The notes under the pieces are model-generated. The model saw only the letters and a program-made list of their open reading frames with translations. It made no database searches and was not told where the DNA came from. A stretch of DNA of 64,000 nucleotides from NCBI GenBank assembly GCA_013112585.1, contig JABFGH010000024.1, positions 1 through 64,000 of the forward strand, given 5' to 3'. This DNA comes from Ignavibacteriota bacterium. GTDB taxonomy: Bacteria; Bacteroidota; Ignavibacteria; Ignavibacteriales; Melioribacteraceae. A program made the translations under genes and the position numbers. This document shows, piece after piece, positions 1 to 64,000 of this stretch (the stretch's first letter is position 1; each line of letters starts with the position of its first letter).

Positions 1-167
1 CAGAAGAAAAATTTCCGATTCTAGGTGATATCCCATTATTGGGATTATTATTTAAATCTGTTAATGAACAAATATCTAAAAGCGAACTTATAATCTACCT
101 TACACCAAGAATCATGTATAACGATAACTATGAATACTTGTATTATAACTATAGTGAAAATCGATAA
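1..167 (+). CDS. Secretin C-terminal end (GspD/PilQ family), partial
   Basis: The open frame runs in from the left edge (first full codon at base 3) and stops at TAA 165-167. The 54 visible residues include FPILGDIPLLGLLFK, the signature near the end of the secretin barrel domain in type II secretion GspD and type IV pilus PilQ proteins, followed by a strand-rich KSELIIYLTPRI segment that is also typical. Secretins form the outer-membrane exit channel. It is followed nine bases later by GspL/PilM-, GspM/PilO- and GspC/PilP-like genes, which supports the call. The ending is Tyr/Asn-rich. The family is well supported; whether this is a T2SS or a pilus secretin cannot be decided from the fragment. 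Confidence 0.85.
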   Translation, partial: EEKFPILGDIPLLGLLFKSVNEQISKSELIIYLTPRIMYNDNYEYLYYNYSENR

Positions 168-175
168 GATGTATC

Positions 176-1675
176 ATGAAAATTAATTTAAAAGAGCTCA
201 TCAGCCCAATAAAACTTACAGGTACCCGACACTTTATAACAGTGGATCTCATAGATAATGAATATCTACTCTCCCTAATTTTAATTCCGAAGGGTTTAAT
301 TAATTCCAAATCCAATGAGGGTATCAGTTCTTACAAAGTTCTTGAAACTCAAAAAATTCCGGTTTCTTCAAAAAAAGCTAACATCAAAGAAATTATTGAC
401 AATTTCTTGACCAACTATAATTTGAGAAAAGCTCCGGTACTATTAGGTTTGGATCAATACAAAATTTATTCAATTAGCTTACCTTCAGATACAGAGGATG
501 TTGAGCTTTGGTTTCTCGAAAATAGCAGCTCTTTCCTTCCACCAAAATCAAATAGAAATGAATTTGAATACAGATATTTCAAATATTTCGAGAACGAAGA
601 AGTGAAAAAGTTTCTTGTTGTAGTTACTCGAAATGAAAATATTGAACGAATCACCAATCAGTTTACTATTCCGGGATTAGAACTTGTTTCTGTTTTTCCC
701 TTTTTACTATCGAGTATTTTCTTGAGCTCTGAAAATATTCATCTAAAGATTAATGAGAATGAGTTAACTTGGATTGTTAAGAACTCCAATAAAGAACTGC
801 TTTTCGGAGAATTCTACTTTGACAACTCTCATACACAAAACCCCCAAAAGAACTATGAGTTAGAGTTTTCAGCACTATCTGAAATTGCCGGATATATTAG
901 AAGAAATATTTTTAATGGATTTAAAACTTTAGAAGAAAGTGTTTGCAAAATTTATATGTCGCATCCCTTTTCAAATCAGAATGAAGTAGATGATTTATTA
1001 AAAAGTGAATTTCAATCGAATCTACAATGTAAAAAGATTATTCAAAGCCATAAGGCGAATACATCGCTTCTAGCTGTCAATAGTATTGTCACACATTCTC
1101 ATGATGAATTAAATTTTTTAGAAGAAAAACTTAAAATAGAGTTTAGTAACTCAACAGATCGAACAATATTTCAAAGAATAGTTTTATCATGTGGTGTTGT
1201 CTTTATGATTCTTTTAATTATGTTGAATGGTTTGGAACAATATTTTTTGAGTCAAAGCGAAGAGAACCATAACCGACTTCAACTAATTAGGGCTAATGAA
1301 AGAAAAATTGATAAACTAGAAAATGATATTTCACAATTGGAAAAGGATTATTCAAAATTATTTGAGATCAAATATAACAATCAGAATTACTCTGAAATAT
1401 TTAGCAGCATTGCTAACTGTACAAGTAGAAATACTAAATTAGTACAACTATCTATTAAATGTGATTCCAGTAAGTCCTTCCTCAGTGTTAAGGGAAAGTG
1501 TAATTCACAAAATGACATCGTAAATTTTATCGATTTAATGGAAGACTATAAAATATTTTTTAAACCGCAATTAGAGTATTCACAAAGAAATAAAGGAAAA
1601 TACAAGATCAAAGTAATTGATAACAAAATTGATTTTAAAATAAATTCAAAGTTCGATGTTTCTAAGAAATACTAA
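176..1675 (+). CDS. GspL / PilM-PilN-like inner-membrane assembly protein
   Basis: A 499-residue protein. Residues 1 to about 330 look like the cytoplasmic actin-like domain of PilM/GspL, although similarity is weak by eye. One hydrophobic span follows at about 335-353 (VLSCGVVFMILLIMLNGL). Then come a charged coiled coil (about 360-400) and a small alpha/beta domain resembling the periplasmic ferredoxin-like domain of PilN/GspL. This cytoplasmic-TM-periplasmic plan is that of GspL, equivalent to a PilM-PilN fusion. It starts 9 bp after the secretin gene and overlaps the next gene by 20 bp, so it is surely cotranscribed. Its expected role is to link the cytoplasmic ATPase to the periplasmic ring of a type II secretion or type IV pilus machine. 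The family call rests largely on architecture and gene order. Confidence 0.6.
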   Translation: MKINLKELISPIKLTGTRHFITVDLIDNEYLLSLILIPKGLINSKSNEGISSYKVLETQKIPVSSKKANIKEIIDNFLTNYNLRKAPVLLGLDQYKIYSISLPSDTEDVELWFLENSSSFLPPKSNRNEFEYRYFKYFENEEVKKFLVVVTRNENIERITNQFTIPGLELVSVFPFLLSSIFLSSENIHLKINENELTWIVKNSNKELLFGEFYFDNSHTQNPQKNYELEFSALSEIAGYIRRNIFNGFKTLEESVCKIYMSHPFSNQNEVDDLLKSEFQSNLQCKKIIQSHKANTSLLAVNSIVTHSHDELNFLEEKLKIEFSNSTDRTIFQRIVLSCGVVFMILLIMLNGLEQYFLSQSEENHNRLQLIRANERKIDKLENDISQLEKDYSKLFEIKYNNQNYSEIFSSIANCTSRNTKLVQLSIKCDSSKSFLSVKGKCNSQNDIVNFIDLMEDYKIFFKPQLEYSQRNKGKYKIKVIDNKIDFKINSKFDVSKKY

Positions 1676-2186
1676 ATGGAAACGATTAGCTACAGTCTTC
1701 TCAATTTTCATGGCATTTGTGTTTTTATTTGAGATTGTTCCAATGTTCTATTCGATTTCTTCGCATTTATTTATATCTATTGAAAGGAAATTATTCAAGG
1801 GAGATGTTGATGAAAATGAAAAATTACTGTTAACACTCCAGCACAAAAAGTCTACAATTTCAAAAAAAATTGATCGTCTTGTTCTCAATACGGATAGATA
1901 TATGGGAATATCAAGTATAGTTGCAACCATAGACAGTTTAGCGAAAGTTTGTGATGTACAAATTATCGATATACTTCCGGGTAATATTAATAAATCGGGA
2001 AATCTAGATGTTCAAAGTGTATCTGTGAAAATGAAATGTTCATATGAAAATTTCTATAACTTCGTAAGGTTCATGGAGCATTCAGCTAAAGTTATTAGAT
2101 TCAAAGAATTTATACTTGAATCTCCAAAAAATAAATCAAAATATCTTTCCGGTTCAATAGTTATGGACTTCTATTTAAACCTATGA
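1656..2186 (+). CDS. GspM / PilO-like inner-membrane protein
   Basis: 176 residues with one N-terminal membrane span (about 10-30, AFVFLFEIVPMFYSI), a short coiled coil (about 50-70) and a C-terminal alpha/beta domain. This is the size and plan of PilO and GspM, the partner of GspL/PilN in the inner-membrane platform. The start lies inside the previous gene (20-bp overlap). The stop overlaps the next start in an ATGA arrangement (2183-2186), which points to translational coupling. Sequence identity to known families is too low to see by eye, so the call depends on size, topology and position between GspL-like and GspC-like genes. Confidence 0.55.
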   Translation: MFLRNTKWKRLATVFSIFMAFVFLFEIVPMFYSISSHLFISIERKLFKGDVDENEKLLLTLQHKKSTISKKIDRLVLNTDRYMGISSIVATIDSLAKVCDVQIIDILPGNINKSGNLDVQSVSVKMKCSYENFYNFVRFMEHSAKVIRFKEFILESPKNKSKYLSGSIVMDFYLNL

Positions 2187-2677
2187 AATCAAAGCAAAAT
2201 TTGAAAATAGTGCTTCCCCTAATTGTGATAACTGTAATTACATGGAGCATAATAATATATTCAATAGTAGATGGTTTTTCTTATAACCAACCAATGAGTT
2301 TACCTATAAATGCCTCATTTGATTATAAAGATGTAGAAGATGAAATAACTCAAAGAGTTGATGAACCTCTTAGCTATAGGAAACTATCGATTGATCCTTT
2401 CAAAATGAAAACTCATACCATTACGTCCCCAAAAACTAAAAAGTCAATAAGCTCTAATCGAAAAAAGAAACAAAGTACTTCAATAAATTATAGAATTTTG
2501 GGAACTATCATAGATGATAAAAAAAAGATTGTAACACTTGAGGATTTGTCAAAAAAACAAATTACCAATTTGCAAGAAGGAGAGAAATATTTTGATATAA
2601 AAATTATTTCGATTGGGATTAATGATTTGGTCATTATAGAAAATGGTGAAAAAAAAATAATCGAGATTAATCCATAA
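2183..2677 (+). CDS. GspC / PilP-like HR-domain protein
   Basis: 164 residues: a single N-terminal membrane anchor (about 9-28), a Lys/Ser-rich linker (about 85-105), then a C-terminal small beta domain. The last part contains ILGTI, then D..K.IVTLED, then LQEGEKYFDIKIISIG and VIIENGEKK. This is the pattern of the GspC homology-region domain, where GTI, a bound-sequence strand, a GD.I-type turn and an L..NG..E element recur. That domain contacts the secretin N-terminal ring. It is the last gene of the secretin-GspL-GspM-GspC cluster and starts in a 4-bp ATGA overlap with the gene before. About 1.8 kb of gene-poor DNA follows. Confidence 0.65.
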   Translation: MKSKQNLKIVLPLIVITVITWSIIIYSIVDGFSYNQPMSLPINASFDYKDVEDEITQRVDEPLSYRKLSIDPFKMKTHTITSPKTKKSISSNRKKKQSTSINYRILGTIIDDKKKIVTLEDLSKKQITNLQEGEKYFDIKIISIGINDLVIIENGEKKIIEINP

Positions 2678-3064
2678 GTTTAAATAAATTGAATTAAAAA
2701 ATTATGTTTTGCTTGTCTGCTGACTTATAGTCAGTGAAATTAGGTTTTTTAGTTTTTCACTTAGACATAATAGATTGTTAAAAAAATGTTCCAGAATAAA
2801 AAATTATTTCACCATAAAATTTAGTTCATTTGATTAAACTAGTTGATCTTTGCAAAATTAATTTAATACATTTTTTTTTGAAGATATAAATTTTGACTAA
2901 TTATTATTCTAATTTTTTTATCTACTTTAACTATTAAGAATTTAAGAATTTAATTTGTTTTCAGTAGTGTTCTCATTTTGATAGTCCGACGGATTTTTTT
3001 TATTATTATTAATTTAAATATTACGCACATAAATATAATTAAATATCCATCATCAACCATTTTT
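2678..3064 (+). other. Gene-free AT-rich spacer
   Basis: I see no convincing gene, RNA or strong hairpin here. The DNA is very AT-rich with homopolymer runs (for example a T run near 2870-2880). It follows the GspC-like gene and precedes a decayed ATPase fragment, so it is probably part of a scar left by a lost element. Confidence 0.5.
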
Positions 3065-3434
3065 TTACATTTTGCTGGCATTGGAATTATTTAGCGCTTT
3101 TGCAATCGCCCCTGTTCTCGAAGACCTTTGATTAAATTTAATGAATTCGTGAATTTCCTTTATCTCCACTGTGAAATCAGTAATACTTTCATTTGATTTT
3201 TTTACCCATGAAAAAGAATTTGAATCCCACTCAAGCGCGAACTCATTTTCAAATTCGACTTTCTCAGTAACATGTAAGCTGCATTTGTCTTATTACTTTT
3301 GAGGAATAATATTTTATCAAATCCGGCAGTAATTCCTGTAGTTCCTGTAATCTCATCAAAAACATATTTAGTTTTATCCTTACTCGTATGGTGAATTAGT
3401 TGTAAATAGATTTGTCGCTCTATGGCTAACTTTT
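3065..3434 (-). pseudogene. Decayed RepA-like AAA ATPase (primase/helicase-associated) fragment
   Basis: Reading the minus strand from about 3430 gives IERQIYLQLIHHTSKDKTK followed by VFDEITGTTGITAGFDKILFLK. This resembles the AAA_25/RepA-like ATPases of plasmid and phage replication modules, which have an HHxRK-type segment then G[ST]TG(I/L)xxxxDxIL. The frame then breaks near 3270 and continues in another frame as HVTEKVEFENEFALEWD through a short C-terminal tail ending SRTGAIAKALNNSNASKM with a stop at 3065-3067. The N-terminal half, including the Walker A motif, is absent. So this is the frameshifted end of a mobile-element gene. It lies about 440 bp from a tRNA-Thr fragment, which fits a relic of an integrated element. 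Confidence 0.5.
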
Positions 3435-3868
3435 AGAACTCAACTGTCAACTCATAATTAGTATGTCAATAAAGTCAAAAATAAATCTACCCCCTTACTA
3501 ATTAATTTATTCTTTCTCTTTTTCCCATGGTTATCCCCCTAATGCTTAAAAATATAAAAAATCATCTCTTATTTTCACTAGCCTTTTGTCCTTAATTTAC
3601 TGATATTTTTTAATATCTGTTTTGAAAAGGAGTCGGACAATAATTACAAGTATTTGGTTAATGTTTTATTTATCCTAAAGTGATACAAAAATAACTAAGT
3701 ATTAAATTCAATCCATCTAGTTTCAGTTTAGATCCGTTTACATTATACTTTTTTTTAATTAATTTGTATCTTTATTTTGTAAATAATAGTTCATTGGAAG
3801 TGTACATTTAGCGGAACATATGCTAAATGTCATTTGAATTTGGCTTGTTTTCGAAGAATGTCAAGTTA
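3435..3868 (+). other. Gene-free spacer before the tRNA fragment
   Basis: No open frame, RNA gene or clear regulatory site could be supported. It lies between the ATPase pseudogene and the tRNA-Thr fragment and is probably degraded element DNA. Confidence 0.4.
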
Positions 3869-3911
3869 TTTGTAATCAGCCGGTCGGCGGTTCGAGTCCG
3901 TTCACCAGCTC
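3869..3911 (+). tRNA. 3' half of tRNA-Thr(TGT), truncated; likely attachment-site remnant
   Basis: The sequence begins in an anticodon loop with TGT (3871-3873) followed by AA. It continues with the 3' anticodon stem, a variable loop ending GGTC, a T-arm GGCGG-TTCGAGT-CCGTT and an acceptor strand CACCAGC. That is how bacterial tRNA-Thr(TGT) genes end. The upstream bases do not supply the D-arm or the 5' acceptor strand (GCTGGTG expected), so this is only the 3' half and cannot make a tRNA. Such 3' halves are left where integrases insert into tRNA genes. A further 15-base copy of its middle (GCCGGTCGGCGGTTC) recurs at 3971-3985. Confidence 0.7.
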
Positions 3912-3915
3912 ACTT

Positions 3916-3943
3916 AACCCTCTCATAACCGAGAGGGTTTTTT
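3916..3943 (+). terminator. Rho-independent terminator after the tRNA fragment
   Basis: Stem CCCTCTC / GAGAGGG with a six-base loop, followed by a run of six T. It lies directly behind the tRNA-Thr fragment, as expected if it was the original tRNA terminator carried along with the 3' half. Confidence 0.8.
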
Positions 3944-4118
3944 GCTTTAAAACCTTATAGATATTTACAGCCGGTCGGCGGTTCTGCCAAGGGCATCCAT
4001 TTAGAAGGAGCCTGTCCGCTGCAATGAAACGAAAGTGGATTCACCTGCCTGCCTTACTTAGGCGGGCTCAATCAACACTCGCACAGTCGAGTGGGGTCTT
4101 TTGCTTTCAAGTTATAGT
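3944..4118 (+). repeat. Spacer with tRNA-internal repeat copy and small hairpins
   Basis: It contains a second 15-base piece of the tRNA-Thr T-arm region (3971-3985), a GC-rich hairpin GCCTGCC / GGCGGGC (4047-4067) and an ACTCG-CACAGT-CGAGT hairpin followed by TCTTTT near 4075-4105. A 78-codon frame over 4024-4260 is composed of repeats and is not believed. Confidence 0.4.
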
Positions 4119-4325
4119 TATCTCGATACGTCACAAATCTGGACTACTCGATAAACTTACAATTTTTCAACATGACAGGTGGCTGAGTAATACCGCAGTT
4201 TGGGATTTATCGAAGCAACCGGTATCTCGATACACGCCAAACTACGGCGTTACTCGATAACCTTGCATATATCCAAATGTTAGCTGCTGAGTACCCCGCT
4301 AAGCGGGGTGTGTCGAAGTAACCCC
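4119..4325 (-). repeat. Dispersed repeat family A, copy 1
   Basis: A mosaic of inverted segments: CTCGATACGTC, ACTACTCGATAA, ATCTCGATAC, GTTACTCGATAACC and finally a CCCCGCTAAGCGGGG hairpin next to GTCGAAGTAACC. The same pieces recur in the opposite orientation at 18178-18337 and 19793-19993. The copies sit only between genes. They are non-coding; a role as a mobile or terminator-like repeat is inference. Confidence 0.7.
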
Positions 4326-4507
4326 TAATTTCTCTATTCCAAAAATAAGGATTAAAATATTGCCATTAAACTTCAAAACTTTTTTACAGAAATTGCATCT
4401 AAAGAATATTGCAAAGTTTTATAGATTTTTCTTTCATAATAATAATTAGATTATCTATCTTTTTTAATTGAATCAAATTTTATCTACAAATAAAACAGAG
4501 GATATAA

Positions 4508-5860
4508 ATGAAGAGTAAAACTTTTCTTATGCTGCTTTTATTTTTTCTAGTATTTGCAAATTTCAATTTTGCAAAAGATACCGGAAAAATACTGCCGTAT
4601 AAAATTCACCAGACCAAACTCAGCAACGACTTAAATATTGTCACCGTTCCGTTCGATAGTCCCGGCATTGCAGCATTTTATATTGTTGTAAGAGTAGGTG
4701 CACGTAATGAAGTCGAGGAAGGCGTTACCGGCTTTGCACATTTTTTTGAGCATATGATGTTCCGCGGAACCGATAAATACCCAAAGCGAGAATACCAGGC
4801 AGTGCTTAAATCAATTGGGGCTTCAGCAAACGCAAACACCTCGCAGGATAGAACTGTTTATCACATGACGGGCAGTGCTGAAAAACTGGAACTAATGTTT
4901 GAGATCGAAGCCGATAGATTTATGAATTTAAATTATTCGGAACATGATTTTAAAACTGAAGCCGGTGCGGTTAAAGGTGAATACACAAAAAACTTTGCTA
5001 GTCCTTATCAGCAAAATTTTGAAAATCTGAAAAATACAGCTTTTGACAAACACACTTACAAGCATACAACAATGGGATTTTTTGATGATATTGTTGACAT
5101 GCCCAATCAGTATGAGTACTCAAAAACATTTTTCGACAGATACTATCGACCCGAGTACTGCACTGTTGTTGTAGTAGGCGATGTAACGCATGATCAGGTG
5201 GTTTCACTTTCTAAAAAATATTTCGGCGATTGGGAAAGAGGAAATTACACAGTTGAAATTCCAACCGAGCCAAAACAGACCGAAACAAGATACACTCATT
5301 TACAAAACGGAAGCATACCTCCATATTTAGGTTTACATTATAAAGGTCCGGCATTCAATGATAAAGAAATTGATATGCCCGCGCTTGACGTTTTATCTTC
5401 AATAGTTTTTTCGCAAACCTCTGATCTGTATAAAAAACTTGTACTTGAAGAAAGAAAGGCAAGATTCATAGGCGGCGGGGCATTCGATTCGCGCGACCCG
5501 AACCTATTTTCAATTCAGGCTTCTCTTATCAATGAAGCAGATCTGCAGTATGTTAAGGATGAAATAGTTAAAGCGATTGAAAAGGTAAAAACAGAAGGAG
5601 TTGATGAGGAGACCTTGAATAAAACAAAGTCGAATCTAAAATATAGTTTTGCAATGAATATTGATGCTCCAGATAATATTGCAAATTCACTCAGTCATTA
5701 TATTCAGTTGACCGGTGATCCTGAATCACTTAACAGACTTTATCAATTATACGACAAAGTAAGTGTTGAAGATGTAGTTATGGTTGCAAAAAAATATTTT
5801 GTACAAACCGGGTTAACAGTATCAACAATTTCTGATAAGGAAATGGGAGGCGTAAAATGA
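4508..5860 (+). CDS. Secreted M16 family zinc peptidase, active subunit
   Basis: 450 residues with a signal peptide (about 1-22). It has the inverted zinc motif H78-F-F-E81-H82 inside GFAHFFEHMMFRGT. The third ligand, E158, lies 76 residues further on, as in M16 (pitrilysin/insulinase-type) peptidases. The two M16 repeats and the R/Y region near the C terminus are present, and the length fits a single-subunit M16B protein. A GAGGA ribosome site precedes the ATG. It overlaps the next gene, an M16 protein without the zinc motif, by an ATGA, so the two most likely form the usual active/inactive heterodimer in the periplasm or outer envelope and degrade peptides. The substrate is unknown. Confidence 0.9.
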   Translation: MKSKTFLMLLLFFLVFANFNFAKDTGKILPYKIHQTKLSNDLNIVTVPFDSPGIAAFYIVVRVGARNEVEEGVTGFAHFFEHMMFRGTDKYPKREYQAVLKSIGASANANTSQDRTVYHMTGSAEKLELMFEIEADRFMNLNYSEHDFKTEAGAVKGEYTKNFASPYQQNFENLKNTAFDKHTYKHTTMGFFDDIVDMPNQYEYSKTFFDRYYRPEYCTVVVVGDVTHDQVVSLSKKYFGDWERGNYTVEIPTEPKQTETRYTHLQNGSIPPYLGLHYKGPAFNDKEIDMPALDVLSSIVFSQTSDLYKKLVLEERKARFIGGGAFDSRDPNLFSIQASLINEADLQYVKDEIVKAIEKVKTEGVDEETLNKTKSNLKYSFAMNIDAPDNIANSLSHYIQLTGDPESLNRLYQLYDKVSVEDVVMVAKKYFVQTGLTVSTISDKEMGGVK

Positions 5861-7413
5861 AAAAATTAATTTTGATAATGCTTTTAGCCGGTTCAATTTT
5901 CGCACAAGAAGTGGTTGAACTAAAATTACCAAACTCAAATAAAGTTGTAATCAAACTACGATTTCAAAATGGTTCAATTACTGATCCTGTTGGAAAAGAA
6001 GGACTAACTCATTTTACTGCCAACCTTGTAACTCAAGGCGGAACAGAAAAAATGAGCTATAGTGAAATACAAGATTTCATTTACCCAATGGCAGCAAGCT
6101 ATTATGTAAATGTTGATAAGGAAGTTGCTACGTTTACTTTCCAAGTCCATATGGATTTCTTAAACAAATTTTATCCTGTAATGATGAACATGATGCTCAG
6201 TCCTGCATTTAGTGAAAGTGATTTTCAGCGGGTAAAAACTAATCAGCAGAATTATGTGGATCAAGTAATAAGAGCATCATCCGATGAAGAGTACAGCAAA
6301 AAAGCATTGGAAGACTTATTGTTCAGAGGGACCAATTATCAGCATATGAAACAGGGTATGTCGGAATCGGTAAGATCGATTACAATTGATGATGTTAAGG
6401 ATCATTACAAAAATTATTTCACTTCAAATAATTTAATTATTGGCATTGCAGGAAATTATTCCAATGACTTTTTAACAAAACTTAAGAATGATCTGCAAAA
6501 ACTTTCTGATGCCAAACCCGAAATACCCGAGCCCGGTAAAGCTATTATGCCTAAAGGATTGCAGGTTGAAATAGTTCAAAAAGATAATGCATTTGGTTCA
6601 GCTATCTTTGCCGGTTTTCCGTTGAGCATTACTCGCGCAGATGATGAATTTGCTGCACTGGCTGTTGCAAACTCATACCTCGGTGAACATAGAAAATCAT
6701 ATTCAAAATTATACCAGTTATTAAGAGAAACGCGCTCAATGAACTACGGAGACTACTCCTATATTGAATGGTATGATAACGGCGGCGGTAATATGCTTCC
6801 TCCATCAGGCACACCCCGAACCTCAAATTATTTTTCAATTTGGATACGACCCGTACAAATTGCAAAGCAGCTGAAACAGCAGTATGAAGAATTAAAAGAA
6901 GTTGAAATTGGACATGCGCATTTTGCATTACGAATGGCATTGAAAGAAATTGACAGACTTGTTCAGAATGGATTAACGCAAAAAGAGTTTGAGACTACTC
7001 GTGACTTTTTGATAAGCTATACAAAATTGTACGCTCAATCCCCTTCTGCAAGACTCGGATATTTAATGGACTCGAGATTTTATGGACGTGAAGATTACAT
7101 AGCTGAGTTAGATAATTTGCTGAGAGATTTAACTTTGGATGATGTGAATAAAGCGATCAAAAAACATTGGCAGGTTGAAAATATGTTTGTAACAATAATT
7201 ACCGACAAGAGTGAAGCAGGTCCACTTGCCGCAAGCATAAAGGAAAACAAACCCTCACCGATGAGTTATTCAGATCAAGTTAAAGAAGGATTACCCGAAG
7301 AAGTTCTTCAGCAGGATGCTGAAGCAGCTAACTTTAAGCTGAATGTTAAAAATGTTGAGATCATAAATTCAGAAGAAACATTCAAGAAAAAGGAAGATAA
7401 AGTTAGTTTGTAA
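5857..7413 (+). CDS. M16 family peptidase-like partner, no zinc motif
   Basis: 518 residues with a signal peptide (about 1-16, ending IFAQ). The position of the HxxEH motif reads H52-F-T-A-N56 (GLTHFTANLVTQGG), so the catalytic Glu and second His are missing. The rest follows the M16 fold, including a YGDYSYIEW segment near the C-terminal half where the R/Y motif lies in active partners. Its start overlaps the stop of the active subunit (5857-5860). Inactive M16 partners help form the closed chamber and bind substrate, and that is the likely role here. The last 60 residues are charged and may be a tail. Confidence 0.88.
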   Translation: MKKLILIMLLAGSIFAQEVVELKLPNSNKVVIKLRFQNGSITDPVGKEGLTHFTANLVTQGGTEKMSYSEIQDFIYPMAASYYVNVDKEVATFTFQVHMDFLNKFYPVMMNMMLSPAFSESDFQRVKTNQQNYVDQVIRASSDEEYSKKALEDLLFRGTNYQHMKQGMSESVRSITIDDVKDHYKNYFTSNNLIIGIAGNYSNDFLTKLKNDLQKLSDAKPEIPEPGKAIMPKGLQVEIVQKDNAFGSAIFAGFPLSITRADDEFAALAVANSYLGEHRKSYSKLYQLLRETRSMNYGDYSYIEWYDNGGGNMLPPSGTPRTSNYFSIWIRPVQIAKQLKQQYEELKEVEIGHAHFALRMALKEIDRLVQNGLTQKEFETTRDFLISYTKLYAQSPSARLGYLMDSRFYGREDYIAELDNLLRDLTLDDVNKAIKKHWQVENMFVTIITDKSEAGPLAASIKENKPSPMSYSDQVKEGLPEEVLQQDAEAANFKLNVKNVEIINSEETFKKKEDKVSL

Positions 7414-7428
7414 ATATTATTTTTAATA

Positions 7429-7521
7429 GCACGCTGATGACACTGATTTAACTGATCTTCACAGATTTTAAATATTTTTTAATCAGTGTAAATCTGCTTG
7501 ATCTGTGTCATCAGTGTTCTA
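7429..7521 (+). repeat. Long imperfect inverted repeat between convergent genes
   Basis: The arms at 7429-7448 and 7500-7519 are complementary at about 17 of 20 positions (core CTGATGACAC). The interior carries further ATCAGT/ACTGAT pieces. This ATCAGTG-type dispersed element is common in Bacteroidota genomes. Its position between the convergent M16 operon and the small-protein gene suggests it also works as a bidirectional terminator. Confidence 0.6.
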
Positions 7522-7531
7522 TTACTTTTGT

Positions 7532-8059
7532 TCAATCAACATGCAGTTCTACATTTTCTATAGATGGCTGATATTCAATTTGGATAGGGTTACTATTATT
7601 TTGATAACGCAGTACTTTGTGAGAAGGTAAAAGTTCTAATGAAAAATTTTCAATGGGTGAGTTATCATTTTTAAAAACATAAATATTTGTTGAATCTTCC
7701 TGCGAAATTACTTTAACAACATATTCCTGCTTCTTATCAATAAATGTATCAACGGAAACTTTCTTTTCAAACTTAGGGCTATCGGCAGCAAGACGAACAA
7801 TTCCGTTTGAATTATTCTCCTCCGGTAAAACCTTATCAAGAAAAATTACTTTTTTGCCGGTGAAGTTAACAGCCGATTCTCCAATAGATTTTGGAGGTTC
7901 AATATTCGTTTCATCATAAAACGCATTTAAAGAAGATTTACAAATTTCAATTTCCTTTGCGTACTTCACTAAATTGTTATTTATAAAATCTAACTTGTCA
8001 ATTTCCAATTCGTTCCGCGAAAAGACATAATCGAAAATATCTCTTTCACTAATATTCAT
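7532..8059 (-). CDS. Small paralogous protein 1 of the accessory island, function unknown
   Basis: 175 residues, no signal peptide. It is clearly related to the gene at 20050-20574: both begin MNI(S/T)ERDIF(D/N)YV. Both continue with a helical part and then share a C-terminal beta-rich block containing LAAD, VDT..D, and Y(V/I)FKNDNS followed by SL.L.P. I do not recognise the family. The helical N-terminal segment could be a cytoplasmic regulator or anti-sigma-like region, but that is a guess. It lies 63 bp after the sigma-like gene. Its own promoter-like motif (8093-8121) ends 33 bp before the ATG, and the ribosome site is AGGATG. Confidence 0.75.
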   Translation of the reverse strand: MNISERDIFDYVFSRNELEIDKLDFINNNLVKYAKEIEICKSSLNAFYDETNIEPPKSIGESAVNFTGKKVIFLDKVLPEENNSNGIVRLAADSPKFEKKVSVDTFIDKKQEYVVKVISQEDSTNIYVFKNDNSPIENFSLELLPSHKVLRYQNNSNPIQIEYQPSIENVELHVD

Positions 8060-8092
8060 CTTAACATCCTATTCTGTGGGTTTATAATATAA

Positions 8093-8121
8093 GTAGTCCA
8101 CATTTTTAATTTTTTGAAAAA
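8093..8121 (-). promoter_or_regulatory. Shared bipartite island motif, copy 1
   Basis: On the minus strand: TTTTTCAAAAA, nine bases, GTGGACTAC. The motif ends 33 bp before the ATG of small protein 1. The same two blocks with exactly the same nine-base spacing occur at 20607-20635, 21635-21663 (weaker first block), 23902-23930 and 30692-30720. It is best read as a promoter for a dedicated sigma factor or as an operator. Confidence 0.65.
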
Positions 8122-8122
8122 T

Positions 8123-9106
8123 CTATTCATAATTGATAAACTCTTCAATATCTGCCTTAAAGCTTTTGAATAAATAATTAACTATTCCATGGTATTTTGA
8201 ATAAAACTCATCGTTCCGAATCGACTTATCAACATCATTCATATAAGAAAACAAACTTCCCTTCATTCCCCCATTTTTTAAGTCTAATGAAACTTGATAA
8301 AACGTATTAGCAATAAGTTCGCATTCTTCCTCATTTAACTTATTCGTGGAACAATATTTTGTTTTCAATTTTTCTTCAACATCTAGTAAGCATTTCTTCA
8401 AAACATTGTTCAAATCAATTTCCTGTTCACAAATTGGATGAACATTATTTGTGATTTCAATACCGCCGGCGTAAAGTACTTTTATTCTATTAACAAGAAT
8501 GTTAACCGGAATTGCAGGGAAATAAATTGTATGAGAAGCGATAAAGTTAAAAAGTTCTTCGAGTAATTTACTTCGTTTTTTATAAAATATTGCGGCGGGC
8601 AATTCATTAAAGTCATCGTAATTAATTACAGGGGCAAATATTTCATCCGCGGAACCCCGTACAAAATAAGCTTTACCGAAAAACGTCTGTTTCTTATAAA
8701 CCTCTCCATCAATACAATTCATTAAAGTTTTATGAATTTTATTGAAGATAGGATCACGCTCCTTTAAAACTTTAGCCATTCTTTGTTCTACTCTGCTCCA
8801 TACTAATCGGCTTAGGAAAAAACGAGCATCATTTTCAGTTAAAATTTTCGAGTTCCAATGATTGTAAGAGTTGATGATGTGAATTGTACCATGTTCGTTT
8901 TGAATGAATAATGGAACAATTGCATCTGAGGCGACATCATCAATATTATCGTTCCATCTATTTTTTGAACAAAATTTATCGGAGTGAACTTTGGCTATAT
9001 AACCGCATGCAATTTTTAGGCATAACGAATATAAAACTTTTATATCCGCATAAGAGAGGGTTTTTGTATCAACGTTTATATTACTAAAAATTTTAAGGAG
9101 ATTCAT
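8123..9106 (-). CDS. Sigma-region-2-like protein, function uncertain
   Basis: 327 residues, no signal peptide. Residues about 20-75 contain a helical segment ending IDDVASDAIVPLF. This resembles the region 2 helix of sigma-70/ECF factors, where an ED(L/V)xQDxFxxL(W/F) pattern sits. About 30 residues later comes FFLSRLVWSRVEQRM and then ERDP, also seen in divergent sigma-like proteins. I cannot see a confident region 4 helix-turn-helix in the C-terminal half, so it may be degenerate or a different family. It precedes small protein 1 in the same direction. It is a candidate reader of the island motif; this is inference from position and weak resemblance. Confidence 0.45.
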   Translation of the reverse strand: MNLLKIFSNINVDTKTLSYADIKVLYSLCLKIACGYIAKVHSDKFCSKNRWNDNIDDVASDAIVPLFIQNEHGTIHIINSYNHWNSKILTENDARFFLSRLVWSRVEQRMAKVLKERDPIFNKIHKTLMNCIDGEVYKKQTFFGKAYFVRGSADEIFAPVINYDDFNELPAAIFYKKRSKLLEELFNFIASHTIYFPAIPVNILVNRIKVLYAGGIEITNNVHPICEQEIDLNNVLKKCLLDVEEKLKTKYCSTNKLNEEECELIANTFYQVSLDLKNGGMKGSLFSYMNDVDKSIRNDEFYSKYHGIVNYLFKSFKADIEEFINYE

Positions 9107-9348
9107 TTCCTGTTCAATTGTCGTTTAATTATTTACCGGCTTGAATATAACAATGTTCTTTAATTAAATAAACATTTATTTTAAATTTGAATGAAAAAAT
9201 TAAAGGGAAAAGTGAAAAGGAAAAAGGAAAAAGTATAAATTAAAAAATAGAATCATGATTTGGCTTCTTGGAGAGTTGGAGGGAAATAGTTTTAAAAATG
9301 GGAAATAATTGAAGAGTAAAATCACTCGAGCATTCAGTAATAAATACT
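9107..9348 (+). other. Spacer with purine-rich tract
   Basis: This is the upstream region of the sigma-like gene (minus strand). It includes a purine-rich run of AAAGGG/AAAAGG words at about 9202-9232 on the plus strand. The island motif is not present here, and no gene is visible. Confidence 0.4.
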
Positions 9349-9970
9349 TGAACTACTCCGTAGTTCCATGCCCATTGGCTTTCCCAGTTTTCTATGGATT
9401 TTATCCATAGTTATTTATGTTAAAGTACTTCGTACTTTTGAAGGCTAAATTATACCAACAAATTGTTATTATTTATTCTCGTTTTTTTATGACTGTAACG
9501 CAGTCAAAGATGCATAGCACCGAATGAAATTCGGGATGGATGAAATGACCAATGAATTTGCCAACTACGAAGTAGTTGAAGGTACATTTAATTTACCGAT
9601 TCAATTTAATATTTATTCTTGAACTACTCCGTAGTTCCCGCTAACATTGGCTTTCTCTCTTTCCTATGGATTCCATCCATAGCTATTTACCTTAAAGTGC
9701 TTCGTACTTTTGAAAAACAATTTGGCGTTTTCTATTTTTTATTTTTCCGACTGTAATGCAGTCAAAGTTGAATAGCCCCGAATGAAATTCGGGATGGATG
9801 AAATGACCAATGGATTTGCCAACTACGAAGTAGTTGAAGGTACATTTAATTTACCGATTCAATTTAATATTTATTCTTGAACTACTTCGTAGTTCCTGCC
9901 AACATTGGCTTTCTCTCTTTCCTGTGGATTGCATCCATAGCTATTTACCTTAAAGTGCTTCGTACTTTTG
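9349..9970 (+). repeat. Multi-hairpin repeat array B1 (about 2.4 units of about 260 bp)
   Basis: Each unit carries six different short perfect or near-perfect hairpins in fixed order. They are GAACTAC-TCC-GTAGTTC (9350-9366), CTATGGAT-TTT-ATCCATAG (9392-9410), AAAGTAC-TTC-GTACTTT (9422-9438), GACTG-TAACG-CAGTC (9491-9505), CCGAAT-GAA-ATTCGG (9520-9534) and CAACTAC-GAA-GTAGTTG (9562-9578). The order then restarts at 9621 and again at 9879, where only half a unit remains, up to the end of the neighbouring gene. The units look like a compound REP/BIME-like element. Related arrays flank the Y1 transposase at 14777-15223. Non-coding. Confidence 0.85.
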
Positions 9971-9977
9971 CTGAACT

Positions 9978-12131
9978 CTAATGTTGTTTTTTATTTTCTA
10001 TACTAATATTCCTCTCAATCACTTCTTCTTTTTCCGGAAACATTTGAACGAATTCTTTTCCATTCCATCTTTGAATTTGCTTTAATAGTGTGTTTCTAAA
10101 TTCTTTTGTATCCGTAAGTGGATATTGTAACCTGCCTGACTTTACAAGTCTGTCTCGTTCGATTGCTGCTGCATCGCCAATTACAAGTTGCGTTTCATTA
10201 AAATCAGTAGAAAATCTTAAACTGTAGCTAAAGTGATTACCATAATAATCTTTCGGATGGGATTCAATAACACCAACCGAAATAACTTTATTCTCGTAGA
10301 GAAGGTGCGGCGCCCAGAGCGATGTATTATATTTAGGATAGACCAATTCACAATAATCACTTTTCGGCAGTAAAAAATAATGTTCAAATTCGGCAATCGG
10401 GAAATCAAGTATTTTGTAATCTTCGATTGCCGGACTTGTACCGTATAATTTATCTAACTCAATTACAAAAAATACTGCCCCTCTATATCCGTTAGAAACA
10501 GCATTGCATAATAATTCCAATCTGCCATCGTTATCAATATCATTAACCGTAATTCCTGTTAAGTGCCCCGAATGAACAAATGGTTTTCCTTCAAGTTGAA
10601 AAGTTGATAGGTTTAATCTTAGTATGAAACTCGGATAGTAGCTTTCGTGATTTGCAATCAGTAAAGCAATCGGTCCATTTTTAGTGAAAATTATTTCCTC
10701 AATAAAATAAATTGAGTACCGATTGGTAAACTTTTCATAAGATGTTTGAACTTCATAATTGAAATTGAATTCATTTAAAACATTCCCTCTATCATCATAA
10801 AGTAAAAGTTTATATATATGCTCTTTACTTGCTCTTGCTATTAACACTTCATTAGTACCGTCATTATCAACATCAATAATTCTTGTATGCCTTTTTATCA
10901 TTTTATTTTTGTTATTATCTAATAAAGTATAATCTTCAATGGTGGAAATACTCCAAAGAATTTTACCATACTTATTTTTGATATGATATTCATGATTGTA
11001 GCTATCAACTATCGAGGGATTGCTATCGGTGCTTATGAAAATTAGGACGGTGAGTGCAGTAACCAGCAAAATGAGCAAAAAGAGAGCTGCCTTATTTTGA
11101 ATAATTTTTTTTGAACTCCAAAATAATAATGACTGTTTTTTTAATTCAACCAGATCCCGCCGATTGAATATATCACTAATTTTTGTAACCGGAATAATCT
11201 CAAGCTTTCTTAATGGATACAGCTCTTTAAGCTCATTGAACGCAGCGTCAGCAAAAACTTTATCCTCATCTGCAATAACAAAAATATCTGCCGTTGAGTA
11301 AAAAACTGTTTTTACTTTTTTCTGAATTATTTCTTTAGAAACAGGATTTACTTTTCCATTGGAATTGATACCCCCGGTAGTAACAATATTGCCTTTTATT
11401 CTTACTAACTCTCTCAAGTTATAAAATTTTATCAACTCTTGAATAAACCCTATAGTTAACGCTATCCCTAAAGATTCGCCTTCATAAATACCATACCTTT
11501 TATCAAATTGAATTACAACCTCATGACTTTGAATTTTATTTCGCGATGATTTTTTAATAAAGTCCATTGCATAATTCCAAGAAAGACGAATCTGATTTTT
11601 TAATTGCACATCAATTTTACCAACACTTGGTACAACAATAAAATTGTCTTGTTCACTTCCAATGTTTTTTCTTAGGTAGATGGATAACCTTTCAAGAAAA
11701 CCATATTCAGTATTACTCTGCGGTGTTTTTTCTAATACCGGAAATAGAATTTCACTTTTTATAATTAATTTTTGCGCTCCTCCTTCCAATTTTAATTTTA
11801 TATCTGATATCTTACTTCTTAATTTTTCGGCACAACTATTTAATTCTGTTCTATAATTTTTAAATACATAAGTTGATTTTAATTTTTCAGCAGTCGCAAT
11901 TAAATTATCCATCTCTTTCGGCATTAGCCCAATTGGATCAAGTTCTGCAAGAAGCTGCAAATACTGATCAATGTATTCATCGAAATAAGCAGTAAGCATT
12001 TGTGCATTATTAAAGGAAAGAATTGTTGAGAGGTATTCGTTTAAAATAAAAAGTAACCGCCTGCTTGAATAATCCTGATTCTTAATTTCAATTATTTTTG
12101 TGCGGTATTTTTCAAGTTCTAAAATATCCAT
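9978..12131 (-). CDS. Lon-like protease domain / TM / FG-GAP membrane protein, paralogue 1
   Basis: 717 residues in three parts. Residues 1-125 are helical. Residues about 140-325 resemble the Lon (S16) proteolytic domain: IYEGES220LGIALTIGF matches the Lon nucleophile segment DGPSAG. IVTTGG and K271-K272 follow, placed within one residue of the Lon catalytic Lys relative to the TG strand. A membrane span at 348-367 is preceded by many Lys/Arg, putting the N-terminal part in the cytoplasm. The outer part has a VDNDGTNEVLIA-type and a DNDGRLELL FG-GAP/VCBS-like calcium-loop motif and ends in a conserved QRWNGKEFVQMFP block. It overlaps the end of paralogue 2 (TAATG), so the two are cotranscribed. 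I know of no characterised protein with this design; a membrane sensor-protease is inferred. Confidence 0.75.
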   Translation of the reverse strand: MDILELEKYRTKIIEIKNQDYSSRRLLFILNEYLSTILSFNNAQMLTAYFDEYIDQYLQLLAELDPIGLMPKEMDNLIATAEKLKSTYVFKNYRTELNSCAEKLRSKISDIKLKLEGGAQKLIIKSEILFPVLEKTPQSNTEYGFLERLSIYLRKNIGSEQDNFIVVPSVGKIDVQLKNQIRLSWNYAMDFIKKSSRNKIQSHEVVIQFDKRYGIYEGESLGIALTIGFIQELIKFYNLRELVRIKGNIVTTGGINSNGKVNPVSKEIIQKKVKTVFYSTADIFVIADEDKVFADAAFNELKELYPLRKLEIIPVTKISDIFNRRDLVELKKQSLLFWSSKKIIQNKAALFLLILLVTALTVLIFISTDSNPSIVDSYNHEYHIKNKYGKILWSISTIEDYTLLDNNKNKMIKRHTRIIDVDNDGTNEVLIARASKEHIYKLLLYDDRGNVLNEFNFNYEVQTSYEKFTNRYSIYFIEEIIFTKNGPIALLIANHESYYPSFILRLNLSTFQLEGKPFVHSGHLTGITVNDIDNDGRLELLCNAVSNGYRGAVFFVIELDKLYGTSPAIEDYKILDFPIAEFEHYFLLPKSDYCELVYPKYNTSLWAPHLLYENKVISVGVIESHPKDYYGNHFSYSLRFSTDFNETQLVIGDAAAIERDRLVKSGRLQYPLTDTKEFRNTLLKQIQRWNGKEFVQMFPEKEEVIERNISIENKKQH

Positions 12132-14233
12132 TAATTTGAAGTTGAATCAGGTGGAAACATTTGAACAAATTCTTTTCCATTCCATTTTTGTAATTGCCTT
12201 TTTAATATTTCCCGGTATTCACGGGTATCAGCATACGGCTTCTTTAATGCCCCGGCATTAACTAATTTATCTCTTTGAATAGCAAAGTCGTCATTAATTA
12301 CTATTTCAATGTCGTTCAAAGGCAAAGAGAAATTATACTGAATGCTTTGCGGTCTTTTATCTGTCATTAGCCCGCTTTCTATAGTTGATACAGTAATATA
12401 ATTTTCCTTTTTATTATTAGAGGGAGGATAAATAACATGATTGTATTTTGGATAGTGATGCTTGCCGTAATCCGACATTGGAATTAAAACATACCACTCA
12501 AACTCAGCTATTGATTTATTTTTAAATCTGTACCCTTTTGGTGCTGGAGCTGTTCCGATAAGCTTATCATATTCAATTGAAAAATATGCAACACATTTAT
12601 ATCCATTTGAAATAGCCAACCCGACGAATTCTAAATTGCCGTCATTATCAATATCCTCAATCAGAGAGCCGGCAATGCCACCCGGATGCCAAAATATGAA
12701 ATCTGTTATTTCGCCGGTTTCAGCATTCAGTTTAAGTACCGCATTTGGATAGTAGCTTGCATGCTGAGTAATTGCAACCACTTCTTTGTAAGCAGGTTTG
12801 TCAAAAATTCCAACAACTGTATGAAACTGGTGTTCATTAGAAAAAACCTCGCTATCGGATTCAATTTTCGATCTAAATTTATAGCGCCATATTTCATTGC
12901 CCGTACAATCCAGTTTGAATAGATCCCTTGAGTTATTTATTCCGCATATATAAATGCTGTTTTCATTTAAATTATCACCGGTATCTATTTTAAAATATTT
13001 TTTATGATAATTTGAATTGAACATAGTTTCTATGTTATTATTTGCCGGAAAAATATCCCACAATACTTTTCCATATTTATTTTTTGCGTATGCTCTACTG
13101 TTTTTAAACTCTAGATCAACCGGAATGTTATCAATATCTTTTATAAAAAAGTAACTTGAAATAATTGCCAAAACCAGTAAAGATATTACTGCTGTTTTAT
13201 TTTTAAAAGTTTTTTTAGCTGACCATTTAACAAAGTTCTGTTTTTTAATTTCAACCAGGTTGCGGCGGCTGATTAAATCTTCAATTGATGAAACACCGAC
13301 AATTGTCAGTTTTCTATTTGGATATTCTTTATTAAGATTATTTAACCCGGCATCAGCAAATTGCTTATCTTTTTCGGGAACAATAAATATTTCTGCTTCC
13401 GAAAAAAATACTACTTTTAGCTTTTTCTCAATTACTGATTTTGATACCGATCCGACTTCGCCCGTTCCAGAAACACTTCCGGTTGAAACAATATTGCCTT
13501 TAACATTTACAAGCTCGCGCAAATTATGAAACTTTACTAACTCTTGAATAAACCCGATAGTTAAAGCAATTCCCAAGGAATCGCCTTCATAGATTCCGTA
13601 TTTCTTATCAAATTGAATTACAACTTCATAAAATTGATTTTTGTTTTTTTTTGAATTAAGAACTAGTGAATTTGAATAATCCCACGATATATTTATCTGT
13701 CGCTTCAACCTTTCATCTAATTGCCCAAAACTGGGTACAATAATAAATTTATCTTTTATCAAACCCGGTTTATATTTTATTGAAATTGAAATCCTTTCGA
13801 GAAAGCCAAAATCTTCAATGTCGGATTCGCTTTTTTCTAAAATTGGGAAAGTAATTTCTTTTGTAATCTCATCGGAAGATTTTCCCTCAAGTTTAGATTT
13901 TATTTTATCTATACGTTCACTTAAAGAGTTAATTGCTATTTCTATTTTATTACTTTGACTGCTGAAAGCATTTGTCGTTTGCAGTCGTTTCAAATTAATT
14001 AAAAGATTTTCTGAATCAATAATATTAGTGCCAGCCACATCAATAGTTTGCAAGAGCATCAAATATTCATTCAGGTATTCAGAAAAGTAGGCTATTATTA
14101 ATCCGGGCTGGTTTACTTTAAGTAATTTTGAAAGGAATTGATTTAAGTAGGACAGATTTAATCTTGGTGAGTTTTCATTATTTTTGTTAGATAAAAATTC
14201 ATTTCTATATTTCTCTAGCTCTGTAAGTTTCAT
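12131..14233 (-). CDS. Lon-like protease domain / TM / FG-GAP membrane protein, paralogue 2
   Basis: 700 residues with the same design as paralogue 1: helical N-terminus, and a Lon-like domain with S219 in YEGDSLGIALTIGF, STGSVSGTGEVGSV, and K270-K271. One membrane span lies at about 347-365, then an extracytoplasmic propeller-like part with DIDNDGNLEF, and the C-terminal block QKWNGKEFVQMFP. It is the first gene of a two-gene minus-strand operon; its TAA overlaps the ATG of paralogue 1. The upstream region (14234-14340) lacks the shared island motif. Similarity to paralogue 1 is spread over the whole length, so the pair arose by tandem duplication. Catalysis is untested; the Ser and Lys positions are kept. 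Confidence 0.75.
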   Translation of the reverse strand: MKLTELEKYRNEFLSNKNNENSPRLNLSYLNQFLSKLLKVNQPGLIIAYFSEYLNEYLMLLQTIDVAGTNIIDSENLLINLKRLQTTNAFSSQSNKIEIAINSLSERIDKIKSKLEGKSSDEITKEITFPILEKSESDIEDFGFLERISISIKYKPGLIKDKFIIVPSFGQLDERLKRQINISWDYSNSLVLNSKKNKNQFYEVVIQFDKKYGIYEGDSLGIALTIGFIQELVKFHNLRELVNVKGNIVSTGSVSGTGEVGSVSKSVIEKKLKVVFFSEAEIFIVPEKDKQFADAGLNNLNKEYPNRKLTIVGVSSIEDLISRRNLVEIKKQNFVKWSAKKTFKNKTAVISLLVLAIISSYFFIKDIDNIPVDLEFKNSRAYAKNKYGKVLWDIFPANNNIETMFNSNYHKKYFKIDTGDNLNENSIYICGINNSRDLFKLDCTGNEIWRYKFRSKIESDSEVFSNEHQFHTVVGIFDKPAYKEVVAITQHASYYPNAVLKLNAETGEITDFIFWHPGGIAGSLIEDIDNDGNLEFVGLAISNGYKCVAYFSIEYDKLIGTAPAPKGYRFKNKSIAEFEWYVLIPMSDYGKHHYPKYNHVIYPPSNNKKENYITVSTIESGLMTDKRPQSIQYNFSLPLNDIEIVINDDFAIQRDKLVNAGALKKPYADTREYREILKRQLQKWNGKEFVQMFPPDSTSN

Positions 14234-14348
14234 ACTCGCATTTGTGAGATTTAGAAAAAAGTATATTAGTGCTTTGATAAATATAAGAAAATCAAATTAT
14301 AATCTGAATAAAGTGCTTTTGGGTGAAAAGGAGTTAAGATCATTTTTT
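14234..14348 (+). other. Upstream region of the paralogue 2/1 operon
   Basis: About 115 bp between the operon start and the repeat array. It presumably holds the operon promoter on the minus strand, but no box can be assigned with confidence. The island motif is not found. Confidence 0.3.
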
Positions 14349-14691
14349 GAACCACGCCGTAGTTCCCGCCCATTCGGCATTCACTCTTTTCTATGGATTC
14401 CATCCATAGTTATTTACCTTAAAGTACTTTGTACTTTTAAAAAACATTTTAATGAATCCAATATTTTATTTTTTCGACTGCAACGCAGTCAAAGACAAAT
14501 AGCCCCGAATGAAATTCGGGGATGATATGATAAATATATTTTCCAACTACGAAGTGGTTGAAAGTATTTTTTCATTACGGCTTCAATTTAATAATCATTC
14601 TTGAACTACTCCGTAGTTCCACCCACACTGGTTTTCTCTCTTTTCTATGGATTCCATCCATAGTTATTTACGTTAAAGTACTTCGTACTTT
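14349..14691 (+). repeat. Multi-hairpin repeat array B2 (left of transposase)
   Basis: One complete unit and half of a second. The hairpins are GAACCAC-GCC-GTAGTTC (14349-14365), CTATGGAT-TCC-ATCCATAG (14391-14409), AAAGTAC-TTT-GTACTTT (14422-14438), GACTG-CAACG-CAGTC (14476-14490), CCCCGAAT-GAA-ATTCGGGG (14503-14521) and CAACTAC-GAA-GTGGTTG (14544-14560). The next half unit has hairpins at 14603-14619, 14645-14663 and 14675-14691. The unit order matches arrays B1 and B3. The array ends about 85 bp from the transposase stop. Confidence 0.85.
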
Positions 14692-14776
14692 CGATTTACA
14701 ATATCTTACAAATGACTCCGTTCCATTCTAATTACATTTTCCTCAGATAATACAATCTACCTTTTTCTATATTACA

Positions 14777-15223
14777 CTAAACCAAATACTTCTCGTCAAA
14801 TTCGATATTGAATTCTTCTAAAATATTTTTATACTCCTCTGCAAAACTTACATTCCTATGATGTTCTTTTTGATTTTTTATATACTCTATAAGTTTTTCC
14901 TTTGAATCAATTGAATAGGTAAAAGCTCCATAACCAATTTGCCATCCATTAAATAACGGAAATGCTTTTTCTTCTTTGATCATTTGTGAAGTTGATAATT
15001 TTATATCCTTTATTAAATCTGCCAATGCTACTGTGGGATGTAGATGCGTTAAAATATGAATATGATCCTCCATTCCGTTTATTCTGTACAGATGACATTT
15101 GTTGTTTTTTAAAATACCCCAGATGTATTTATATAATGTTGGCTGTTTTTCCTCAGTAAGGGTTTTTACTCTATCTTTTGTTGAAAATATAATTTGATAT
15201 AGAATTTTTGTGTACGTTGACAT
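14777..15223 (-). CDS. IS200-type Y1 (HUH) transposase, TnpA/RAYT-like
   Basis: 148 residues from the ATG at 15221-15223, chosen because GGAGG lies seven bases before it; an in-frame ATG 15 bp upstream is less likely. The HUH motif is H54-I-H56 in MEDHIHIL. The catalytic tyrosine is probably Y114 in LIEYIKNQ, with Q118, followed by EHHR. The WQIGYGAFTYS segment is typical of this family. These enzymes nick and join single-stranded DNA at hairpin ends. No TnpB gene is nearby. The gene sits inside a field of multi-hairpin repeats (B2 and B3), which suggests a REP-associated transposase that mobilises, or once mobilised, these repeats. The family is firm; the link to the repeats is inferred from position. 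Confidence 0.9.
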   Translation of the reverse strand: MSTYTKILYQIIFSTKDRVKTLTEEKQPTLYKYIWGILKNNKCHLYRINGMEDHIHILTHLHPTVALADLIKDIKLSTSQMIKEEKAFPLFNGWQIGYGAFTYSIDSKEKLIEYIKNQKEHHRNVSFAEEYKNILEEFNIEFDEKYLV

Positions 15224-15391
15224 AATTGCCTCCATCAATTTTGAATATTAAAATTTAGTTCATTTTTTTAATTACTTCATAGTTGTTTCTGTTAGAGGTC
15301 ATTATATAATCTTTGAGTAACTCCAAAGTTTCTGATCTGCAAATACTTACTACTATTGAGATAATTTTACAATCTTAATTTTCGCTTTTTT
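15224..15391 (+). repeat. Degraded repeat unit next to the transposase
   Basis: Weak versions of the hairpins are visible (ACTTCATAGTTG near 15285 and GAGTAACTCCAAAGTTT near 15334), in the order expected for family B but with broken stems. It probably marks the upstream edge of the transposon unit. Confidence 0.4.
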
Positions 15392-15861
15392 GACTGCAGC
15401 GCAGTCAAAGACAAATAGCCCCGAATGAAATTCGGGGATGATATGATAAATATATTTTCCAACTACGGAGTAGTTGAAGGTACATTTTAATTCGCAGATT
15501 CAATTTAATATCTATTCTTGAACTACTCCGTAGTTCCCACCCATTCGGCATTCTCTCTTTCTATGGATTTCATCCATAGCTATTAACCTTGAAGTACTTC
15601 GTACTTTTGAAAAACAATTTGGCGTTTTCTATTTTTTAGTTTTCCGACTGCAGCGCAGTCAAAGACAAATAGCCTCGAATGAAATTCGGGGATAATATGA
15701 CAAACGTATTTTCCAACTACGGAGTAGTTGAAGGTACATTTTAATTCGTAAATTCAATTTATTATTTATTCTTGAACTGCTCCGTAGTTCCACCCACACC
15801 GGTTTTCTCTCTTTTCTATGGATTCCATCCATAGCTATTTACCTTAAAGTACTTTGTACTT
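15392..15861 (+). repeat. Multi-hairpin repeat array B3 (right of transposase)
   Basis: Nearly two units. Unit one: GACTG-CAGCG-CAGTC (15392-15406), CCCCGAAT-GAA-ATTCGGGG (15419-15437), CAACTAC-GGA-GTAGTTG (15460-15476), GAACTAC-TCC-GTAGTTC (15520-15536), CTATGGAT-TTC-ATCCATAG (15561-15579) and a GTACTTCGTAC hairpin (15591-15607). The series repeats at 15646-15660, near 15673-15691, 15714-15730, 15773-15790, 15816-15834 and 15846-15861. Changes in a loop or stem are often balanced so that the hairpin is kept. Confidence 0.85.
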
Positions 15862-15895
15862 CCCCGTGATGCTGATCTCAATTTTTAAAATACAG

Positions 15896-18052
15896 TTATT
15901 TGTTTTGTATGCTGATAGTTCCCTCATTCATTTCCACATTTTGCGGGAACATTTGAACAAATTCTTTTCCATTCCATCTTTGAATATTTCTCTGCAATTT
16001 TTCTTTGTATTCACTTGTTCCAGTTAAAGGCATATCCAACTTGCTGCTTCTCACAAGCGAATCTCTTTTGTAAACAAAGCCCTCGGGAATCGTAATTCGA
16101 ACATCTGAAAAATCAAAGGTAAAATCGTAATATATTTCTAATGGATAATTTCTATATCCAACAATATCCTCAATTGTTTTAATGTCAATTAGTTGTTTCG
16201 TTTCTTCAATATGCGGAGAATTAACTGTTGAGTTATATTTTTCAGTTAAGAAAAAACTTAGATCAGTTTTTGGCAGCAAAATATATTGATCAAAATCAGC
16301 AACTTGCTGATTTAAAAAAGTATAATTTTTGATCGTTGGTGCTGTGCCATTTAGTTTATCATATTCAATGGAAAACACAAAAGCTGATTTTTTACCATTT
16401 GAATTTCCTGCTGCTACTACTTCCAACTTACCATCATTATCAATGTCTTTAACTAATGCACCTTGAATTCCGCCCGGATGCCAAAACGAATCATCAATTA
16501 GTTCACCGGTAGCCGCATTAATTTTTAGTATCGGGTTGGGGTAATGATGTGCTTCTTGGGCAGCAACTATCAGTTCATTTACTCCATTATTTTTAATAAT
16601 ATCTACTATCATATGAATTCTATAAAAATCTGAGAACTTTTCTTTTGGAGTTTCAACAATTCTTCGGTAATCAAACTTCCACTTTAAACTACCTGTAGAG
16701 TTAAGGCAAAATAAAGTTCCGCTCCGCCCAACTTCGCATAAGAATAACTCATTTTTACCATCTCCATCAGTATCAAATATTTTAAATTTATTCTTAAAAT
16801 AATGCGACGGCGCATACTCTTTGCCGGGAACAGGGAACTCATTTATCTCCCATAAAGTTTTACCAAGTTTGTTTTTAACAAAACCGATTCCAGGCACACT
16901 TTGGAAATCAATTCCAACCGGATTATCATCAAAATCTTTTACCAAAAAATAGCTTGAAGTAAAAACTAATAAAACTAAAAGTGCGATTGATAACTTATTC
17001 TTTAAAGTTTTTTTCGCACCCCATTTAATAATGTTTTGTTTTTTGATACTCACTAAACTTCTTCTATCAATTAAATCTGATATAATTGGAATGCCAATAA
17101 TTTCAAGCTCTCTTTTGGGATATTTTTTATGAAGTAAGTTTATTCTTTTAGTAGCAGTTGCTAAATCCGAAAATGGGATAATAAATCTTTGAACTTTTGA
17201 ATAAAAAACTGCCTCAACTTTTTTCTCTATCGATTCAACTCCAACTGAATCAATTTCTCCTTTTTCATTTACGCTTCCGGTAGATGCAATATTGCTTCCA
17301 AGCGTAACAACATCGCGCAAATTGTAAAATCGAATTAATTCTTGAATAAACCCGATAGTTAATGCAATGCCGAATGAACCCCCTTCATAAATGCCGTACT
17401 TTTTATTGAATCTTATTACTACTTCGTGAAAATGCTTTGATGCTTTAATTGAACCGGCAAAATAATTTTTAGCGAAATCCCATGAGCTTTGTATTTGTTG
17501 ATTCAACCGGTTATCACTCTGCCCGAAATCCGGCACTACAACAAAAGTATCTTCCGTTAATGAGATACGCTTTGAAATACTGATTGTGATAGTTTCAAGA
17601 AACCCGAAAAAGTATTTATCATCATCTGATTTTTCTAAAACCGGAAATAGCAGACAATTGCCGGTAGAACTTTCAGAAGTTCCGCCCTCCAATATTTTTT
17701 TAAGCTCATCAAATTGATTTTTAATCTTCGTAATTGAAAAACTTAACTCATTGTTAACAGCTTCTTCGTTTACAGTTTTTAAGTATTTCTCAGCAATGCT
17801 ATAAATTGATTCGGTCTGTAAAGGATCGATCCCGAAGGGTGAATAATTTTTTAGCAATGTAGAATATTTTGGTAGGAACTCTGTAAAGTAAGCTGATAGT
17901 AAGGAATTGTTGTTAGCGGTAAGTAAATGTGATAAAAAAATAGTAAGCTCAATTAATTGAAAATTCGGTGAGCCGAACTCTGCAAGAACTTGATTGAGAT
18001 GCTGTCTCCTTTCTTCTAAAGCTGCTAAATTATTTATTGCCAAACTCCCCAC
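15896..18052 (-). CDS. Lon-like protease domain / TM / FG-GAP membrane protein, paralogue 3
   Basis: 718 residues read from a GTG start (18050-18052); TTG codons a little further in are possible alternatives. Same design as its paralogues: S226 in IYEGGSFGIALTIGF, ASTGSVNEKGEIDSV, K277-K278, and a membrane span at about 354-371 after a Lys-rich stretch. Then come the motifs DTDGDGKNELFL and DIDNDGKLEVV and the C-terminal QRWNGKEFVQMFP. In this copy the residue just before SIEKK is Glu where paralogues 1 and 2 have Lys. The KK pair is the conserved one, which makes it the better candidate for the catalytic Lys. It lies between repeat arrays B3 and A2 and appears to be a single-gene unit. Confidence 0.75.
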   Translation of the reverse strand: MGSLAINNLAALEERRQHLNQVLAEFGSPNFQLIELTIFLSHLLTANNNSLLSAYFTEFLPKYSTLLKNYSPFGIDPLQTESIYSIAEKYLKTVNEEAVNNELSFSITKIKNQFDELKKILEGGTSESSTGNCLLFPVLEKSDDDKYFFGFLETITISISKRISLTEDTFVVVPDFGQSDNRLNQQIQSSWDFAKNYFAGSIKASKHFHEVVIRFNKKYGIYEGGSFGIALTIGFIQELIRFYNLRDVVTLGSNIASTGSVNEKGEIDSVGVESIEKKVEAVFYSKVQRFIIPFSDLATATKRINLLHKKYPKRELEIIGIPIISDLIDRRSLVSIKKQNIIKWGAKKTLKNKLSIALLVLLVFTSSYFLVKDFDDNPVGIDFQSVPGIGFVKNKLGKTLWEINEFPVPGKEYAPSHYFKNKFKIFDTDGDGKNELFLCEVGRSGTLFCLNSTGSLKWKFDYRRIVETPKEKFSDFYRIHMIVDIIKNNGVNELIVAAQEAHHYPNPILKINAATGELIDDSFWHPGGIQGALVKDIDNDGKLEVVAAGNSNGKKSAFVFSIEYDKLNGTAPTIKNYTFLNQQVADFDQYILLPKTDLSFFLTEKYNSTVNSPHIEETKQLIDIKTIEDIVGYRNYPLEIYYDFTFDFSDVRITIPEGFVYKRDSLVRSSKLDMPLTGTSEYKEKLQRNIQRWNGKEFVQMFPQNVEMNEGTISIQNK

Positions 18053-18177
18053 TCCACATTTAAACCAAAAATAATATAAAAAAATTGGTGTGGTTTTTCA
18101 AAAATGAATGGTTGTTTCAGGACCTCATTTTCACAAATTCATTTGTATTAATTTCCTCATTTTAATTACCTTTGACA
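18053..18177 (+). other. Upstream region of paralogue 3
   Basis: It contains the promoter region of the minus-strand Lon-like gene, but no box is assigned with confidence. A TTTTTGAAAAACC stretch resembles the first block of the island motif, but the second block is missing. Confidence 0.3.
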
Positions 18178-18337
18178 ATACCCGGTTGCTTCGGTACACC
18201 CCGCTTAGCGGGGTTACTCAGCCACCTTGGTTGTACCGCAACTTTAACTTTACCGGTTATCGAGTAGTCCTGCCTTTGGGGACGTATCGAGATAAAGGTT
18301 ATCGAGTATTCCCGCTAAGCGGAATGTAGCGAGATAA
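18178..18337 (+). repeat. Dispersed repeat family A, copy 2
   Basis: It starts with CGGTTGCTTCGGTAC, a CCCCGCTTAGCGGGG hairpin and TTACTCAGCCACC. Then come alternating GGTTATCGAGTA and GACGTATCGAGATA pieces and another CCCGCTAAGCGG hairpin. The first 44 bases match copy 3 at 19795 nearly perfectly, and copy 1 (4119-4325) carries the same pieces inverted. Confidence 0.75.
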
Positions 18338-18393
18338 CGTGAATGTATTGCAGAGATTTTGGAGGCTTGAAAAACTTACCAAGTCGTTTTAAA

Positions 18394-19542
18394 CTAAGCG
18401 GCTAATTCTGCAAGCCAGTCGGAGAGTTTTAGTAGTTTTATATTTCGCTTTTCTTCTTCCTGGTGCAAATTATAAACAAGCTGTACAGATTCAACTTCAG
18501 GGTAGCGTGCTGAAAAATATAGCAGTGGAGCGGATAACTGCTTACTGCTTAATTTTACTTCTAAAAATTGAAGTGGTTTATCATCTTTCGCAACCACAAA
18601 ATCAATTTCCTTTCCATCTTTTGTTCGTAGATAATTCAAACTATAGTTAGCACCCTTGGCATCATACAGATATTGTACATGCTTTAACAAACAAACAGCT
18701 GTTGTATTTTCAAGCTTAATTCCGGCATCACCCTTAATATAAGAGGTATTGTAAAAATAAATTTTAGGTTCCTTTAGGATGGAACGTGCAATATTTTTAT
18801 GGAGAGGACGGACAAGAAAAATAACATAAAGACTTTCTAAAATATTGATATATTTTTTAATTGTATTCGGCGATGCCTGCAAATCTTCAGCAATTGAATT
18901 TATTGAAAGTGGTGAACCAACTTTCAATCTTAAAACTTCCACAAGGGTTTTCATTGTATTAATTTCGTTAATGCGTGAAAACTCTAATATATCTTCTCTT
19001 ATTAAGTCTGTATAATATTGATTTTTCCATCTTTCAGCTTCAATTACTGCGTCTTCAGCCGGTAAGTTTAGGCTTTGCAGAATAGGTTCCGGAAAACCAC
19101 CGAAATTATTTAGTTTATCAACTGCCTCATAGGCCGTAATTTTAGATGCTAACTCTTTTACCGAAAAAGGATTTAGACGATGATGAAAATACCTTCCGGC
19201 TAATGAATCTCCGCTTTGACGAAATGTATCTAATCTAGCGCTTCCGGTAATTAAAATTGCCTGACCGCTCTTTTTAGAATCATAGACACCTTTTAAGTAA
19301 TTTTTCCAATTCTTCATTTTGTGGATCTCATCAAATATTAATATGTCGGAATTTTGAACCCAACTCATCTCATTAATAATGTTCCTATCGGTAAAATTAT
19401 CAAAATTTAGATACTGTGGATTTTGGAATTTACCCATTATTTGTTTTGCAAGATAAGTTTTTCCAACTTGCCGCGGTCCGGTTATAAAAACCATCTTTTT
19501 TGAAAGGTCTTTTAATATTTGATTAAATAAATATCTTTGCAT
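18394..19542 (-). CDS. AAA ATPase with C-terminal DUF4143-type domain
   Basis: 382 residues from the ATG at 19540-19542; a TTG two codons upstream is also possible. Walker A GPRQVGKT (22-29), Walker B ILIFDEIH with D71-E72, and a sensor-like ILITGSARLD are visible. The C-terminal half has a helix-turn-helix-like stretch (SINSIAEDLQASPNTIKKYI) and a nuclease-fold-like KDGKEIDFVVAKDDK..LEVK, the D-ExK pattern of DUF4143 proteins. These standalone ATPases are very common in Bacteroidota. Their role is unknown, and mobile or toxin-antitoxin-like behaviour has been suggested. The gene stands alone between two copies of repeat A. Two 23-base direct repeats lie just upstream. Confidence 0.85.
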   Translation of the reverse strand: MQRYLFNQILKDLSKKMVFITGPRQVGKTYLAKQIMGKFQNPQYLNFDNFTDRNIINEMSWVQNSDILIFDEIHKMKNWKNYLKGVYDSKKSGQAILITGSARLDTFRQSGDSLAGRYFHHRLNPFSVKELASKITAYEAVDKLNNFGGFPEPILQSLNLPAEDAVIEAERWKNQYYTDLIREDILEFSRINEINTMKTLVEVLRLKVGSPLSINSIAEDLQASPNTIKKYINILESLYVIFLVRPLHKNIARSILKEPKIYFYNTSYIKGDAGIKLENTTAVCLLKHVQYLYDAKGANYSLNYLRTKDGKEIDFVVAKDDKPLQFLEVKLSSKQLSAPLLYFSARYPEVESVQLVYNLHQEEEKRNIKLLKLSDWLAELAA

Positions 19543-19551
19543 ACGCAATTA

Positions 19552-19606
19552 TTGCAATAAAATGCAAAATAGTCAAGACTTTTTTGCAAAGTAGTGCATA
19601 ATAGTC
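19552..19606 (-). promoter_or_regulatory. Two 23-bp direct repeats upstream of the AAA/DUF4143 gene
   Basis: On the minus strand two copies of GACTATT-T/A-TGCA...TTGCAA (19584-19606 and 19552-19574) match at 18 of 23 positions. They are repeated with a 32-bp period, about three helical turns. They end ten bases before the ATG. This looks like an operator, perhaps for autoregulation through the gene's own helix-turn-helix-like segment. Confidence 0.5.
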
Positions 19607-19614
19607 GGATATGT

Positions 19615-19728
19615 GCGAAACAACAATTCTCAGAACTTAACTCTTCTTCTAAATCAAGTTTCTAATAGAAATAGTTTAGCCATTAATCAATTTCTTCCCC
19701 TTGTTATAATTAGCTGCAAGAAATCTCG
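19615..19728 (+). pseudogene. 5' fragment of an ECF sigma factor gene (TIGR02999-like)
   Basis: The plus strand reads NNSQNLTLLLNQ, then VSNRNSLAINQFLPLV. This matches the N-terminus of the intact sigma factor at 53119 (NNSQNITILLNQ, VSNGNTLAINQILPLV) at most positions. A one-base loss (GTTTAT to GTTAT) then shifts the frame, and a few codons later the similarity stops at the edge of repeat-A-like sequence. So only about 38 codons of the gene remain, without regions 2.2 to 4. It is a dead copy. Confidence 0.8.
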
Positions 19729-20049
19729 ATATATCCACCTTACACATTGAAGCTCAATCAGCGGCATTAAAAATAAAATAGGTTCAACGATTTCCGGTTG
19801 CTTCGGTACACCCCGCTTAGCGGGGTTACTCAGCCATCTTGGTTGAGTGAAAGTTTTAAATTTGTAGGTCATCGAGTAGTCCCGCATTTGAGGACGTATC
19901 GAGATGCCGGTCATCGAGTACTCCCGTTTTTCAGGACGTATCGAGATACGGTTATCGAGTAGCCCCGCCTTTAAGGGACTTATCGAGATAACATTGCAGA
20001 ATTGGAAAACGTTTGATCAAAAACCTGCTGAACCAGTTTCTTTCAACAA
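19729..20049 (+). repeat. Dispersed repeat family A, copy 3, with spacer
   Basis: The core spans 19793-19993: CGGTTGCTTCGG, the CCCCGCTTAGCGGGG hairpin and TTACTCAGCCATC. It is followed by three rounds of ATCGAGTA(G/C)(T/C)CCCG...GACGTATCGAGAT. Longer than copy 2 by one round. It directly adjoins the sigma pseudogene on its left. Confidence 0.75.
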
Positions 20050-20574
20050 TCAACTAATCAACTCAACTCCATTTATTTCAATACTCTTATCGATTGTTGC
20101 GGATTTATTACTTCCCTTAACTTTAATAATTTTACCGCCAGGTTTTAGTTTTAGAGATATGGTCTCAAAATGACTGTTATCATTTTTAAATATATAAATT
20201 TTCCGATCAGCTTTTGTTGTAATAATTTTAATAATTAAATCATTTACTTCATCTTTATATGTATCTACAACAACTTCAGTGTTTTCTTCCGGACCATCTG
20301 CTGCAAGTTTTACAATATTTGTAATAGAATATTCGACATTAAATTCATACTGTAAATCATTCTCTATTTTATATTGCTGAATTACAGCAGTAAATGCTTT
20401 TTCATCTAAAGCTTTATGGTTATTATAATTATTTATTATTGCTTGAGCAGAGCTGCAGATTAAAATTTGTTCGTTAAGAAAATGTTTATAGATATTCAGT
20501 TGTTTCATTTTCCAACTGCCCAATTCATTTTGGCAGCAAACATAGTTAAAAATATCTCTTTCTGTAATATTCAT
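20050..20574 (-). CDS. Small paralogous protein 2 of the accessory island, function unknown
   Basis: 174 residues, no signal peptide. Paralogue of the protein at 7532-8059, sharing the opening MNITERDIFNYV, the LAADGPE block, VDTYKDE, and IYIFKNDNSHFE followed by SLKLKPGGK. The family is unknown to me. The conserved first 12 residues and the beta-rich C-terminal half are the best markers. It has its own copy of the island motif 32 bp upstream (20607-20635), nearly the same distance as for small protein 1, and the leader contains an AAGGAG-like site. Its gene directly follows the PEGA-TonB gene in the same direction. Confidence 0.75.
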   Translation of the reverse strand: MNITERDIFNYVCCQNELGSWKMKQLNIYKHFLNEQILICSSAQAIINNYNNHKALDEKAFTAVIQQYKIENDLQYEFNVEYSITNIVKLAADGPEENTEVVVDTYKDEVNDLIIKIITTKADRKIYIFKNDNSHFETISLKLKPGGKIIKVKGSNKSATIDKSIEINGVELIS

Positions 20575-20606
20575 ATCTTACCTCGTTTGGTCTCCTTAAA
20601 CTAAAG

Positions 20607-20635
20607 GTAGTACACAAACCGGAATTTTTGAAAAA
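20607..20635 (-). promoter_or_regulatory. Shared bipartite island motif, copy 2
   Basis: Minus strand: TTTTTCAAAAA, nine bases, GTGTACTAC, ending 32 bp before the ATG of small protein 2. The first block is identical to copy 1 over eleven bases, although the intervening nine bases differ completely. This argues that the two blocks are under selection. Confidence 0.65.
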
Positions 20636-20644
20636 CTCAAATAG

Positions 20645-21565
20645 TTAGTCCAACTTAAATAAAATTGGGATTGAAACTTGAACATTTACAGGTTTCCCTT
20701 TTTGTCTGCCCGGAATAAACTTTGCATTTTTTACAGCACTCATTGCAGCTTCATCACATCCCGCTCCAATTCCTTTTATTAACTCTACTTTATTTACTTT
20801 ACCCTCTTTGTCAACAAATGCTTTAATAAAAACCTTTCCCTTTATTCCTGCTCTTTTAGCAATTTCCGGATAAGATACTCTTGCCTGTAAAGAGTCCATT
20901 CCACCAACTGGTTTAGGCATTTCTTCTACTGCAATAAAATATGCCATTTGTGAAAGTTTCTTATCAGCCCATAAATTATTTTCCTCAGCATCTAAATTTC
21001 TATAAGAAACGGAAAATGAATCATTCAAAAAATCAACAAATACTTCTGCTTGCTGAAGATTATTTATTGAAATAATTTTTGAAATTTTCTTCCCTTTGTA
21101 AAAGAAATCCATATCATAAGTTCCTGCGCTTATTTTGGAGGCTTTCCATTTATCAACTATCTTACTTGCATTTATTCCTAATTCATGCACGTAAATTTTA
21201 ATGTCTAAAGGAAGTGACTGTATTTGTAAACTTCCAAATAACTTCTTGTTATTTTTTTTAGTACGCTTTTCATTTCGTTTGGTTTGAAATAGTTCCATGT
21301 AATGCACATGAACTTTTGAGGGCTTTACATTAATATAGATCAGTTCCGATTCATACCCACCACCTTTTGCTTCAACTACATGTCTTCCCGCTTCAACATT
21401 GTCTATTAATAGACCGTCATATTTCAAATCTGTGGTACCAACTAACTTTTCATCAAGATAAATAGTTACCCCCGGTTGACATTTAATTTGAATATGACCT
21501 GTTGTTTGAGAATACGTAACTAAATTTGCACAAAGATAAAAGGTAATTAGTATCAGCTTATTCAT
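20645..21565 (-). CDS. Secreted PEGA-domain protein with TonB C-terminal domain
   Basis: 306 residues with a signal peptide (about 1-19). Residues 24-90 resemble a PEGA domain (GVTIYLDEKLVGTT and VEAGRHVVEAKGGGY), and a second related beta segment follows around 110-170. The last 85 residues are a TonB C-terminal domain: YPEIAKRAGIKGKVFIKAFV, then GIGAGCDEAAMSAVKNAKF, PG and PV. TonB domains usually contact TonB boxes of outer-membrane receptors; PEGA domains often bind surface or peptidoglycan components. It lacks the inner-membrane anchor and Pro-rich spacer of a classical TonB. An island motif lies 69 bp upstream. Confidence 0.85.
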   Translation of the reverse strand: MNKLILITFYLCANLVTYSQTTGHIQIKCQPGVTIYLDEKLVGTTDLKYDGLLIDNVEAGRHVVEAKGGGYESELIYINVKPSKVHVHYMELFQTKRNEKRTKKNNKKLFGSLQIQSLPLDIKIYVHELGINASKIVDKWKASKISAGTYDMDFFYKGKKISKIISINNLQQAEVFVDFLNDSFSVSYRNLDAEENNLWADKKLSQMAYFIAVEEMPKPVGGMDSLQARVSYPEIAKRAGIKGKVFIKAFVDKEGKVNKVELIKGIGAGCDEAAMSAVKNAKFIPGRQKGKPVNVQVSIPILFKLD

Positions 21566-21634
21566 TTTTGATCCTTAAAATTTAGTTTGTGTAATAATTA
21601 AATAGTATTAATTCAAATGTTGTTACCTAATTAA

Positions 21635-21663
21635 GTAGTACACTTATTGAGTTTTTTATAATT
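21635..21663 (-). promoter_or_regulatory. Shared bipartite island motif, copy 3
   Basis: Minus strand: AATTATAAAAA (weaker first block), nine bases, GTGTACTAC. It ends 69 bp before the ATG of the PEGA-TonB gene. The second block is identical to that of copy 2. Confidence 0.5.
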
Positions 21664-21735
21664 GATTACAAATTAATTTTAAGTCTTGTGGGATATAGCT
21701 CTCATTAATAGAACTGATATTAACTGAATTGCCTG

Positions 21736-23847
21736 CTAATTTTCTAACATAGAATTTAGTTCAATAAAACTTTTTCCATTCCATGATTTTATTTCTTTAA
21801 ATATTTTTGTGCGATATTCATGAGTATCAGTAAAAGGCTGTTTAAGTTTTCCGTTCTTCACTAGTTCGTCCCTTTTTGCAATAAATAATTCATTGAATAC
21901 AATCTCAACTTTCTTAAAATCAAAGCTGAATCTATATTCTACTACCATCAGATTGTCAATGTTTAAGTAGTCTTCAAGAGTTGAAACTGATATAATCTCG
22001 TCATTTTCAAAAACTTTTGGTGCTTCATAAATAGGGTTTAACCTAGGATAATTTCTTTTTCCTAAATCAGTTCTTGGCAATAACAAATATTTAGTAAAGT
22101 TAGCAATAGATTTATCGCTGAAAGAAAACTCATCCAAAGTGGGTGCCGACCCTGTTAAACTGTCATAATCAATAGTAAATAAAAAAGCCTTATCGTAGCC
22201 ATATGATATTCCTGAAGCAATCAAATCTAACTGATCATCATTTTTTAGATCAAATATTTCTGCTCCGGTTATATTACCGGCATGATAGAATTTTTTTCCA
22301 AACGGCTCACCTGTTTTCGCATTTACTTTCAGTATAATATTTGGGTAGTAATAATTGTGATTTGCAATAGTAACAATTTCAATAATATCATTATTCTCTA
22401 TTATATCAATAATAGAATTAATGCTGTATCTGTCAGAAAACTTTTGACTCTCTGTTTCAATTTTTTCGTGATGAACATAACTCCAAATCTTATAACCGTT
22501 ATTTGTATAATTGTAAAGTGCTCCTGAAGAATCTACTCTTGTTAAAAATACTTCGTTTTTACCATCGTTGTTAACGTCTTTAATAGCATATAATTTTTTT
22601 GATAATGATGGATACTTTCTATATAACACACCTGATGCTTCAGGTGATTTAATCCAGATTATATTACCGTATTTATTTTTTACGTAAGCTGTTAAGTACG
22701 GAGTTCTATCATTGTTTTCGAACTCGACTGCAGTAGGGTTGTTATCCATATTTCTAAATAGAAAGTATGATGAAAGAATTATGAGTAATGAAAGTAAAAG
22801 CAATGCGAATTTATTTTTTATAATTTTTTTTAAACCCCAATAAATAATATTCTGCTTCTTAATTTCAATTATGTCTCTTCTATTTAAAAGGTCATCAATC
22901 TTTTCAATACCAATAAGCTGAAGTTCTCTTTTTGGAAAGATTGAATTAAGTTCAGCCAATTTCTTTTTCGCATCGGTAATATCTTTATTGGGAATAATAA
23001 ACTTTTTAACTTCTGAATAGAATAGAGTTTCGATTTTCTTTTTAATCACGCCACTAGAAACAGATTTAACTTTTTCATTTTTATCTACACCGCCTGTCGA
23101 TGCAATATTTGACTTTATAAGAACACTTCGTCTTAAATTATAATATTTTATTAATGATTGAATAAATCCAATTGTTAATGCTATACCTAGTGATTCACCA
23201 ACATAAAGTCCGTATTTTTTTTCAAATTGAACAACCACTTTATGAAATTTGTTAATTCGACTATAATGATTAGTTAAATAGTTTTTGGCTATTAGCCATG
23301 AATAATTAATTTGATTTTGCAGGCGATCTTCAATCTCTCCTAAATTTGGAACTACAATAAACTTATCGCCCTCGCTAACCTGTTCAGTAATCGTAATATT
23401 TATCTCTTCAACAAAGCCATACCATTTTTCTAATGCTTCGCAATTTTCGATAATAGGAAATTTAACAGATCCAATTGCTTGCCGATCATTTTGCTCACCT
23501 GCCAATACATTTTTGATATAATCAAAATTTTGATGGATTGACTCAATAACTAAATTAAGTTTGGTACTAGACCCATCATTAAATATTTTTTGATATGATT
23601 CAGCAACACTTAAAATATGCTCTGTTTTATTGGGGGTTATACCGGAAGGTGTGAATTGTTCAAGGAATAATAAATACTTCTTTTGAAATTCTTTAAAAAA
23701 AGCTTCTAATATAAATTTGTCATCCTGGTTTAATAGTAAATGCAGATAATCGGTAAGATAAAACAAATTTGAAATTGGTGAAGAACTTATCTGTAATTGT
23801 TTCTGCAAAGCCTCTCGCTTAGTTTCAATGCAATTGATATTCATCAA
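21736..23847 (-). CDS. Lon-like protease domain / TM / FG-GAP membrane protein, paralogue 4
   Basis: 703 residues, same design as the other three but the most diverged. S219 lies in LYVGESLGIALTIGF, followed by ASTGGVDKNEKVKSV and K269-K271; the membrane span is at about 347-364. The outer part has DVNNDGKNEVFL and DLKNDDQLDLIAS, where the second calcium-loop motif has lost its DG. The C-terminal block is shortened to KSWNGKSFIELN. It is divergent from the protease operon at 23981, with 133 bp between the starts, so the pair may be co-controlled. The ATG used gives a Met-Met start. Confidence 0.75.
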   Translation of the reverse strand: MMNINCIETKREALQKQLQISSSPISNLFYLTDYLHLLLNQDDKFILEAFFKEFQKKYLLFLEQFTPSGITPNKTEHILSVAESYQKIFNDGSSTKLNLVIESIHQNFDYIKNVLAGEQNDRQAIGSVKFPIIENCEALEKWYGFVEEINITITEQVSEGDKFIVVPNLGEIEDRLQNQINYSWLIAKNYLTNHYSRINKFHKVVVQFEKKYGLYVGESLGIALTIGFIQSLIKYYNLRRSVLIKSNIASTGGVDKNEKVKSVSSGVIKKKIETLFYSEVKKFIIPNKDITDAKKKLAELNSIFPKRELQLIGIEKIDDLLNRRDIIEIKKQNIIYWGLKKIIKNKFALLLLSLLIILSSYFLFRNMDNNPTAVEFENNDRTPYLTAYVKNKYGNIIWIKSPEASGVLYRKYPSLSKKLYAIKDVNNDGKNEVFLTRVDSSGALYNYTNNGYKIWSYVHHEKIETESQKFSDRYSINSIIDIIENNDIIEIVTIANHNYYYPNIILKVNAKTGEPFGKKFYHAGNITGAEIFDLKNDDQLDLIASGISYGYDKAFLFTIDYDSLTGSAPTLDEFSFSDKSIANFTKYLLLPRTDLGKRNYPRLNPIYEAPKVFENDEIISVSTLEDYLNIDNLMVVEYRFSFDFKKVEIVFNELFIAKRDELVKNGKLKQPFTDTHEYRTKIFKEIKSWNGKSFIELNSMLEN

Positions 23848-23901
23848 ACAGAAATCCCCTACCTCATTCTTTTATAATTAAAAGATAAAATATTAAAAAT
23901 A

Positions 23902-23930
23902 GTTTTCAAAAAAATAAGTTTGTGGGTTAC
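23902..23930 (+). promoter_or_regulatory. Shared bipartite island motif, copy 4
   Basis: Plus strand: GTTTTCAAAAA, nine bases, GTGGGTTAC, ending 50 bp before the ATG of the TPR gene. It heads the six-gene protease operon 23981-30676. Ten of the eleven bases of the first block match copies 1 and 2. Confidence 0.65.
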
Positions 23931-23980
23931 TAAATCAATACAGCAAGTATGCACTTTATATTTATTGAGAGGCGGAAATA

Positions 23981-24838
23981 ATGAATCACCACAAACACGT
24001 AGCACTGTTTATAATAATATTTTTTTCAGCATTAAGCATAAACGCCCAAGCATTAGAAGATTTGATATCTCGAGGAGACGCTTATGCAAAAAATTCTGAG
24101 ATCAATAAAGCGATTGAAGTTTACAAACTTGCAGATGCACTTTACCCGGATAATTGGAAAGTATCATTAAAACTTTCTGAAATTTATTTGCAGGAAGGCA
24201 ACCGTTTACCAAAGATTTACGCTGAGGTAAATAAGTCTGTCTCCATGCGTTCAGGAACTGAAGAAAGTAAAAAAGAAGACTTAAGAAAACTTGCAGAAGA
24301 GTTAAAAGCTGCAAAGCTGCAAAAGTATGAAAATGCATTAGAGTATGCATCAAAAGCCGTCCAGTTGGCACCCACAGAATCACGAGCTTTTTTGAAAAGA
24401 GCAGCCGCAAATGTAAGAATAGCAGCAACCGAAGGAATATTTACAGTAACTGAAGTTGTTGACTCCATTAGGAGCGATATTGATAAAGCTCTGAAAATTG
24501 GTAATGGGGGCAATGCAGTTCAAGCGATGTGCCATTACTTTAAAGCAAAATTACATTATCAAATTTGCGAAGAGCCCGGATTAGTTAGAAGCGTTGTTGG
24601 GTTAGGGTGGGCTGAAACTGATACGGCAATCGTGGAGTTTCAGAGAGCTATTGAGTTAGTACCTTATTTGAGAAGATTTTATTTAGACTATGCAAAAGCG
24701 CTAATTCAAAATGACGATGAAGAACAAGCTATTGAAATGCTGGAAAAAGTAAAACAATGCCCTGAAAATGAAGAAGAAGATAATGAGCATTTAGAAGAAG
24801 CCAAATTGTTATTAAGCGAACTTAGAGATGAGGAGTAA
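23981..24838 (+). CDS. Secreted TPR protein, first gene of the protease operon
   Basis: 285 residues with a signal peptide (about 1-23, ending INAQ). Tetratricopeptide-like helices run through the rest (AIEVYKLADALYPDNWKVSLKL-type repeats, YASKAVQLAPTESRAFLKRA, and AIELVPYLRRFYLDYAKAL). Such proteins act as scaffolds in the periplasm or envelope. A GAGAGGCGG ribosome site precedes the ATG. The next gene starts six bases after the stop, and the operon runs on through papain-like, SUMF1-like, caspase-like, barrel and TonB proteins. No enzymatic motif is seen. Confidence 0.8.
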   Translation: MNHHKHVALFIIIFFSALSINAQALEDLISRGDAYAKNSEINKAIEVYKLADALYPDNWKVSLKLSEIYLQEGNRLPKIYAEVNKSVSMRSGTEESKKEDLRKLAEELKAAKLQKYENALEYASKAVQLAPTESRAFLKRAAANVRIAATEGIFTVTEVVDSIRSDIDKALKIGNGGNAVQAMCHYFKAKLHYQICEEPGLVRSVVGLGWAETDTAIVEFQRAIELVPYLRRFYLDYAKALIQNDDEEQAIEMLEKVKQCPENEEEDNEHLEEAKLLLSELRDEE

Positions 24839-24844
24839 TTAATA

Positions 24845-26230
24845 ATGAATTTTAAATTATATATATCCTTTCTTTTAATAAGTTCTCTTCTATTCAGCAC
24901 CAGAGTTTTTAGCCAAAAATATGGTATGGGTGCATTACTCGATGAAAAATATTATCAGGATGTGCCCGAAGCTGCGCAACTTATGAGAAGCGATTATTCT
25001 AATCTTCCTTCATTTTATTCAATAAAACAATATGCTCCAACTCCAGGTAATCAAGGTCAAACCTCAACATGCACAGGTTGGGCTGTTGCCTATTCAGCAC
25101 GAACAATAATCTCGGCAATGCAATCTAATTGGACAAAAAAGCAAATTAATGAAAACACATTTTCTCCCTCTTATATATATAACCTAATTAGACCAAAGGA
25201 AGGCTGCAATGTTGGAACAAGTTTATCGGATGGACTTAAAATTTTGAAAGAATACGGAGCCATTAAAACAAGTCAGTTTGGTTTTGATTGCGATAAAATA
25301 GTTTCAAATGAACATCATCAGATTGCAGATAAGTTCAAAATAAAAGAGTATCGTCAACTTGTAAATAGAAAAACCAAAGATAAAATTTCACTCATTAAAA
25401 AAAGTCTCTCCGAAAACAATCCTGTAGTTGTTGCCATTAACTGTCCGGATTCTTTTCAGGATGTAGAAGAAGTATGGCAGCCCGATAGCAGTGATTATCA
25501 AAACAATTTTGCCGGGCATGCAATTACAATTGTTAGTTATAACGATAAAAAGGAAAATGGTGCATTTGAAATTATGAATAGCTGGGGCACCGACTGGGGT
25601 GATGAAGGTTTTGCCTGGATCAAATATACAGATTTTGAACAATTCTGTGTATGGGGCGGCGAACTTATTGCAATGAAAGAAAGAGAACAAGATAATTTAT
25701 TCAACGGAGCTATTAGTTTGAATAAATTAAACGGTGAGAAAATTACTCTTCAATTAAAGGACCAATATTTTTCGACAAAAAATTCACATAAAACCGGTAC
25801 ACGTTTTCAACTAAAACTAACTAACAATGAACCAGCATATGTTTATGTAATCAGCTCTGATTTAAGTTTCAAAACAACAATAAATTTCCCATTCGATAAT
25901 TTCACTTCACCTTTTTTACCCTACAAAGAGAATAATGTTATAATTCCGGGAGAACAGTACGCATTTCAATTAGATGAAAATGATGGTATAACTTTTTTCT
26001 GCGTTCTTTATTCTTCTGCTCCCTTTGATATAAAACGATTTGCAAAAATAGTAGAGTATAAAAGAGGAACATTTTTAAACAGAATAAATTCAGTAATAAA
26101 AGAAATAGGATATAATAAAACAGGACAAGATTTTCTAATTCAAACTGACAATGAAATTACATTCAGCACTAACGCTCAAGAAAAAACAATTCTTCCGATT
26201 GTTGTTTCAATACCGCATGAAAAAATTTAA
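24845..26230 (+). CDS. Secreted papain-like (C1) cysteine peptidase with DUF4384-like tail
   Basis: 461 residues with a signal peptide (about 1-22). The papain triad is complete: C76 in QGQTSTCTGWAVAYS, H225 in FAGHAITIVSY and N245 in IMNSWGTDWGDEGFAWI. The Q70-type oxyanion region also fits. Residues about 290-400 form a beta domain resembling DUF4384 (ITLQLKDQYF, then AYVYVISSD, a PF-rich part, and a closing GEQYAFQLDENDG). In other bacteria this domain accompanies caspase-like and kinase proteins. It acts outside the cytoplasm and its substrate is unknown. It is part of the operon with a caspase-like protein two genes downstream. The catalytic assignment is strong; the tail domain is tentative. 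Confidence 0.88.
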   Translation: MNFKLYISFLLISSLLFSTRVFSQKYGMGALLDEKYYQDVPEAAQLMRSDYSNLPSFYSIKQYAPTPGNQGQTSTCTGWAVAYSARTIISAMQSNWTKKQINENTFSPSYIYNLIRPKEGCNVGTSLSDGLKILKEYGAIKTSQFGFDCDKIVSNEHHQIADKFKIKEYRQLVNRKTKDKISLIKKSLSENNPVVVAINCPDSFQDVEEVWQPDSSDYQNNFAGHAITIVSYNDKKENGAFEIMNSWGTDWGDEGFAWIKYTDFEQFCVWGGELIAMKEREQDNLFNGAISLNKLNGEKITLQLKDQYFSTKNSHKTGTRFQLKLTNNEPAYVYVISSDLSFKTTINFPFDNFTSPFLPYKENNVIIPGEQYAFQLDENDGITFFCVLYSSAPFDIKRFAKIVEYKRGTFLNRINSVIKEIGYNKTGQDFLIQTDNEITFSTNAQEKTILPIVVSIPHEKI

Positions 26231-26253
26231 AAAATAAAATTTGTGAGAATAAT

Positions 26254-27417
26254 ATGAAACCTAATAAGATTTTTATTAAAGCATTCTTCCTAATTGTTTT
26301 CTCATGTTTCTTATCAAACGGTCAAAAGGCACAATCACTTTACGCCTTTAATATTGAAGCTGACGAGGATACCATAAACATAGCCTATAATCTCGTGGGT
26401 CAACGACCAGATGATGTATATAAAGTTGATATTTTTGTTTCCGGGAATAATGGGCAGGCATTTGATATTATCCCAACAACCATAGTTGGTGATGTTGGGT
26501 ATGGTGTTAAATCAGGGGTTAAGAAAAAGATGCAATGGCAGCCTTTAGAAGATAGCGTTCAACTAATTGGCGATGATTACATTTTTAAAATATCGGCTAG
26601 ACTGCTTGGCGGCAGAGACTCAATTGAGTTTGCAGAAATTCCGGGCGGAACTTTTATTATGGGTAATAACTTTGAGGAAGGACGATCTGATGAAAATTAT
26701 CCTCATAAGGTAAATTTGGATCCATTTTTAATTGGAGTTTATGAAATCACTAATATACAATTTTCAAATTTTTTATATCGATATGAATCAGCTGAAGTTA
26801 AATCCGGTGAATATGTTGGTCAACCAATGATATTTGAACACGAAAAGGGACTAAAAAATTATACACGGAAAGCAGGGCAAAGCGGCGGCTGGGCACCTCA
26901 AAAAGGCTATGAGTATCATCCGGTAGTGAATGTAACCTGGTATGGTGCAAATGAATTTTGCAAATACTATGGATATAGATTACCAACGGAAGCTGAATGG
27001 GAATATGCCGCAAGAGAACTAGGAGATACTATTAGATTTGGTAATGGAAAAAATTTAGCAAGCCCGACGGAAATTAATTTTAATGGACATATAGATTATA
27101 AAACAAAGTATTCCAAAGCTGGAGAAAATAGGCAATATGCAACACGTATTGCCAGCTTTCCTCCAAACAAACTTGAACTATTTGATATGAGTGGTAATGT
27201 TTGGGAATGGTGTCAGGATTGGTATGCGAGTAATTACTACTTTAATAGCATTACGGATAATCCAACAGGTCCCTGGTTTGGAGAAACAAAATCAATTAGA
27301 GGCGGGTCATGGCATAATACTCCTGTAGATATAAGAGTTACAGATAGAAGTTTTTTACCGCCCCATATGGGCAGCGGTGATGTAGGCTTTAGAGTAGTTA
27401 AACAATTAGTAAAATAA
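26254..27417 (+). CDS. Secreted SUMF1/FGE-like protein without catalytic cysteines
   Basis: 387 residues with a signal peptide (about 1-27). The N-terminal third is a beta domain often found before SUMF1 domains in this group. Residues about 125-385 follow the formylglycine-generating-enzyme fold: EIPGGTFIMGNN, YEITNIQFSNFLY, YHPVVNVTWYGANEFCKYYG, YRLPTEAEWEYAAR, and NVWEWCQDWY then RGGSWHN and VGFRVV. In genuine FGE two Cys lie after the RGGS; here that stretch has none, so oxidation of sulfatases is unlikely. SUMF1-like proteins without the Cys pair serve as binding domains, often next to caspase-like proteins as here. Confidence 0.85.
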   Translation: MKPNKIFIKAFFLIVFSCFLSNGQKAQSLYAFNIEADEDTINIAYNLVGQRPDDVYKVDIFVSGNNGQAFDIIPTTIVGDVGYGVKSGVKKKMQWQPLEDSVQLIGDDYIFKISARLLGGRDSIEFAEIPGGTFIMGNNFEEGRSDENYPHKVNLDPFLIGVYEITNIQFSNFLYRYESAEVKSGEYVGQPMIFEHEKGLKNYTRKAGQSGGWAPQKGYEYHPVVNVTWYGANEFCKYYGYRLPTEAEWEYAARELGDTIRFGNGKNLASPTEINFNGHIDYKTKYSKAGENRQYATRIASFPPNKLELFDMSGNVWEWCQDWYASNYYFNSITDNPTGPWFGETKSIRGGSWHNTPVDIRVTDRSFLPPHMGSGDVGFRVVKQLVK

Positions 27418-27455
27418 ATAAAATAATAATAAGGACTAGAGTGAGAGGTTTAAAA

Positions 27456-28892
27456 ATGAAAAAAATTGTCATGCTTCTATTATTTCTTTCACAACTAATT
27501 ATTGCGCAAAAATTAGAACTAAAAAGTGAAAAAATCAGTCTCGATATTCGGTTTGCTCCTCCGGATTCAATACCACCTAAATTAATGCTTGAATACCCTC
27601 TACCGAACATCATTCCTGAGCAGCCTATCTTTACGCAAAATCCTATCATGACAATCAGAGGGAAGGTAACCGATAATTCAAATCGGAAAATTCGCGTAAT
27701 GATTAATGGGGAAAATCCTGATTCAGTTTATGGAAATAGGTTTAGTTCAACCTTTAATCTCAAGTTCGGCGAGAACCGTATTTTAATTAGGGCTATAGAT
27801 AAAAAGAAAAATGTAAGTGAACATTTTTTAAATATTTACCAGGACCCCCTTGTTGATATCACACCTCCAAAAATAGTTTTAACCGAACCGAATTTAACAA
27901 GAGGTATTTATACTGTTGAAATAAATGACATGAACAAAGATTCCATTATAGTACGGGGAAATGTTATTGATAAAAGTAGTATTTATGCGCTCTGGATAAA
28001 TGGGAAAAGTGTAAATAATATTCAAAACGGAATATTTTCTACAGTACTATATAATGTTGATGATGCTCTTTCAGTAATAGCCATTGATGCTTTTGGTAAC
28101 AGAGTAGAAAAAAACTTTCCATTTGAAACAGTGCAAGTTGCAAAAGTGGATACCTCAATGGGTAATTATCATGCTCTGCTTATTGCTGTTGAAGAGTATG
28201 ACAATAGAAGAATAAATGACCTAAGCAACCCCGTAAAAGATGCAGAGCAAATAAAAGAGGTACTAACCACCGACTATACTTTTTTTGAAGAAAATGTCAG
28301 ATTACTTACGAACCCAACCAGAGCAGAGATACTTGCAGAAATAAGCACACTGAAAAGGACACTAACTGAAAGAGATAATTTGTTAATCTTTTACGCAGGG
28401 CATGGAAAATGGGACCCGCAAAACGAACAAGGTTATTGGTGGCCTAAAAATGCTAATCCCGATAATCCTTCTGCTTGGATATCCAACCCCGATATTCGAG
28501 ATAATATTAGAGGAATAAAAAGTAAACACACATTGCTAATTGCAGATGCATGTTTCAGCGGTGGTATTTTTGAGTCGAGAAATGCAATAGTAAATGCGCC
28601 GCTATCTGTAAAAGAAATGTACGCACATATTAGTCGCAGAGCACTAACAAGCGGCATGAAAGACCAAGAAGTGCCGGATGAGAGCGTATTCATTAAATAT
28701 ATTATTAAACGATTGAAAGAAAATGAAGATGAATTCCTTTCCACACAAAGGCTTTATGACCGAATACTTGACCCTGTAACAAGCAACAGTGCAAATAATC
28801 AGTACCCCCAATATGGAGTTATACAGCAATCAGGGCATGAAGGCGGGGATTTTGTTTTTATTAGAAGAAACAATCCAGTAAATAAAAATTAA
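27456..28892 (+). CDS. Secreted caspase-like (C14) cysteine peptidase
   Basis: 478 residues from the ATG at 27456, preferred over an in-frame GTG 15 bp upstream because GAGAGG is well placed. Signal peptide about 1-19. Two Ig/Big-like beta domains (about 35-120 and 130-225) precede the peptidase. The caspase fold begins near YHALLIAVEEYDN. The dyad is H316 in IFYAGHGKW and C366 in LIADACFSGGIF, both canonical. A second acidic S1-pocket candidate is not assigned. The protein is exported, unlike most bacterial immune caspases, so its targets are in the envelope. It shares an operon with a papain-like peptidase and a SUMF1-like protein. It could activate, or be activated by, them; this is inferred. 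Confidence 0.9.
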   Translation: MKKIVMLLLFLSQLIIAQKLELKSEKISLDIRFAPPDSIPPKLMLEYPLPNIIPEQPIFTQNPIMTIRGKVTDNSNRKIRVMINGENPDSVYGNRFSSTFNLKFGENRILIRAIDKKKNVSEHFLNIYQDPLVDITPPKIVLTEPNLTRGIYTVEINDMNKDSIIVRGNVIDKSSIYALWINGKSVNNIQNGIFSTVLYNVDDALSVIAIDAFGNRVEKNFPFETVQVAKVDTSMGNYHALLIAVEEYDNRRINDLSNPVKDAEQIKEVLTTDYTFFEENVRLLTNPTRAEILAEISTLKRTLTERDNLLIFYAGHGKWDPQNEQGYWWPKNANPDNPSAWISNPDIRDNIRGIKSKHTLLIADACFSGGIFESRNAIVNAPLSVKEMYAHISRRALTSGMKDQEVPDESVFIKYIIKRLKENEDEFLSTQRLYDRILDPVTSNSANNQYPQYGVIQQSGHEGGDFVFIRRNNPVNKN

Positions 28893-28910
28893 TAAAAAGC
28901 GAGATTAAAA

Positions 28911-29636
28911 ATGAAAAAGATAACCTACTACATTGTATTAATAATGATGTTTTTATCAGCAAACAATTTAATATCTCAAACCAGCTCGTTTGGGGCGTAT
29001 GAAGTCTATACTCATGAATCAAAATTAAATTCACTCGGATATTTAAATGTCTCCTTTAAATTGCCTGAGTACTTAAATTCAAAGAAACTGAATTTTAAGG
29101 GTGTTGAATTCACACACAATTATTTGTTGGGTGAAATAGGATCGTATGTTTTTGCCGAAAATAATCGCCTAAGATTTATTACAGAAGGGACTTTTAGAAT
29201 TGCCGCCGCTCTTACCGAAGATACCCCCTTCTCAGCTTTATCAAGCGTTAAATCAAAATACTACCTAGGTCTGATTGATGTTTTTTCACTAAATATTGGT
29301 TCAGAATATACATTTGTAATCAACAACGGATATGCCTTTACGGCAAGGCTAATGTTCACGCTGGTAAATGTAGGCGGCATGTTTTCAATACGTGAAAAAG
29401 GAACACTGGAAGAAGATGCTATCGGTTCAGCAAATCTGATCCCTTTAATTATTAAGCCATCATTGTTTGTCGATTTCGGAAGATCGGGGCTTGGTGTTTC
29501 TTTTATGTTTAATCCGGTAAACTTTCTCTCATATAAATATGCACCTAAAGAATTATTTGACTCGAAGGACATGGGTATTTTGGTAAATGATAGCAGTATT
29601 AATCAATTCGCTATTCAAATTTCATTTGTGTGGTAG
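28911..29636 (+). CDS. Probable outer-membrane beta-barrel protein, function unknown
   Basis: 241 residues with a signal peptide (about 1-23, ending LISQ). The rest alternates polar and apolar residues in strand-like blocks separated by charged turns. The chain ends in QFAIQISFVW, an aromatic end typical of outer-membrane barrels. No family is recognised. It lies 18 bp after the caspase-like gene, and its stop lies eight bases before the start of the TPR-TonB gene. A conduit or anchor role for the operon's proteins is possible but unproven. Confidence 0.65.
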   Translation: MKKITYYIVLIMMFLSANNLISQTSSFGAYEVYTHESKLNSLGYLNVSFKLPEYLNSKKLNFKGVEFTHNYLLGEIGSYVFAENNRLRFITEGTFRIAAALTEDTPFSALSSVKSKYYLGLIDVFSLNIGSEYTFVINNGYAFTARLMFTLVNVGGMFSIREKGTLEEDAIGSANLIPLIIKPSLFVDFGRSGLGVSFMFNPVNFLSYKYAPKELFDSKDMGILVNDSSINQFAIQISFVW

Positions 29637-29644
29637 GTAAAGCT

Positions 29645-30676
29645 ATGCAAAACTTAGTTTATAATATTTTCTGCCGCCATATTTTAATGATATTGTTTCT
29701 TATATGCTTATTTGCTGCAAGGGAAATAAAGTGCGTGGAGCCAAATGATCAAGATACATTTGAAACTATTTACTCAGAAGCACTAAATAGTTTAAAAAAA
29801 GGAGAAAACTTAAAGGCAGAAAAATTGTTTTTACAATGTTTAAGCATTCAGCCGCTGATGGGCTCAATTTATAATAAATTAGCCGCCATTTACTTACAAC
29901 AGGATGACACAATTAAAATGCTGAATGCATACCGCCAAGGATCAATGATGGGTGATAAATTATCGCAGCATGTATTGAAAAATCTAGGTATTTCAATTGT
30001 GCAAAACCCTTTACCGAGGTATGGACTTTCAGAATTGTATTCGAATATTGTTTATCCGGAGATTGCTAAAAGAGCAGGTGTAAAAGGAACTGTTCTAATT
30101 GAAGTTGAGATTGATGATGATGGAGAAATAATTAGTCACAAACTATTAAAAGGAATTGGGGCTGGCTGCGATGAAACTGCCATAGCTGCACTATTAAATA
30201 CCGAATTTACACCCGGAAGCATTGATGGAATTTACACCCGGATGACAACACAAATACCGTTTTATTTTGAATTGAATAGAAAAAAAGTCGAAGATGATAA
30301 CTCCACTGTTTCTCATACCAAATCAAAAAATAAAAGGGATAAAGTAAATGTAAGCACAGTTTCTAAAGCAGAAAAAACATTAACCACAATACCGCTTGGC
30401 GGCTGGCAAAAATTAGAAAACAGAATATCTAAAATAGAAAACTTAAATAATTGGAATGGGAAATTAATAATTGATACAAAAATTAATTCCTTTGGAAATG
30501 TGATAGATGCACAATTTACCGCCGGTACACAAGACACAAGTTTAAATGAAAAAATATTGGAAAAGGTTTACGAAACGAAATTTTTTCCTGCATTTAATGA
30601 CGGTAAACCTTACGACAGAAAAGTAAAGATTAAAATGAATATTGCTCAAACAATTAAGCAAGTTAGAGTTAAATAA
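29645..30676 (+). CDS. TPR protein with two TonB C-terminal-like domains
   Basis: 343 residues from the ATG at 29645; a GTG 15 bp upstream would overlap the previous gene. A hydrophobic N-terminus acts as signal peptide or anchor. Two TPR-like helices pairs (about 35-105) precede a TonB C-terminal domain (about 125-205) with YPEIAKRAGVKGTVLIEVEI and GIGAGCDETAIAALLNTEF. This block is very close to the one in the PEGA-TonB protein at 20645. After a Lys-rich linker a second, weaker TonB-like domain follows (about 255-340: WNGKLIIDTKINSFGNVID, then KVYETKFFPAFNDGKPYDR). It is the last gene of the protease operon. Confidence 0.8.
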   Translation: MQNLVYNIFCRHILMILFLICLFAAREIKCVEPNDQDTFETIYSEALNSLKKGENLKAEKLFLQCLSIQPLMGSIYNKLAAIYLQQDDTIKMLNAYRQGSMMGDKLSQHVLKNLGISIVQNPLPRYGLSELYSNIVYPEIAKRAGVKGTVLIEVEIDDDGEIISHKLLKGIGAGCDETAIAALLNTEFTPGSIDGIYTRMTTQIPFYFELNRKKVEDDNSTVSHTKSKNKRDKVNVSTVSKAEKTLTTIPLGGWQKLENRISKIENLNNWNGKLIIDTKINSFGNVIDAQFTAGTQDTSLNEKILEKVYETKFFPAFNDGKPYDRKVKIKMNIAQTIKQVRVK

Positions 30677-31098
30677 AAAAAATGAAATTATTTTTTCAAA
30701 CATAATAAAATGTGGACTACTTAGCTTTTATAAGCAGCAGGATAGTGAAATAAAGCGATGTATCAAAAGCACTACAACAATAAATAATGAATTAAAATTA
30801 AATCGGATAAAATTCCTTTTGAACTTTGGAAAAAATATTCTTAATATCTCTTGTGGCAAAAAATGTATTAGCGTTGGAAGTTTCCTCTCAATAAGAAGAT
30901 AGTTAGCACTATTTAAATAAAATAAATATTTCAATGTAATACGCGGATAATCAGATTGAGTATAGAATTACTCTAACCTGGTAAATTTTGTAATCTAATT
31001 AGTTTATCAAATTCTATTAGGTGAAAAAATTATTTCTCTTACGACCATTGAATTGAATATTTATTGAAACTAATATTTTTAATAAACGGAGGATCTAT
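30677..31098 (+). other. Spacer with an orphan island motif
   Basis: After the motif at 30692-30720 no believable open frame follows: the nearest ATG (30758) opens only nine codons. An 86-codon frame at 30642-30902 starts before the motif inside the previous gene and lacks features. The stretch may encode a small RNA or be the remains of a lost island gene. The right end carries the leader of the T9SS cargo gene with GGAGG. Confidence 0.4.
30692..30720 (+). promoter_or_regulatory. Shared bipartite island motif, copy 5 (orphan)
   Basis: Plus strand: TTTTTCAAACA, nine bases, GTGGACTAC. The second block is identical to copy 1. It starts 15 bp after the stop of the TPR-TonB gene. The next recognised gene starts 378 bp downstream, far more than for the other copies. 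Confidence 0.55.
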
Positions 31099-32553
31099 AT
31101 GAAGCAGCTTATTTTACTTTTTTTAATTGGAATATTTTCCCTTACAATATCATCAAATGCTCAGTTACAGCATTTTACTAATCCTGGATATACTGGTGAA
31201 GCTTATACTGTAGTCATACAAAGCTCAACAATTGATGGGATCTCTTTGGAAATCGGTGATGAAATTGCAGTATTTGATGAGGGTCCGAATGGTTTAGGCA
31301 TAAATGCAGCGGTTGTTTTCAATGGTATATATCCTATCCAGATAACTACGAATTTAGAATCCAGTGTTCCTGGTGGTATTACCCTCCCTGGTGCAATACC
31401 AGGAAACCCAATAAGTTTCAGAATCTGGGATTCTTCGACGGATGAAGAATATGAAACGGGGTCTATAATATTAGTTGGTCCTACATTTGGTGTAGAACTT
31501 TTTTCAATAGTTGAATTAGTATATGCGCATAAAACCTCCACAGCAGTCCAAAATGTTTCGGGCACAGGTATATATCAGTTTAATAGTGAACAAACTGGGG
31601 TTGAGATTGTTGTTAACTCTCTGGCAGGTTCCGGAGATATAACTGTGTCAAGGTACTTGGGTAATCAACCTTCCCCAACTACCGGTATAACACCTGGTCA
31701 TTTTATAAGCACTTATTATTGGGTTATTGAAGCTGACCAAAATATTTCATCAATTGAATGTCAATTAAGATTTTACATTTCAGAAATTCCTAATCCGGGT
31801 ATAGCCGAAGATCAATCTGATATATTGCTCTGGCATCGTGACACTCCCGGCACCGGGGCATTCACCCAATATATTGGAAACATGGTCTATGTTAATGGAT
31901 CAACAACAGGTGATTTAAGTGATGACTATTTATTTATGGATGGTATTACTTCCTTTAGTGAGCTTGTCTTTTCAAGTGAAACACCCCCACTGCCTGTAGA
32001 ATTGAGTTCTTTTACTGCTATTTGTGCTGATAATGTGGTTGAATTAAACTGGCGCACAGAAACTGAGTTGAATAATTACGGTTTTGAGATAGAAAGAACT
32101 ATTGAGAACTCAGAATGGGAAACTATAGGATTTGTAGAAGGAATCGGTACAAGCAACAAACCCGTTGAATATCAATTCACTGATAAATCGATTTTTGGTA
32201 AAAAACTTTTTTATAGACTAAAGCAAATTGATAACGACGGCAGCTTTGAGTACAGCAAAACAATAGCTGTAGAAATAAATCAAACTCCAGCTAAATTTAC
32301 TCTTGAGCAGAACTATCCAAATCCGTTTAATCCAATAACTTCAATATCCTATACACTCATTGAGAATGGATATGTTAAACTTTCAGTATTCAATATTTCC
32401 GGTGAAGAGATCGCAGTTTTGGTGAATGAAGAAAAGGCAGCAGACATTTATGATATAGAATTTAATGGGGAGGGATTAACCTCAGGTGTATATTTTTATA
32501 AAATTGAAACGCCATCTCATTTTGCTGTCAAGAAGATGTTAATATTAAAATAA
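31099..32553 (+). CDS. T9SS-secreted surface protein
   Basis: 484 residues: signal peptide (about 1-21), then a beta domain (about 25-140) that begins NPGYTGEAYTVVI and contains IGDEIAVFDEGPNGLGINA. This domain recurs in the giant protein at 38789 and the protein at 51237. The middle part is unassigned. A FN3-like stretch (VELNWRTETELNNYGFEIER) leads into the C-terminal sorting domain with LEQNYPNPFNPITSISY, VAVLVNE-like and SGVYFYKI pieces, ending KKMLILK. Such proteins cross the outer membrane through T9SS, after which the tail is usually cleaved. A CGGAGG site precedes the ATG. The function of the front domain is unknown. Confidence 0.88.
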   Translation: MKQLILLFLIGIFSLTISSNAQLQHFTNPGYTGEAYTVVIQSSTIDGISLEIGDEIAVFDEGPNGLGINAAVVFNGIYPIQITTNLESSVPGGITLPGAIPGNPISFRIWDSSTDEEYETGSIILVGPTFGVELFSIVELVYAHKTSTAVQNVSGTGIYQFNSEQTGVEIVVNSLAGSGDITVSRYLGNQPSPTTGITPGHFISTYYWVIEADQNISSIECQLRFYISEIPNPGIAEDQSDILLWHRDTPGTGAFTQYIGNMVYVNGSTTGDLSDDYLFMDGITSFSELVFSSETPPLPVELSSFTAICADNVVELNWRTETELNNYGFEIERTIENSEWETIGFVEGIGTSNKPVEYQFTDKSIFGKKLFYRLKQIDNDGSFEYSKTIAVEINQTPAKFTLEQNYPNPFNPITSISYTLIENGYVKLSVFNISGEEIAVLVNEEKAADIYDIEFNGEGLTSGVYFYKIETPSHFAVKKMLILK

Positions 32554-32580
32554 AAAGTAACAGATTTATTTTAATTTTTC

Positions 32581-32600
32581 TTTTCAAGAATTCTTGAAAA
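32581..32600. promoter_or_regulatory. Perfect 20-bp palindrome between two secreted-protein genes
   Basis: TTTTCAAGAA is followed directly by its reverse complement TTCTTGAAAA, without a loop, 28 bp after the stop of the T9SS gene and 54 bp before the YdjY gene. The lack of spacer and of a long T run makes a dimeric repressor site more likely than a terminator. Confidence 0.4.
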
Positions 32601-32654
32601 CATTATGTGGGATTGGATTTTAAAAACAATAATTTTATTCTTCATGGATAAGCT

Positions 32655-33329
32655 ATGAAAATTAATTTTAGGCTACTGGTTTTACTAACAACACTATTTG
32701 CAAATTTTGTTTTTGCCCAAGAATCAACTGATGAAAAAAATTCTATAATAAAGTTAAATAAGAATGAATATAAATTAGGAAATTTGTTGCTGGATATTGA
32801 TGCAAATAAAATAACTATTCCTGGAATAATAAATATGAATGAGGGAATTATTGAGGTGTTTGCTTGTTCTCCCGGGGGCAAATTACACGAAAGTCTAATT
32901 GTTGCGAATATCCTACCCTATCATTTACAAGTTGCTCTACTTTTATTAGGAATTAATCCGACTGATATAAATGATGTTAAAATTACAGAAAGCTTAGAAA
33001 AATTCGGGCAAATTGAAATTATTGTAAAATGGAAAATTGATGATGAGGAAACAGAGATGCGTGCTGAAAAACTCATTTGGAACTTATCTCAAGGCAAACC
33101 GATGCAAGAAGTCAACTGGCTTTTTATAGGATCAAAGACAATTAATGGAGTATTTGTAGCCAATGATAATAAATCCTTAATAACGACTTTTAATGACCCT
33201 TACACTATCATTGAAAATCCGCTTTCGACAAGAATTAATGATGAACTTTATGAAGTCAATAAGACCTTACTCCCGCCAATTGGAACACCGGTAGAATTAG
33301 TTCTTAATGTAAAAGCAGGCTTACAATGA
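32655..33329 (+). CDS. YdjY-domain secreted protein
   Basis: 224 residues with a signal peptide (about 1-22, ending VFAQ). The rest fits the YdjY domain: an IPGIINMNEGIIEVFACSPGGKLHESL opening, YHLQVALLLLG, VKWKIDDEE, WLFIGSK, and PPIGTPVELVL at the end. The function of the domain is not known; it often occurs with redox or metal-related envelope proteins. Its stop overlaps the start of a TonB-dependent receptor (33326-33329), so it is probably a periplasmic partner of that receptor. Confidence 0.75.
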   Translation: MKINFRLLVLLTTLFANFVFAQESTDEKNSIIKLNKNEYKLGNLLLDIDANKITIPGIINMNEGIIEVFACSPGGKLHESLIVANILPYHLQVALLLLGINPTDINDVKITESLEKFGQIEIIVKWKIDDEETEMRAEKLIWNLSQGKPMQEVNWLFIGSKTINGVFVANDNKSLITTFNDPYTIIENPLSTRINDELYEVNKTLLPPIGTPVELVLNVKAGLQ

Positions 33330-35494
33330 AAAACTTACTCATAATTTCTATTTTATATTTGACCATCTTTCACGCAAGCATTAGAGCTCAATTATTAAAT
33401 TCTGCCGACTCTTTATCTGAGTATACCTTGGATGAAATTATTATAACACCTGATAAATTTAATAACTACACTTACTCCTCTGCATCTTCTGTTGAGAAAA
33501 TTAAAAAAGAAAAAATAAGTTCGATTCCTATTACTCATTTAGCTGAACTTTTCAACTATATACCGGGATATATTATTTCCAGTGTTGATGGAGTAGGCGG
33601 GTTACCAATTATTAGTACTAGGGGATTCTATGGTGGCGGGGAGTCTGAATACTTATCTGTTTATTTGGACGGAAAGCAAGTAAATGATCTTCTAAATGGA
33701 TTAGTTAATTGGAATTTTATTAATCCTAACAATATAGATCATATAGAGGTTATGAAAGGTGGAGCTTCACCTATTTATGGTAACGCTGCAATTGGTGGGG
33801 TTTTAAATATCAGTAGTTCTAATTTGAAGAAAAAGTATCTAAATATAAATTTAAAAGGCGGCAGCTTTAGCAGTTATGGCCTTTCTATTCTTAGCAATAA
33901 TCATTACTTCTCCTTGCCCTATAATTTATACGCAAGTTTCGATAAAAGAAATGGTGCCCGGAATCATAGTAATTACAAAAATTATTCTTTCGGCGGAAGT
34001 ATTTTAATTTCAAGTGGTAAATTATCTACTTTTAGAATCAGCACAAATAATCATGTTATAAAATCTGAAGTTCCAGGCCCACTAGATTCAGAAACTCTAT
34101 TTAGAAACCGCTCCTTTTCAATTCCCTATTACAAATTTGATATAAATGACGAACAGAGATACAATGTTGGCGTAATATTTAAATCAAAATTTTCCGAGAA
34201 ATCTTCAATTGATTTGTCATTGATTTACAACAAAAGTAATCTTAATAATATCCGAACATTTATGAACGCAATACCTATTGTTGACCCGATAACATTTGCA
34301 CAAATTGGAATTTATGACACGACACTGTATGGAGATACAAAAAGAAATCAACAAAAAATTAATAGAATATCTAGCGAGATTAAATACTATTCCGAAATTC
34401 CTTTACTAAATACTCGATTAATTTTGGGAGGTGAAGCAAATTACGGGTCCTATAATAATAAATATTATGATCTGTTTAATGGCTTTTATTCCGATTACGA
34501 AAGTAATAATTATCATGAGGAAATTTTGTCAGTTGATGGAGAAGGAAACCGATTAAATAGTGCATTGTTCATTAATACAGAAATAGAGATTCTATCACAC
34601 TTGAAACTTTTTGCGGGGGTAAGATATGACTATATCAATGATAAATATGATAATTTTTTACCTGATTCTTCACTAAAAATTTCTAGCTCGGCCTATAGTC
34701 CTAAAATTGGGATTAATTTTAATTATGCACATTCAAAGGATTATGTTGCAAGCATATACATTAATGTTAACAAATCTTTCAAAGCTCCTACAATTAATCA
34801 GCTTCTAGATTTTAAAGAATTAAACTTTGGTGTATTTGTACCCATTGGTCCTGATAAAATTTTTCAATCGATAAAAGCAGATCCATTTGGAAATACGCTT
34901 TTAAAACCTCAAAAAAGTATCAATTATGAAATAGGCACTTATCAAATGATGCAATTTTCTGATGATTTAAATGGTGAACTCTCATTTGCTCTATATCATA
35001 CAGAAGTAAGGGATGAAATTGATTTTGATTTGATGAGCTTCAAATATGGTAACATTAATGAAAGCCTGCATCAGGGTATTGAAGCTGGATTAAAATTAAA
35101 TTTTAAAAGTTACCTTCAGTTATTCTTAAATTATACTTATACCAGGGCCATTTTTGCTAATGGTACTTATAAAAACAACCAATTAAAAAACATTCCTAAG
35201 CATTACATCAGTAGCGGTTTATCTTATATTAGCTCTATAGGAATTTCGGCAATGCTTGCTATGAGAGCATTAGATGAAACTTACATTGATGATGAAAATC
35301 TTAACTACCTACCGGGTTATATCATTTTCGATACTCAACTTGGATATAAATTCAATGCATTTCAATTAATTTTAAAGATTAAAAATCTGTTTAATATTAA
35401 GTATAATTCTTCTGGGTACATGATAAATGATGAGCAATATTTATTTCCAAATGCTGGCAGATTTATGTCGTTAAATTTGGTTTACAACTACTAA
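33326..35494 (+). CDS. TonB-dependent outer-membrane receptor 1
   Basis: 722 residues with a signal peptide (about 1-22). A TonB-box-like YTLDEIIITP precedes the plug domain (about 45-165: ISSIPITHLAELFNYIPGY, LDGKQVN, IEVMKGGASPIYGNAAIGGVLNI). A long barrel follows, ending in SLNLVYNY. It imports a ligand too large or rare for porins, at the cost of TonB energy. The substrate cannot be read from the sequence. It is coupled by ATGA overlap to the YdjY gene and followed after ten bases by a second receptor. Confidence 0.92.
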   Translation: MKNLLIISILYLTIFHASIRAQLLNSADSLSEYTLDEIIITPDKFNNYTYSSASSVEKIKKEKISSIPITHLAELFNYIPGYIISSVDGVGGLPIISTRGFYGGGESEYLSVYLDGKQVNDLLNGLVNWNFINPNNIDHIEVMKGGASPIYGNAAIGGVLNISSSNLKKKYLNINLKGGSFSSYGLSILSNNHYFSLPYNLYASFDKRNGARNHSNYKNYSFGGSILISSGKLSTFRISTNNHVIKSEVPGPLDSETLFRNRSFSIPYYKFDINDEQRYNVGVIFKSKFSEKSSIDLSLIYNKSNLNNIRTFMNAIPIVDPITFAQIGIYDTTLYGDTKRNQQKINRISSEIKYYSEIPLLNTRLILGGEANYGSYNNKYYDLFNGFYSDYESNNYHEEILSVDGEGNRLNSALFINTEIEILSHLKLFAGVRYDYINDKYDNFLPDSSLKISSSAYSPKIGINFNYAHSKDYVASIYINVNKSFKAPTINQLLDFKELNFGVFVPIGPDKIFQSIKADPFGNTLLKPQKSINYEIGTYQMMQFSDDLNGELSFALYHTEVRDEIDFDLMSFKYGNINESLHQGIEAGLKLNFKSYLQLFLNYTYTRAIFANGTYKNNQLKNIPKHYISSGLSYISSIGISAMLAMRALDETYIDDENLNYLPGYIIFDTQLGYKFNAFQLILKIKNLFNIKYNSSGYMINDEQYLFPNAGRFMSLNLVYNY

Positions 35495-35504
35495 GGTTTT
35501 TCTA

Positions 35505-37613
35505 ATGGTAAATTCTTTTCAAGTATATATTAAATACTCTTTAAAGATATGTAAAGTAGTCATTATACTTTGTTTGTTATTTAACACAAACTTATTAGCA
35601 CAAAAACTAGAAGGTGATGAATCTGAAGATCGACCGGATTCATCAATCCAATACTTACTCAAACAAATTTCAGTTACAGCTACAAGAGGTGAAAAATCAG
35701 TATTAAGCTCACCAAATGAAATAAATATAATAAATGCAGGTGAGATCGAGAGCAAAAATATTCCTTCAACTCCCGATGCGTTTAATAGTATATCATCTGT
35801 TTATTTACAAAGGACAAACCTTGGGGGAGGCTCTCCTATTTTAAGAGGATTTATCGGTAATAGAGTACTGATATTAATTGATGGTGTCCGATTGAATAAT
35901 TCTACTTTTAGATTTGGACCCAACCAATACTTGAATACGATAAATTCTACTGCGTTGAATAAGATAGAAGTCGTATATGGACCTACATCAGTATTATACG
36001 GATCAGATGCATTAGGCGGGGTTATAAGTTTATTGACTGATATGGGGGGTAATTCAGCAAATCTATTTGGCGGATTGTCTAGATACTCATCTGCTGAGAA
36101 TTCATATATGCAATCAATTTCATTGAGTAAAACATTAAGCTCAGTTGACTTTTATCTTAATGCCGCATATAAAAACATTGGGGATATTAAGGCTGGTAAT
36201 GGGGTGGTACAAAAACCATCCGGATATAGTGAAAAAAATATTGATGCTAAACTTAATTACAGTTTCGGAAAAATTAATCTTAAAGCAGCATACCAGTTTG
36301 TTCAGCAAAACGATGTTCCAAGAACTGACAGAATAGCAGCAGGCAATAGTCTAAAATATATTTTTGACCCACAAGATAGGCAGCTTGGTTATTTAAAGTT
36401 TAGTTTAGAAAAAAATATTGGATTCATTAATTCCCTTGATATTATTACTTCATTCCAAAGGCAAAAAGAGGGAAGATCAATAATATCAGCAAATAGTCCG
36501 GATGTTGAAAGGAATGATTTTGATATAGTCTCAACTTTAGGTGTTTCTGTAAATACCAACACATTAATTAGTGAAAATAACTTGCTTGCATTTGGATTTG
36601 AATATTACGTAGATGATATATCAAGTGAACGCAGCGAAACAATTATCTCAAGCGGTATTTTCAATAATGTCAAACCTCAGTTCGCAGATGGTTCAAAATA
36701 TCATTCGTTAGGATTTTATGTTTTTGATCAAATGAATTTAAACAGAGCATCAATTACCGGCGGATTAAGATATAGTCAATTTAATTTTAATGGCGATTTA
36801 GGTGAACCCTTCAATACAATCCAATATTCTGAAAATGACATAACTTTTAGTTTTTCCTTCTTGTATAAATTGATCCCACAAAAAGTGAATGCATATATTA
36901 ATTATTCGCAGGCTTTCAGAGCTCCTGGAATTGATGACCTAACTGCTTTTGGTAAAGCTGGTTCGGGTGATGCGGCAAGATATGATACCCCAAATCCAAA
37001 TTTAATCCCCGAAAAAAGCAATAATTTTGAGTTTGGATTGAAGGCAATCCATAATAATCTAGAGACTACTTTCAATATTTATTATAGTAAGATTTATGAT
37101 CTCATAGAACCCGGAGCAAGTGCATTCAATGGATTGGATTCACTATATGGTTACCCTGTTTACAAAAGGTTAAACAAGGGTAAATCTGAAATATACGGGT
37201 GGAATTTATCCTTAAGTTATATATTCATCAACCCATCAGTAAGATTATGGGGTAACATTTCTCAAACAATTGGAAACAACATTAGTGATAGTGAGCCATT
37301 GTCAAGAATACCCCCGTTTAATGGAGCTATTGGTATAAGATGGAAAAAATATAATTGGTTTCTTGAATACTACTCTTGGTTTGCCGCTGATCAGAAAAAA
37401 TTGTCGCTACGTGATATAAAAGATTTCCGCATTGGGCTAAATGGAACGCAAGGATATTTTATTCATAATATTCATTTGGGAATTGAAATTCTTAAATGGC
37501 TAAAAACAAATATTTATATAGAAAATATTTTTGATAAATATTATAAAACTCATGGTTCCGGAATATATGCACCGGGCAGAAATTTTATTATTGCACTTAA
37601 ATATGGAATATAA
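35505..37613 (+). CDS. TonB-dependent outer-membrane receptor 2
   Basis: 702 residues with a signal peptide (about 1-28). The TonB-box region KQISVTATRGEK leads to the plug (LGGGSPILRGF, VLILIDGVRLNN, VYGPTSVLYGSDALGGVISL), a sequence style of vitamin B12/haem-type receptors. The barrel has FRAPGIDDLTAFGK and ends IIALKYGI. The ligand is unknown. It starts ten bases after receptor 1, and the toroid-protein gene follows after 33 bp, so YdjY, both receptors and the toroid and giant genes probably form one transcription unit. Confidence 0.92.
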   Translation: MVNSFQVYIKYSLKICKVVIILCLLFNTNLLAQKLEGDESEDRPDSSIQYLLKQISVTATRGEKSVLSSPNEINIINAGEIESKNIPSTPDAFNSISSVYLQRTNLGGGSPILRGFIGNRVLILIDGVRLNNSTFRFGPNQYLNTINSTALNKIEVVYGPTSVLYGSDALGGVISLLTDMGGNSANLFGGLSRYSSAENSYMQSISLSKTLSSVDFYLNAAYKNIGDIKAGNGVVQKPSGYSEKNIDAKLNYSFGKINLKAAYQFVQQNDVPRTDRIAAGNSLKYIFDPQDRQLGYLKFSLEKNIGFINSLDIITSFQRQKEGRSIISANSPDVERNDFDIVSTLGVSVNTNTLISENNLLAFGFEYYVDDISSERSETIISSGIFNNVKPQFADGSKYHSLGFYVFDQMNLNRASITGGLRYSQFNFNGDLGEPFNTIQYSENDITFSFSFLYKLIPQKVNAYINYSQAFRAPGIDDLTAFGKAGSGDAARYDTPNPNLIPEKSNNFEFGLKAIHNNLETTFNIYYSKIYDLIEPGASAFNGLDSLYGYPVYKRLNKGKSEIYGWNLSLSYIFINPSVRLWGNISQTIGNNISDSEPLSRIPPFNGAIGIRWKKYNWFLEYYSWFAADQKKLSLRDIKDFRIGLNGTQGYFIHNIHLGIEILKWLKTNIYIENIFDKYYKTHGSGIYAPGRNFIIALKYGI

Positions 37614-37646
37614 ATTTTTAATATCTACATAACTATGTGAGGAATT

Positions 37647-38750
37647 ATGAAAATTAAGATTACAGTTTTAATCATTGCTCTTTTGTTTACCAATAATATT
37701 GTATTACCTCAAAAATTAGATATATCCTTAGAAAAAGAAATTAAACATTCTATCTACAAAGGATTAAAATGGCTGCACACCCAGCAGGAAGATAATGGAT
37801 CTTGGAATAATTATCCCGCTATTACGGCTCTTGTCTTATCTTCATTTCTTAGAGCTCATCAGGATATTAGTATAGAAGATTCTATAATATCAAAAGGATT
37901 TGATTTCCTTAAATCTTGTATTAATGAAGACGGGGGAATTTACCTAGATGATATGAAATCCTATAACACGGCTATTTGTGTAATGGCTTTTGAGGATGCA
38001 AATGTTGTTGAATTTGAACCAATTATTCTTAATGCTAAAAAATATTTACTAGGACTGCAATTTACAGAAATTAATGGTTATACAGTTGACAGCATATATT
38101 ATGGAGGCATCAGTTATGGTAAAGATGATAAGGCACCAGATCTTTCAAATCTTCAATGGTCGCTGGAAGCCTTGAGAGAGAAAGAAAATAAAGAGATGGA
38201 AAATTTAAAAAATGATGATGAAGAGTTTGAGGCAAAAAGAACACTTTTCTATGAAAGGGCAATTAAGTTTTTGGAAAGAACACAGAACTTTAAAACAAAT
38301 GATCAGACCTATGCTACAGATGACGGCGGATTTATGTATAGACCGGGTGAAAGCAAAGCCGGCGATACAAGATCCTACGGAGGAATGACCTATGCAGGGT
38401 TAAAAAGTTTTATTCATGCGCGGCTTTCAAGAGATGATGAAAGAGTGAAGGCAGCTTTTAACTGGATAAAAAATAATTTTTCTGTTGCTGAAAATCCGGG
38501 TATGGGTAATCAAGGTTTGTATTATTACTACCACACAATGGCAAAAGCTTTAAGTATTTATGGTGAAGAATTAATTGTTGATGATACAAATAAAGAACGA
38601 GCATGGAGAGAAGAGCTTGCCGACCAATTGCTTAAAGCACAAACAAATGAAGGTTTTTGGGTGAATGAAAATGCCCGATGGTGGGAGAACAACCCGGTTT
38701 TAGTTACCGCTTATACATTACTGGCTTTGGAAGAAATTATAATTAATTAA
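37647..38750 (+). CDS. Secreted alpha/alpha-toroid (prenyltransferase-like repeat) protein
   Basis: 367 residues with a signal peptide (about 1-22). Repeats of the squalene-cyclase/prenyltransferase type are visible: GLKWLHTQQEDNGSWNNYPAITALVLSSFLRA, FLKSCINEDGGIYLDD..YNTAICVMAF, TDDGGFMYRPGE, and a closing EGFWVNENARWW. The cyclase DxDD motif is not seen, so a terpene reaction is unlikely. As in other exported toroids, it is probably a binding or structural domain. The next gene encodes a giant protein containing the same type of domain, so the two are evolutionarily linked. A GTGAGGA site precedes the ATG. Confidence 0.8.
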   Translation: MKIKITVLIIALLFTNNIVLPQKLDISLEKEIKHSIYKGLKWLHTQQEDNGSWNNYPAITALVLSSFLRAHQDISIEDSIISKGFDFLKSCINEDGGIYLDDMKSYNTAICVMAFEDANVVEFEPIILNAKKYLLGLQFTEINGYTVDSIYYGGISYGKDDKAPDLSNLQWSLEALREKENKEMENLKNDDEEFEAKRTLFYERAIKFLERTQNFKTNDQTYATDDGGFMYRPGESKAGDTRSYGGMTYAGLKSFIHARLSRDDERVKAAFNWIKNNFSVAENPGMGNQGLYYYYHTMAKALSIYGEELIVDDTNKERAWREELADQLLKAQTNEGFWVNENARWWENNPVLVTAYTLLALEEIIIN

Positions 38751-38788
38751 AAATAAAATAATTTAGTTTTTAACAGAGGAGATATTAG

Positions 38789-41700
38789 ATGCGAAAAGTA
38801 TTTTTTTTACTTTTGTCTATCACTTTCATTGCTGGTACAGCAATAGCTCAGAATGGTTCTCCAAATAATGATCCCATTTTACAGAAAGCAAAAGAACTAC
38901 TTTCCCAACAGCAAGGATTTACAGTTGATTCAATATTTGTTGAACAAAAGATTGAGGAAGTCAAATCAAAAATACTTGCTGAATATGCAGATAAAATTGA
39001 TGAAGTAGCTATTTTTATTTCACAGGAATTATATCGAAAAAAAAGTAGTGTAAATTTAAAGGATAATCAAAGTATAAATTTCGACTTGCCCTTCGAGAAT
39101 GCAATAGTATGTTTAATTGACTTAATGCCAACAGCAAATTTGGGCCATCCATTCAAGTATATTTTTATTGAACCATTATCTGGGAATAGATATGATTATG
39201 TAACAAAAATGCCACTTGTAAATACTGAGTTACTCAAGCTTGAGCGGATTAATGATTTAACAATCGAAGAGAAAATAATTAAAGACAACAATCAAGAGGT
39301 TCAAAAAACTATTGATAAACTTTTGAACTATGACGATCCTGAACAAATTGATCCAAACAAATTTGCTGTTCTAATTTCTGGCGGGGCCCGAAGAGCGGCA
39401 AATTTTGAACGCTATTATGACAATATTAAGCTCATGTATCTTACATTAGTAAAAAATTATTCCTATCCAGAAGATCATATCTTTGTTTTTTTTGCTGGCG
39501 GGGCTATTCCTGATGGAGGCAGTTATGATGACACACAAGATACTCATCAAGATGGAGAAGAGTTTGTTGAAATAAACACTGCACGGAATTCAGCTTCACT
39601 TAATGAAGAATTGAGATCTTCCGATTTAGATGGAGATGGTGATTGTGATATTTCCAATAGTGCTTTTCAATTGCATATAGAATCTTTGTTTGAGAATGAA
39701 CTAAAAACACTACTCAATAATAATTCAAATTCTAAATCTTTGTTAATTTATACTTTTGATCATGGAAATCAGGAAAATAATAACGAAGTAATTCTGAATC
39801 TTTGGAACTTTACCGAGTTTGATGACGATGATTTTGTAACTATGATTAATGTAGCCCCATATGTGACCTTACAAAATCTAAATATTTCGATGCAGCAGTG
39901 CCATAGTGGTGGTTTTCTTGATGAACTTCAGTCTTCAAATATTACTAATTGGTCATTTACTTCAGCGGCGGATTATTATGAAGTCTCTTATGGTGGAGGT
40001 TCACAAGGTGTATTTGCCTACAATTGGCCATTGTATTCTTCAGGAGAAGATTTCAATGATGTCGATGCAAACGATGATGATCAATTATCTTTAGAAGAAA
40101 TTTACAACCATGCAAGGACAGAGGATAGATTTTGGCCAGCTAATGATCCCATTGGAACACCTCCTCAAGAAAACAATACTGAACATCCTCAGTTTGAGAC
40201 AAATCCAACAAACAATGGGGATAATATTTTTCTGGGTAATTTTTCACCTTATCAAAGTGAAATATCAGGAACCATTTCTTACTATAATAATCTTCTGTCA
40301 CAAAATGATTTCCTTTTCAATACCGAAATAAGATTATACAAAGATGTGATTGGAATTGATATAGAGGTTGGGAATAAAGCTTCGATGACAAATGAACAGG
40401 GTGAATACAATATTTTTACTAATACAACTGATGATGTTTTTATTAAAATAAAGTTAGAGAATGAAAACATTAGGGTAGCAGACGATGATCCAATTTTTAA
40501 AGATGTTTTTAAATTCCCTTCCTCACAAATATCAATACAGCCAGGATTTAATGAACTAAATTTTAATATTGAAGGAACGAATCCTAATTTCCCTGCTTGC
40601 AATTTATTTAGTGAACTATCGAAGTCCAATTCATGGTATTGGGATAATTTGAGTTGGCAGAGAATCGGGACAGAAGGTCAATTACCAACTCCTATTGAAG
40701 ACCAATTGGATATCATATGGATCGGTTCAAATACAGAAGCTACCTCAGAGGGTTTTAATGCAAGTGATGATTATATAGGGGTTACAAATGCAAATTTGTG
40801 GAATTCAACATACTTAAATTATAACTATTCTCTAGCTAATATCTACAACGTTTATGTTTATTCGTGGCCAGCAGGTTTTCAAAGCGATCAGGGTCTAAAT
40901 GTTTTATCAAATGAATCAACTGCACTAATTAATGGTCTAGCATGGTTTCTAACTGCAGCAATTGCGGATGATCCTGACGCTGTTCAGTTCGGTGGTGGAA
41001 ATATTGAAACTAATACTTGGTGGCAAGGAGAAAGCGGTACTAACACAAATGGACAGATTGTAGAAGGCGCTATAGCTAGTTTCTTTTGGGATTTATATGA
41101 CAATGTAAATGAAGCTGGTGATAATATAAATGGAAAATTATTCGAGATATGGAATATCTTTGTTGAGTATCAGCCGCAAAATATTGATGAATTTATGGCT
41201 TACTGGAGTTATGAAGATCTGTTCAGTACCGCTCAATTAAATCATTTGCTACTTCAGAAGAATGTTCAAATCCTTACGCCCAGCGATGGCGAACCGCTTA
41301 TTGTTGATTTCACAAATCTAAATTCTTTAATAGTAGCATTTGAAGTTTTTGATGAAAGTGGAACTTTTGTACCGGGGCTTGCACAAAATGATATAACTGT
41401 TGAAATTGGTGGTGAATCTTGTACTAATATCAGTTTGCAGGATGATGGCAGTAAATATAATATAGAGTTCACTCCTGTTTCCAAAGCAGAAATTGGTTTA
41501 TACGATTTGCAAATTACGGTAACTTTCACACCAACAGAAGCAGTTTCCAGTGACATTGTTTTAAATGGTGCTCTATATACAAATCAAGTTGTTATAGAGA
41601 AGGGATTAAAATGGCTTAAGGCTCAACAGAATGTTACCGCAGAAAAGAAAATGTATTCCATTCCACTAGGTGGTACATCAAACGATAATAGAAGCGGAAC

Positions 41701-44700
41701 AAAGAATATTGAGTTATTAGCACAAGGAAGTTGGAAATATGGAAGTTCCCCAAATGCTGGTATTACAGCTCTTGCCTTACAGGCATTTTTAGCAAATGGA
41801 TACGGAATTGATCATCCTGTATATGGTGCGACAATTGAGAATGCAATTAATTATTTATTAAATAATCAAGTTGCATCGGGATACCATCTTGGTGCTATTT
41901 ATAATTCTCAACAAGGATACGAAACGGCGATGGCAATTGTTGCTCTTAAGTCTGCCATTAAAATAGGTTTACCTGATCCTCTCAAAACGAATGTTGAGAA
42001 TTCACTTGTGAATGCATTAAATTATTATACACAAGATGTTGACATTGGTTGGTCAAGTGTAAGTTGGCGATATAATAGAGGATATACTAGCCAGTCGGGT
42101 GGTGACATGTCAGTTAATCAATGGGTCTATCTTGCATTAAGTGAGATGGATTATTCTGAAAAAGATATTTGGAATAAAATTTATACTTATATAAATAATA
42201 ATAAAGGTTCTTCGGGGGATGAAGCCTGGATTGGATATACAGGGTCTTCAAGTAGAACAGGTGGGAACTCTTTAGCAGGGATTTGGGGTCTAACTTTAGC
42301 CGGGCAGAATGGTGTATCTGGAGCCGCTGAATTATCACAGCAGATGTTTAATTTTATCGATTCCTATAATGGTGTAACAGATGTCAATGGTTTATTAAGC
42401 CCACCAAGTTTAACCTCATACTACGTGGTTTCTAGTGCAGGTTATTATTATTATGTTTACGAGCTTGCTAAAGCCTTAGCACTAAGTGGTAAAACACAAT
42501 TTCTAAATGAAAATTGGTACAGTGTACTTTTTAATCGCATTGATGGTCAACACAATCTCGATAACAATAATTACTATTGGAGAACAGGGTGGACTGATCC
42601 TTCCGGTTATTCTATAGCTTCAGGCGGAATGGGCAACCATGGTAATACCGCTCTTGCCCTCTTATCTTTGCAGGTTGGTACGGTACCGCCCGATAGCCGC
42701 TTTATTATTAGGCTTGGTAGCCCGGCAATAGCGGGGATTGAGAGTTTGCCTGCCGACGTTTTATTAAATGTTTATGACGGAAATGGTAATTTTGCAGGGA
42801 AAAACGCAAGCGGAGTTTGGGTATCAAACATTCCAAATTCTCAATGGAATTCTACAAGCGGCACATATGAATTAGAAATAAACTTAACAACAGCGAGCTC
42901 ATTTACTGCAGAAATAGCTAATAACAGTTCAGTCTCTAACGATTATGTTTTGGAACTAGAAGCCTATCAGGGAACAAATCAGCAGCCAGTAAGTTCAGAG
43001 AATTTTCCCGGTACTGTTGAGCCTGATCAATCAGTAGGAACAACAGCTACGGTAAATGCAATTGGCGGCCTAAATGTTTATGCACCACCCCCGGAAGTGC
43101 TGCCGCATATGGTATTAAATCCTACAGCATATGAAATTCGCCCCATCGAAAATGATTCTACATACTCGCTAGATTTTTGGATAAAGGAAACCGGTGGTTC
43201 ATCTGAATTAAGTAATGTTGATATTTTCGCATCTGATTTAGTTGACCCATTAACAAACACAATTGATGCAAGTAACTTTACAATTGTTCCTTCACATGTA
43301 AATTCTATTCCGGCCGGTGACTCGGTTCAAGTACAAGTAACGTTGGTAGTTCCTAATTCAAGCACTGTTGATCTTTCAGCCAATGAAGATTTTACTGGAC
43401 TTATAACTGTCCAAAGTACAAATCAAACAAAAGCTGTTCAAATAACAGGTGGGCCAGAAGTAATTCCCGATTATGATTGGCCTGCAACAACAAGCGGAAC
43501 AGATTTAGGTCTATTTGCAGTAGATTTTGTAAACGACAATCTTGGCTGGGCAGTGGGGAGTAAAGGAACGATATTAAAAACTACTGATAGCGGGGATAAT
43601 TGGAATTCACAAACTAGCGATACAACTTATAGATATTATGGAGTTTCTTTTGTTGATGATAATACCGGCTGGGTCTGCGGCGAGGGCGGCACGATTATAA
43701 AAACTGTAAATGGCGGTTCATCTTGGTCCGCCCAATCAAGTGGAATAATAAATGATATAAATTCAATATATTTTTTGAACTCAAATAATGGATTTGCTGT
43801 AGGTGGTCGTTATATATTAAAAACTACTGACGGCGGCGCTAATTGGTCAATATATACCCTTACCTCAACCTATAAACCGAAAGAAATCTATTTCATTAAT
43901 TCAACTACAGGGTTTGCAGCCGGAGGTATTTCAGGGGGAAACAGCTTAATACTTAAAACCACAAACAGTGGTACTAGCTGGGTTCAGAAAAGTGCAAGTT
44001 TAACAGAAGAGCATTTTTTATATTCAATTCATTTTTCTGATATAAATAATGGTTGGGCGGCAGGTACAGCAGGCGCATTAACAAAGACAACTGATGGCGG
44101 AGAGACTTGGAACTCTGTTGATGGAATCACGACTAATTCGTTAAAAGCAGTTTATTTCAATAATACTTCAGAAGGATGGACTGTTGGAGAAGGCGGATTA
44201 ATACTTTACACAAGTGATGGCGGAAGTAATTGGGAAGCGCAAACTAGCCCGGCAACGAATTATTTATATTCCTTAAGTTTTCCATCACTTAATTTGGGAT
44301 GGTGCGTTGGAGACTTAGGAACTATTCTAAAATATTCACATGCAGATGCTTACCCGGATTTTATTGACAATAGTATTGTCTCAATTCATTTTGATCATGC
44401 TAATGGAATGATAGATTCATTAAGATTTAAAGATGGCAGTAATCAAGAATTGTTAGACCAATCTTGGAATATTACCAATAAAAGAGGTTTAGGAAGACTT
44501 GGAAACAGCGATAATAATAATTGTTCGGTGGATGAATTTACGCTTTATCCCGATTCAGCAACAGTTATATATACAAATCCAATTTACGGTTCAAAAACCT
44601 TCAAGTTAAGATGGTCTAGCTCTTTTGGTTTTGAAATGGATATGTATTTTGATCTTACTTCACAACAACTCGAAGGAGCAACTTGGGAACCGGGCGGAAA

Positions 44701-46528
44701 TAACGATGGGAATGATACTCTCTGTGTAATTAAACCGGATTTAAGTAGAGAAAAATTCCCTTACGCTTATCCAGGTGGTCATACAAATCTTTACGATAGT
44801 GTTGCATATGGTGCATTAGCATGGGATGGTGATTATGATGAAATATATGGTTATGTATACGAGAACATACATGATATGAGCGCAAGTAATGGAGTCTCAG
44901 CAGATGGTCCATTTCAGACAATACCGGTCGGAACAGATGTAATTCATTTTGCCGTTAAAAACAATTCCAATATGGAACAGTGGCTGAATAATTATTTGCC
45001 TAATGATGGCCCTCACTTTATAGATCCCGGCTATAGTGGAGAAAATTACACCGTAGTAGTACAGTTAGTAGAAATAGATGGAGTAGGGATAGAAGTAGGA
45101 GATGAGCTGGCAGTCTATGATGAAGGACCCGGGGGATTGGGTATTAATGCAGCATTAGTATTTGACGGCATCTATCCTATTCAAATAACGACACATTTAG
45201 AAACAAGCGTTCCCGGTGGATCAACACTGCCCGGAGCTATTGTGGGTAATGATATTAGTTTTAGAATATGGGATGCATCAACCTCTACAGAATATCAAGG
45301 AGAACCAACCTTCCAAACCGGAGGCACGTTTGGAGAAGGGTTTGCTACTAACGTAACTCTTGTTGATGCAGTACTTGATATTACTGTTCCTGTAGTAATA
45401 CCTCCCAATACAATAAGGATGACATCACTGCCTGTAGAGCCTGATGATTATACAGTAACAGCAGTATTAGGCGGAGTATCCCCTTTCTACATGGAAGGAG
45501 AACATCAAACACTTGGTCATCAACTATACATTCCATCATGGGGACTAACAAGTTTAACGATGGATCTAGTTGATGGATATAAGATATTCGACCCATCAGA
45601 AAAGACAATAAACTATGTGGGGTTACCGGTAGGCGGAGGACAGACAATTAACATTATCGGCAATAGTATAATGATATTAGGTTATCCATACTCAAGCAGT
45701 CACACTGCATTACAAGTATTCGGGGGCTATCCTTCAATTAAGTATGCAGATGACGGACAAGGTAATGTTTACATACCCGATTGGGGATTAACTAATATGA
45801 CAATGTATCCGGGGAGAGGATATAAGATATACTCAGAGGCAGATATAACACCATTTACGTTCCCTGTTATATCCAATAAAACCTTGATAGTTAAGAGGAA
45901 AACAGAAGCAGAATATGAAGGCAGATTAGAATTTAATAAAACCGGTGACATGTATGCAGTAGTAATAGAAGAGATAGATGATAAGTGGGGAACAATAACT
46001 GAAGGAACGGAGATAGGAATATATGAAGGAGATAAATGTGTTGGAGGATTGCTCTATACTTCAGAAGATCAGCCTTTGGTAGCGGTAGCATGGATGGGAG
46101 ATGAAAGGTTAGAAATAGAAGGAGCAAAGAAAGGAGAAGCGATAAGACTGGAAGTTATAGGTATTGATGAAGTATATAAAATAGAAACAGAATTTAGTAG
46201 AGGAGGTACATTTGGATTGGAAGTATTTAGTGCTGCTAAAATAAAAGTAATAAAGAATGTACCAGACAGTTATCAGATAAGTCAGAACTACCCGAATCCA
46301 TTTAATCCTACGACGAGGATCAAGTATGGCTTACCGGAAGCAGGTCATGTAAGCTTACAGATATTTAACATCTTAGGTGAAAAGGTTGCTGATGTAGTAA
46401 ATCAGGTTCAAGATGCAGGATATTATGAGGTAGAGTTTGATGCAGGTAAACTCTCTTCAGGTATTTACATTTACTCTATTTATTCTAATAACTTTTCTGA
46501 TACTAAGAAAATGTTATTGCTGAAATAA
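38789..46528 (+). CDS. Giant T9SS cargo with clan CD protease-like domain, toroid and YCF48/BNR propeller
   Basis: 2579 residues. Signal peptide 1-21; a clan CD (caspase/legumain-like) domain at about 185-480 with H325 in YTFDHGN and C371 in SMQQCHSGG, plus a DLDGDGDCD calcium-type loop near 283. Then come unassigned beta domains to about 930, and a toroid domain at about 934-1296 related to the preceding gene. Ig-like parts follow to about 1555, then YCF48/BNR propeller repeats at about 1559-1850 (GWAVGSKGTILKTTDSGDNW type). After that are an SGENYTVVV domain at about 2076-2175, a beta module and a T9SS tail at about 2489-2579 with QNYPNPFNPTT. It is probably a surface or released protease-like protein. 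The dyad placement is persuasive, but activity is unproven. The last 1.5 kb are nearly identical to the gene at 51237. Confidence 0.88.
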   Translation: MRKVFFLLLSITFIAGTAIAQNGSPNNDPILQKAKELLSQQQGFTVDSIFVEQKIEEVKSKILAEYADKIDEVAIFISQELYRKKSSVNLKDNQSINFDLPFENAIVCLIDLMPTANLGHPFKYIFIEPLSGNRYDYVTKMPLVNTELLKLERINDLTIEEKIIKDNNQEVQKTIDKLLNYDDPEQIDPNKFAVLISGGARRAANFERYYDNIKLMYLTLVKNYSYPEDHIFVFFAGGAIPDGGSYDDTQDTHQDGEEFVEINTARNSASLNEELRSSDLDGDGDCDISNSAFQLHIESLFENELKTLLNNNSNSKSLLIYTFDHGNQENNNEVILNLWNFTEFDDDDFVTMINVAPYVTLQNLNISMQQCHSGGFLDELQSSNITNWSFTSAADYYEVSYGGGSQGVFAYNWPLYSSGEDFNDVDANDDDQLSLEEIYNHARTEDRFWPANDPIGTPPQENNTEHPQFETNPTNNGDNIFLGNFSPYQSEISGTISYYNNLLSQNDFLFNTEIRLYKDVIGIDIEVGNKASMTNEQGEYNIFTNTTDDVFIKIKLENENIRVADDDPIFKDVFKFPSSQISIQPGFNELNFNIEGTNPNFPACNLFSELSKSNSWYWDNLSWQRIGTEGQLPTPIEDQLDIIWIGSNTEATSEGFNASDDYIGVTNANLWNSTYLNYNYSLANIYNVYVYSWPAGFQSDQGLNVLSNESTALINGLAWFLTAAIADDPDAVQFGGGNIETNTWWQGESGTNTNGQIVEGAIASFFWDLYDNVNEAGDNINGKLFEIWNIFVEYQPQNIDEFMAYWSYEDLFSTAQLNHLLLQKNVQILTPSDGEPLIVDFTNLNSLIVAFEVFDESGTFVPGLAQNDITVEIGGESCTNISLQDDGSKYNIEFTPVSKAEIGLYDLQITVTFTPTEAVSSDIVLNGALYTNQVVIEKGLKWLKAQQNVTAEKKMYSIPLGGTSNDNRSGTKNIELLAQGSWKYGSSPNAGITALALQAFLANGYGIDHPVYGATIENAINYLLNNQVASGYHLGAIYNSQQGYETAMAIVALKSAIKIGLPDPLKTNVENSLVNALNYYTQDVDIGWSSVSWRYNRGYTSQSGGDMSVNQWVYLALSEMDYSEKDIWNKIYTYINNNKGSSGDEAWIGYTGSSSRTGGNSLAGIWGLTLAGQNGVSGAAELSQQMFNFIDSYNGVTDVNGLLSPPSLTSYYVVSSAGYYYYVYELAKALALSGKTQFLNENWYSVLFNRIDGQHNLDNNNYYWRTGWTDPSGYSIASGGMGNHGNTALALLSLQVGTVPPDSRFIIRLGSPAIAGIESLPADVLLNVYDGNGNFAGKNASGVWVSNIPNSQWNSTSGTYELEINLTTASSFTAEIANNSSVSNDYVLELEAYQGTNQQPVSSENFPGTVEPDQSVGTTATVNAIGGLNVYAPPPEVLPHMVLNPTAYEIRPIENDSTYSLDFWIKETGGSSELSNVDIFASDLVDPLTNTIDASNFTIVPSHVNSIPAGDSVQVQVTLVVPNSSTVDLSANEDFTGLITVQSTNQTKAVQITGGPEVIPDYDWPATTSGTDLGLFAVDFVNDNLGWAVGSKGTILKTTDSGDNWNSQTSDTTYRYYGVSFVDDNTGWVCGEGGTIIKTVNGGSSWSAQSSGIINDINSIYFLNSNNGFAVGGRYILKTTDGGANWSIYTLTSTYKPKEIYFINSTTGFAAGGISGGNSLILKTTNSGTSWVQKSASLTEEHFLYSIHFSDINNGWAAGTAGALTKTTDGGETWNSVDGITTNSLKAVYFNNTSEGWTVGEGGLILYTSDGGSNWEAQTSPATNYLYSLSFPSLNLGWCVGDLGTILKYSHADAYPDFIDNSIVSIHFDHANGMIDSLRFKDGSNQELLDQSWNITNKRGLGRLGNSDNNNCSVDEFTLYPDSATVIYTNPIYGSKTFKLRWSSSFGFEMDMYFDLTSQQLEGATWEPGGNNDGNDTLCVIKPDLSREKFPYAYPGGHTNLYDSVAYGALAWDGDYDEIYGYVYENIHDMSASNGVSADGPFQTIPVGTDVIHFAVKNNSNMEQWLNNYLPNDGPHFIDPGYSGENYTVVVQLVEIDGVGIEVGDELAVYDEGPGGLGINAALVFDGIYPIQITTHLETSVPGGSTLPGAIVGNDISFRIWDASTSTEYQGEPTFQTGGTFGEGFATNVTLVDAVLDITVPVVIPPNTIRMTSLPVEPDDYTVTAVLGGVSPFYMEGEHQTLGHQLYIPSWGLTSLTMDLVDGYKIFDPSEKTINYVGLPVGGGQTINIIGNSIMILGYPYSSSHTALQVFGGYPSIKYADDGQGNVYIPDWGLTNMTMYPGRGYKIYSEADITPFTFPVISNKTLIVKRKTEAEYEGRLEFNKTGDMYAVVIEEIDDKWGTITEGTEIGIYEGDKCVGGLLYTSEDQPLVAVAWMGDERLEIEGAKKGEAIRLEVIGIDEVYKIETEFSRGGTFGLEVFSAAKIKVIKNVPDSYQISQNYPNPFNPTTRIKYGLPEAGHVSLQIFNILGEKVADVVNQVQDAGYYEVEFDAGKLSSGIYIYSIYSNNFSDTKKMLLLK

Positions 46529-46543
46529 TATCTAATATTTTTT

Positions 46544-46566
46544 AAGGGGTCTTAACTTGACCCCTT
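46544..46566 (+). terminator. Hairpin terminator after the giant gene
   Basis: AAGGGGTC / GACCCCTT stem with a seven-base loop, 15 bp after the stop. The T tract is weak (AGATTTT). The same stem recurs after the gene at 51237, in line with duplication of the whole 3' segment. Confidence 0.65.
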
Positions 46567-46589
46567 AGATTTTAATTAAAGGAGGAGTC

Positions 46590-47675
46590 ATGCAAACGAA
46601 AAGTGTTTTAATATTTTTCTGTTTAATATTTATTTCGAGCTTATCCTATTCTCAAAATGTAGATATCAAATTAGCAGGAGATGATTCAACTAAAGCTTTT
46701 TTCATTATAAGTGATGCTGGAGATACTTTATTTACTATCAGGGGTGATGGTGTTGTAAGTTTTTCAAATTCAAGTTCTGCTGAACCTCTTAGCATAAAAG
46801 AAAATGTGCAAATAAATTCAATCAACTATCTCTTAAATATAGATGGAAAAAACAATATGGATGGATGGGGAGATGGGAGAGATATTAAGTTAGATTCAGG
46901 CGATGACATAATTTTTGAAGGTGCAATAGGTTTTGAGCAAGTAGGAGGTAGCATTACTATTTTTGGTGGCGATTACGAAGAATTTCACTCACCAGGAGGA
47001 ATTGACATTATCGGAGGCAGTCATGATGATGGAATTGGAGGTGGAGAAATCAAAATCTATCCCGGTGATAATGCAGATTTAAATTTATTTGGAGGTGGGT
47101 ATGGAAGTTCTGGTGGAAATTATGGGGGGGATGTAAATATTAAAGCTTCAGCAGGCGGATATGCCGGTGATGTTTATATTGAAAGCGGTATTGGGGATGC
47201 CGGTGAAGATGCCGGTGATATTAATATTACTGGTGGCGAAGGTATAGAAACTAGGGGCGGTGATATTATTTTAACACCCGGTTCCGGTATTGATGGAGGA
47301 ACAAATGGCTCAGTACAAATAAATGGCTCGGGCACATACACCGGGACATGGTCACAAGTTTCGGATGAAAAATGTAAAAAAAATATCAATCCACTAAAAA
47401 GTGCTCTTAAAAAAATAGATCAATTAAGAGGAGTAGAATTCAATTGGAAATCAGATGAATACCCAAATAAAAATTTTGATAGTAAAGTACATGTTGGCTT
47501 AATTGCTCAAGAGGTTGAAAAAATTGCTCCGGACTTAGTAGTCACTAACACAGATGATTTGAAATCAGTCGAGTATTCAAAACTTACAGTATATCTAGTT
47601 GAGGCTATGAAAGAGCAGCAGACAATGATAGAAGAATTGAATAAAAAGATTGAACAGCTTGCAAAGGAAAAGTAA
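46590..47675 (+). CDS. Secreted fibre-like protein with peptidase S74 chaperone tail, paralogue 1
   Basis: 361 residues with a signal peptide (about 1-21, ending SYSQ). A short N-terminal module (VDIKLAGDDSTKAFFII...GDGVVSF) is followed by about 150 residues of Gly-rich GG.I.I/GGDINI-type repeats that look like a beta-helix. The C-terminal 105 residues are a peptidase S74 domain: S258-D-E-K-C-K263-K-N-I, then HVGLIAQEVEKIAPDLV and a coiled-coil end. S74 domains are intramolecular chaperones that trimerise phage tail spikes and then cut themselves off. The Ser-x4-Lys dyad is present here. First of four tandem paralogues; the next ATG lies one base after its stop. Confidence 0.85.
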   Translation: MQTKSVLIFFCLIFISSLSYSQNVDIKLAGDDSTKAFFIISDAGDTLFTIRGDGVVSFSNSSSAEPLSIKENVQINSINYLLNIDGKNNMDGWGDGRDIKLDSGDDIIFEGAIGFEQVGGSITIFGGDYEEFHSPGGIDIIGGSHDDGIGGGEIKIYPGDNADLNLFGGGYGSSGGNYGGDVNIKASAGGYAGDVYIESGIGDAGEDAGDINITGGEGIETRGGDIILTPGSGIDGGTNGSVQINGSGTYTGTWSQVSDEKCKKNINPLKSALKKIDQLRGVEFNWKSDEYPNKNFDSKVHVGLIAQEVEKIAPDLVVTNTDDLKSVEYSKLTVYLVEAMKEQQTMIEELNKKIEQLAKEK

Positions 47676-47676
47676 A

Positions 47677-48696
47677 ATGAAAATTATAATAGTCTTTTTT
47701 AGTGTAATTATTCTCTATCTGCATATTGATATTCATGCACAAGATATTGAAGCTAAATTAAGCACATCTGATTCTACTTTGGCTTTCAATATTATTGATA
47801 ATGACGGTAAAACAATCCTTTCGGCGATGGGAAGTGGAAGTGTAGGAATTGGAACAAGCAATTCTTTTAATTTATTTGAAGTAAAAAGTAATTTATTCCT
47901 TGAAGATCAATATGGAAGAGGCATATTTCTAAATGCAGAAGGTTATTACTCCGGACCTGAAGGTAAAGCAGGAGACATATTTTTGCGCTGTGGAAATACA
48001 CTACTAGCTACTGATTTTGTAGAGGGAGCTAAAATCGATTTGTATGGAGCCTATGGTGAACCATTTGGTGCAGGATTTGGTGGGAATATAGATATAATTG
48101 CGGGGGGCGCTGTTGATATTGGCGGAGATATTAATATTATGGCGGGTCAAGGAGAGGAAGCTGGTGATATAAATATTATATCTGGATATGGCAGATCTAT
48201 GGGCGGAGGCATAGCCGGCACCATACTATTACAAACCGGACCAGATGGCTGGGATCATAATTTAGGAGACATTATCGTAAATAGTAGCGGTGATATTAAT
48301 TTAACTCCCGAATATCAAAGTGAAAGTGGCGGCAAGGTTGTTGTCAATGGCTCCGGTACATACTCCGGCACTTGGTCACAAGTTGCAGATAAAAGATTTG
48401 CAGCTAAGATGAAAGAAATAGAGAATGCTTCAAATAATATAATTCAGTTGAACGGCGTAATACACAGTTGGAATTACTCTAAATACCCGGATAAACAGTT
48501 TCCTAACAAAGAACAGTATGGGTTAATTGCTCAAGATGTAGAGAAAGTTGTTCCATTATTAGTGGAGGTTGATAAAGAAGGAAATAAATCAATAGATTAT
48601 TCTAAAATTACAGTTTTACTAATTGAAGCATTCAAAGAACAGCAGAAAAAAATAGAAGATTTAACAAGTAGAATTAATGAATTAGAATCAAAATAA
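47677..48696 (+). CDS. S74-type secreted protein, paralogue 2, dyad residues lost
   Basis: 339 residues from the ATG at 47677, one base after the previous stop; an in-frame upstream start at 47650 would put the signal peptide nine residues in. Signal peptide about 1-18, N-terminal QDIEAKLSTSDSTLAFNII module, Gly-rich beta-helix part, S74-like tail. In the tail the position of the catalytic Ser reads A237 and that of the Lys reads A242 (ADKRFAAKM), whereas the other three copies keep Ser and Lys. YGLIAQDVEKVVPLLV and the coiled-coil end are kept. So it may still trimerise but should not release its chaperone. Confidence 0.85.
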   Translation: MKIIIVFFSVIILYLHIDIHAQDIEAKLSTSDSTLAFNIIDNDGKTILSAMGSGSVGIGTSNSFNLFEVKSNLFLEDQYGRGIFLNAEGYYSGPEGKAGDIFLRCGNTLLATDFVEGAKIDLYGAYGEPFGAGFGGNIDIIAGGAVDIGGDINIMAGQGEEAGDINIISGYGRSMGGGIAGTILLQTGPDGWDHNLGDIIVNSSGDINLTPEYQSESGGKVVVNGSGTYSGTWSQVADKRFAAKMKEIENASNNIIQLNGVIHSWNYSKYPDKQFPNKEQYGLIAQDVEKVVPLLVEVDKEGNKSIDYSKITVLLIEAFKEQQKKIEDLTSRINELESK

Positions 48697-48720
48697 ATTT
48701 ATCAGAAATCAGAGGTTAAC

Positions 48721-49980
48721 ATGGTAAAGAAAATGCTCGTTGTTATACTATTTTTTGCATTTATCGTTGAAAACAATGCTCAAGATATTGAAGCAAACCT
48801 GGCAACAGATGACTCAACTTCAGGTTTTACAGTAAAAAATAATTCGGGTGATAATCTATTTATTGTTAGAGGTAATGGGAATGTCGGAATTGGTCTTAAA
48901 GACAATACAAATTTGTTTCATGTTATTGGCAAAACACTTTTTTCTGGGGATCCTAAACCGAATAACGGCAATATATTATTACAAACTACTAATTATAAAC
49001 TATCAGGTTCTGAAACTGCGTGGGGCGCTTATATTAGTTTATTCAGCGGCTATAACTATGGTGATTTAACGATAAAGGCAGGCGATGGATATGGAGGGAA
49101 TGTGAATATACTTTCTGGCAAATTTGATTTTCCTTCAGTTTGGGGGTATTGCGGAGATATAAATATTACCGCAGCGGGATCAAAATCTGGAACTGAACTT
49201 GAAGGTGGTTCTGTAAACATTACTGCGGGAGCTGGAAGACCGGCCGGTGATATAAATATAAAAGCCGGTAATGGAACCACAGGAAGTTCACCAAGTTCAG
49301 GAAAAGTAATTATAGCTGGCGGTGATGCAGAAGGTAATTATATGGCAGATGGAGGAAATGTCGAAATATCAGGGGGTAATGGTGCTTATGGTGGCAAGGT
49401 GATTATTACATCTGGCGAGACATTATTTGGCAACAGTACTGGAGGAAGTTTAGAATTGAGCACAGGAGGGGGACAATATAACGGTGGAAAAATTACCCTT
49501 AATACATCAGGTGGTTCAGTTAATGGTGGTAATATCGAATTTAATTTAGGTACTGGTGTTACAGGCGTTGATGGTAAAGTTGTAGTAAACGGTTCCGGTA
49601 CCTATACTGGCACTTGGACACAAACATCAGATAGAAGATTCAAAGAAAATATTGAAGACCTTAACCTAAATGCGTTTGATGTTTTGCAGCTTCGACCAGT
49701 TAGATATGATATGCGTAGAGATGAATTCCCGGACAAAAATCTTGCTGAAGGTGAGCAAATGGGATTGATAGCACAAGAGGTAGAAGAGTTATTCCCGCAG
49801 CTCGTAAGAACAGATGGTGAGGGTTTTAAGTCAATCGATTATACAAAGGTATCAGTATTGTTGCTGGATGTTGTTAAGGATCAAAATGAAAAACTTGAGA
49901 AGCAGAATAAATTACTTAATGAACTTGTTCACCGTATTGATAGGCTTGAAAGTCGTAACGAATTATCTCTGAAAAATTAA
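48721..49980 (+). CDS. S74-type secreted protein, paralogue 3
   Basis: 419 residues, the longest of the four. Signal peptide about 1-20, QDIEANLATDDSTSGFTV module, then about 200 residues of Gly-rich GGNVNI/GGKVIITSG-type repeats forming a probable beta-helix. It ends in a complete S74 tail with S303-D-R-R-F-K308-E-N-I, MGLIAQEVEELFPQLV and a coiled coil. It starts 24 bp after paralogue 2. None of the four has a T9SS sorting tail, so their export and anchoring route is different or unknown. Confidence 0.86.
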   Translation: MVKKMLVVILFFAFIVENNAQDIEANLATDDSTSGFTVKNNSGDNLFIVRGNGNVGIGLKDNTNLFHVIGKTLFSGDPKPNNGNILLQTTNYKLSGSETAWGAYISLFSGYNYGDLTIKAGDGYGGNVNILSGKFDFPSVWGYCGDINITAAGSKSGTELEGGSVNITAGAGRPAGDINIKAGNGTTGSSPSSGKVIIAGGDAEGNYMADGGNVEISGGNGAYGGKVIITSGETLFGNSTGGSLELSTGGGQYNGGKITLNTSGGSVNGGNIEFNLGTGVTGVDGKVVVNGSGTYTGTWTQTSDRRFKENIEDLNLNAFDVLQLRPVRYDMRRDEFPDKNLAEGEQMGLIAQEVEELFPQLVRTDGEGFKSIDYTKVSVLLLDVVKDQNEKLEKQNKLLNELVHRIDRLESRNELSLKN

Positions 49981-50077
49981 CTTCGTTGCAAAGAAGAAAG
50001 CAGCTGCAAAAAAGAGCAGCAGAAAGTACTAGAACAAATAAAAATAAAAATTGAAGAACAAATCAGATGAGGTTGAG

Positions 50078-51193
50078 ATGGTAATAAGACACAATGCAAT
50101 TAGAATTTTTCTAAGTTTAATACTTATTTATGGAACACAGTTATCAATAGATGCACAAGATATTGAAGCTAATTTGGCAAAAGTGGATTCTTCATCTGGA
50201 TTTACAGTTAAAGATAGTTTAGGGAATACTGTGCTAACCGCAAGAGGAAATGGTAATGTTGGAGTTGGGAAAATAAATTCAAATTATTTATTTGAAGTTG
50301 GAAGTTTTCTTGATTTAGATGACCAATTCGGTCGGAGTATAAAGATTGCGACAGAAAGTAATATTAGCAACGGTAATGCTGGCGACTTGATATTGTCTAC
50401 AGGTTCTATTGGTCCCATATATTACGCAGAAGGAGCGTCTATAAATATTTCAGGTGCTTCTGAGTTTGGAATCGCTGGTGGAATTGAATTGGTTTCTGGC
50501 AAAGGTGAAGATCATGGCGGAGATATTCTATTAGAAACTGGAGGAACCACATCGGATGGCTGGAGAACAGGGAATATATCATTAATCACAGCTGATACAG
50601 ACAACAATATTGCTGGTAATGTAGAAATTACATGCGGATATGGGGGAATCGAAGGAGGTAGTATTTCATTAAATGCAGGTAATTCTGATGTAGTTCCTGG
50701 AAATATAACATTATCACCTGGCAACGATTTATCGAGTTCAAATGATGGGATAGTTGAGGTTAACGGTTCCGGCATAGTCAGTGGAGATTGGACTGTATCC
50801 TCAGACAAAAGACTTAAGAAAAATATTAAGAGTCTAGTTTCATCAAGCGATAAGATAATGAAATTAAGACCCGTTATATATGAAATGCGAAAAGACGAGT
50901 ATCCGGAACGAAATCTTCCCAAAGGCAGACAAATAGGTTTAATTGCTCAAGAAGTAGAAGTATTATTTCCTGAAATAGTAAGAACTGATAGTGAAGGTTT
51001 CAAATCAATAAATTATTCAAAATTATCCGTGCTATTAATTGATGTAACCAAAAAACAAAATAAAAAAATTAAAAACTTAGAAAGTGAAATTAATGAAATT
51101 AAAGAGATGATCCAGGCTCAGAACACTTTAATACAAGAAGTATCTGAGAAAATAAATCAAAATGATTCAGTTATTAAAAGTACATCGCTTTGA
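50078..51193 (+). CDS. S74-type secreted protein, paralogue 4
   Basis: 371 residues from the ATG at 50078, preferred because GAGG precedes it; a TTG at 50051 is in frame. Signal peptide about 1-27. QDIEANLAKVDSSSGFTV module, shorter Gly-rich part, S74 tail with S242-D-K-R-L-K247-K-N-I, IGLIAQEVEVLFPEIV and a long coiled coil. About 100 bp of AG-rich DNA before it read like a leftover coiled-coil end (KKKAAAKKS-like composition), perhaps from an unequal recombination among the paralogues. Confidence 0.85.
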   Translation: MVIRHNAIRIFLSLILIYGTQLSIDAQDIEANLAKVDSSSGFTVKDSLGNTVLTARGNGNVGVGKINSNYLFEVGSFLDLDDQFGRSIKIATESNISNGNAGDLILSTGSIGPIYYAEGASINISGASEFGIAGGIELVSGKGEDHGGDILLETGGTTSDGWRTGNISLITADTDNNIAGNVEITCGYGGIEGGSISLNAGNSDVVPGNITLSPGNDLSSSNDGIVEVNGSGIVSGDWTVSSDKRLKKNIKSLVSSSDKIMKLRPVIYEMRKDEYPERNLPKGRQIGLIAQEVEVLFPEIVRTDSEGFKSINYSKLSVLLIDVTKKQNKKIKNLESEINEIKEMIQAQNTLIQEVSEKINQNDSVIKSTSL

Positions 51194-51236
51194 GAATGAC
51201 TTTTAATAAATCTCAAAATTATTTGAGGGACTTAAA

Positions 51237-52979
51237 ATGAAAAAAATATTAATAATATTTGCGGTTTATTTATTTCTAATTATCAATCTTACTGCACAAG
51301 ACAGCCTCATAATAAATGATGGAAATAGCTTATTCATTCCCAATGGTGCAAGCCTTTGTGCAGAAAACATTATCGTTAATTTGGGTGGTAGTCTTATTGC
51401 CGAGAATGCTAGTGGCATATGTGCTTCTGCTAATATTAGCGGCGACGGTAATATTCAAATTGGTCATTTTCCTAACCCCGGTTATACAGGCGAGAATTAC
51501 ACAGTAGTAGTACAGTTGGTAGAAATAGATGGAGTAGGGATAGAAGTAGGAGATGAGATAGCCGTCTATGATGAAGGACCTGGAGGCTTAGGCATAAATG
51601 CGGCGATAGTATTTGACGGCATCTATCCTATTCAAATAACGACACATTTAGAAACAAGCGTTCCCGGTGGATCAACACTGCCCGGAGCTATTGTGGGTAA
51701 TGATATTAGTTTTAGAATATGGGATGCATCAACCTCTACAGAATATCAAGGAGAACCAACCTTCCAAACCGGAGGCACGTTTGGAGAAGGGTTTGCTACT
51801 AACGTAACTCTTGTTGATGCAGTACTTGATATTACTGTTCCTGTAGTAATACCTCCCAATACAATAAGGATGACATCACTGCCTGTAGAGCCTGATGATT
51901 ATACAGTAACAGCAGTATTAGGCGGAGTATCCCCTTTCTACATGGAAGGAGAACATCAAACACTTGGTCATCAACTATACATTCCATCATGGGGACTAAC
52001 AAGTTTAACGATGGATCTAGTTGATGGATATAAGATATTCGACCCATCAGAAAAGACAATAAACTATGTGGGGTTACCGGTAGGCGGAGGACAGACAATT
52101 AACATTATCGGCAATAGTATAATGATATTAGGTTATCCATACTCAAGCAGTCACACTGCATTACAAGTATTCGGGGGCTATCCTTCAATTAAGTATGCAG
52201 ATGACGGACAAGGTAATGTTTACATACCCGATTGGGGATTAACTAATATGACAATGTATCCGGGGAGAGGATATAAGATATACTCAGAGGCAGATATAAC
52301 ACCATTTACGTTCCCTGTTATATCCAATAAAACCTTGATAGTTAAGAGGAAAACAGAAGCAGAATATGAAGGCAGATTAGAATTTAATAAAACCGGTGAC
52401 ATGTATGCAGTAGTAATAGAAGAGATAGATGATAAGTGGGGAACAATAACTGAAGGAACGGAGATAGGAATATATGAAGGAGATAAATGTGTTGGAGGAT
52501 TGCTCTATACTTCAGAAGATCAGCCTTTGGTAGCGGTAGCATGGATGGGAGATGAAAGGTTAGAAATAGAAGGAGCAAAGAAAGGAGAAGCGATAAGACT
52601 GGAAGTTATAGGTATTGATGAAGTATATAAAATAGAAACAGAATTTAGTAGAGGAGGTACATTTGGATCGGAAGTATTTAGTGCTGCTAAAATAAAAGTA
52701 ATAAAGAATGTACCGGACAGTTATCAAATAAGTCAGAACTACCCGAATCCATTTAATCCTACGACGAGGATCAAGTATGGCTTACCGGAGGCAGTCCATG
52801 TAAGCTTACAGATATTTAACATCTTAGGAGAGAAGGTTGCTGATATAGTAAATGAAGTACAAGATGCGGGTTATTATGAAGTGGAGTTTGATGCGGGTAA
52901 ACTCTCTTCCGGTATTTACATATACTCCATTTACTCAAATAACTTTTCTGATACTAAGAAAATGCTCCTCTTAAAATAA
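51237..52979 (+). CDS. T9SS-secreted protein sharing its C-terminal 500 residues with the giant protein
   Basis: 580 residues: signal peptide (about 1-21), a short unique segment rich in strand repeats (LIINDGNSLFIPNGASLC), then the PGYTGENYTVVVQ domain, the beta module and the T9SS tail. From about residue 84 onward it is nearly identical to residues 2083-2579 of the giant protein (38789-46528), down to the DNA level. It could be an alternative front for the same surface module. It lies 43 bp after the S74 series. Confidence 0.88.
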   Translation: MKKILIIFAVYLFLIINLTAQDSLIINDGNSLFIPNGASLCAENIIVNLGGSLIAENASGICASANISGDGNIQIGHFPNPGYTGENYTVVVQLVEIDGVGIEVGDEIAVYDEGPGGLGINAAIVFDGIYPIQITTHLETSVPGGSTLPGAIVGNDISFRIWDASTSTEYQGEPTFQTGGTFGEGFATNVTLVDAVLDITVPVVIPPNTIRMTSLPVEPDDYTVTAVLGGVSPFYMEGEHQTLGHQLYIPSWGLTSLTMDLVDGYKIFDPSEKTINYVGLPVGGGQTINIIGNSIMILGYPYSSSHTALQVFGGYPSIKYADDGQGNVYIPDWGLTNMTMYPGRGYKIYSEADITPFTFPVISNKTLIVKRKTEAEYEGRLEFNKTGDMYAVVIEEIDDKWGTITEGTEIGIYEGDKCVGGLLYTSEDQPLVAVAWMGDERLEIEGAKKGEAIRLEVIGIDEVYKIETEFSRGGTFGSEVFSAAKIKVIKNVPDSYQISQNYPNPFNPTTRIKYGLPEAVHVSLQIFNILGEKVADIVNEVQDAGYYEVEFDAGKLSSGIYIYSIYSNNFSDTKKMLLLK

Positions 52980-52996
52980 TTTCCCAAACACAATCC

Positions 52997-53025
52997 AAAG
53001 GGGTCTTTCACGACCCCTTTTTTTA
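52997..53025 (+). terminator. Rho-independent terminator after the T9SS gene
   Basis: AAGGGGTC / GACCCCTT stem with a five-base loop followed by TTTTTTT. Same stem as at 46544, here with a better T run. Confidence 0.85.
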
Positions 53026-53118
53026 TTTCTGTTAATTAAAATTTGAGTGCGGTACTTCATTGTATTTATAACCACATTTTCCCTATATTATTTCACTCTC
53101 TATTGATAATATAAAATA

Positions 53119-53682
53119 TTGCAACAGAACAATTCTCAAAATATTACCATTCTACTCAATCAAGTTTCTAACGGAAACACATTAGCGATTAATCAAATTC
53201 TTCCCCTTGTTTATAATGAGCTTCGTAAAATTTCATCTAAGTATTTACGGGATGAATACCGGCAGCATACTTTGCAGACTACCGAACTTGTTCACGAGGC
53301 TTATATAAAACTTATCGGCTCAAATAAACTTTCATGGGAAAGCCGATCACACTTTTATGGTATCGCCGCAAAATCTATGAGGCAGATATTAGTTGACTAT
53401 GCACGTAAAAGAAAATCGCAGAAACGGGGCGAAGGTAAAACTGAACTGCCGTTAGATGAAGCACATTTTGTTATTGGGGAATCGGAAGAGCAGCTGCTGA
53501 ATTTGAACGACGCATTAGATAAACTGGAATCGATTGAAGAGCGTTCTTCTAAAATTGTTGAGTTAAGATTTTTTTCAGGTCTCTCCATTGAAGAGACGGC
53601 AAAGATTCTTAATATTTCTGCAGCAACTGTTAAGCGGGATTGGAAGTTTGCAAAAGCCTGGCTGTATAGAGAGATAAATTAA
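53119..53682 (+). CDS. ECF-type sigma factor (TIGR02999-like)
   Basis: 187 residues with a TTG start, the only reasonable start after the upstream stop. Region 2: LPLVYNELRKIS, HTLQTTELVHEAYIKLIG, then SRSHFYGIAAKSMRQILVDYARKRKSQKRG, the pattern of the TIGR02999/ECF subfamily. Region 4: LDKLESIEERSSKIVELRFFSGLSIEETAKILNISAATVKRDWKFAKAWL with a clear helix-turn-helix. Members usually sit beside Ser/Thr kinases with TPR, and so it is here (53881). A broken copy of the same gene lies at 19615-19728. No good ribosome site is seen. Confidence 0.9.
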   Translation: MQQNNSQNITILLNQVSNGNTLAINQILPLVYNELRKISSKYLRDEYRQHTLQTTELVHEAYIKLIGSNKLSWESRSHFYGIAAKSMRQILVDYARKRKSQKRGEGKTELPLDEAHFVIGESEEQLLNLNDALDKLESIEERSSKIVELRFFSGLSIEETAKILNISAATVKRDWKFAKAWLYREIN

Positions 53683-53719
53683 TTGAAGCCTTTGAATAAT
53701 CTCTGAATAAACTGGTCGG

Positions 53720-53819
53720 GTCATTGCGATCCCGATGCTGTTTATCGGGAGAAGCAATCTGCAAAAAAATGAGAGATTGCCGCATCCCGATTGAAGAACA
53801 TCGGGATTCGCAATGACAT
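53720..53819. repeat. Palindromic dispersed element between sigma factor and kinase
   Basis: Outer arms GTCATTGCGA / TCGCAATGAC, with inner pairs around CCCGATGCTG..ATCGGGA, GCAATCT / AGATTGC and CCCGATT..ATCGGG. This nested hairpin is the style of dispersed intergenic elements seen in Bacteroidota. It may attenuate read-through into the kinase gene. Confidence 0.65.
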
Positions 53820-53880
53820 TAGCTTTTCTCATTAGTTTATTAATGTATTCAGACTATTTCACAACTAACGTTTCAACAAC

Positions 53881-56478
53881 ATGAAAAATAATTTTAACGA
53901 AATTGTAAAAAATATTTTTAACGAAACTATTGATCTTTCCAAAGATGAAAGAGAAAAATATTTTGCTAGTCTTCCTGCAGATCAAAAAAAATATGTTGAT
54001 GAAGTAAAATCATTAATTGATTCCTTTGAAAAGACTGATGACTTTTTAGAAGTCTCCTCTGATCATAAAAATATTTTTTCCGATGATGATAATACGCCAA
54101 GCCCAATGATCGGCAAACATATTGGTCACTACTTAATTGAGGAAGAAATAGGCTACGGCGGTATGGGCATTGTATTCAGCGGCAAACGGGATGATAAAGA
54201 ATTCGATCAAAAAGTAGCAGTAAAAATTTTAAAGCAGGGGTTAACCACAAACTACCTTGTTAAGCGTTTTGAAAATGAAAGACAAACTCTTGCTAATCTT
54301 CAGCATCCAAATATTGCAAAGCTATTTGACGGCGGAAAAACTGATGAGGGTCTACCCTATCTCGTAATGGAATATATTGACGGCTCAACGATCACTGATT
54401 ATTGCAGTGAGAAAAATTTATCGATTACTGAACGATTAAAATTATTTGTCACAGTTGGGAACGCTGTTCAATATGCGCATCAAAATTTGGTTGTACACCG
54501 TGATATTAAGCCGGGCAACATTTTAGTAAATAAAGCAGGGCGACCAAAACTATTGGATTTTGGTGTTGCAAAACTTTTAGATGCAAACTTGGAACCCGGT
54601 GAAGATGGATTAACCAAAACAGGCATGTGGCATTTAACTCCTGAGTATGCAAGTCCCGAACAAATAAAAGGCGAACCGGTTACAACTTCAAGTGATATTT
54701 ATTCTCTCGGAGTTTTGCTTTATCAAATTTTAACCGGGCATCAGCCTTATAAGTTTAAATCAACTTCACCGCTTGAAATAAGCAAAACTATTCTAACAGA
54801 AAATATTTTGAAGCCAAGTGAAGCAATTAAAAATATAGATGTGCTGCATCAGAAATCGCAAGTAATTTCTGAAACTGTAAAAGCTGAGAATAAAAAATTA
54901 GCTAAGCAGTTAAAGGGCGATCTGGATAATATTGTTTTAAAAACTATGCACAAAGATCCCGCTCAAAGATATATCTCGGTGCAGGCGTTTGTGGATGATA
55001 TAAATAGATACTTAAAAGGACTTCCGGTAAATGCGAGGAAAGACACCGTTTCTTACCGGGCATCAAAATTTATTCAGAGACACAAAGTTGGATTTGCTCT
55101 TTTTCTTATTGTAAACTTAATGATAATCGGAAGCGTTGCCGCAATTATACATCAAGCAAATGTTGCCGCTCGCGAAAGGGATAATGCCAGAGTAGAACTT
55201 AAAAAATTTGAAGAGGTAAATAACTTCATGCTGGAAATGCTTGCATCTGCAGACCCTGGAATTAAAGGAAGAGATGTAAAAGTATATGACTTACTAGAAA
55301 AGGCAACTGAGGATATTGAAATAAAACTTAGATCATTTCCCAAAATTAAATCGGCAATTAAGCAAACTTTAGGACAAACGTTTATTGGTTTGGGAGAATA
55401 TGAAAAGGCTGAAGCTTTGCTGTTGGAAGCACTTGAATCAAATAAAAAATTATTTGGTCCGATTAGTAAAGAAGCAGCTCTGAGCTCTCATCAACTGGGA
55501 TTATGCTACGACTGGATGGGCAGCTATCAATTAGCTGATTCTTTTTACGCAGCAGGTATTTCCATTTATGAACAAGTTTCGGATGAACCTTTGAAAGGTT
55601 TAGCGGACAACTTAAATGATTATGGAACGCTGCTTACAAATACCGGTGAGTATGACAGCGCATCAATAATGTTAAAAAGATCATTGGAAATTTACAGTAT
55701 CTTTAATGAAGTAAAAGGACAGAAGGAAGCCATAACAATTAATAATTTAGCTGTTAATATGCATCATCAAAATAAAATTGATGAAGCCGAGAATTATTAT
55801 TTAGAAGCAAAGGAAATCCTTACAAATTTATATGGCGAAAATAGGCCCGAGGTAGCCAGCATTTTCAACAATCTTGCTTTCATTTACTTGGATAACAAAA
55901 AATTCGATGAATCGGAAAAAGCATTTCAAAAAGCGTACGAAATTAAACTTGCCGTAATAGGAGAAAATCATCCCTCAGTTGGTTTAGCACTTGCCAATAT
56001 GGGTATGCTTAATTTTGTAAGAGAAGAATATGAAAAAGCAGAACCGCCATTACTTAAATCCATTGAACTATTTAAACGGACAAATTCCAATGACGATCCC
56101 TTTCTATCGTTAAGTTATTATTGGCTTGGTAGAGCATATATGGAGTTAGATCGACTATCTGAATCTGAAACATCACTAAAAAATTCAATTCAGATAAGAG
56201 AGAAAGTTTATTCGAGTGATCATTCAAAAACATGGTCGTCAAAAGGTGAACTTGCAATTTGTTTATACAAACAGAAAAGATTTAAAGAATCAGAAATGTT
56301 ATTAATTGGTGCACTAAATTTTTTCAAAAATGACAAATATAAAAACATTACAAAAATAGAACGATATACTGAATATGCTTCTCAATTATATAGTGATATA
56401 GGAGATATTCAAAAATCAGAAAAGTATAGTTTAGAACTAGAAAAATTAAATATTACAGAAGATACAGTTCGAGATTAA
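53881..56478 (+). CDS. Membrane Ser/Thr protein kinase with TPR sensor part
   Basis: 865 residues. Kinase domain about 85-375: G-rich loop G91-Y-G-G-M-G, K115 in VAVKIL, catalytic D208 in VVHRDIKPGN, D226 in DFGVAKLL, and TPEYASPEQIKGEPVTTSSDIYSLGVLLY. One membrane span lies at about 404-423. About 440 residues of tetratricopeptide repeats follow outside (ALLLEALESNKKLFGPISKEAALSSHQLGLCY type). The N-terminal 80 residues carry the usual short helical lead of this family. It follows the ECF sigma factor and is its likely partner, although no substrate is visible. Confidence 0.93.
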   Translation: MKNNFNEIVKNIFNETIDLSKDEREKYFASLPADQKKYVDEVKSLIDSFEKTDDFLEVSSDHKNIFSDDDNTPSPMIGKHIGHYLIEEEIGYGGMGIVFSGKRDDKEFDQKVAVKILKQGLTTNYLVKRFENERQTLANLQHPNIAKLFDGGKTDEGLPYLVMEYIDGSTITDYCSEKNLSITERLKLFVTVGNAVQYAHQNLVVHRDIKPGNILVNKAGRPKLLDFGVAKLLDANLEPGEDGLTKTGMWHLTPEYASPEQIKGEPVTTSSDIYSLGVLLYQILTGHQPYKFKSTSPLEISKTILTENILKPSEAIKNIDVLHQKSQVISETVKAENKKLAKQLKGDLDNIVLKTMHKDPAQRYISVQAFVDDINRYLKGLPVNARKDTVSYRASKFIQRHKVGFALFLIVNLMIIGSVAAIIHQANVAARERDNARVELKKFEEVNNFMLEMLASADPGIKGRDVKVYDLLEKATEDIEIKLRSFPKIKSAIKQTLGQTFIGLGEYEKAEALLLEALESNKKLFGPISKEAALSSHQLGLCYDWMGSYQLADSFYAAGISIYEQVSDEPLKGLADNLNDYGTLLTNTGEYDSASIMLKRSLEIYSIFNEVKGQKEAITINNLAVNMHHQNKIDEAENYYLEAKEILTNLYGENRPEVASIFNNLAFIYLDNKKFDESEKAFQKAYEIKLAVIGENHPSVGLALANMGMLNFVREEYEKAEPPLLKSIELFKRTNSNDDPFLSLSYYWLGRAYMELDRLSESETSLKNSIQIREKVYSSDHSKTWSSKGELAICLYKQKRFKESEMLLIGALNFFKNDKYKNITKIERYTEYASQLYSDIGDIQKSEKYSLELEKLNITEDTVRD

Positions 56479-56613
56479 AATCTCCCTCCCCACCAGAACC
56501 CGCAAAAATAAAATGAGCCATTATCTCCGGTTATTACGCATGTAGTTTTATAGTCAATTGCATCAAAACTAAGTAAATGATTTTGATAAGTGATCAATTA
56601 AAAGGTGTTTATT

Positions 56614-56928
56614 ATGAAGAGAATTACTCTATTTACAATTTTTTTGTGCACAATCATTTTAAGTAGTATTAATTATTCACAAAATATAGAATGGGTATCT
56701 GTTCCCTCAGGTTCATTTACGTACGGAGAAAATGATGAAATTCGTTCTATCGATTCTGATTATGAAATAATGAAATACGAGGTTACAAATGCCCAGTTTC
56801 TTACATACCTAAAAGCTGCGCTGGTATCCGAAGACATTACCGTTGCCGGAGATGGGGTGTATGGATTTTATGATGGAGATAGCCTCTGGAGTGCGGGTAC
56901 TTATGAGTTTTACGATACTGATGATTAA
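56614..56928 (+). pseudogene. Truncated SUMF1-like secreted protein
   Basis: 104 residues from the ATG at 56614 (AAAAGG ribosome site): signal peptide, then WVSVPSGSFTYGENDE, YEIMKYEVTNAQFLTYLK and YGFYDGDSLWSAGTYEFYDTDD. This is the first third of a SUMF1-like domain as found in this lineage. The stop falls where the ENHPVV...GWRLPTE core should come, and that core is missing from the following DNA. So it is a remnant or a very short derivative. Confidence 0.6.
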
Positions 56929-57032
56929 ATCGATCGGCAATTACCCACATTATTTTTAATACCAATGATCCTTTTCTAAAAGATTCTACGCATGTTAATG
57001 TAGAGCATAAGAATTTACTAATTGGAGGTAAT

Positions 57033-58337
57033 ATGAAAATCTCATCATTTGATTATAGAATCTTGATCTTGCTAATTTTCATAAGTTCTCAATTGTTATT
57101 TGCACAAGGCGGCTGGACAATACAAACCAGCGGGACATCTGTTGATTTGACCGATGTATATTTTAGTGACGCAAACAATGGATCCGCTGTAGGCGGTAGT
57201 CCTTTAACTATCTTGCGCACTACCGACGGCGGAAATTTATGGACAACGCAATTTGATAACGGAACACAACTGGCATTTGAAGGCGTTTACTTCAGCGATG
57301 CAAATAACGGAGTAGTAGTTGGGCGCAATGGGCTTATCTATAAAACAACTGATGGCGGAACTAATTGGGAGTTGAAACCATCCGGCGTTACAAGTTCATT
57401 GTGGGGTTTGTCGTTCAGCGACCCGAATACCGGAACTGCTGTTGGTCATATTGGACGAATTCTACGAACTACCGATGGCGGCGATTCTTGGGTCGATCAG
57501 CCCGGCGCACCGCAGGAAGGACTTAACGGCGTTCATTTTATCGATACAAATATTGGTTTTGCGGTAGGAAGCGGGGTAGGTTCTTTACCCGGGCTTATCT
57601 TAAAAACTACTGATGGAGGAATAAACTGGATAAGCCAAAACAGTGGTACCGATCTTCCTATTTATGATGTGTTTTTTACAAGTGCTGCTGCCGGGATTGC
57701 AGTGGGCGGCGGAGGCACAACCCAGGGTACTATATTAAGAACAACAGATGGAGGCAACTCATGGGTTGATGTCACCCCAATGGCTATTCCTGTTTTGAGC
57801 GGTGTGCACTTCATAAATTCAAGTACCGGTTTGGCAGTGGGTTTATTGGGAACTATTTTGCGAACTCTTGATGGCGGTGCAACATGGGGAACAGATGTTA
57901 GCGGTACAACCGCCTTTTTAACTGATGTTTTCTTTGTCGGGAATAAAGCATACGCAGTTGGAACGGATGGAACTATTTTAGTATCACAAACTGCAACCGG
58001 AATAAATGATGACAATACAACACTAACTAGTTTTACTTTAAGCCAAAATTATCCGAATCCTTTTAATCCAACAACCAAAATTAAATTTTCGACCTCACCC
58101 TTTAATCCCTCTCCTTACCAAGGAGAGGGAAATAGGGAGAGGTTGATAACTCTGAAAGTGTATGATATCCTTGGTAACCAAATAACCACTCTGGTAAATG
58201 AACAAAAATCACCCGGCACTTATGAAGTTGAGTTTGATAGTGAATCCGGCGGCAATAATTTAACAAGCGGAATTTACTTTTACAAACTTCAGGCAGGCAC
58301 ACAAAGCCAAACAAAAAAAATGATTCTTTTAAAATAA
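57033..58337 (+). CDS. T9SS-secreted YCF48/BNR-propeller protein
   Basis: 434 residues: signal peptide (about 1-25), six or seven propeller repeats (NNGVVVGRNGLIYKTTDGGTNW type) at about 26-320, and a T9SS sorting tail from about 330 (SQNYPNPFNPTTKIKF, VYDILGNQITTLVNEQ, SGIYFYKL, KKMILLK). In the tail, a 10-bp hairpin repeat is inserted in frame and adds the odd segment STSPFNPSPYQGEGNRER. A GGAGG site precedes the ATG. Propellers of this type bind ligands or partners; the role here is unknown. Confidence 0.9.
   Translation: MKISSFDYRILILLIFISSQLLFAQGGWTIQTSGTSVDLTDVYFSDANNGSAVGGSPLTILRTTDGGNLWTTQFDNGTQLAFEGVYFSDANNGVVVGRNGLIYKTTDGGTNWELKPSGVTSSLWGLSFSDPNTGTAVGHIGRILRTTDGGDSWVDQPGAPQEGLNGVHFIDTNIGFAVGSGVGSLPGLILKTTDGGINWISQNSGTDLPIYDVFFTSAAAGIAVGGGGTTQGTILRTTDGGNSWVDVTPMAIPVLSGVHFINSSTGLAVGLLGTILRTLDGGATWGTDVSGTTAFLTDVFFVGNKAYAVGTDGTILVSQTATGINDDNTTLTSFTLSQNYPNPFNPTTKIKFSTSPFNPSPYQGEGNRERLITLKVYDILGNQITTLVNEQKSPGTYEVEFDSESGGNNLTSGIYFYKLQAGTQSQTKKMILLK
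58107..58129. repeat. Hairpin repeat inserted inside a coding sequence
   Basis: CCCTCTCCTT-ACC-AAGGAGAGGG, a perfect 10-bp stem with a three-base loop, within the T9SS tail of the propeller gene. The flanks TTTAATCCCT and AATAGGGAGAGG extend the repeat. The reading frame stays open. Confidence 0.8.
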
Positions 58338-58373
58338 TTTTTACTACTCAAACACTAATCGAAGAGGTGACAC

Positions 58374-60554
58374 ATGAAGAAGATATACCGAATAATTGCT
58401 CTACTGATTTTCACGTCAATGCTGTTAAGTGCGCAGAATATTAGTAACAAACAAAAATTTAAAAACCCCGCAATTTATAAATCAAATAATTTATTAGAGA
58501 GACCTGAGGGAGTTGAAGCCGGACCATATTTAGCTACGGAAGGTTTTGAAGATGAATTTAATTTTCCGCCAATCGGCTGGACAGACAACGAATCTTTCTG
58601 GTGGCAGGATTACGACTCATGGAATGGTCAATTTTCGGCTTATGCCTATGGTGAACCCTTTGCTGATGCATGGTTGATAACTCCTGAAATTGATTTAACA
58701 TCTGCTGATGGTCCAATTCTTCAATACTATGAACAGGTTTATCTTGATGAAATTAACGGCTTTCACATTGTAGAAATTTCAACAGATTATACTTCCGGTA
58801 ATTCCCCATATTCAGCAACATGGACAGAGCTAAGATCACAGTTCGGTACTCCATTTCAATGGGACCAAGTTGAAATTGATCTATCGGCATATATTGGGCA
58901 AACAGTTCACATTGCATTCCATTACATCGGCAACCAGGATGAATCCGGTGATTATTTTGGCTCGGAATGGTATTTAGATGATGTGACTGTTGATGACCTT
59001 TGTTCGGGAAACGAACCTGTTCCAGATTGTGCGACTTATTTATCGCCGCCAAATGGTGCTACCATGTACACAAATTTCATTTCATTCTGGTGGCAAAACC
59101 CTATTAATGATGTGAGTAATGTAGATATTAGCATTTGGAAGGAAGTAGCAGGTTCACCGGTATATTTTTATCAGGCTGAATTGAATAGTGATGTAATCGG
59201 GCTTGGACCATTCTCTAACTTATTGGATAATAACACTACCTACTATTGGCAGGTAATTCCTAAAAACTGCAGTCAGACTGCACAGAATTGTCCTGTATGG
59301 TCATTCACAACAAATGACGGCGAATATAATTTCGGCGGCGGTGCTCCATCACAGGGCGGATACTTTTTTGCAAACTCAACAGCAGGGGCAGCCGCAGCGC
59401 CATCCCAGCCATTTTATGATTGGCGGGATATTTCGGCAACCGGAACTGACCGCATTGGTACTATTGGCGATAATCAAACGATCGGTCCATTCAATTTGGG
59501 ATTTACATTTAATTACTTCGGAGTTGATTATACTCAATTCTACATCAATGCAAATGGGTTTATTACTTTTACAAGTACCGCACTTACCGGAAATTTCGCA
59601 CCTCAGCTTCCAATAGCTGATGCATTAAATAATTTAATTGCAGGATATTGGAAAGACCTGGATCCCACTAATCCAAATGTAACCGGTAAGCATTTATACT
59701 ATGGTGCGGACAATGGCGATATGGTAATTACATTTGAAAATTATCCCGAAAAAGACGGCGATGCAAATGGCTGGATTACATTTCAGATAATTCTAAGCAG
59801 CAATGGTAATATAAAAATTCAATTTCAAAATTCAGGCAGTTCGTTTAATACAGATGAAGGGACAGTTGGAATTGAGAATAGCGATGGAACAAAAGGAATA
59901 ACCTATCGATATAGACAACACGGAGCCCCTATATTTAGTTCGCCGCTGGCTGTGGAATTTGCTCAGGATGAAAGCGGGCTGCCGGTTGAGTTAACAAATT
60001 TTTCAGCTTCGGCAAATAACAATTCAGTTATGCTAAACTGGGAAACCGCTACTGAGATTGATAATTATGGGTTTGAAGTGGAAAGAGCAATTAAAAATGA
60101 AAAAGTAAAAATTAAAAATTGGGAAAGGATTGCTTTTGTTGAAGGGCATGGAAATAGTAACTCGCCTAAGCTTTATCAGTATGCGGATAAGTCGAGCAGT
60201 TTTGGAAAGTATATCTACAGGCTGAAACAAATTGATATTGACGGCTCATTTGAATATTCAAACATTATTGAAGTTGATTTGGGGCTGCCGGATAAATTTG
60301 AATTGGAGCAAAATTTTCCCAATCCGTTTAATCCATCAACAAATATAAGTTTTGTAATTCCGCAAACATCTTTTGTTTCACTAAAAGTTTATGATACAAT
60401 TGGAAATGAGGTTGCTGTTTTAGTTAATGAAGAATTACAAGCAGGAGCTCACAATAAAACTTTTGACGCAGCTCAGCTATCTAGCGGAATTTATTTGTAT
60501 AGCTTGATTGCAGGTGAAACATCAATTGTTAAAAAGATGATTTTAATCAGGTAA
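58374..60554 (+). CDS. T9SS-secreted adhesin-like protein
   Basis: 726 residues with a signal peptide (about 1-20). Residues about 55-205 form a cleaved-adhesin/MAM-like jelly roll (TEGFEDEFNFPPIGW, DAWLITPEIDL, EWYLDDVTVDD). A FN3-like part (about 215-310) follows, then a NIDO-like domain (IGDNQTIGPFNLGFTFNYFG, INANGFITFTS, at about 365-530). An FN3-like segment VMLNWETATEIDNYGFEVER leads to the T9SS tail (LEQNFPNPFNPSTNISF, SGIYLYSL, KKMILIR). The segment KNEKVKIKN at about 575 comes from an A-rich in-frame insertion absent from the similar stretch of the protein at 31099. It is probably an adhesin, by domain analogy. Confidence 0.88.
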   Translation: MKKIYRIIALLIFTSMLLSAQNISNKQKFKNPAIYKSNNLLERPEGVEAGPYLATEGFEDEFNFPPIGWTDNESFWWQDYDSWNGQFSAYAYGEPFADAWLITPEIDLTSADGPILQYYEQVYLDEINGFHIVEISTDYTSGNSPYSATWTELRSQFGTPFQWDQVEIDLSAYIGQTVHIAFHYIGNQDESGDYFGSEWYLDDVTVDDLCSGNEPVPDCATYLSPPNGATMYTNFISFWWQNPINDVSNVDISIWKEVAGSPVYFYQAELNSDVIGLGPFSNLLDNNTTYYWQVIPKNCSQTAQNCPVWSFTTNDGEYNFGGGAPSQGGYFFANSTAGAAAAPSQPFYDWRDISATGTDRIGTIGDNQTIGPFNLGFTFNYFGVDYTQFYINANGFITFTSTALTGNFAPQLPIADALNNLIAGYWKDLDPTNPNVTGKHLYYGADNGDMVITFENYPEKDGDANGWITFQIILSSNGNIKIQFQNSGSSFNTDEGTVGIENSDGTKGITYRYRQHGAPIFSSPLAVEFAQDESGLPVELTNFSASANNNSVMLNWETATEIDNYGFEVERAIKNEKVKIKNWERIAFVEGHGNSNSPKLYQYADKSSSFGKYIYRLKQIDIDGSFEYSNIIEVDLGLPDKFELEQNFPNPFNPSTNISFVIPQTSFVSLKVYDTIGNEVAVLVNEELQAGAHNKTFDAAQLSSGIYLYSLIAGETSIVKKMILIR

Positions 60555-60831
60555 CTAATCTGAATTTGATGAATAGATGGGATGAACAATCCATTTAAAT
60601 ATTAGTCCTATAATAAACCGGAGAACTGCTGAGTTGATTATCGGGGTATCACAGATATTTATTAACTGCCATAAATAAATACCTGTGAAAATCCGATTCA
60701 TCAGCGTTCTCTGAGTTCTATTATTTACCCTTCTGCATTTTCATTCCTTGTAAAAGATAATTGAATCCCTTAATTTTTGTTCTAAATTATAATAGATATT
60801 TTAAAATTTATTAATCCGAAAAGGGGAAGAT

Positions 60832-62667
60832 ATGAGTGATAAACTAATTGAATGCGTACCTAATTTTTCCGAAGGGCGAAACTTAGATACTATAAAGCAA
60901 ATTACTGATATTATCGAATTGGTTGATGATGTAAAACTGCTGGATGTTGATCCCGGTGCCGATATGAATAGAACGGTTGTTACTTTTGTAGGCACACCAA
61001 AAGGAGTTAAAGAAGCAGCATTCAATGCAATTAAAAAAGCACAAGAGCTAATTGATATGACAAAGCACACAGGTTCCCACCCACGCATGGGTGCCACGGA
61101 TGTTTGTCCCTTTGTGCCTGTAAGCGGAGTTACAACCGAAGAATGCATCGAGCTTTCAAAAGAGGTTGCAAAACGTGTTGGTGAAGAATTGAATATACCT
61201 GTTTACCTCTATGAAAAATCAGCACAGAAACCGGAACGAGAAAACTTAGCAATAATTCGCCAGGGTGAGTATGAAGCATTAGAAGCCAAACTGCAGAAGC
61301 CCGAATGGAAACCCGATTTTGGTCCCGCTGAATTTAATGCACAAGCAGGCGCAACGGTTATAGGTGTACGTGAATTTTTAATTGCATATAACATAAGTTT
61401 AAACACACGTGAAAAAAGATACGCAATGGATATCGCTTATGAGTTGAGAGAAAAAGGGCGAACAGCACGAAGACCATTATCTGAACCATTTTATTTTAAA
61501 GGTGCTGAATTACTCAAATACAAGGATGGTTACTATCCATGCGGTGATGATGATTTTGTTGGTAAAACTATGCAGGAGACTGTTGATCACTGTAAGGAAG
61601 TACATGGTTATGACCTGCCCGCACTTTTAAAATTAAACAGTATTGATCCTGAAAAGCCTGAAGGTAAATCCGTTAAAAAACCGGGCAAGTTCGATTACTG
61701 CAAAGCAATCGGCTGGATGGTTGATGAATATGACCGTGTACAAATTTCAATCAACCTAACAAATTATAAAGTAACTTCAACTCATCATGTATTAGAAGAA
61801 ACCAGAAAGTTAGCCGCTGAAAGAGGTTTGATTGTTACCGGCAGCGAAATAGTCGGAATGGTTCCCTACCCTGCATTGCTCGAAACAGGAAAATTTTATT
61901 TAAAGAAACAGGGACGCTCAGCCGGAATTCCGATAAAGGATATTCTCAATACAGCAGTTCAGTCGCTCGGACTAACTGACGTTGCAGATTTTAATATTGA
62001 AGAACGTGTACTTGGTCTGCCCAAAAATATTGATACTGCCTTAGTTGAAATGAAACTGACTGATTTTGTTGATGAAGTTTCGAGAGAATCCCCTGCACCG
62101 GGCGGAGGTTCTATTGCAGCATTAGCAGGAGCATTGGGGGCTTCACTTACATCAATGGTAAGCAACTTAACGGCAAATAAAAAAGGGAGTGAAAGTATAG
62201 ATTCACTTTTAAATGAGACTTCGGAAAAATGTCAGGAAATAAAATTTGCTTTGGTAAAAGCAATTGATGACGATACAAATGCATTTAATTCGTATATGGA
62301 TGCAAGACGCTTACCAAACAAAACCGATGCAGAAAAAAAAGCGCGCGAAGAAGCAATGTTAGCCGGTCTTAAAGAGGCAGTTAAAATACCCCTTATTACT
62401 GCTAAGCTAAGCCTGGAAGCAATAAAAGTTGCCGAAGTTGTTGTTCAGCACGGTAACCCGAGTTCCATTACCGATGTTGGAGTTGGTGCGCAATCTGCTT
62501 ATACCGGTTTGCTCGGCGGATTTTATAATGTGCTTACTAATCTAAAAGATATTGATGACGAAGCATTCAATGCCGATATGAGAAAACAGTGCAGCGATTT
62601 GAAAAAAGAAGGATTAGAAAGACTTAACAAAGTACTAAAGTATGTAGAAGATAATTTGGCAGGTTAA
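60832..62667 (+). CDS. ftcD: Bifunctional glutamate formimidoyltransferase / formimidoyltetrahydrofolate cyclodeaminase
   Basis: 611 residues. The transferase half (about 1-330) opens LIECVPNFSEGR, with VDPGADMNRTVVTFVG and HTGSHPRMGATDVCPFVP. The cyclodeaminase half (from about 405) has LTDFVDEVSRESPAPGGGSIAALAGALGASLTSMV and ends in helical bundles. The enzyme moves the formimino group of formiminoglutamate to tetrahydrofolate and then releases ammonia, the last step of histidine breakdown. The fused form is as in animals and Bacteroidota. AAAAGGGGAAG precedes the ATG. It appears monocistronic, and no other histidine genes are in the window. Confidence 0.95.
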   Translation: MSDKLIECVPNFSEGRNLDTIKQITDIIELVDDVKLLDVDPGADMNRTVVTFVGTPKGVKEAAFNAIKKAQELIDMTKHTGSHPRMGATDVCPFVPVSGVTTEECIELSKEVAKRVGEELNIPVYLYEKSAQKPERENLAIIRQGEYEALEAKLQKPEWKPDFGPAEFNAQAGATVIGVREFLIAYNISLNTREKRYAMDIAYELREKGRTARRPLSEPFYFKGAELLKYKDGYYPCGDDDFVGKTMQETVDHCKEVHGYDLPALLKLNSIDPEKPEGKSVKKPGKFDYCKAIGWMVDEYDRVQISINLTNYKVTSTHHVLEETRKLAAERGLIVTGSEIVGMVPYPALLETGKFYLKKQGRSAGIPIKDILNTAVQSLGLTDVADFNIEERVLGLPKNIDTALVEMKLTDFVDEVSRESPAPGGGSIAALAGALGASLTSMVSNLTANKKGSESIDSLLNETSEKCQEIKFALVKAIDDDTNAFNSYMDARRLPNKTDAEKKAREEAMLAGLKEAVKIPLITAKLSLEAIKVAEVVVQHGNPSSITDVGVGAQSAYTGLLGGFYNVLTNLKDIDDEAFNADMRKQCSDLKKEGLERLNKVLKYVEDNLAG

Positions 62668-62680
62668 TTTTTAAAATTAG

Positions 62681-62707
62681 AAAGCGGTTAATTTTATTAA
62701 CCGCTTT
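62681..62707. terminator. Bidirectional terminator between ftcD and the cold-shock gene
   Basis: Perfect 11-bp stem AAAGCGGTTAA / TTAACCGCTTT with a five-base loop, between convergent genes. A/T-rich tracts on both sides suit termination in both directions. Confidence 0.8.
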
Positions 62708-62729
62708 TAAAAAAGAAAATCAGTAAAAT

Positions 62730-62945
62730 TTATTCTTCAATAATTTCTACTTCATGTGCCTGCGGACCTTTATCCGATTCAGCAACTGCAAATTGTACAG
62801 ATTGACCTTCCTTTAAATTCCTATAGCCTTCACCAACTATATTGCTGTAATGTACAAAAACATCATCTCCGTCTTCACGGGTAATAAAGCCAAAGCCTTT
62901 TGCCTGATTGAACCACTTTACGCTGCCTTTTGTAAGATCAGACAT
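62730..62945 (-). CDS. Cold-shock protein, CspA family
   Basis: 71 residues, a single cold-shock domain with RNP1 KGFGFI and RNP2 VFVHYSNI. It binds single-stranded nucleic acids and acts as an RNA chaperone. The full family length is present, with a GAGGTG ribosome site. A 5' leader of over 100 bp, as is usual in this family, separates it from the next gene. Confidence 0.96.
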
Positions 62946-63063
62946 AAAATTGCACCTCGTAAATGTTTGTGAAAAATAAATTGCATAAGTAAAATACTTA
63001 CAACTATTATTTTAATACTATTATCATTTTTTTCAAAGAAAAAAAACTTTAAACTAATATGAT

Positions 63064-63414
63064 TTAACTATTGTTAATAAGCTGCGCAACTTGATGCGCC
63101 TGCTGCTGATTATATTCAAATGCAATAGATTTATAATTTACTAAATCTATTATTGTACCTATAAAGCAAATACCGGCGGTAAGCAAATATAAAATTCCAA
63201 GTCCTATTTGATCAACTATAAAACGCTGAATGCCTGCAATACCTAAAAATCCAACAAGCGTTAAAAGTAAAATAGTTTGCGGATCTTTTCTTCTAACTCG
63301 ATAAATATTTGCAAATTGCTGTGCTTTTTCGTCCGACATATCCTTTACTAAGCCGGAAACATAAACTTGTTCATCACCCATTATTTCCGGGAGTAGATTA
63401 AAAATATTAGCCAT
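63064..63414 (-). CDS. TM2-domain membrane protein
   Basis: 116 residues. Two membrane spans are in the C-terminal half (LLTLVGFLGIAGIQRFIVDQIGLGILYLLTAGICFIGTIIDLV), with the GxxGxxRF and G..iw.iiD patterns of TM2 domains. The role of these proteins is mostly unknown. The start lies within the end of the upstream DUF2752 gene (8-bp overlap), so both are made from one mRNA. Confidence 0.88.
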   Translation of the reverse strand: MANIFNLLPEIMGDEQVYVSGLVKDMSDEKAQQFANIYRVRRKDPQTILLLTLVGFLGIAGIQRFIVDQIGLGILYLLTAGICFIGTIIDLVNYKSIAFEYNQQQAHQVAQLINNS

Positions 63415-63739
63415 TGTAAACCTCCATGAAAGTCTTCTTTGAGAAGGATTTATAAATTAGATTTATTATTCTGTATAAAATCACCAGTAAGGCAAATACA
63501 CCAAGCGGGTGCGACTTAAAAGAGTTGATAAAATCTGCGTAGTAAATAAATGAGATTGACTTTCCTATACCGCAGCCGGGACAAAAATCAATACCCAAAT
63601 TATTAAACGGGCAAATTGTAAAATGTGAATCTTGATAGGGATTAATTAAAAACAAGTATATCAATCCGGCTATCCACAAGTAAGCCTCTAAAGGAATTTT
63701 TTTGATAGAGAAAAATATTTTAGAATACTTTTTTTCCAC
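63407..63739 (-). CDS. DUF2752-type membrane protein
   Basis: 110 residues with two or three hydrophobic segments. The motif CPFNNLGIDFCPGCGIGKS followed by HPLGVFALLVILYRI is the signature of DUF2752 proteins. Cys residues near the membrane surface are a constant of the family; the function is unknown. It is cotranscribed with the TM2 gene. Confidence 0.85.
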   Translation of the reverse strand: MEKKYSKIFFSIKKIPLEAYLWIAGLIYLFLINPYQDSHFTICPFNNLGIDFCPGCGIGKSISFIYYADFINSFKSHPLGVFALLVILYRIINLIYKSFSKKTFMEVYNG

Positions 63740-63847
63740 TTATTGTATTTACCATTTTATTTCAAACATCTGATAAGTTAGACGGATGACCTATTAAATA
63801 GTTAATATTTAAAGATTAAAAATCGAATAAAAATTTTTACTATTAAA

Positions 63848-64000
63848 TTATTTTTTATTCATTTCTTTATAAATGTTAATATTAGAAATTGACATTTGTT
63901 TTTCCGGATTGTCTATCTTCTTGAATCCGAACTTTTCATACAGGCTGTGTGCATCCCAGGTTGCAAGTGAAAATGTGCGCAGATTTTGAAGATTTGGATC
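63848..64000 (-). CDS. GNAT-family N-acetyltransferase, C-terminal part (cut by the window edge)
   Basis: The last 50 residues on the minus strand read LRTFSLATWDAHSLYEKFGFKKID and then a short tail to the TAA at 63848-63850. The pattern A..LYEKFGF is the motif that closes the GNAT acetyl-CoA fold. The start and acceptor-binding part lie outside the window. Confidence 0.85.
   Translation of the reverse strand, partial: DPNLQNLRTFSLATWDAHSLYEKFGFKKIDNPEKQMSISNINIYKEMNKK

Follow-up and report, generated by a model that had tools for sequence, protein, structure and literature searches.

LonFG proteins of an Ignavibacteriota bacterium: candidate membrane sensors with a Lon-type protease domain and a putative sigma switch

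Introduction

What is the function of a Lon-type protease domain that is joined to a membrane span and an outer domain? The question is raised by four related genes in a stretch of 64,000 nt (hereafter the window) from an Ignavibacteriota bacterium (GTDB lineage Bacteria; Bacteroidota; Ignavibacteria; Ignavibacteriales; Melioribacteraceae; assembly GCA_013112585.1, contig JABFGH010000024.1, positions 1-64,000, forward strand). An earlier note on this DNA proposed a transmembrane sensor relaying an outer signal to a cytoplasmic protease, and left the neighbouring genes, termed S and Z here, unlinked to it; these neighbours likely give the pathway. Relatives of the four proteins travel with a zinc-finger (ZAS-type) anti-sigma domain and what is probably a sigma factor, an association suggesting that signals from outside are passed to gene expression via anti-sigma cleavage. 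We consider it reasonably probable that an outer signal activates the Lon domain of these proteins (LonFG), which would cut Z and free the sigma factor S. The argument draws on observations of the fold and invariant residues of the protease domain, charge topology, gene linkage and co-occurrence, the relation of Z to fused ZAS-type domains, and a motif in Z.

Gene content and domain order

The window encodes LonFG-1 (717 aa; 9978..12131), LonFG-2 (700 aa; 12131..14233, with a one-base overlap with LonFG-1), LonFG-3 (718 aa; 15896..18052) and LonFG-4 (703 aa; 21736..23847), all on the minus strand, as are the other features located below. The single architecture that had been ascribed to these four genes is confirmed: each ORF lies where it was placed, and LonFG-2, -3, and -4 align with LonFG-1 over the full length at 42, 38, and 37% identity, respectively. 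The common order is a helical N-domain, S16 (Lon) protease, membrane span, and FG-GAP-like outer domain, at residues ~1-118 (LonN helices), ~124-330, 348-366, and ~370-700 of LonFG-1. The four proteins are the sole matches in the genome at E <= 0.001. Nearby are S (327 aa; 8123..9106), Z-1 (175 aa; 7532..8059), and a second Z, Z-2 (174 aa; 20050..20574), which lies in the LonFG-4 cluster with no S alongside; a protein with PEGA-like and TonB_C matches in Pfam (20645..21565) separates Z-2 from LonFG-4. The gap between LonFG-1 and S is 871 bases, so a single transcript is uncertain.

The protease domain and its predicted catalytic residues

The protease region (residues 124-330 of LonFG-1; 11142..11762) is a true S16 (Lon) fold. 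When single LonFG sequences were used, Pfam matched no Lon model, and the NCBIfam LonB model matched two of the four (E 1.3e-4 and 2.5e-3) and not the other two. The family consensus matched Pfam Lon_C at E 2.8e-8 (34.0 bits; cut-off 21.1), a 33-row family profile matched the P domain of A. fulgidus Lon (1z0e) at E 1.3e-11, and the predicted fold superposed on the human Lon P domain (6x27_B) with a VIA Z of 16.7 (2.8 A over 171 residues). These results bear out the S16 fold that the earlier note had claimed. Pfam gave no AAA match in the four proteins at E <= 1, in agreement with the claimed lack of a linked AAA domain; residues 1-118 of LonFG-1 are helical, and the family consensus of this region returned no AAA model in the 25 best of 60 families listed.

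In an alignment of 46 family members, four of them from the window, Gly218, Ser220, Thr252, and Lys272 (LonFG-1 numbering; Ser220 codon 11472-11474, Lys272 codon 11316-11318) are each present in 46/46. Two of the observations that had been named as fatal to the idea, a predicted structure lacking the S16 fold and homologues routinely lacking the Ser, are not what was found. The Ser and a KK pair had both been reported as kept; the Ser and the second Lys (Lys272 in the 717-aa protein) are, and the first position is Lys in only 9/46. In the profile alignment the LonFG Ser and Lys fall on EGDS and GEVLPVGG--VTQK of 1z0e, at the catalytic pair of archaeal LonB. By this alignment the Ser-Lys pair is in the Lon catalytic register, and LonFG is a predicted protease. 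The conserved Lys lies 20 residues past the TG threonine, where 1z0e has 18; a two-residue insertion accounts for the difference, and the statement that it falls within one residue of the catalytic Lys of Lon has to be corrected.

RadA and ComM contain Lon-like domains and are not known as proteases, and ComM is among the fold matches of LonFG. This precedent, together with a fused architecture (below) which suggests that a sensor can act by direct binding of an anti-sigma domain, would suit a catalytically idle Lon scaffold that binds Z and forms with it a two-piece transmembrane anti-sigma sensor. Invariance of Ser220 and Lys272 in 46 divergent members, when adjacent positions vary, is unexpected for a pure scaffold, and we regard this alternative as quite improbable.

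Topology and outer domain

Charge was compared on either side of the chosen span (residues 348-366 in LonFG-1; 11034..11090): the 25 preceding residues average +6.1 and the 25 following ones -0.7, the former exceeding the latter in 46/46 members, and fused relatives carry an anti-sigma-type domain on the same N-terminal side of the span. Both support the predicted placement of the protease inside the cell and the FG-GAP-like part outside, as had been proposed. Pfam FG-GAP_3 matched the four LonFG proteins at E 2.6e-6 to 0.19, above cut-off in one of the four, with one weak FG-GAP stretch or none per protein; the same model was found in 16/25 members of a mixed set (18 fused Z-TM-outer proteins and 7 free Z). 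In a viral structure library, the matches listed were only Lon, WD-repeat, or propeller-like. The pattern [AVILMFCG]AA occurs in 8/19 spans of fused proteins and 7/44 Lon-type spans. An RseA-like cut at AA within the fused spans was considered on this basis; the pattern is suggestive and composition-prone, and was set aside.

Linkage and co-occurrence with S and Z

S was found in 52/395 sampled genomes of the phylum: the sensor profile and S occurred together in 46, S only in 6, sensor only in 0, and neither in 343. When the six S-only genomes were searched with a Lon-type profile, one (G183) was found to hold a LonFG relative and another (G259) the fused form, three (G108, G254, and G332) gave just frames of 844-855 aa resembling ordinary Lon, and G140 gave none. 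The gene following S (63 S genes) is a free Z in 38 cases, a fused Z-TM-outer protein in 18, and another gene, an opposite-strand gene, or a contig end in 7, two of which (L050 and L085) do carry a Z ORF there. Lon-type loci (41) and fused loci (19) do not overlap, 10/41 Lon-type loci have no S within the stretch examined, and ten genomes hold the fused form alone, in which the Lon-type profile found no LonFG and only frames of ordinary Lon size. Several sensors may accompany one S: four in the window (one S, two Z), and three and two at other loci.

Genes for type IX sorting-tail proteins are commoner near the system than farther away (27/199 versus 15/269; Fisher p 0.003), as might be expected if LonFG were an envelope quality-control protease with no signalling role. 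However, charge places the protease in the cytoplasm, there is no unfoldase, and S accompanies the sensor in 46/46 genomes, which argues for a dedicated pathway; we consider quality control very improbable indeed.

Z as a relative of ZAS anti-sigma domains

The free Z and the N-domain of the fused proteins match each other's profiles, and in other lineages Z is joined to the same outer domain, where it replaces the protease. The published ZAS pattern (PMC6432622) is H/C-X24/25-H-X3-C-X2-C, and the fused N-domain and part of Z conform to it. HxxxCxxC occurs in 9/45 free Z ORFs as opposed to 18/19 fused proteins. In an alignment of 25 of the 27 members chosen for HxxxCxxC, His4-His31-Cys35-Cys38 is invariant; an H or C is found upstream of HxxxCxxC at a distance of 24-26 residues in 23/27 and of 18-22 in 4/27. 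Pfam zf-HC2 was listed for 14/25 HxxxCxxC members at E <= 1, the best score seen (19.0 bits) being below the cut-off of 22.2, and a match to the RsiW structure had E 0.0056 at the same positions, 23-61. Z-1 and Z-2 have no HxxxCxxC, the zinc motif having been lost, and are related by profile to the ligand-bearing Z; Z-1 reads as a degenerate relative of ZAS-type domains followed by a C-terminal part. Judged from sequence, Z is related to ZAS anti-sigma domains, with zinc ligands often lost.

S as a predicted divergent sigma factor

The S family (~335 aa) is the constant partner of the system. The S model, built from 3 sequences, is mainly helical with a pLDDT of 73. In VIA-align the first four of 50 rows are sigma factors, although the superposition is poor for the first two (rmsd 10.8 and 15.6). 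Over its N-terminal part (sigma2-like residues ~13-117) the model fits sigma-S 5ipl (Z 7.4, 3.0 A over 88 residues) and also sigma-28 1rp3 (Z 7.4, 2.8 A over 83 residues), where Z values of 7-8 for such a model are inside the range in which a chance match is possible. Foldseek returned no match with E under 1. Of the 44 families that Pfam listed for 41 S members (E <= 10), the first 25 include no sigma model; the S profile had no match in PDB sequences, and the S consensus had none to a sigma factor in the PDB. Comparison with ECF and primary sigma profiles by hhalign gave 0.1-2.4% probability and no stable register, and a seemingly correct register obtained with small ECF sets was rejected once it moved on enlargement of the set to 32. 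With that enlarged set the S scores beat all but 1 (N-part) or 2 (C-part) of 100 column shuffles, yet the two parts then fell on one and the same stretch of region 4, an outcome that cannot sensibly be read as homology. Regions 2 and 4 of the sigma-70 family are not recognisable in S by sequence. A search for plasmid carriage of S gave no match at E <= 1e-5.

Since sequence-profile tests for a sigma factor were all negative or inconsistent, S could instead be another DNA- or RNA-binding regulator in a protease-controlled switch of another kind, a reading that overlaps with those concerning the substrate. The steady partner Z, with its relation to ZAS-type anti-sigma domains, and the first-ranked structural match of the N-terminal half of S to sigma2 domains speak against it, and we think it doubtful, though it deserves weight. 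The modest structural match and the partner Z suggest that S is a divergent sigma factor.

The LAA motif and the proposed substrate of the Lon domain

A candidate cut site is LAA in Z-1 (residues 90-92; 7784..7792), with its counterpart in Z-2 at 20299-20307. Exact LAA is found in 27/41 free Z, and the third position, Ala in 39 of the 40 with a letter, is, the start codon aside, the most informative Z column. In locus L005 the LonFG-adjacent Z reads LDS, and one Z from the same species' genome (L132, G345) has no such motif. In two S-only genomes Z reads IQA (G108) or ends as an ORF at 74 aa (G140), which would agree with the cut-site idea. G047 speaks against a strict link between LAA and LonFG: S occurs there with a free, LAA-bearing Z (L133), and LonFG is absent. 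All 7/7 candidates were scored, and they yielded just the fused form and one frame of 867 aa, the size of an ordinary Lon, so the motif can persist in the absence of the protease. The motif may belong to the structure of the C-terminal domain of Z.

The G047 case would also suit cleavage of S, or of other cytoplasmic proteins, by the Lon domain, with the signal ending the S response and Z acting as a separate anti-sigma factor. S is indeed the most constant partner, present in every sampled genome that matches the sensor profile (46/46), and Lon is reported to degrade the sigma factor sigma-T (PMC10662116). However, S also pairs with the Lon-free fused protein (18/63 S genes), ten genomes have that form alone, the two architectures differ in how Z is tethered, and the conserved motif is located in Z. 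Cleavage of S is in our estimate unlikely.

Proposed mechanism

With Z as the preferred substrate, LonFG proteins would be membrane sensors governing a sigma switch. The periplasmic FG-GAP-like domain would read an envelope or surface signal and, probably by oligomerising or by a movement relayed through the one span, switch on the AAA-free Lon domain in the cytoplasm (Ser220-Lys272 in LonFG-1). The Lon domain would then cut the small anti-sigma Z, most likely at the LAA-like motif after its helical ZAS-related part, and the S-bound N-terminal piece, now ending in -LAA, a ClpXP-type degron, would be removed; ClpX is encoded in the window's genome. Freed S, a putative divergent sigma factor, would join RNA polymerase. 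In fused Z-TM-outer lineages the same kind of sensor would hold the anti-sigma domain directly, with no Lon domain used. With rather less assurance we suggest an undescribed transmembrane route to a new sigma-factor family, in which sensors facing outward, each with a cytoplasmic ATP-free Lon domain, might cut a free ZAS-derived anti-sigma at a built-in LAA. A single cut would create a ClpXP degron, site-1/site-2 proteases would not be needed, and one switch would be fed by several paralogous sensors.

If true, Lon-type proteases serve beyond CRISPR immunity as switches operated directly by a signal, an outside signal can lead to anti-sigma proteolysis by a path other than regulated intramembrane proteolysis, and a likely sigma-factor family, unrecognised by the Pfam scan here, is added in those 52/395 genomes. 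Fused and split architectures side by side make the pathway easy to test.

Comparison with known systems

The earlier remark that no described system has this form was too strong, given CalpL of type III CRISPR: PMC12751052 and PMC11417357 describe an AAA-free Lon domain turned on by a fused sensor domain, which cuts the anti-sigma CalpT to release CalpS, a ClpXP degron step having been proposed. The likeness would lie in an AAA-free Lon with a sensor, an anti-sigma partner, and a sigma factor as third member, a role that S would fill here; the differences are that CalpL senses cA4 through SAVED, whereas LonFG would sense through an FG-GAP-like outer domain on the far side of a membrane span, and that no ECF sigma can be recognised in S. 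Pfam gave no SAVED match in the four LonFG proteins at E <= 1, none of the chains in 26 sequence matches of LonFG bears the name CalpL or SAVED, and PADLOC had no match for two of the four LonFG, S, and Z-1; CalpL is not named in the best 60 of 97 profile matches or in the 50 VIA rows listed, two results that prove nothing. The open literature, to which our search was confined, yielded no prior description of a Lon/FG-GAP membrane sensor with a sigma switch.

The fused Z-TM-outer proteins share layout and ZAS ligands with RsiW-like membrane ZAS anti-sigma factors, which are subject to regulated intramembrane proteolysis (RseA itself is not a ZAS protein). RsiW, RseA, and RslA are cut by site-1/site-2 proteases, whereas the window's family would combine a free anti-sigma part with a sensor bearing its own cytoplasmic protease domain. 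ChrR-type ZAS anti-sigma factors, with a C-terminal cupin-like domain, resemble free Z in having N-terminal ZAS helices and then a second domain, and differ from the window's Z, in which the zinc ligands are lost; we know of no Lon partner for them.

PDZ-Lon proteins such as the membrane-linked YlbL are also known, and likewise temper the remark above. YlbL and LonC (which has no unfolding activity) have, as does LonFG, a Lon-type protease domain that lacks a functional AAA unfoldase; to our knowledge they differ in sensor domain and orientation and have no anti-sigma/sigma partner. LonA and archaeal LonB (MEROPS S16) have the protease fold and Ser-Lys register in common with LonFG, which differs in being without AAA, in the two-residue insertion before the Lys, and in having the protease followed by a span and an outer domain. 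By analogy, the best reading of the LonFG system would be the logic of the CRISPR CalpL cascade, here with an outside sensor.

LonFG family and its S16 domain

The four minus-strand genes LonFG-1 (9978-12131), LonFG-2 (12131-14233), LonFG-3 (15896-18052) and LonFG-4 (21736-23847) had been described as sharing one architecture, and this holds: the ORFs lie at these positions and align end to end, the other three being 42, 38, and 37% identical to LonFG-1. They are the sole matches within their own genome (4.94 Mb, 77 contigs). A set of 395 genomes of the phylum was searched for homologues; the family profile matches 46 of them, and two further loci, L005 from a Melioribacteraceae MAG and L006 from an Ignavibacteriae MAG, were taken from another collection. 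These yielded 68 distinct matching ORFs, of which the 46 of at least 650 aa, including the window's four, were aligned; L046, a protein whose outer domain is duplicated, was left out, as was every shorter ORF.

The proposed Lon-like protease domain was borne out as S16 by matches to Lon_C, to 1z0e, and at the level of predicted fold. While the NCBIfam LonB model matches only two of the four single proteins (residues 187-331 and 201-330) and gave no match to the remaining two, the family consensus matches Pfam Lon_C over its curated cut-off (E 2.8e-8), and a 33-row LonFG profile matches the protease domain of A. fulgidus Lon (E 1.3e-11). The structure model, built from four sequences with a mean pLDDT of 71, superposes on the human Lon P domain with Z 16.7 and 2.8 A over 171 residues. 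The S16 assignment is firm once more sequences are included.

Ser220, Gly218, Thr252, and Lys272 (LonFG-1 numbering) are identical in all 46 aligned members. The earlier note had claimed a kept Ser and a KK pair; the Ser and the second Lys stand (46/46 each), and Lys271 does not (9/46). In the alignment with 1z0e, EGeS falls on EGDS and GkVlpVdsetikkK on GEVLPVGG--VTQK, and the 1z0e positions facing the family Ser and Lys are the known LonB catalytic dyad. The family has a two-residue insertion ahead of its Lys relative to 1z0e, which accounts for the slightly shifted Lys register reported before.

The LonN helical domain (residues 1-118 of LonFG-1) is conserved throughout the family, and a weak PDB match to the flagellar chaperone FliS (1orj, E 0.057) may hint at a partner-binding bundle. 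One Lon-type protein (L054, genome G180) is at least 1010 aa long, and its part beyond the membrane span has no match to the FG-GAP-like outer profile; judging from this protein, the Lon protease module may be able to take other sensors.

Membrane topology

When residues 300-500 were scanned in 19-residue windows, the most hydrophobic one reached a mean hydropathy of 1.7 or more in every one of the 46 members, and net positive charge is greater in the 25 residues before the span than in the 25 after it in all of them (means +6.1 vs -0.7). Given this charge asymmetry, a cytoplasmic Lon domain and a periplasmic FG-GAP-like part are the most likely arrangement, in agreement with the orientation suggested previously. 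A plain hydropathy scan (threshold 1.8) gives a single span for all four window proteins; of the other full-length members, five have an additional hydrophobic stretch, and two (L016 and L049) have no stretch that passes the threshold.

Fused relatives and Z proteins

Some proteins of 440-500 aa share the FG-GAP-like outer domain but have, in place of Lon at the N-terminus, a segment of about 120 aa with HLxxCxxC. Members with HxxxCxxC number 27, of which 25 were aligned (18 fused proteins and 7 free Z, the putative anti-sigma proteins). His4, His31, Cys35, and Cys38 are invariant in these 25, and His4 was not a selection criterion. The upstream H or C precedes the motif by 24-26 residues in 23 of the 27 and by 18-22 in the other four. 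This pattern fits the ZAS anti-sigma motif, stated in PMC6432622 as H/C-X24/25-H-X3-C-X2-C. A profile of the HxxxCxxC members also matches the RsiW anti-sigma structure at the same positions (E 0.0056), and zf-HC2 is listed in 14 of 25 members (E <= 1), under its own cut-off where bits are shown.

Profiles of free Z (about 170-340 aa) and of the fused N-domain match each other. HxxxCxxC is present in 18/19 fused proteins but in only 9/45 free Z ORFs, a set in which one locus is counted twice and three ORFs are 74-76 aa long; Z-1 (7532-8059) and Z-2 (20050-20574) of the window are without the zinc ligands. L046 (genome G200) encodes a fused ZAS-related protein with two tandem outer domains and without HxxxCxxC.

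Linkage and co-occurrence of S, Z, and sensors

The partner protein S (8123-9106 in the window; a family of about 335 aa) adjoins both kinds of sensor. Among the 395 genomes, all from a single phylum, 46 have both a sensor-profile match and S, 6 have S alone, none has a sensor alone, and 343 have neither; both counts come from the same draw, and genomes agree where they are in both lists. Since at most two candidates per genome were scored in the sensor search, sensor copy numbers are lower bounds.

For the 63 S genes of more than 250 aa in the fetched loci, which were selected on sensor or S matches and not on Z, the next same-strand gene is free Z in 38, the fused form in 18, and other in 7 (a different or opposite gene, or a contig end), although two of these seven (L050 and L085) do have a Z ORF there that the gene selection had dropped. 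Gene orders are S-Z-LonFG, in which as many as three LonFG genes follow one another, and S-fused; the window's relatives have LonFG-S-Z. S lies within the fetched stretch in 31 of 41 Lon-type loci, and the other ten belong to genomes with S elsewhere. No locus among the 41 Lon-type and 19 fused-type loci holds both forms. A renewed search of ten fused-only genomes with the Lon-type profile found no LonFG; S and the outer domain therefore exist there without it. That search returned fused proteins, two weak frames (550-567 aa) resembling the outer domain, and frames of 796-867 aa, the latter of ordinary Lon size; two of these longer frames hold stops or extend further along the profile.

In the window, the 871 bases between S and LonFG-1 (9107-9977) contain no ORF of 100 aa or more and may be the site of the S-Z promoter. 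The LonFG-4 cluster has a Z and no S; between LonFG-4 and Z-2, 20645-21565 encodes a PEGA-like part and a TonB C-terminal domain.

Identity of S

Sequence methods found no reliable relationship for S, and its structure model, of medium quality (pLDDT 73, three sequences), gave no Foldseek match with E <1. When the Foldseek candidates were realigned with VIA-align, sigma chains ranked first (rows 1-4) and made up 18 of 50 rows, chains of RNA polymerase complexes being judged by title, letter, or length. Row 1, chain 9a7s 'RPSD', is presumably SigD; the superpositions of rows 1 and 2 are poor (10.8 and 15.6 A). More informative are those of the N-terminal 117 residues of S on sigma-S (Z 7.4, 3.0 A over 88 residues) and on sigma-28 (Z 7.4, 2.8 A over 83 residues), with Z values that, as VIA-align warns, helical models can reach by chance. 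On the structural ranking together with the ZAS-related partner, the likeliest reading is that S is a divergent sigma factor, which we regard as reasonably probable.

Proposed pathway

In the fused form, the predicted anti-sigma domain is linked through the membrane to the sensor itself; in the window's type, this domain is a separate protein, Z, with the Lon protease taking its place on the sensor. The simplest link, and the one that we infer, would be for the protease to act on Z. One motif, LAA, stands out in free Z, lying after the helical part and before the next domain; it is exact in 27/41, its final Ala is present in 39 of the 40 with a letter there, and this column is the most informative after the start codon. 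A cut after LAA would leave an S-bound piece of Z ending in LAA, as the ssrA tag does, and this end could serve as a degron for ClpXP-type removal. ClpX is encoded in this genome, and ClpXP removes the RseA and RsiW pieces after their own cuts, according to PMC10202637 and PMC5358783. Against cutting at LAA, the LonFG-adjacent Z of L005 has LDS instead, the motif is missing from L132, and L133 (genome G047) has S and a free Z with LAA while no LonFG was found in that genome. Either another protease serves Z in G047 or LAA has a different role; the motif may be structural.

Neighboring genes

Type IX sorting-domain genes, counted among genes of at least 150 aa with a profile grown from six tails with Pfam matches, are enriched within two genes of the system relative to more distant positions (27/199 vs 15/269, p 0.003). 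The distant genes used for comparison take in the remainder of the 64 kb window, and genes from a single locus are not independent observations, so the excess is no more than a hint that surface proteins could be the output target. In the window, proteins at 31099-32553 and 38789-46528 have such tails, one being of 2579 aa with PSII_BNR repeats.

An IS200-like Y1 transposase (14777-15238) between LonFG-2 and LonFG-3 may reflect past shuffling within the array of paralogues. The AAA_14/DUF4143 ATPase (18394-19548) between LonFG-3 and the LonFG-4 cluster is probably unrelated to the system. A gene row at 23981-30676 encodes TPR, papain-like C1, FGE-sulfatase, caspase-like C14, and TonB domains, the C14 also being matched by PADLOC (caspase).

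Comparison with known systems

PDZ-Lon proteins such as YlbL carry a Lon domain without a working AAA. A Lon-like protease without unfolding activity is likewise described in PMC3391209, and Lon domains without a working AAA thus exist. The SAVED domain of CalpL was searched for in the four LonFG proteins without a match, and PADLOC gave none for two LonFG, S, and Z-1. Unlike in the CalpL system, S is not recognizable as an ECF. On these points the set of genes does not resemble a CalpL system proper. It does resemble an envelope-sensing counterpart of the CalpL-CalpT-CalpS cascade of CRISPR Lon protease, anti-sigma, and sigma factor, as outlined in PMC11229360.
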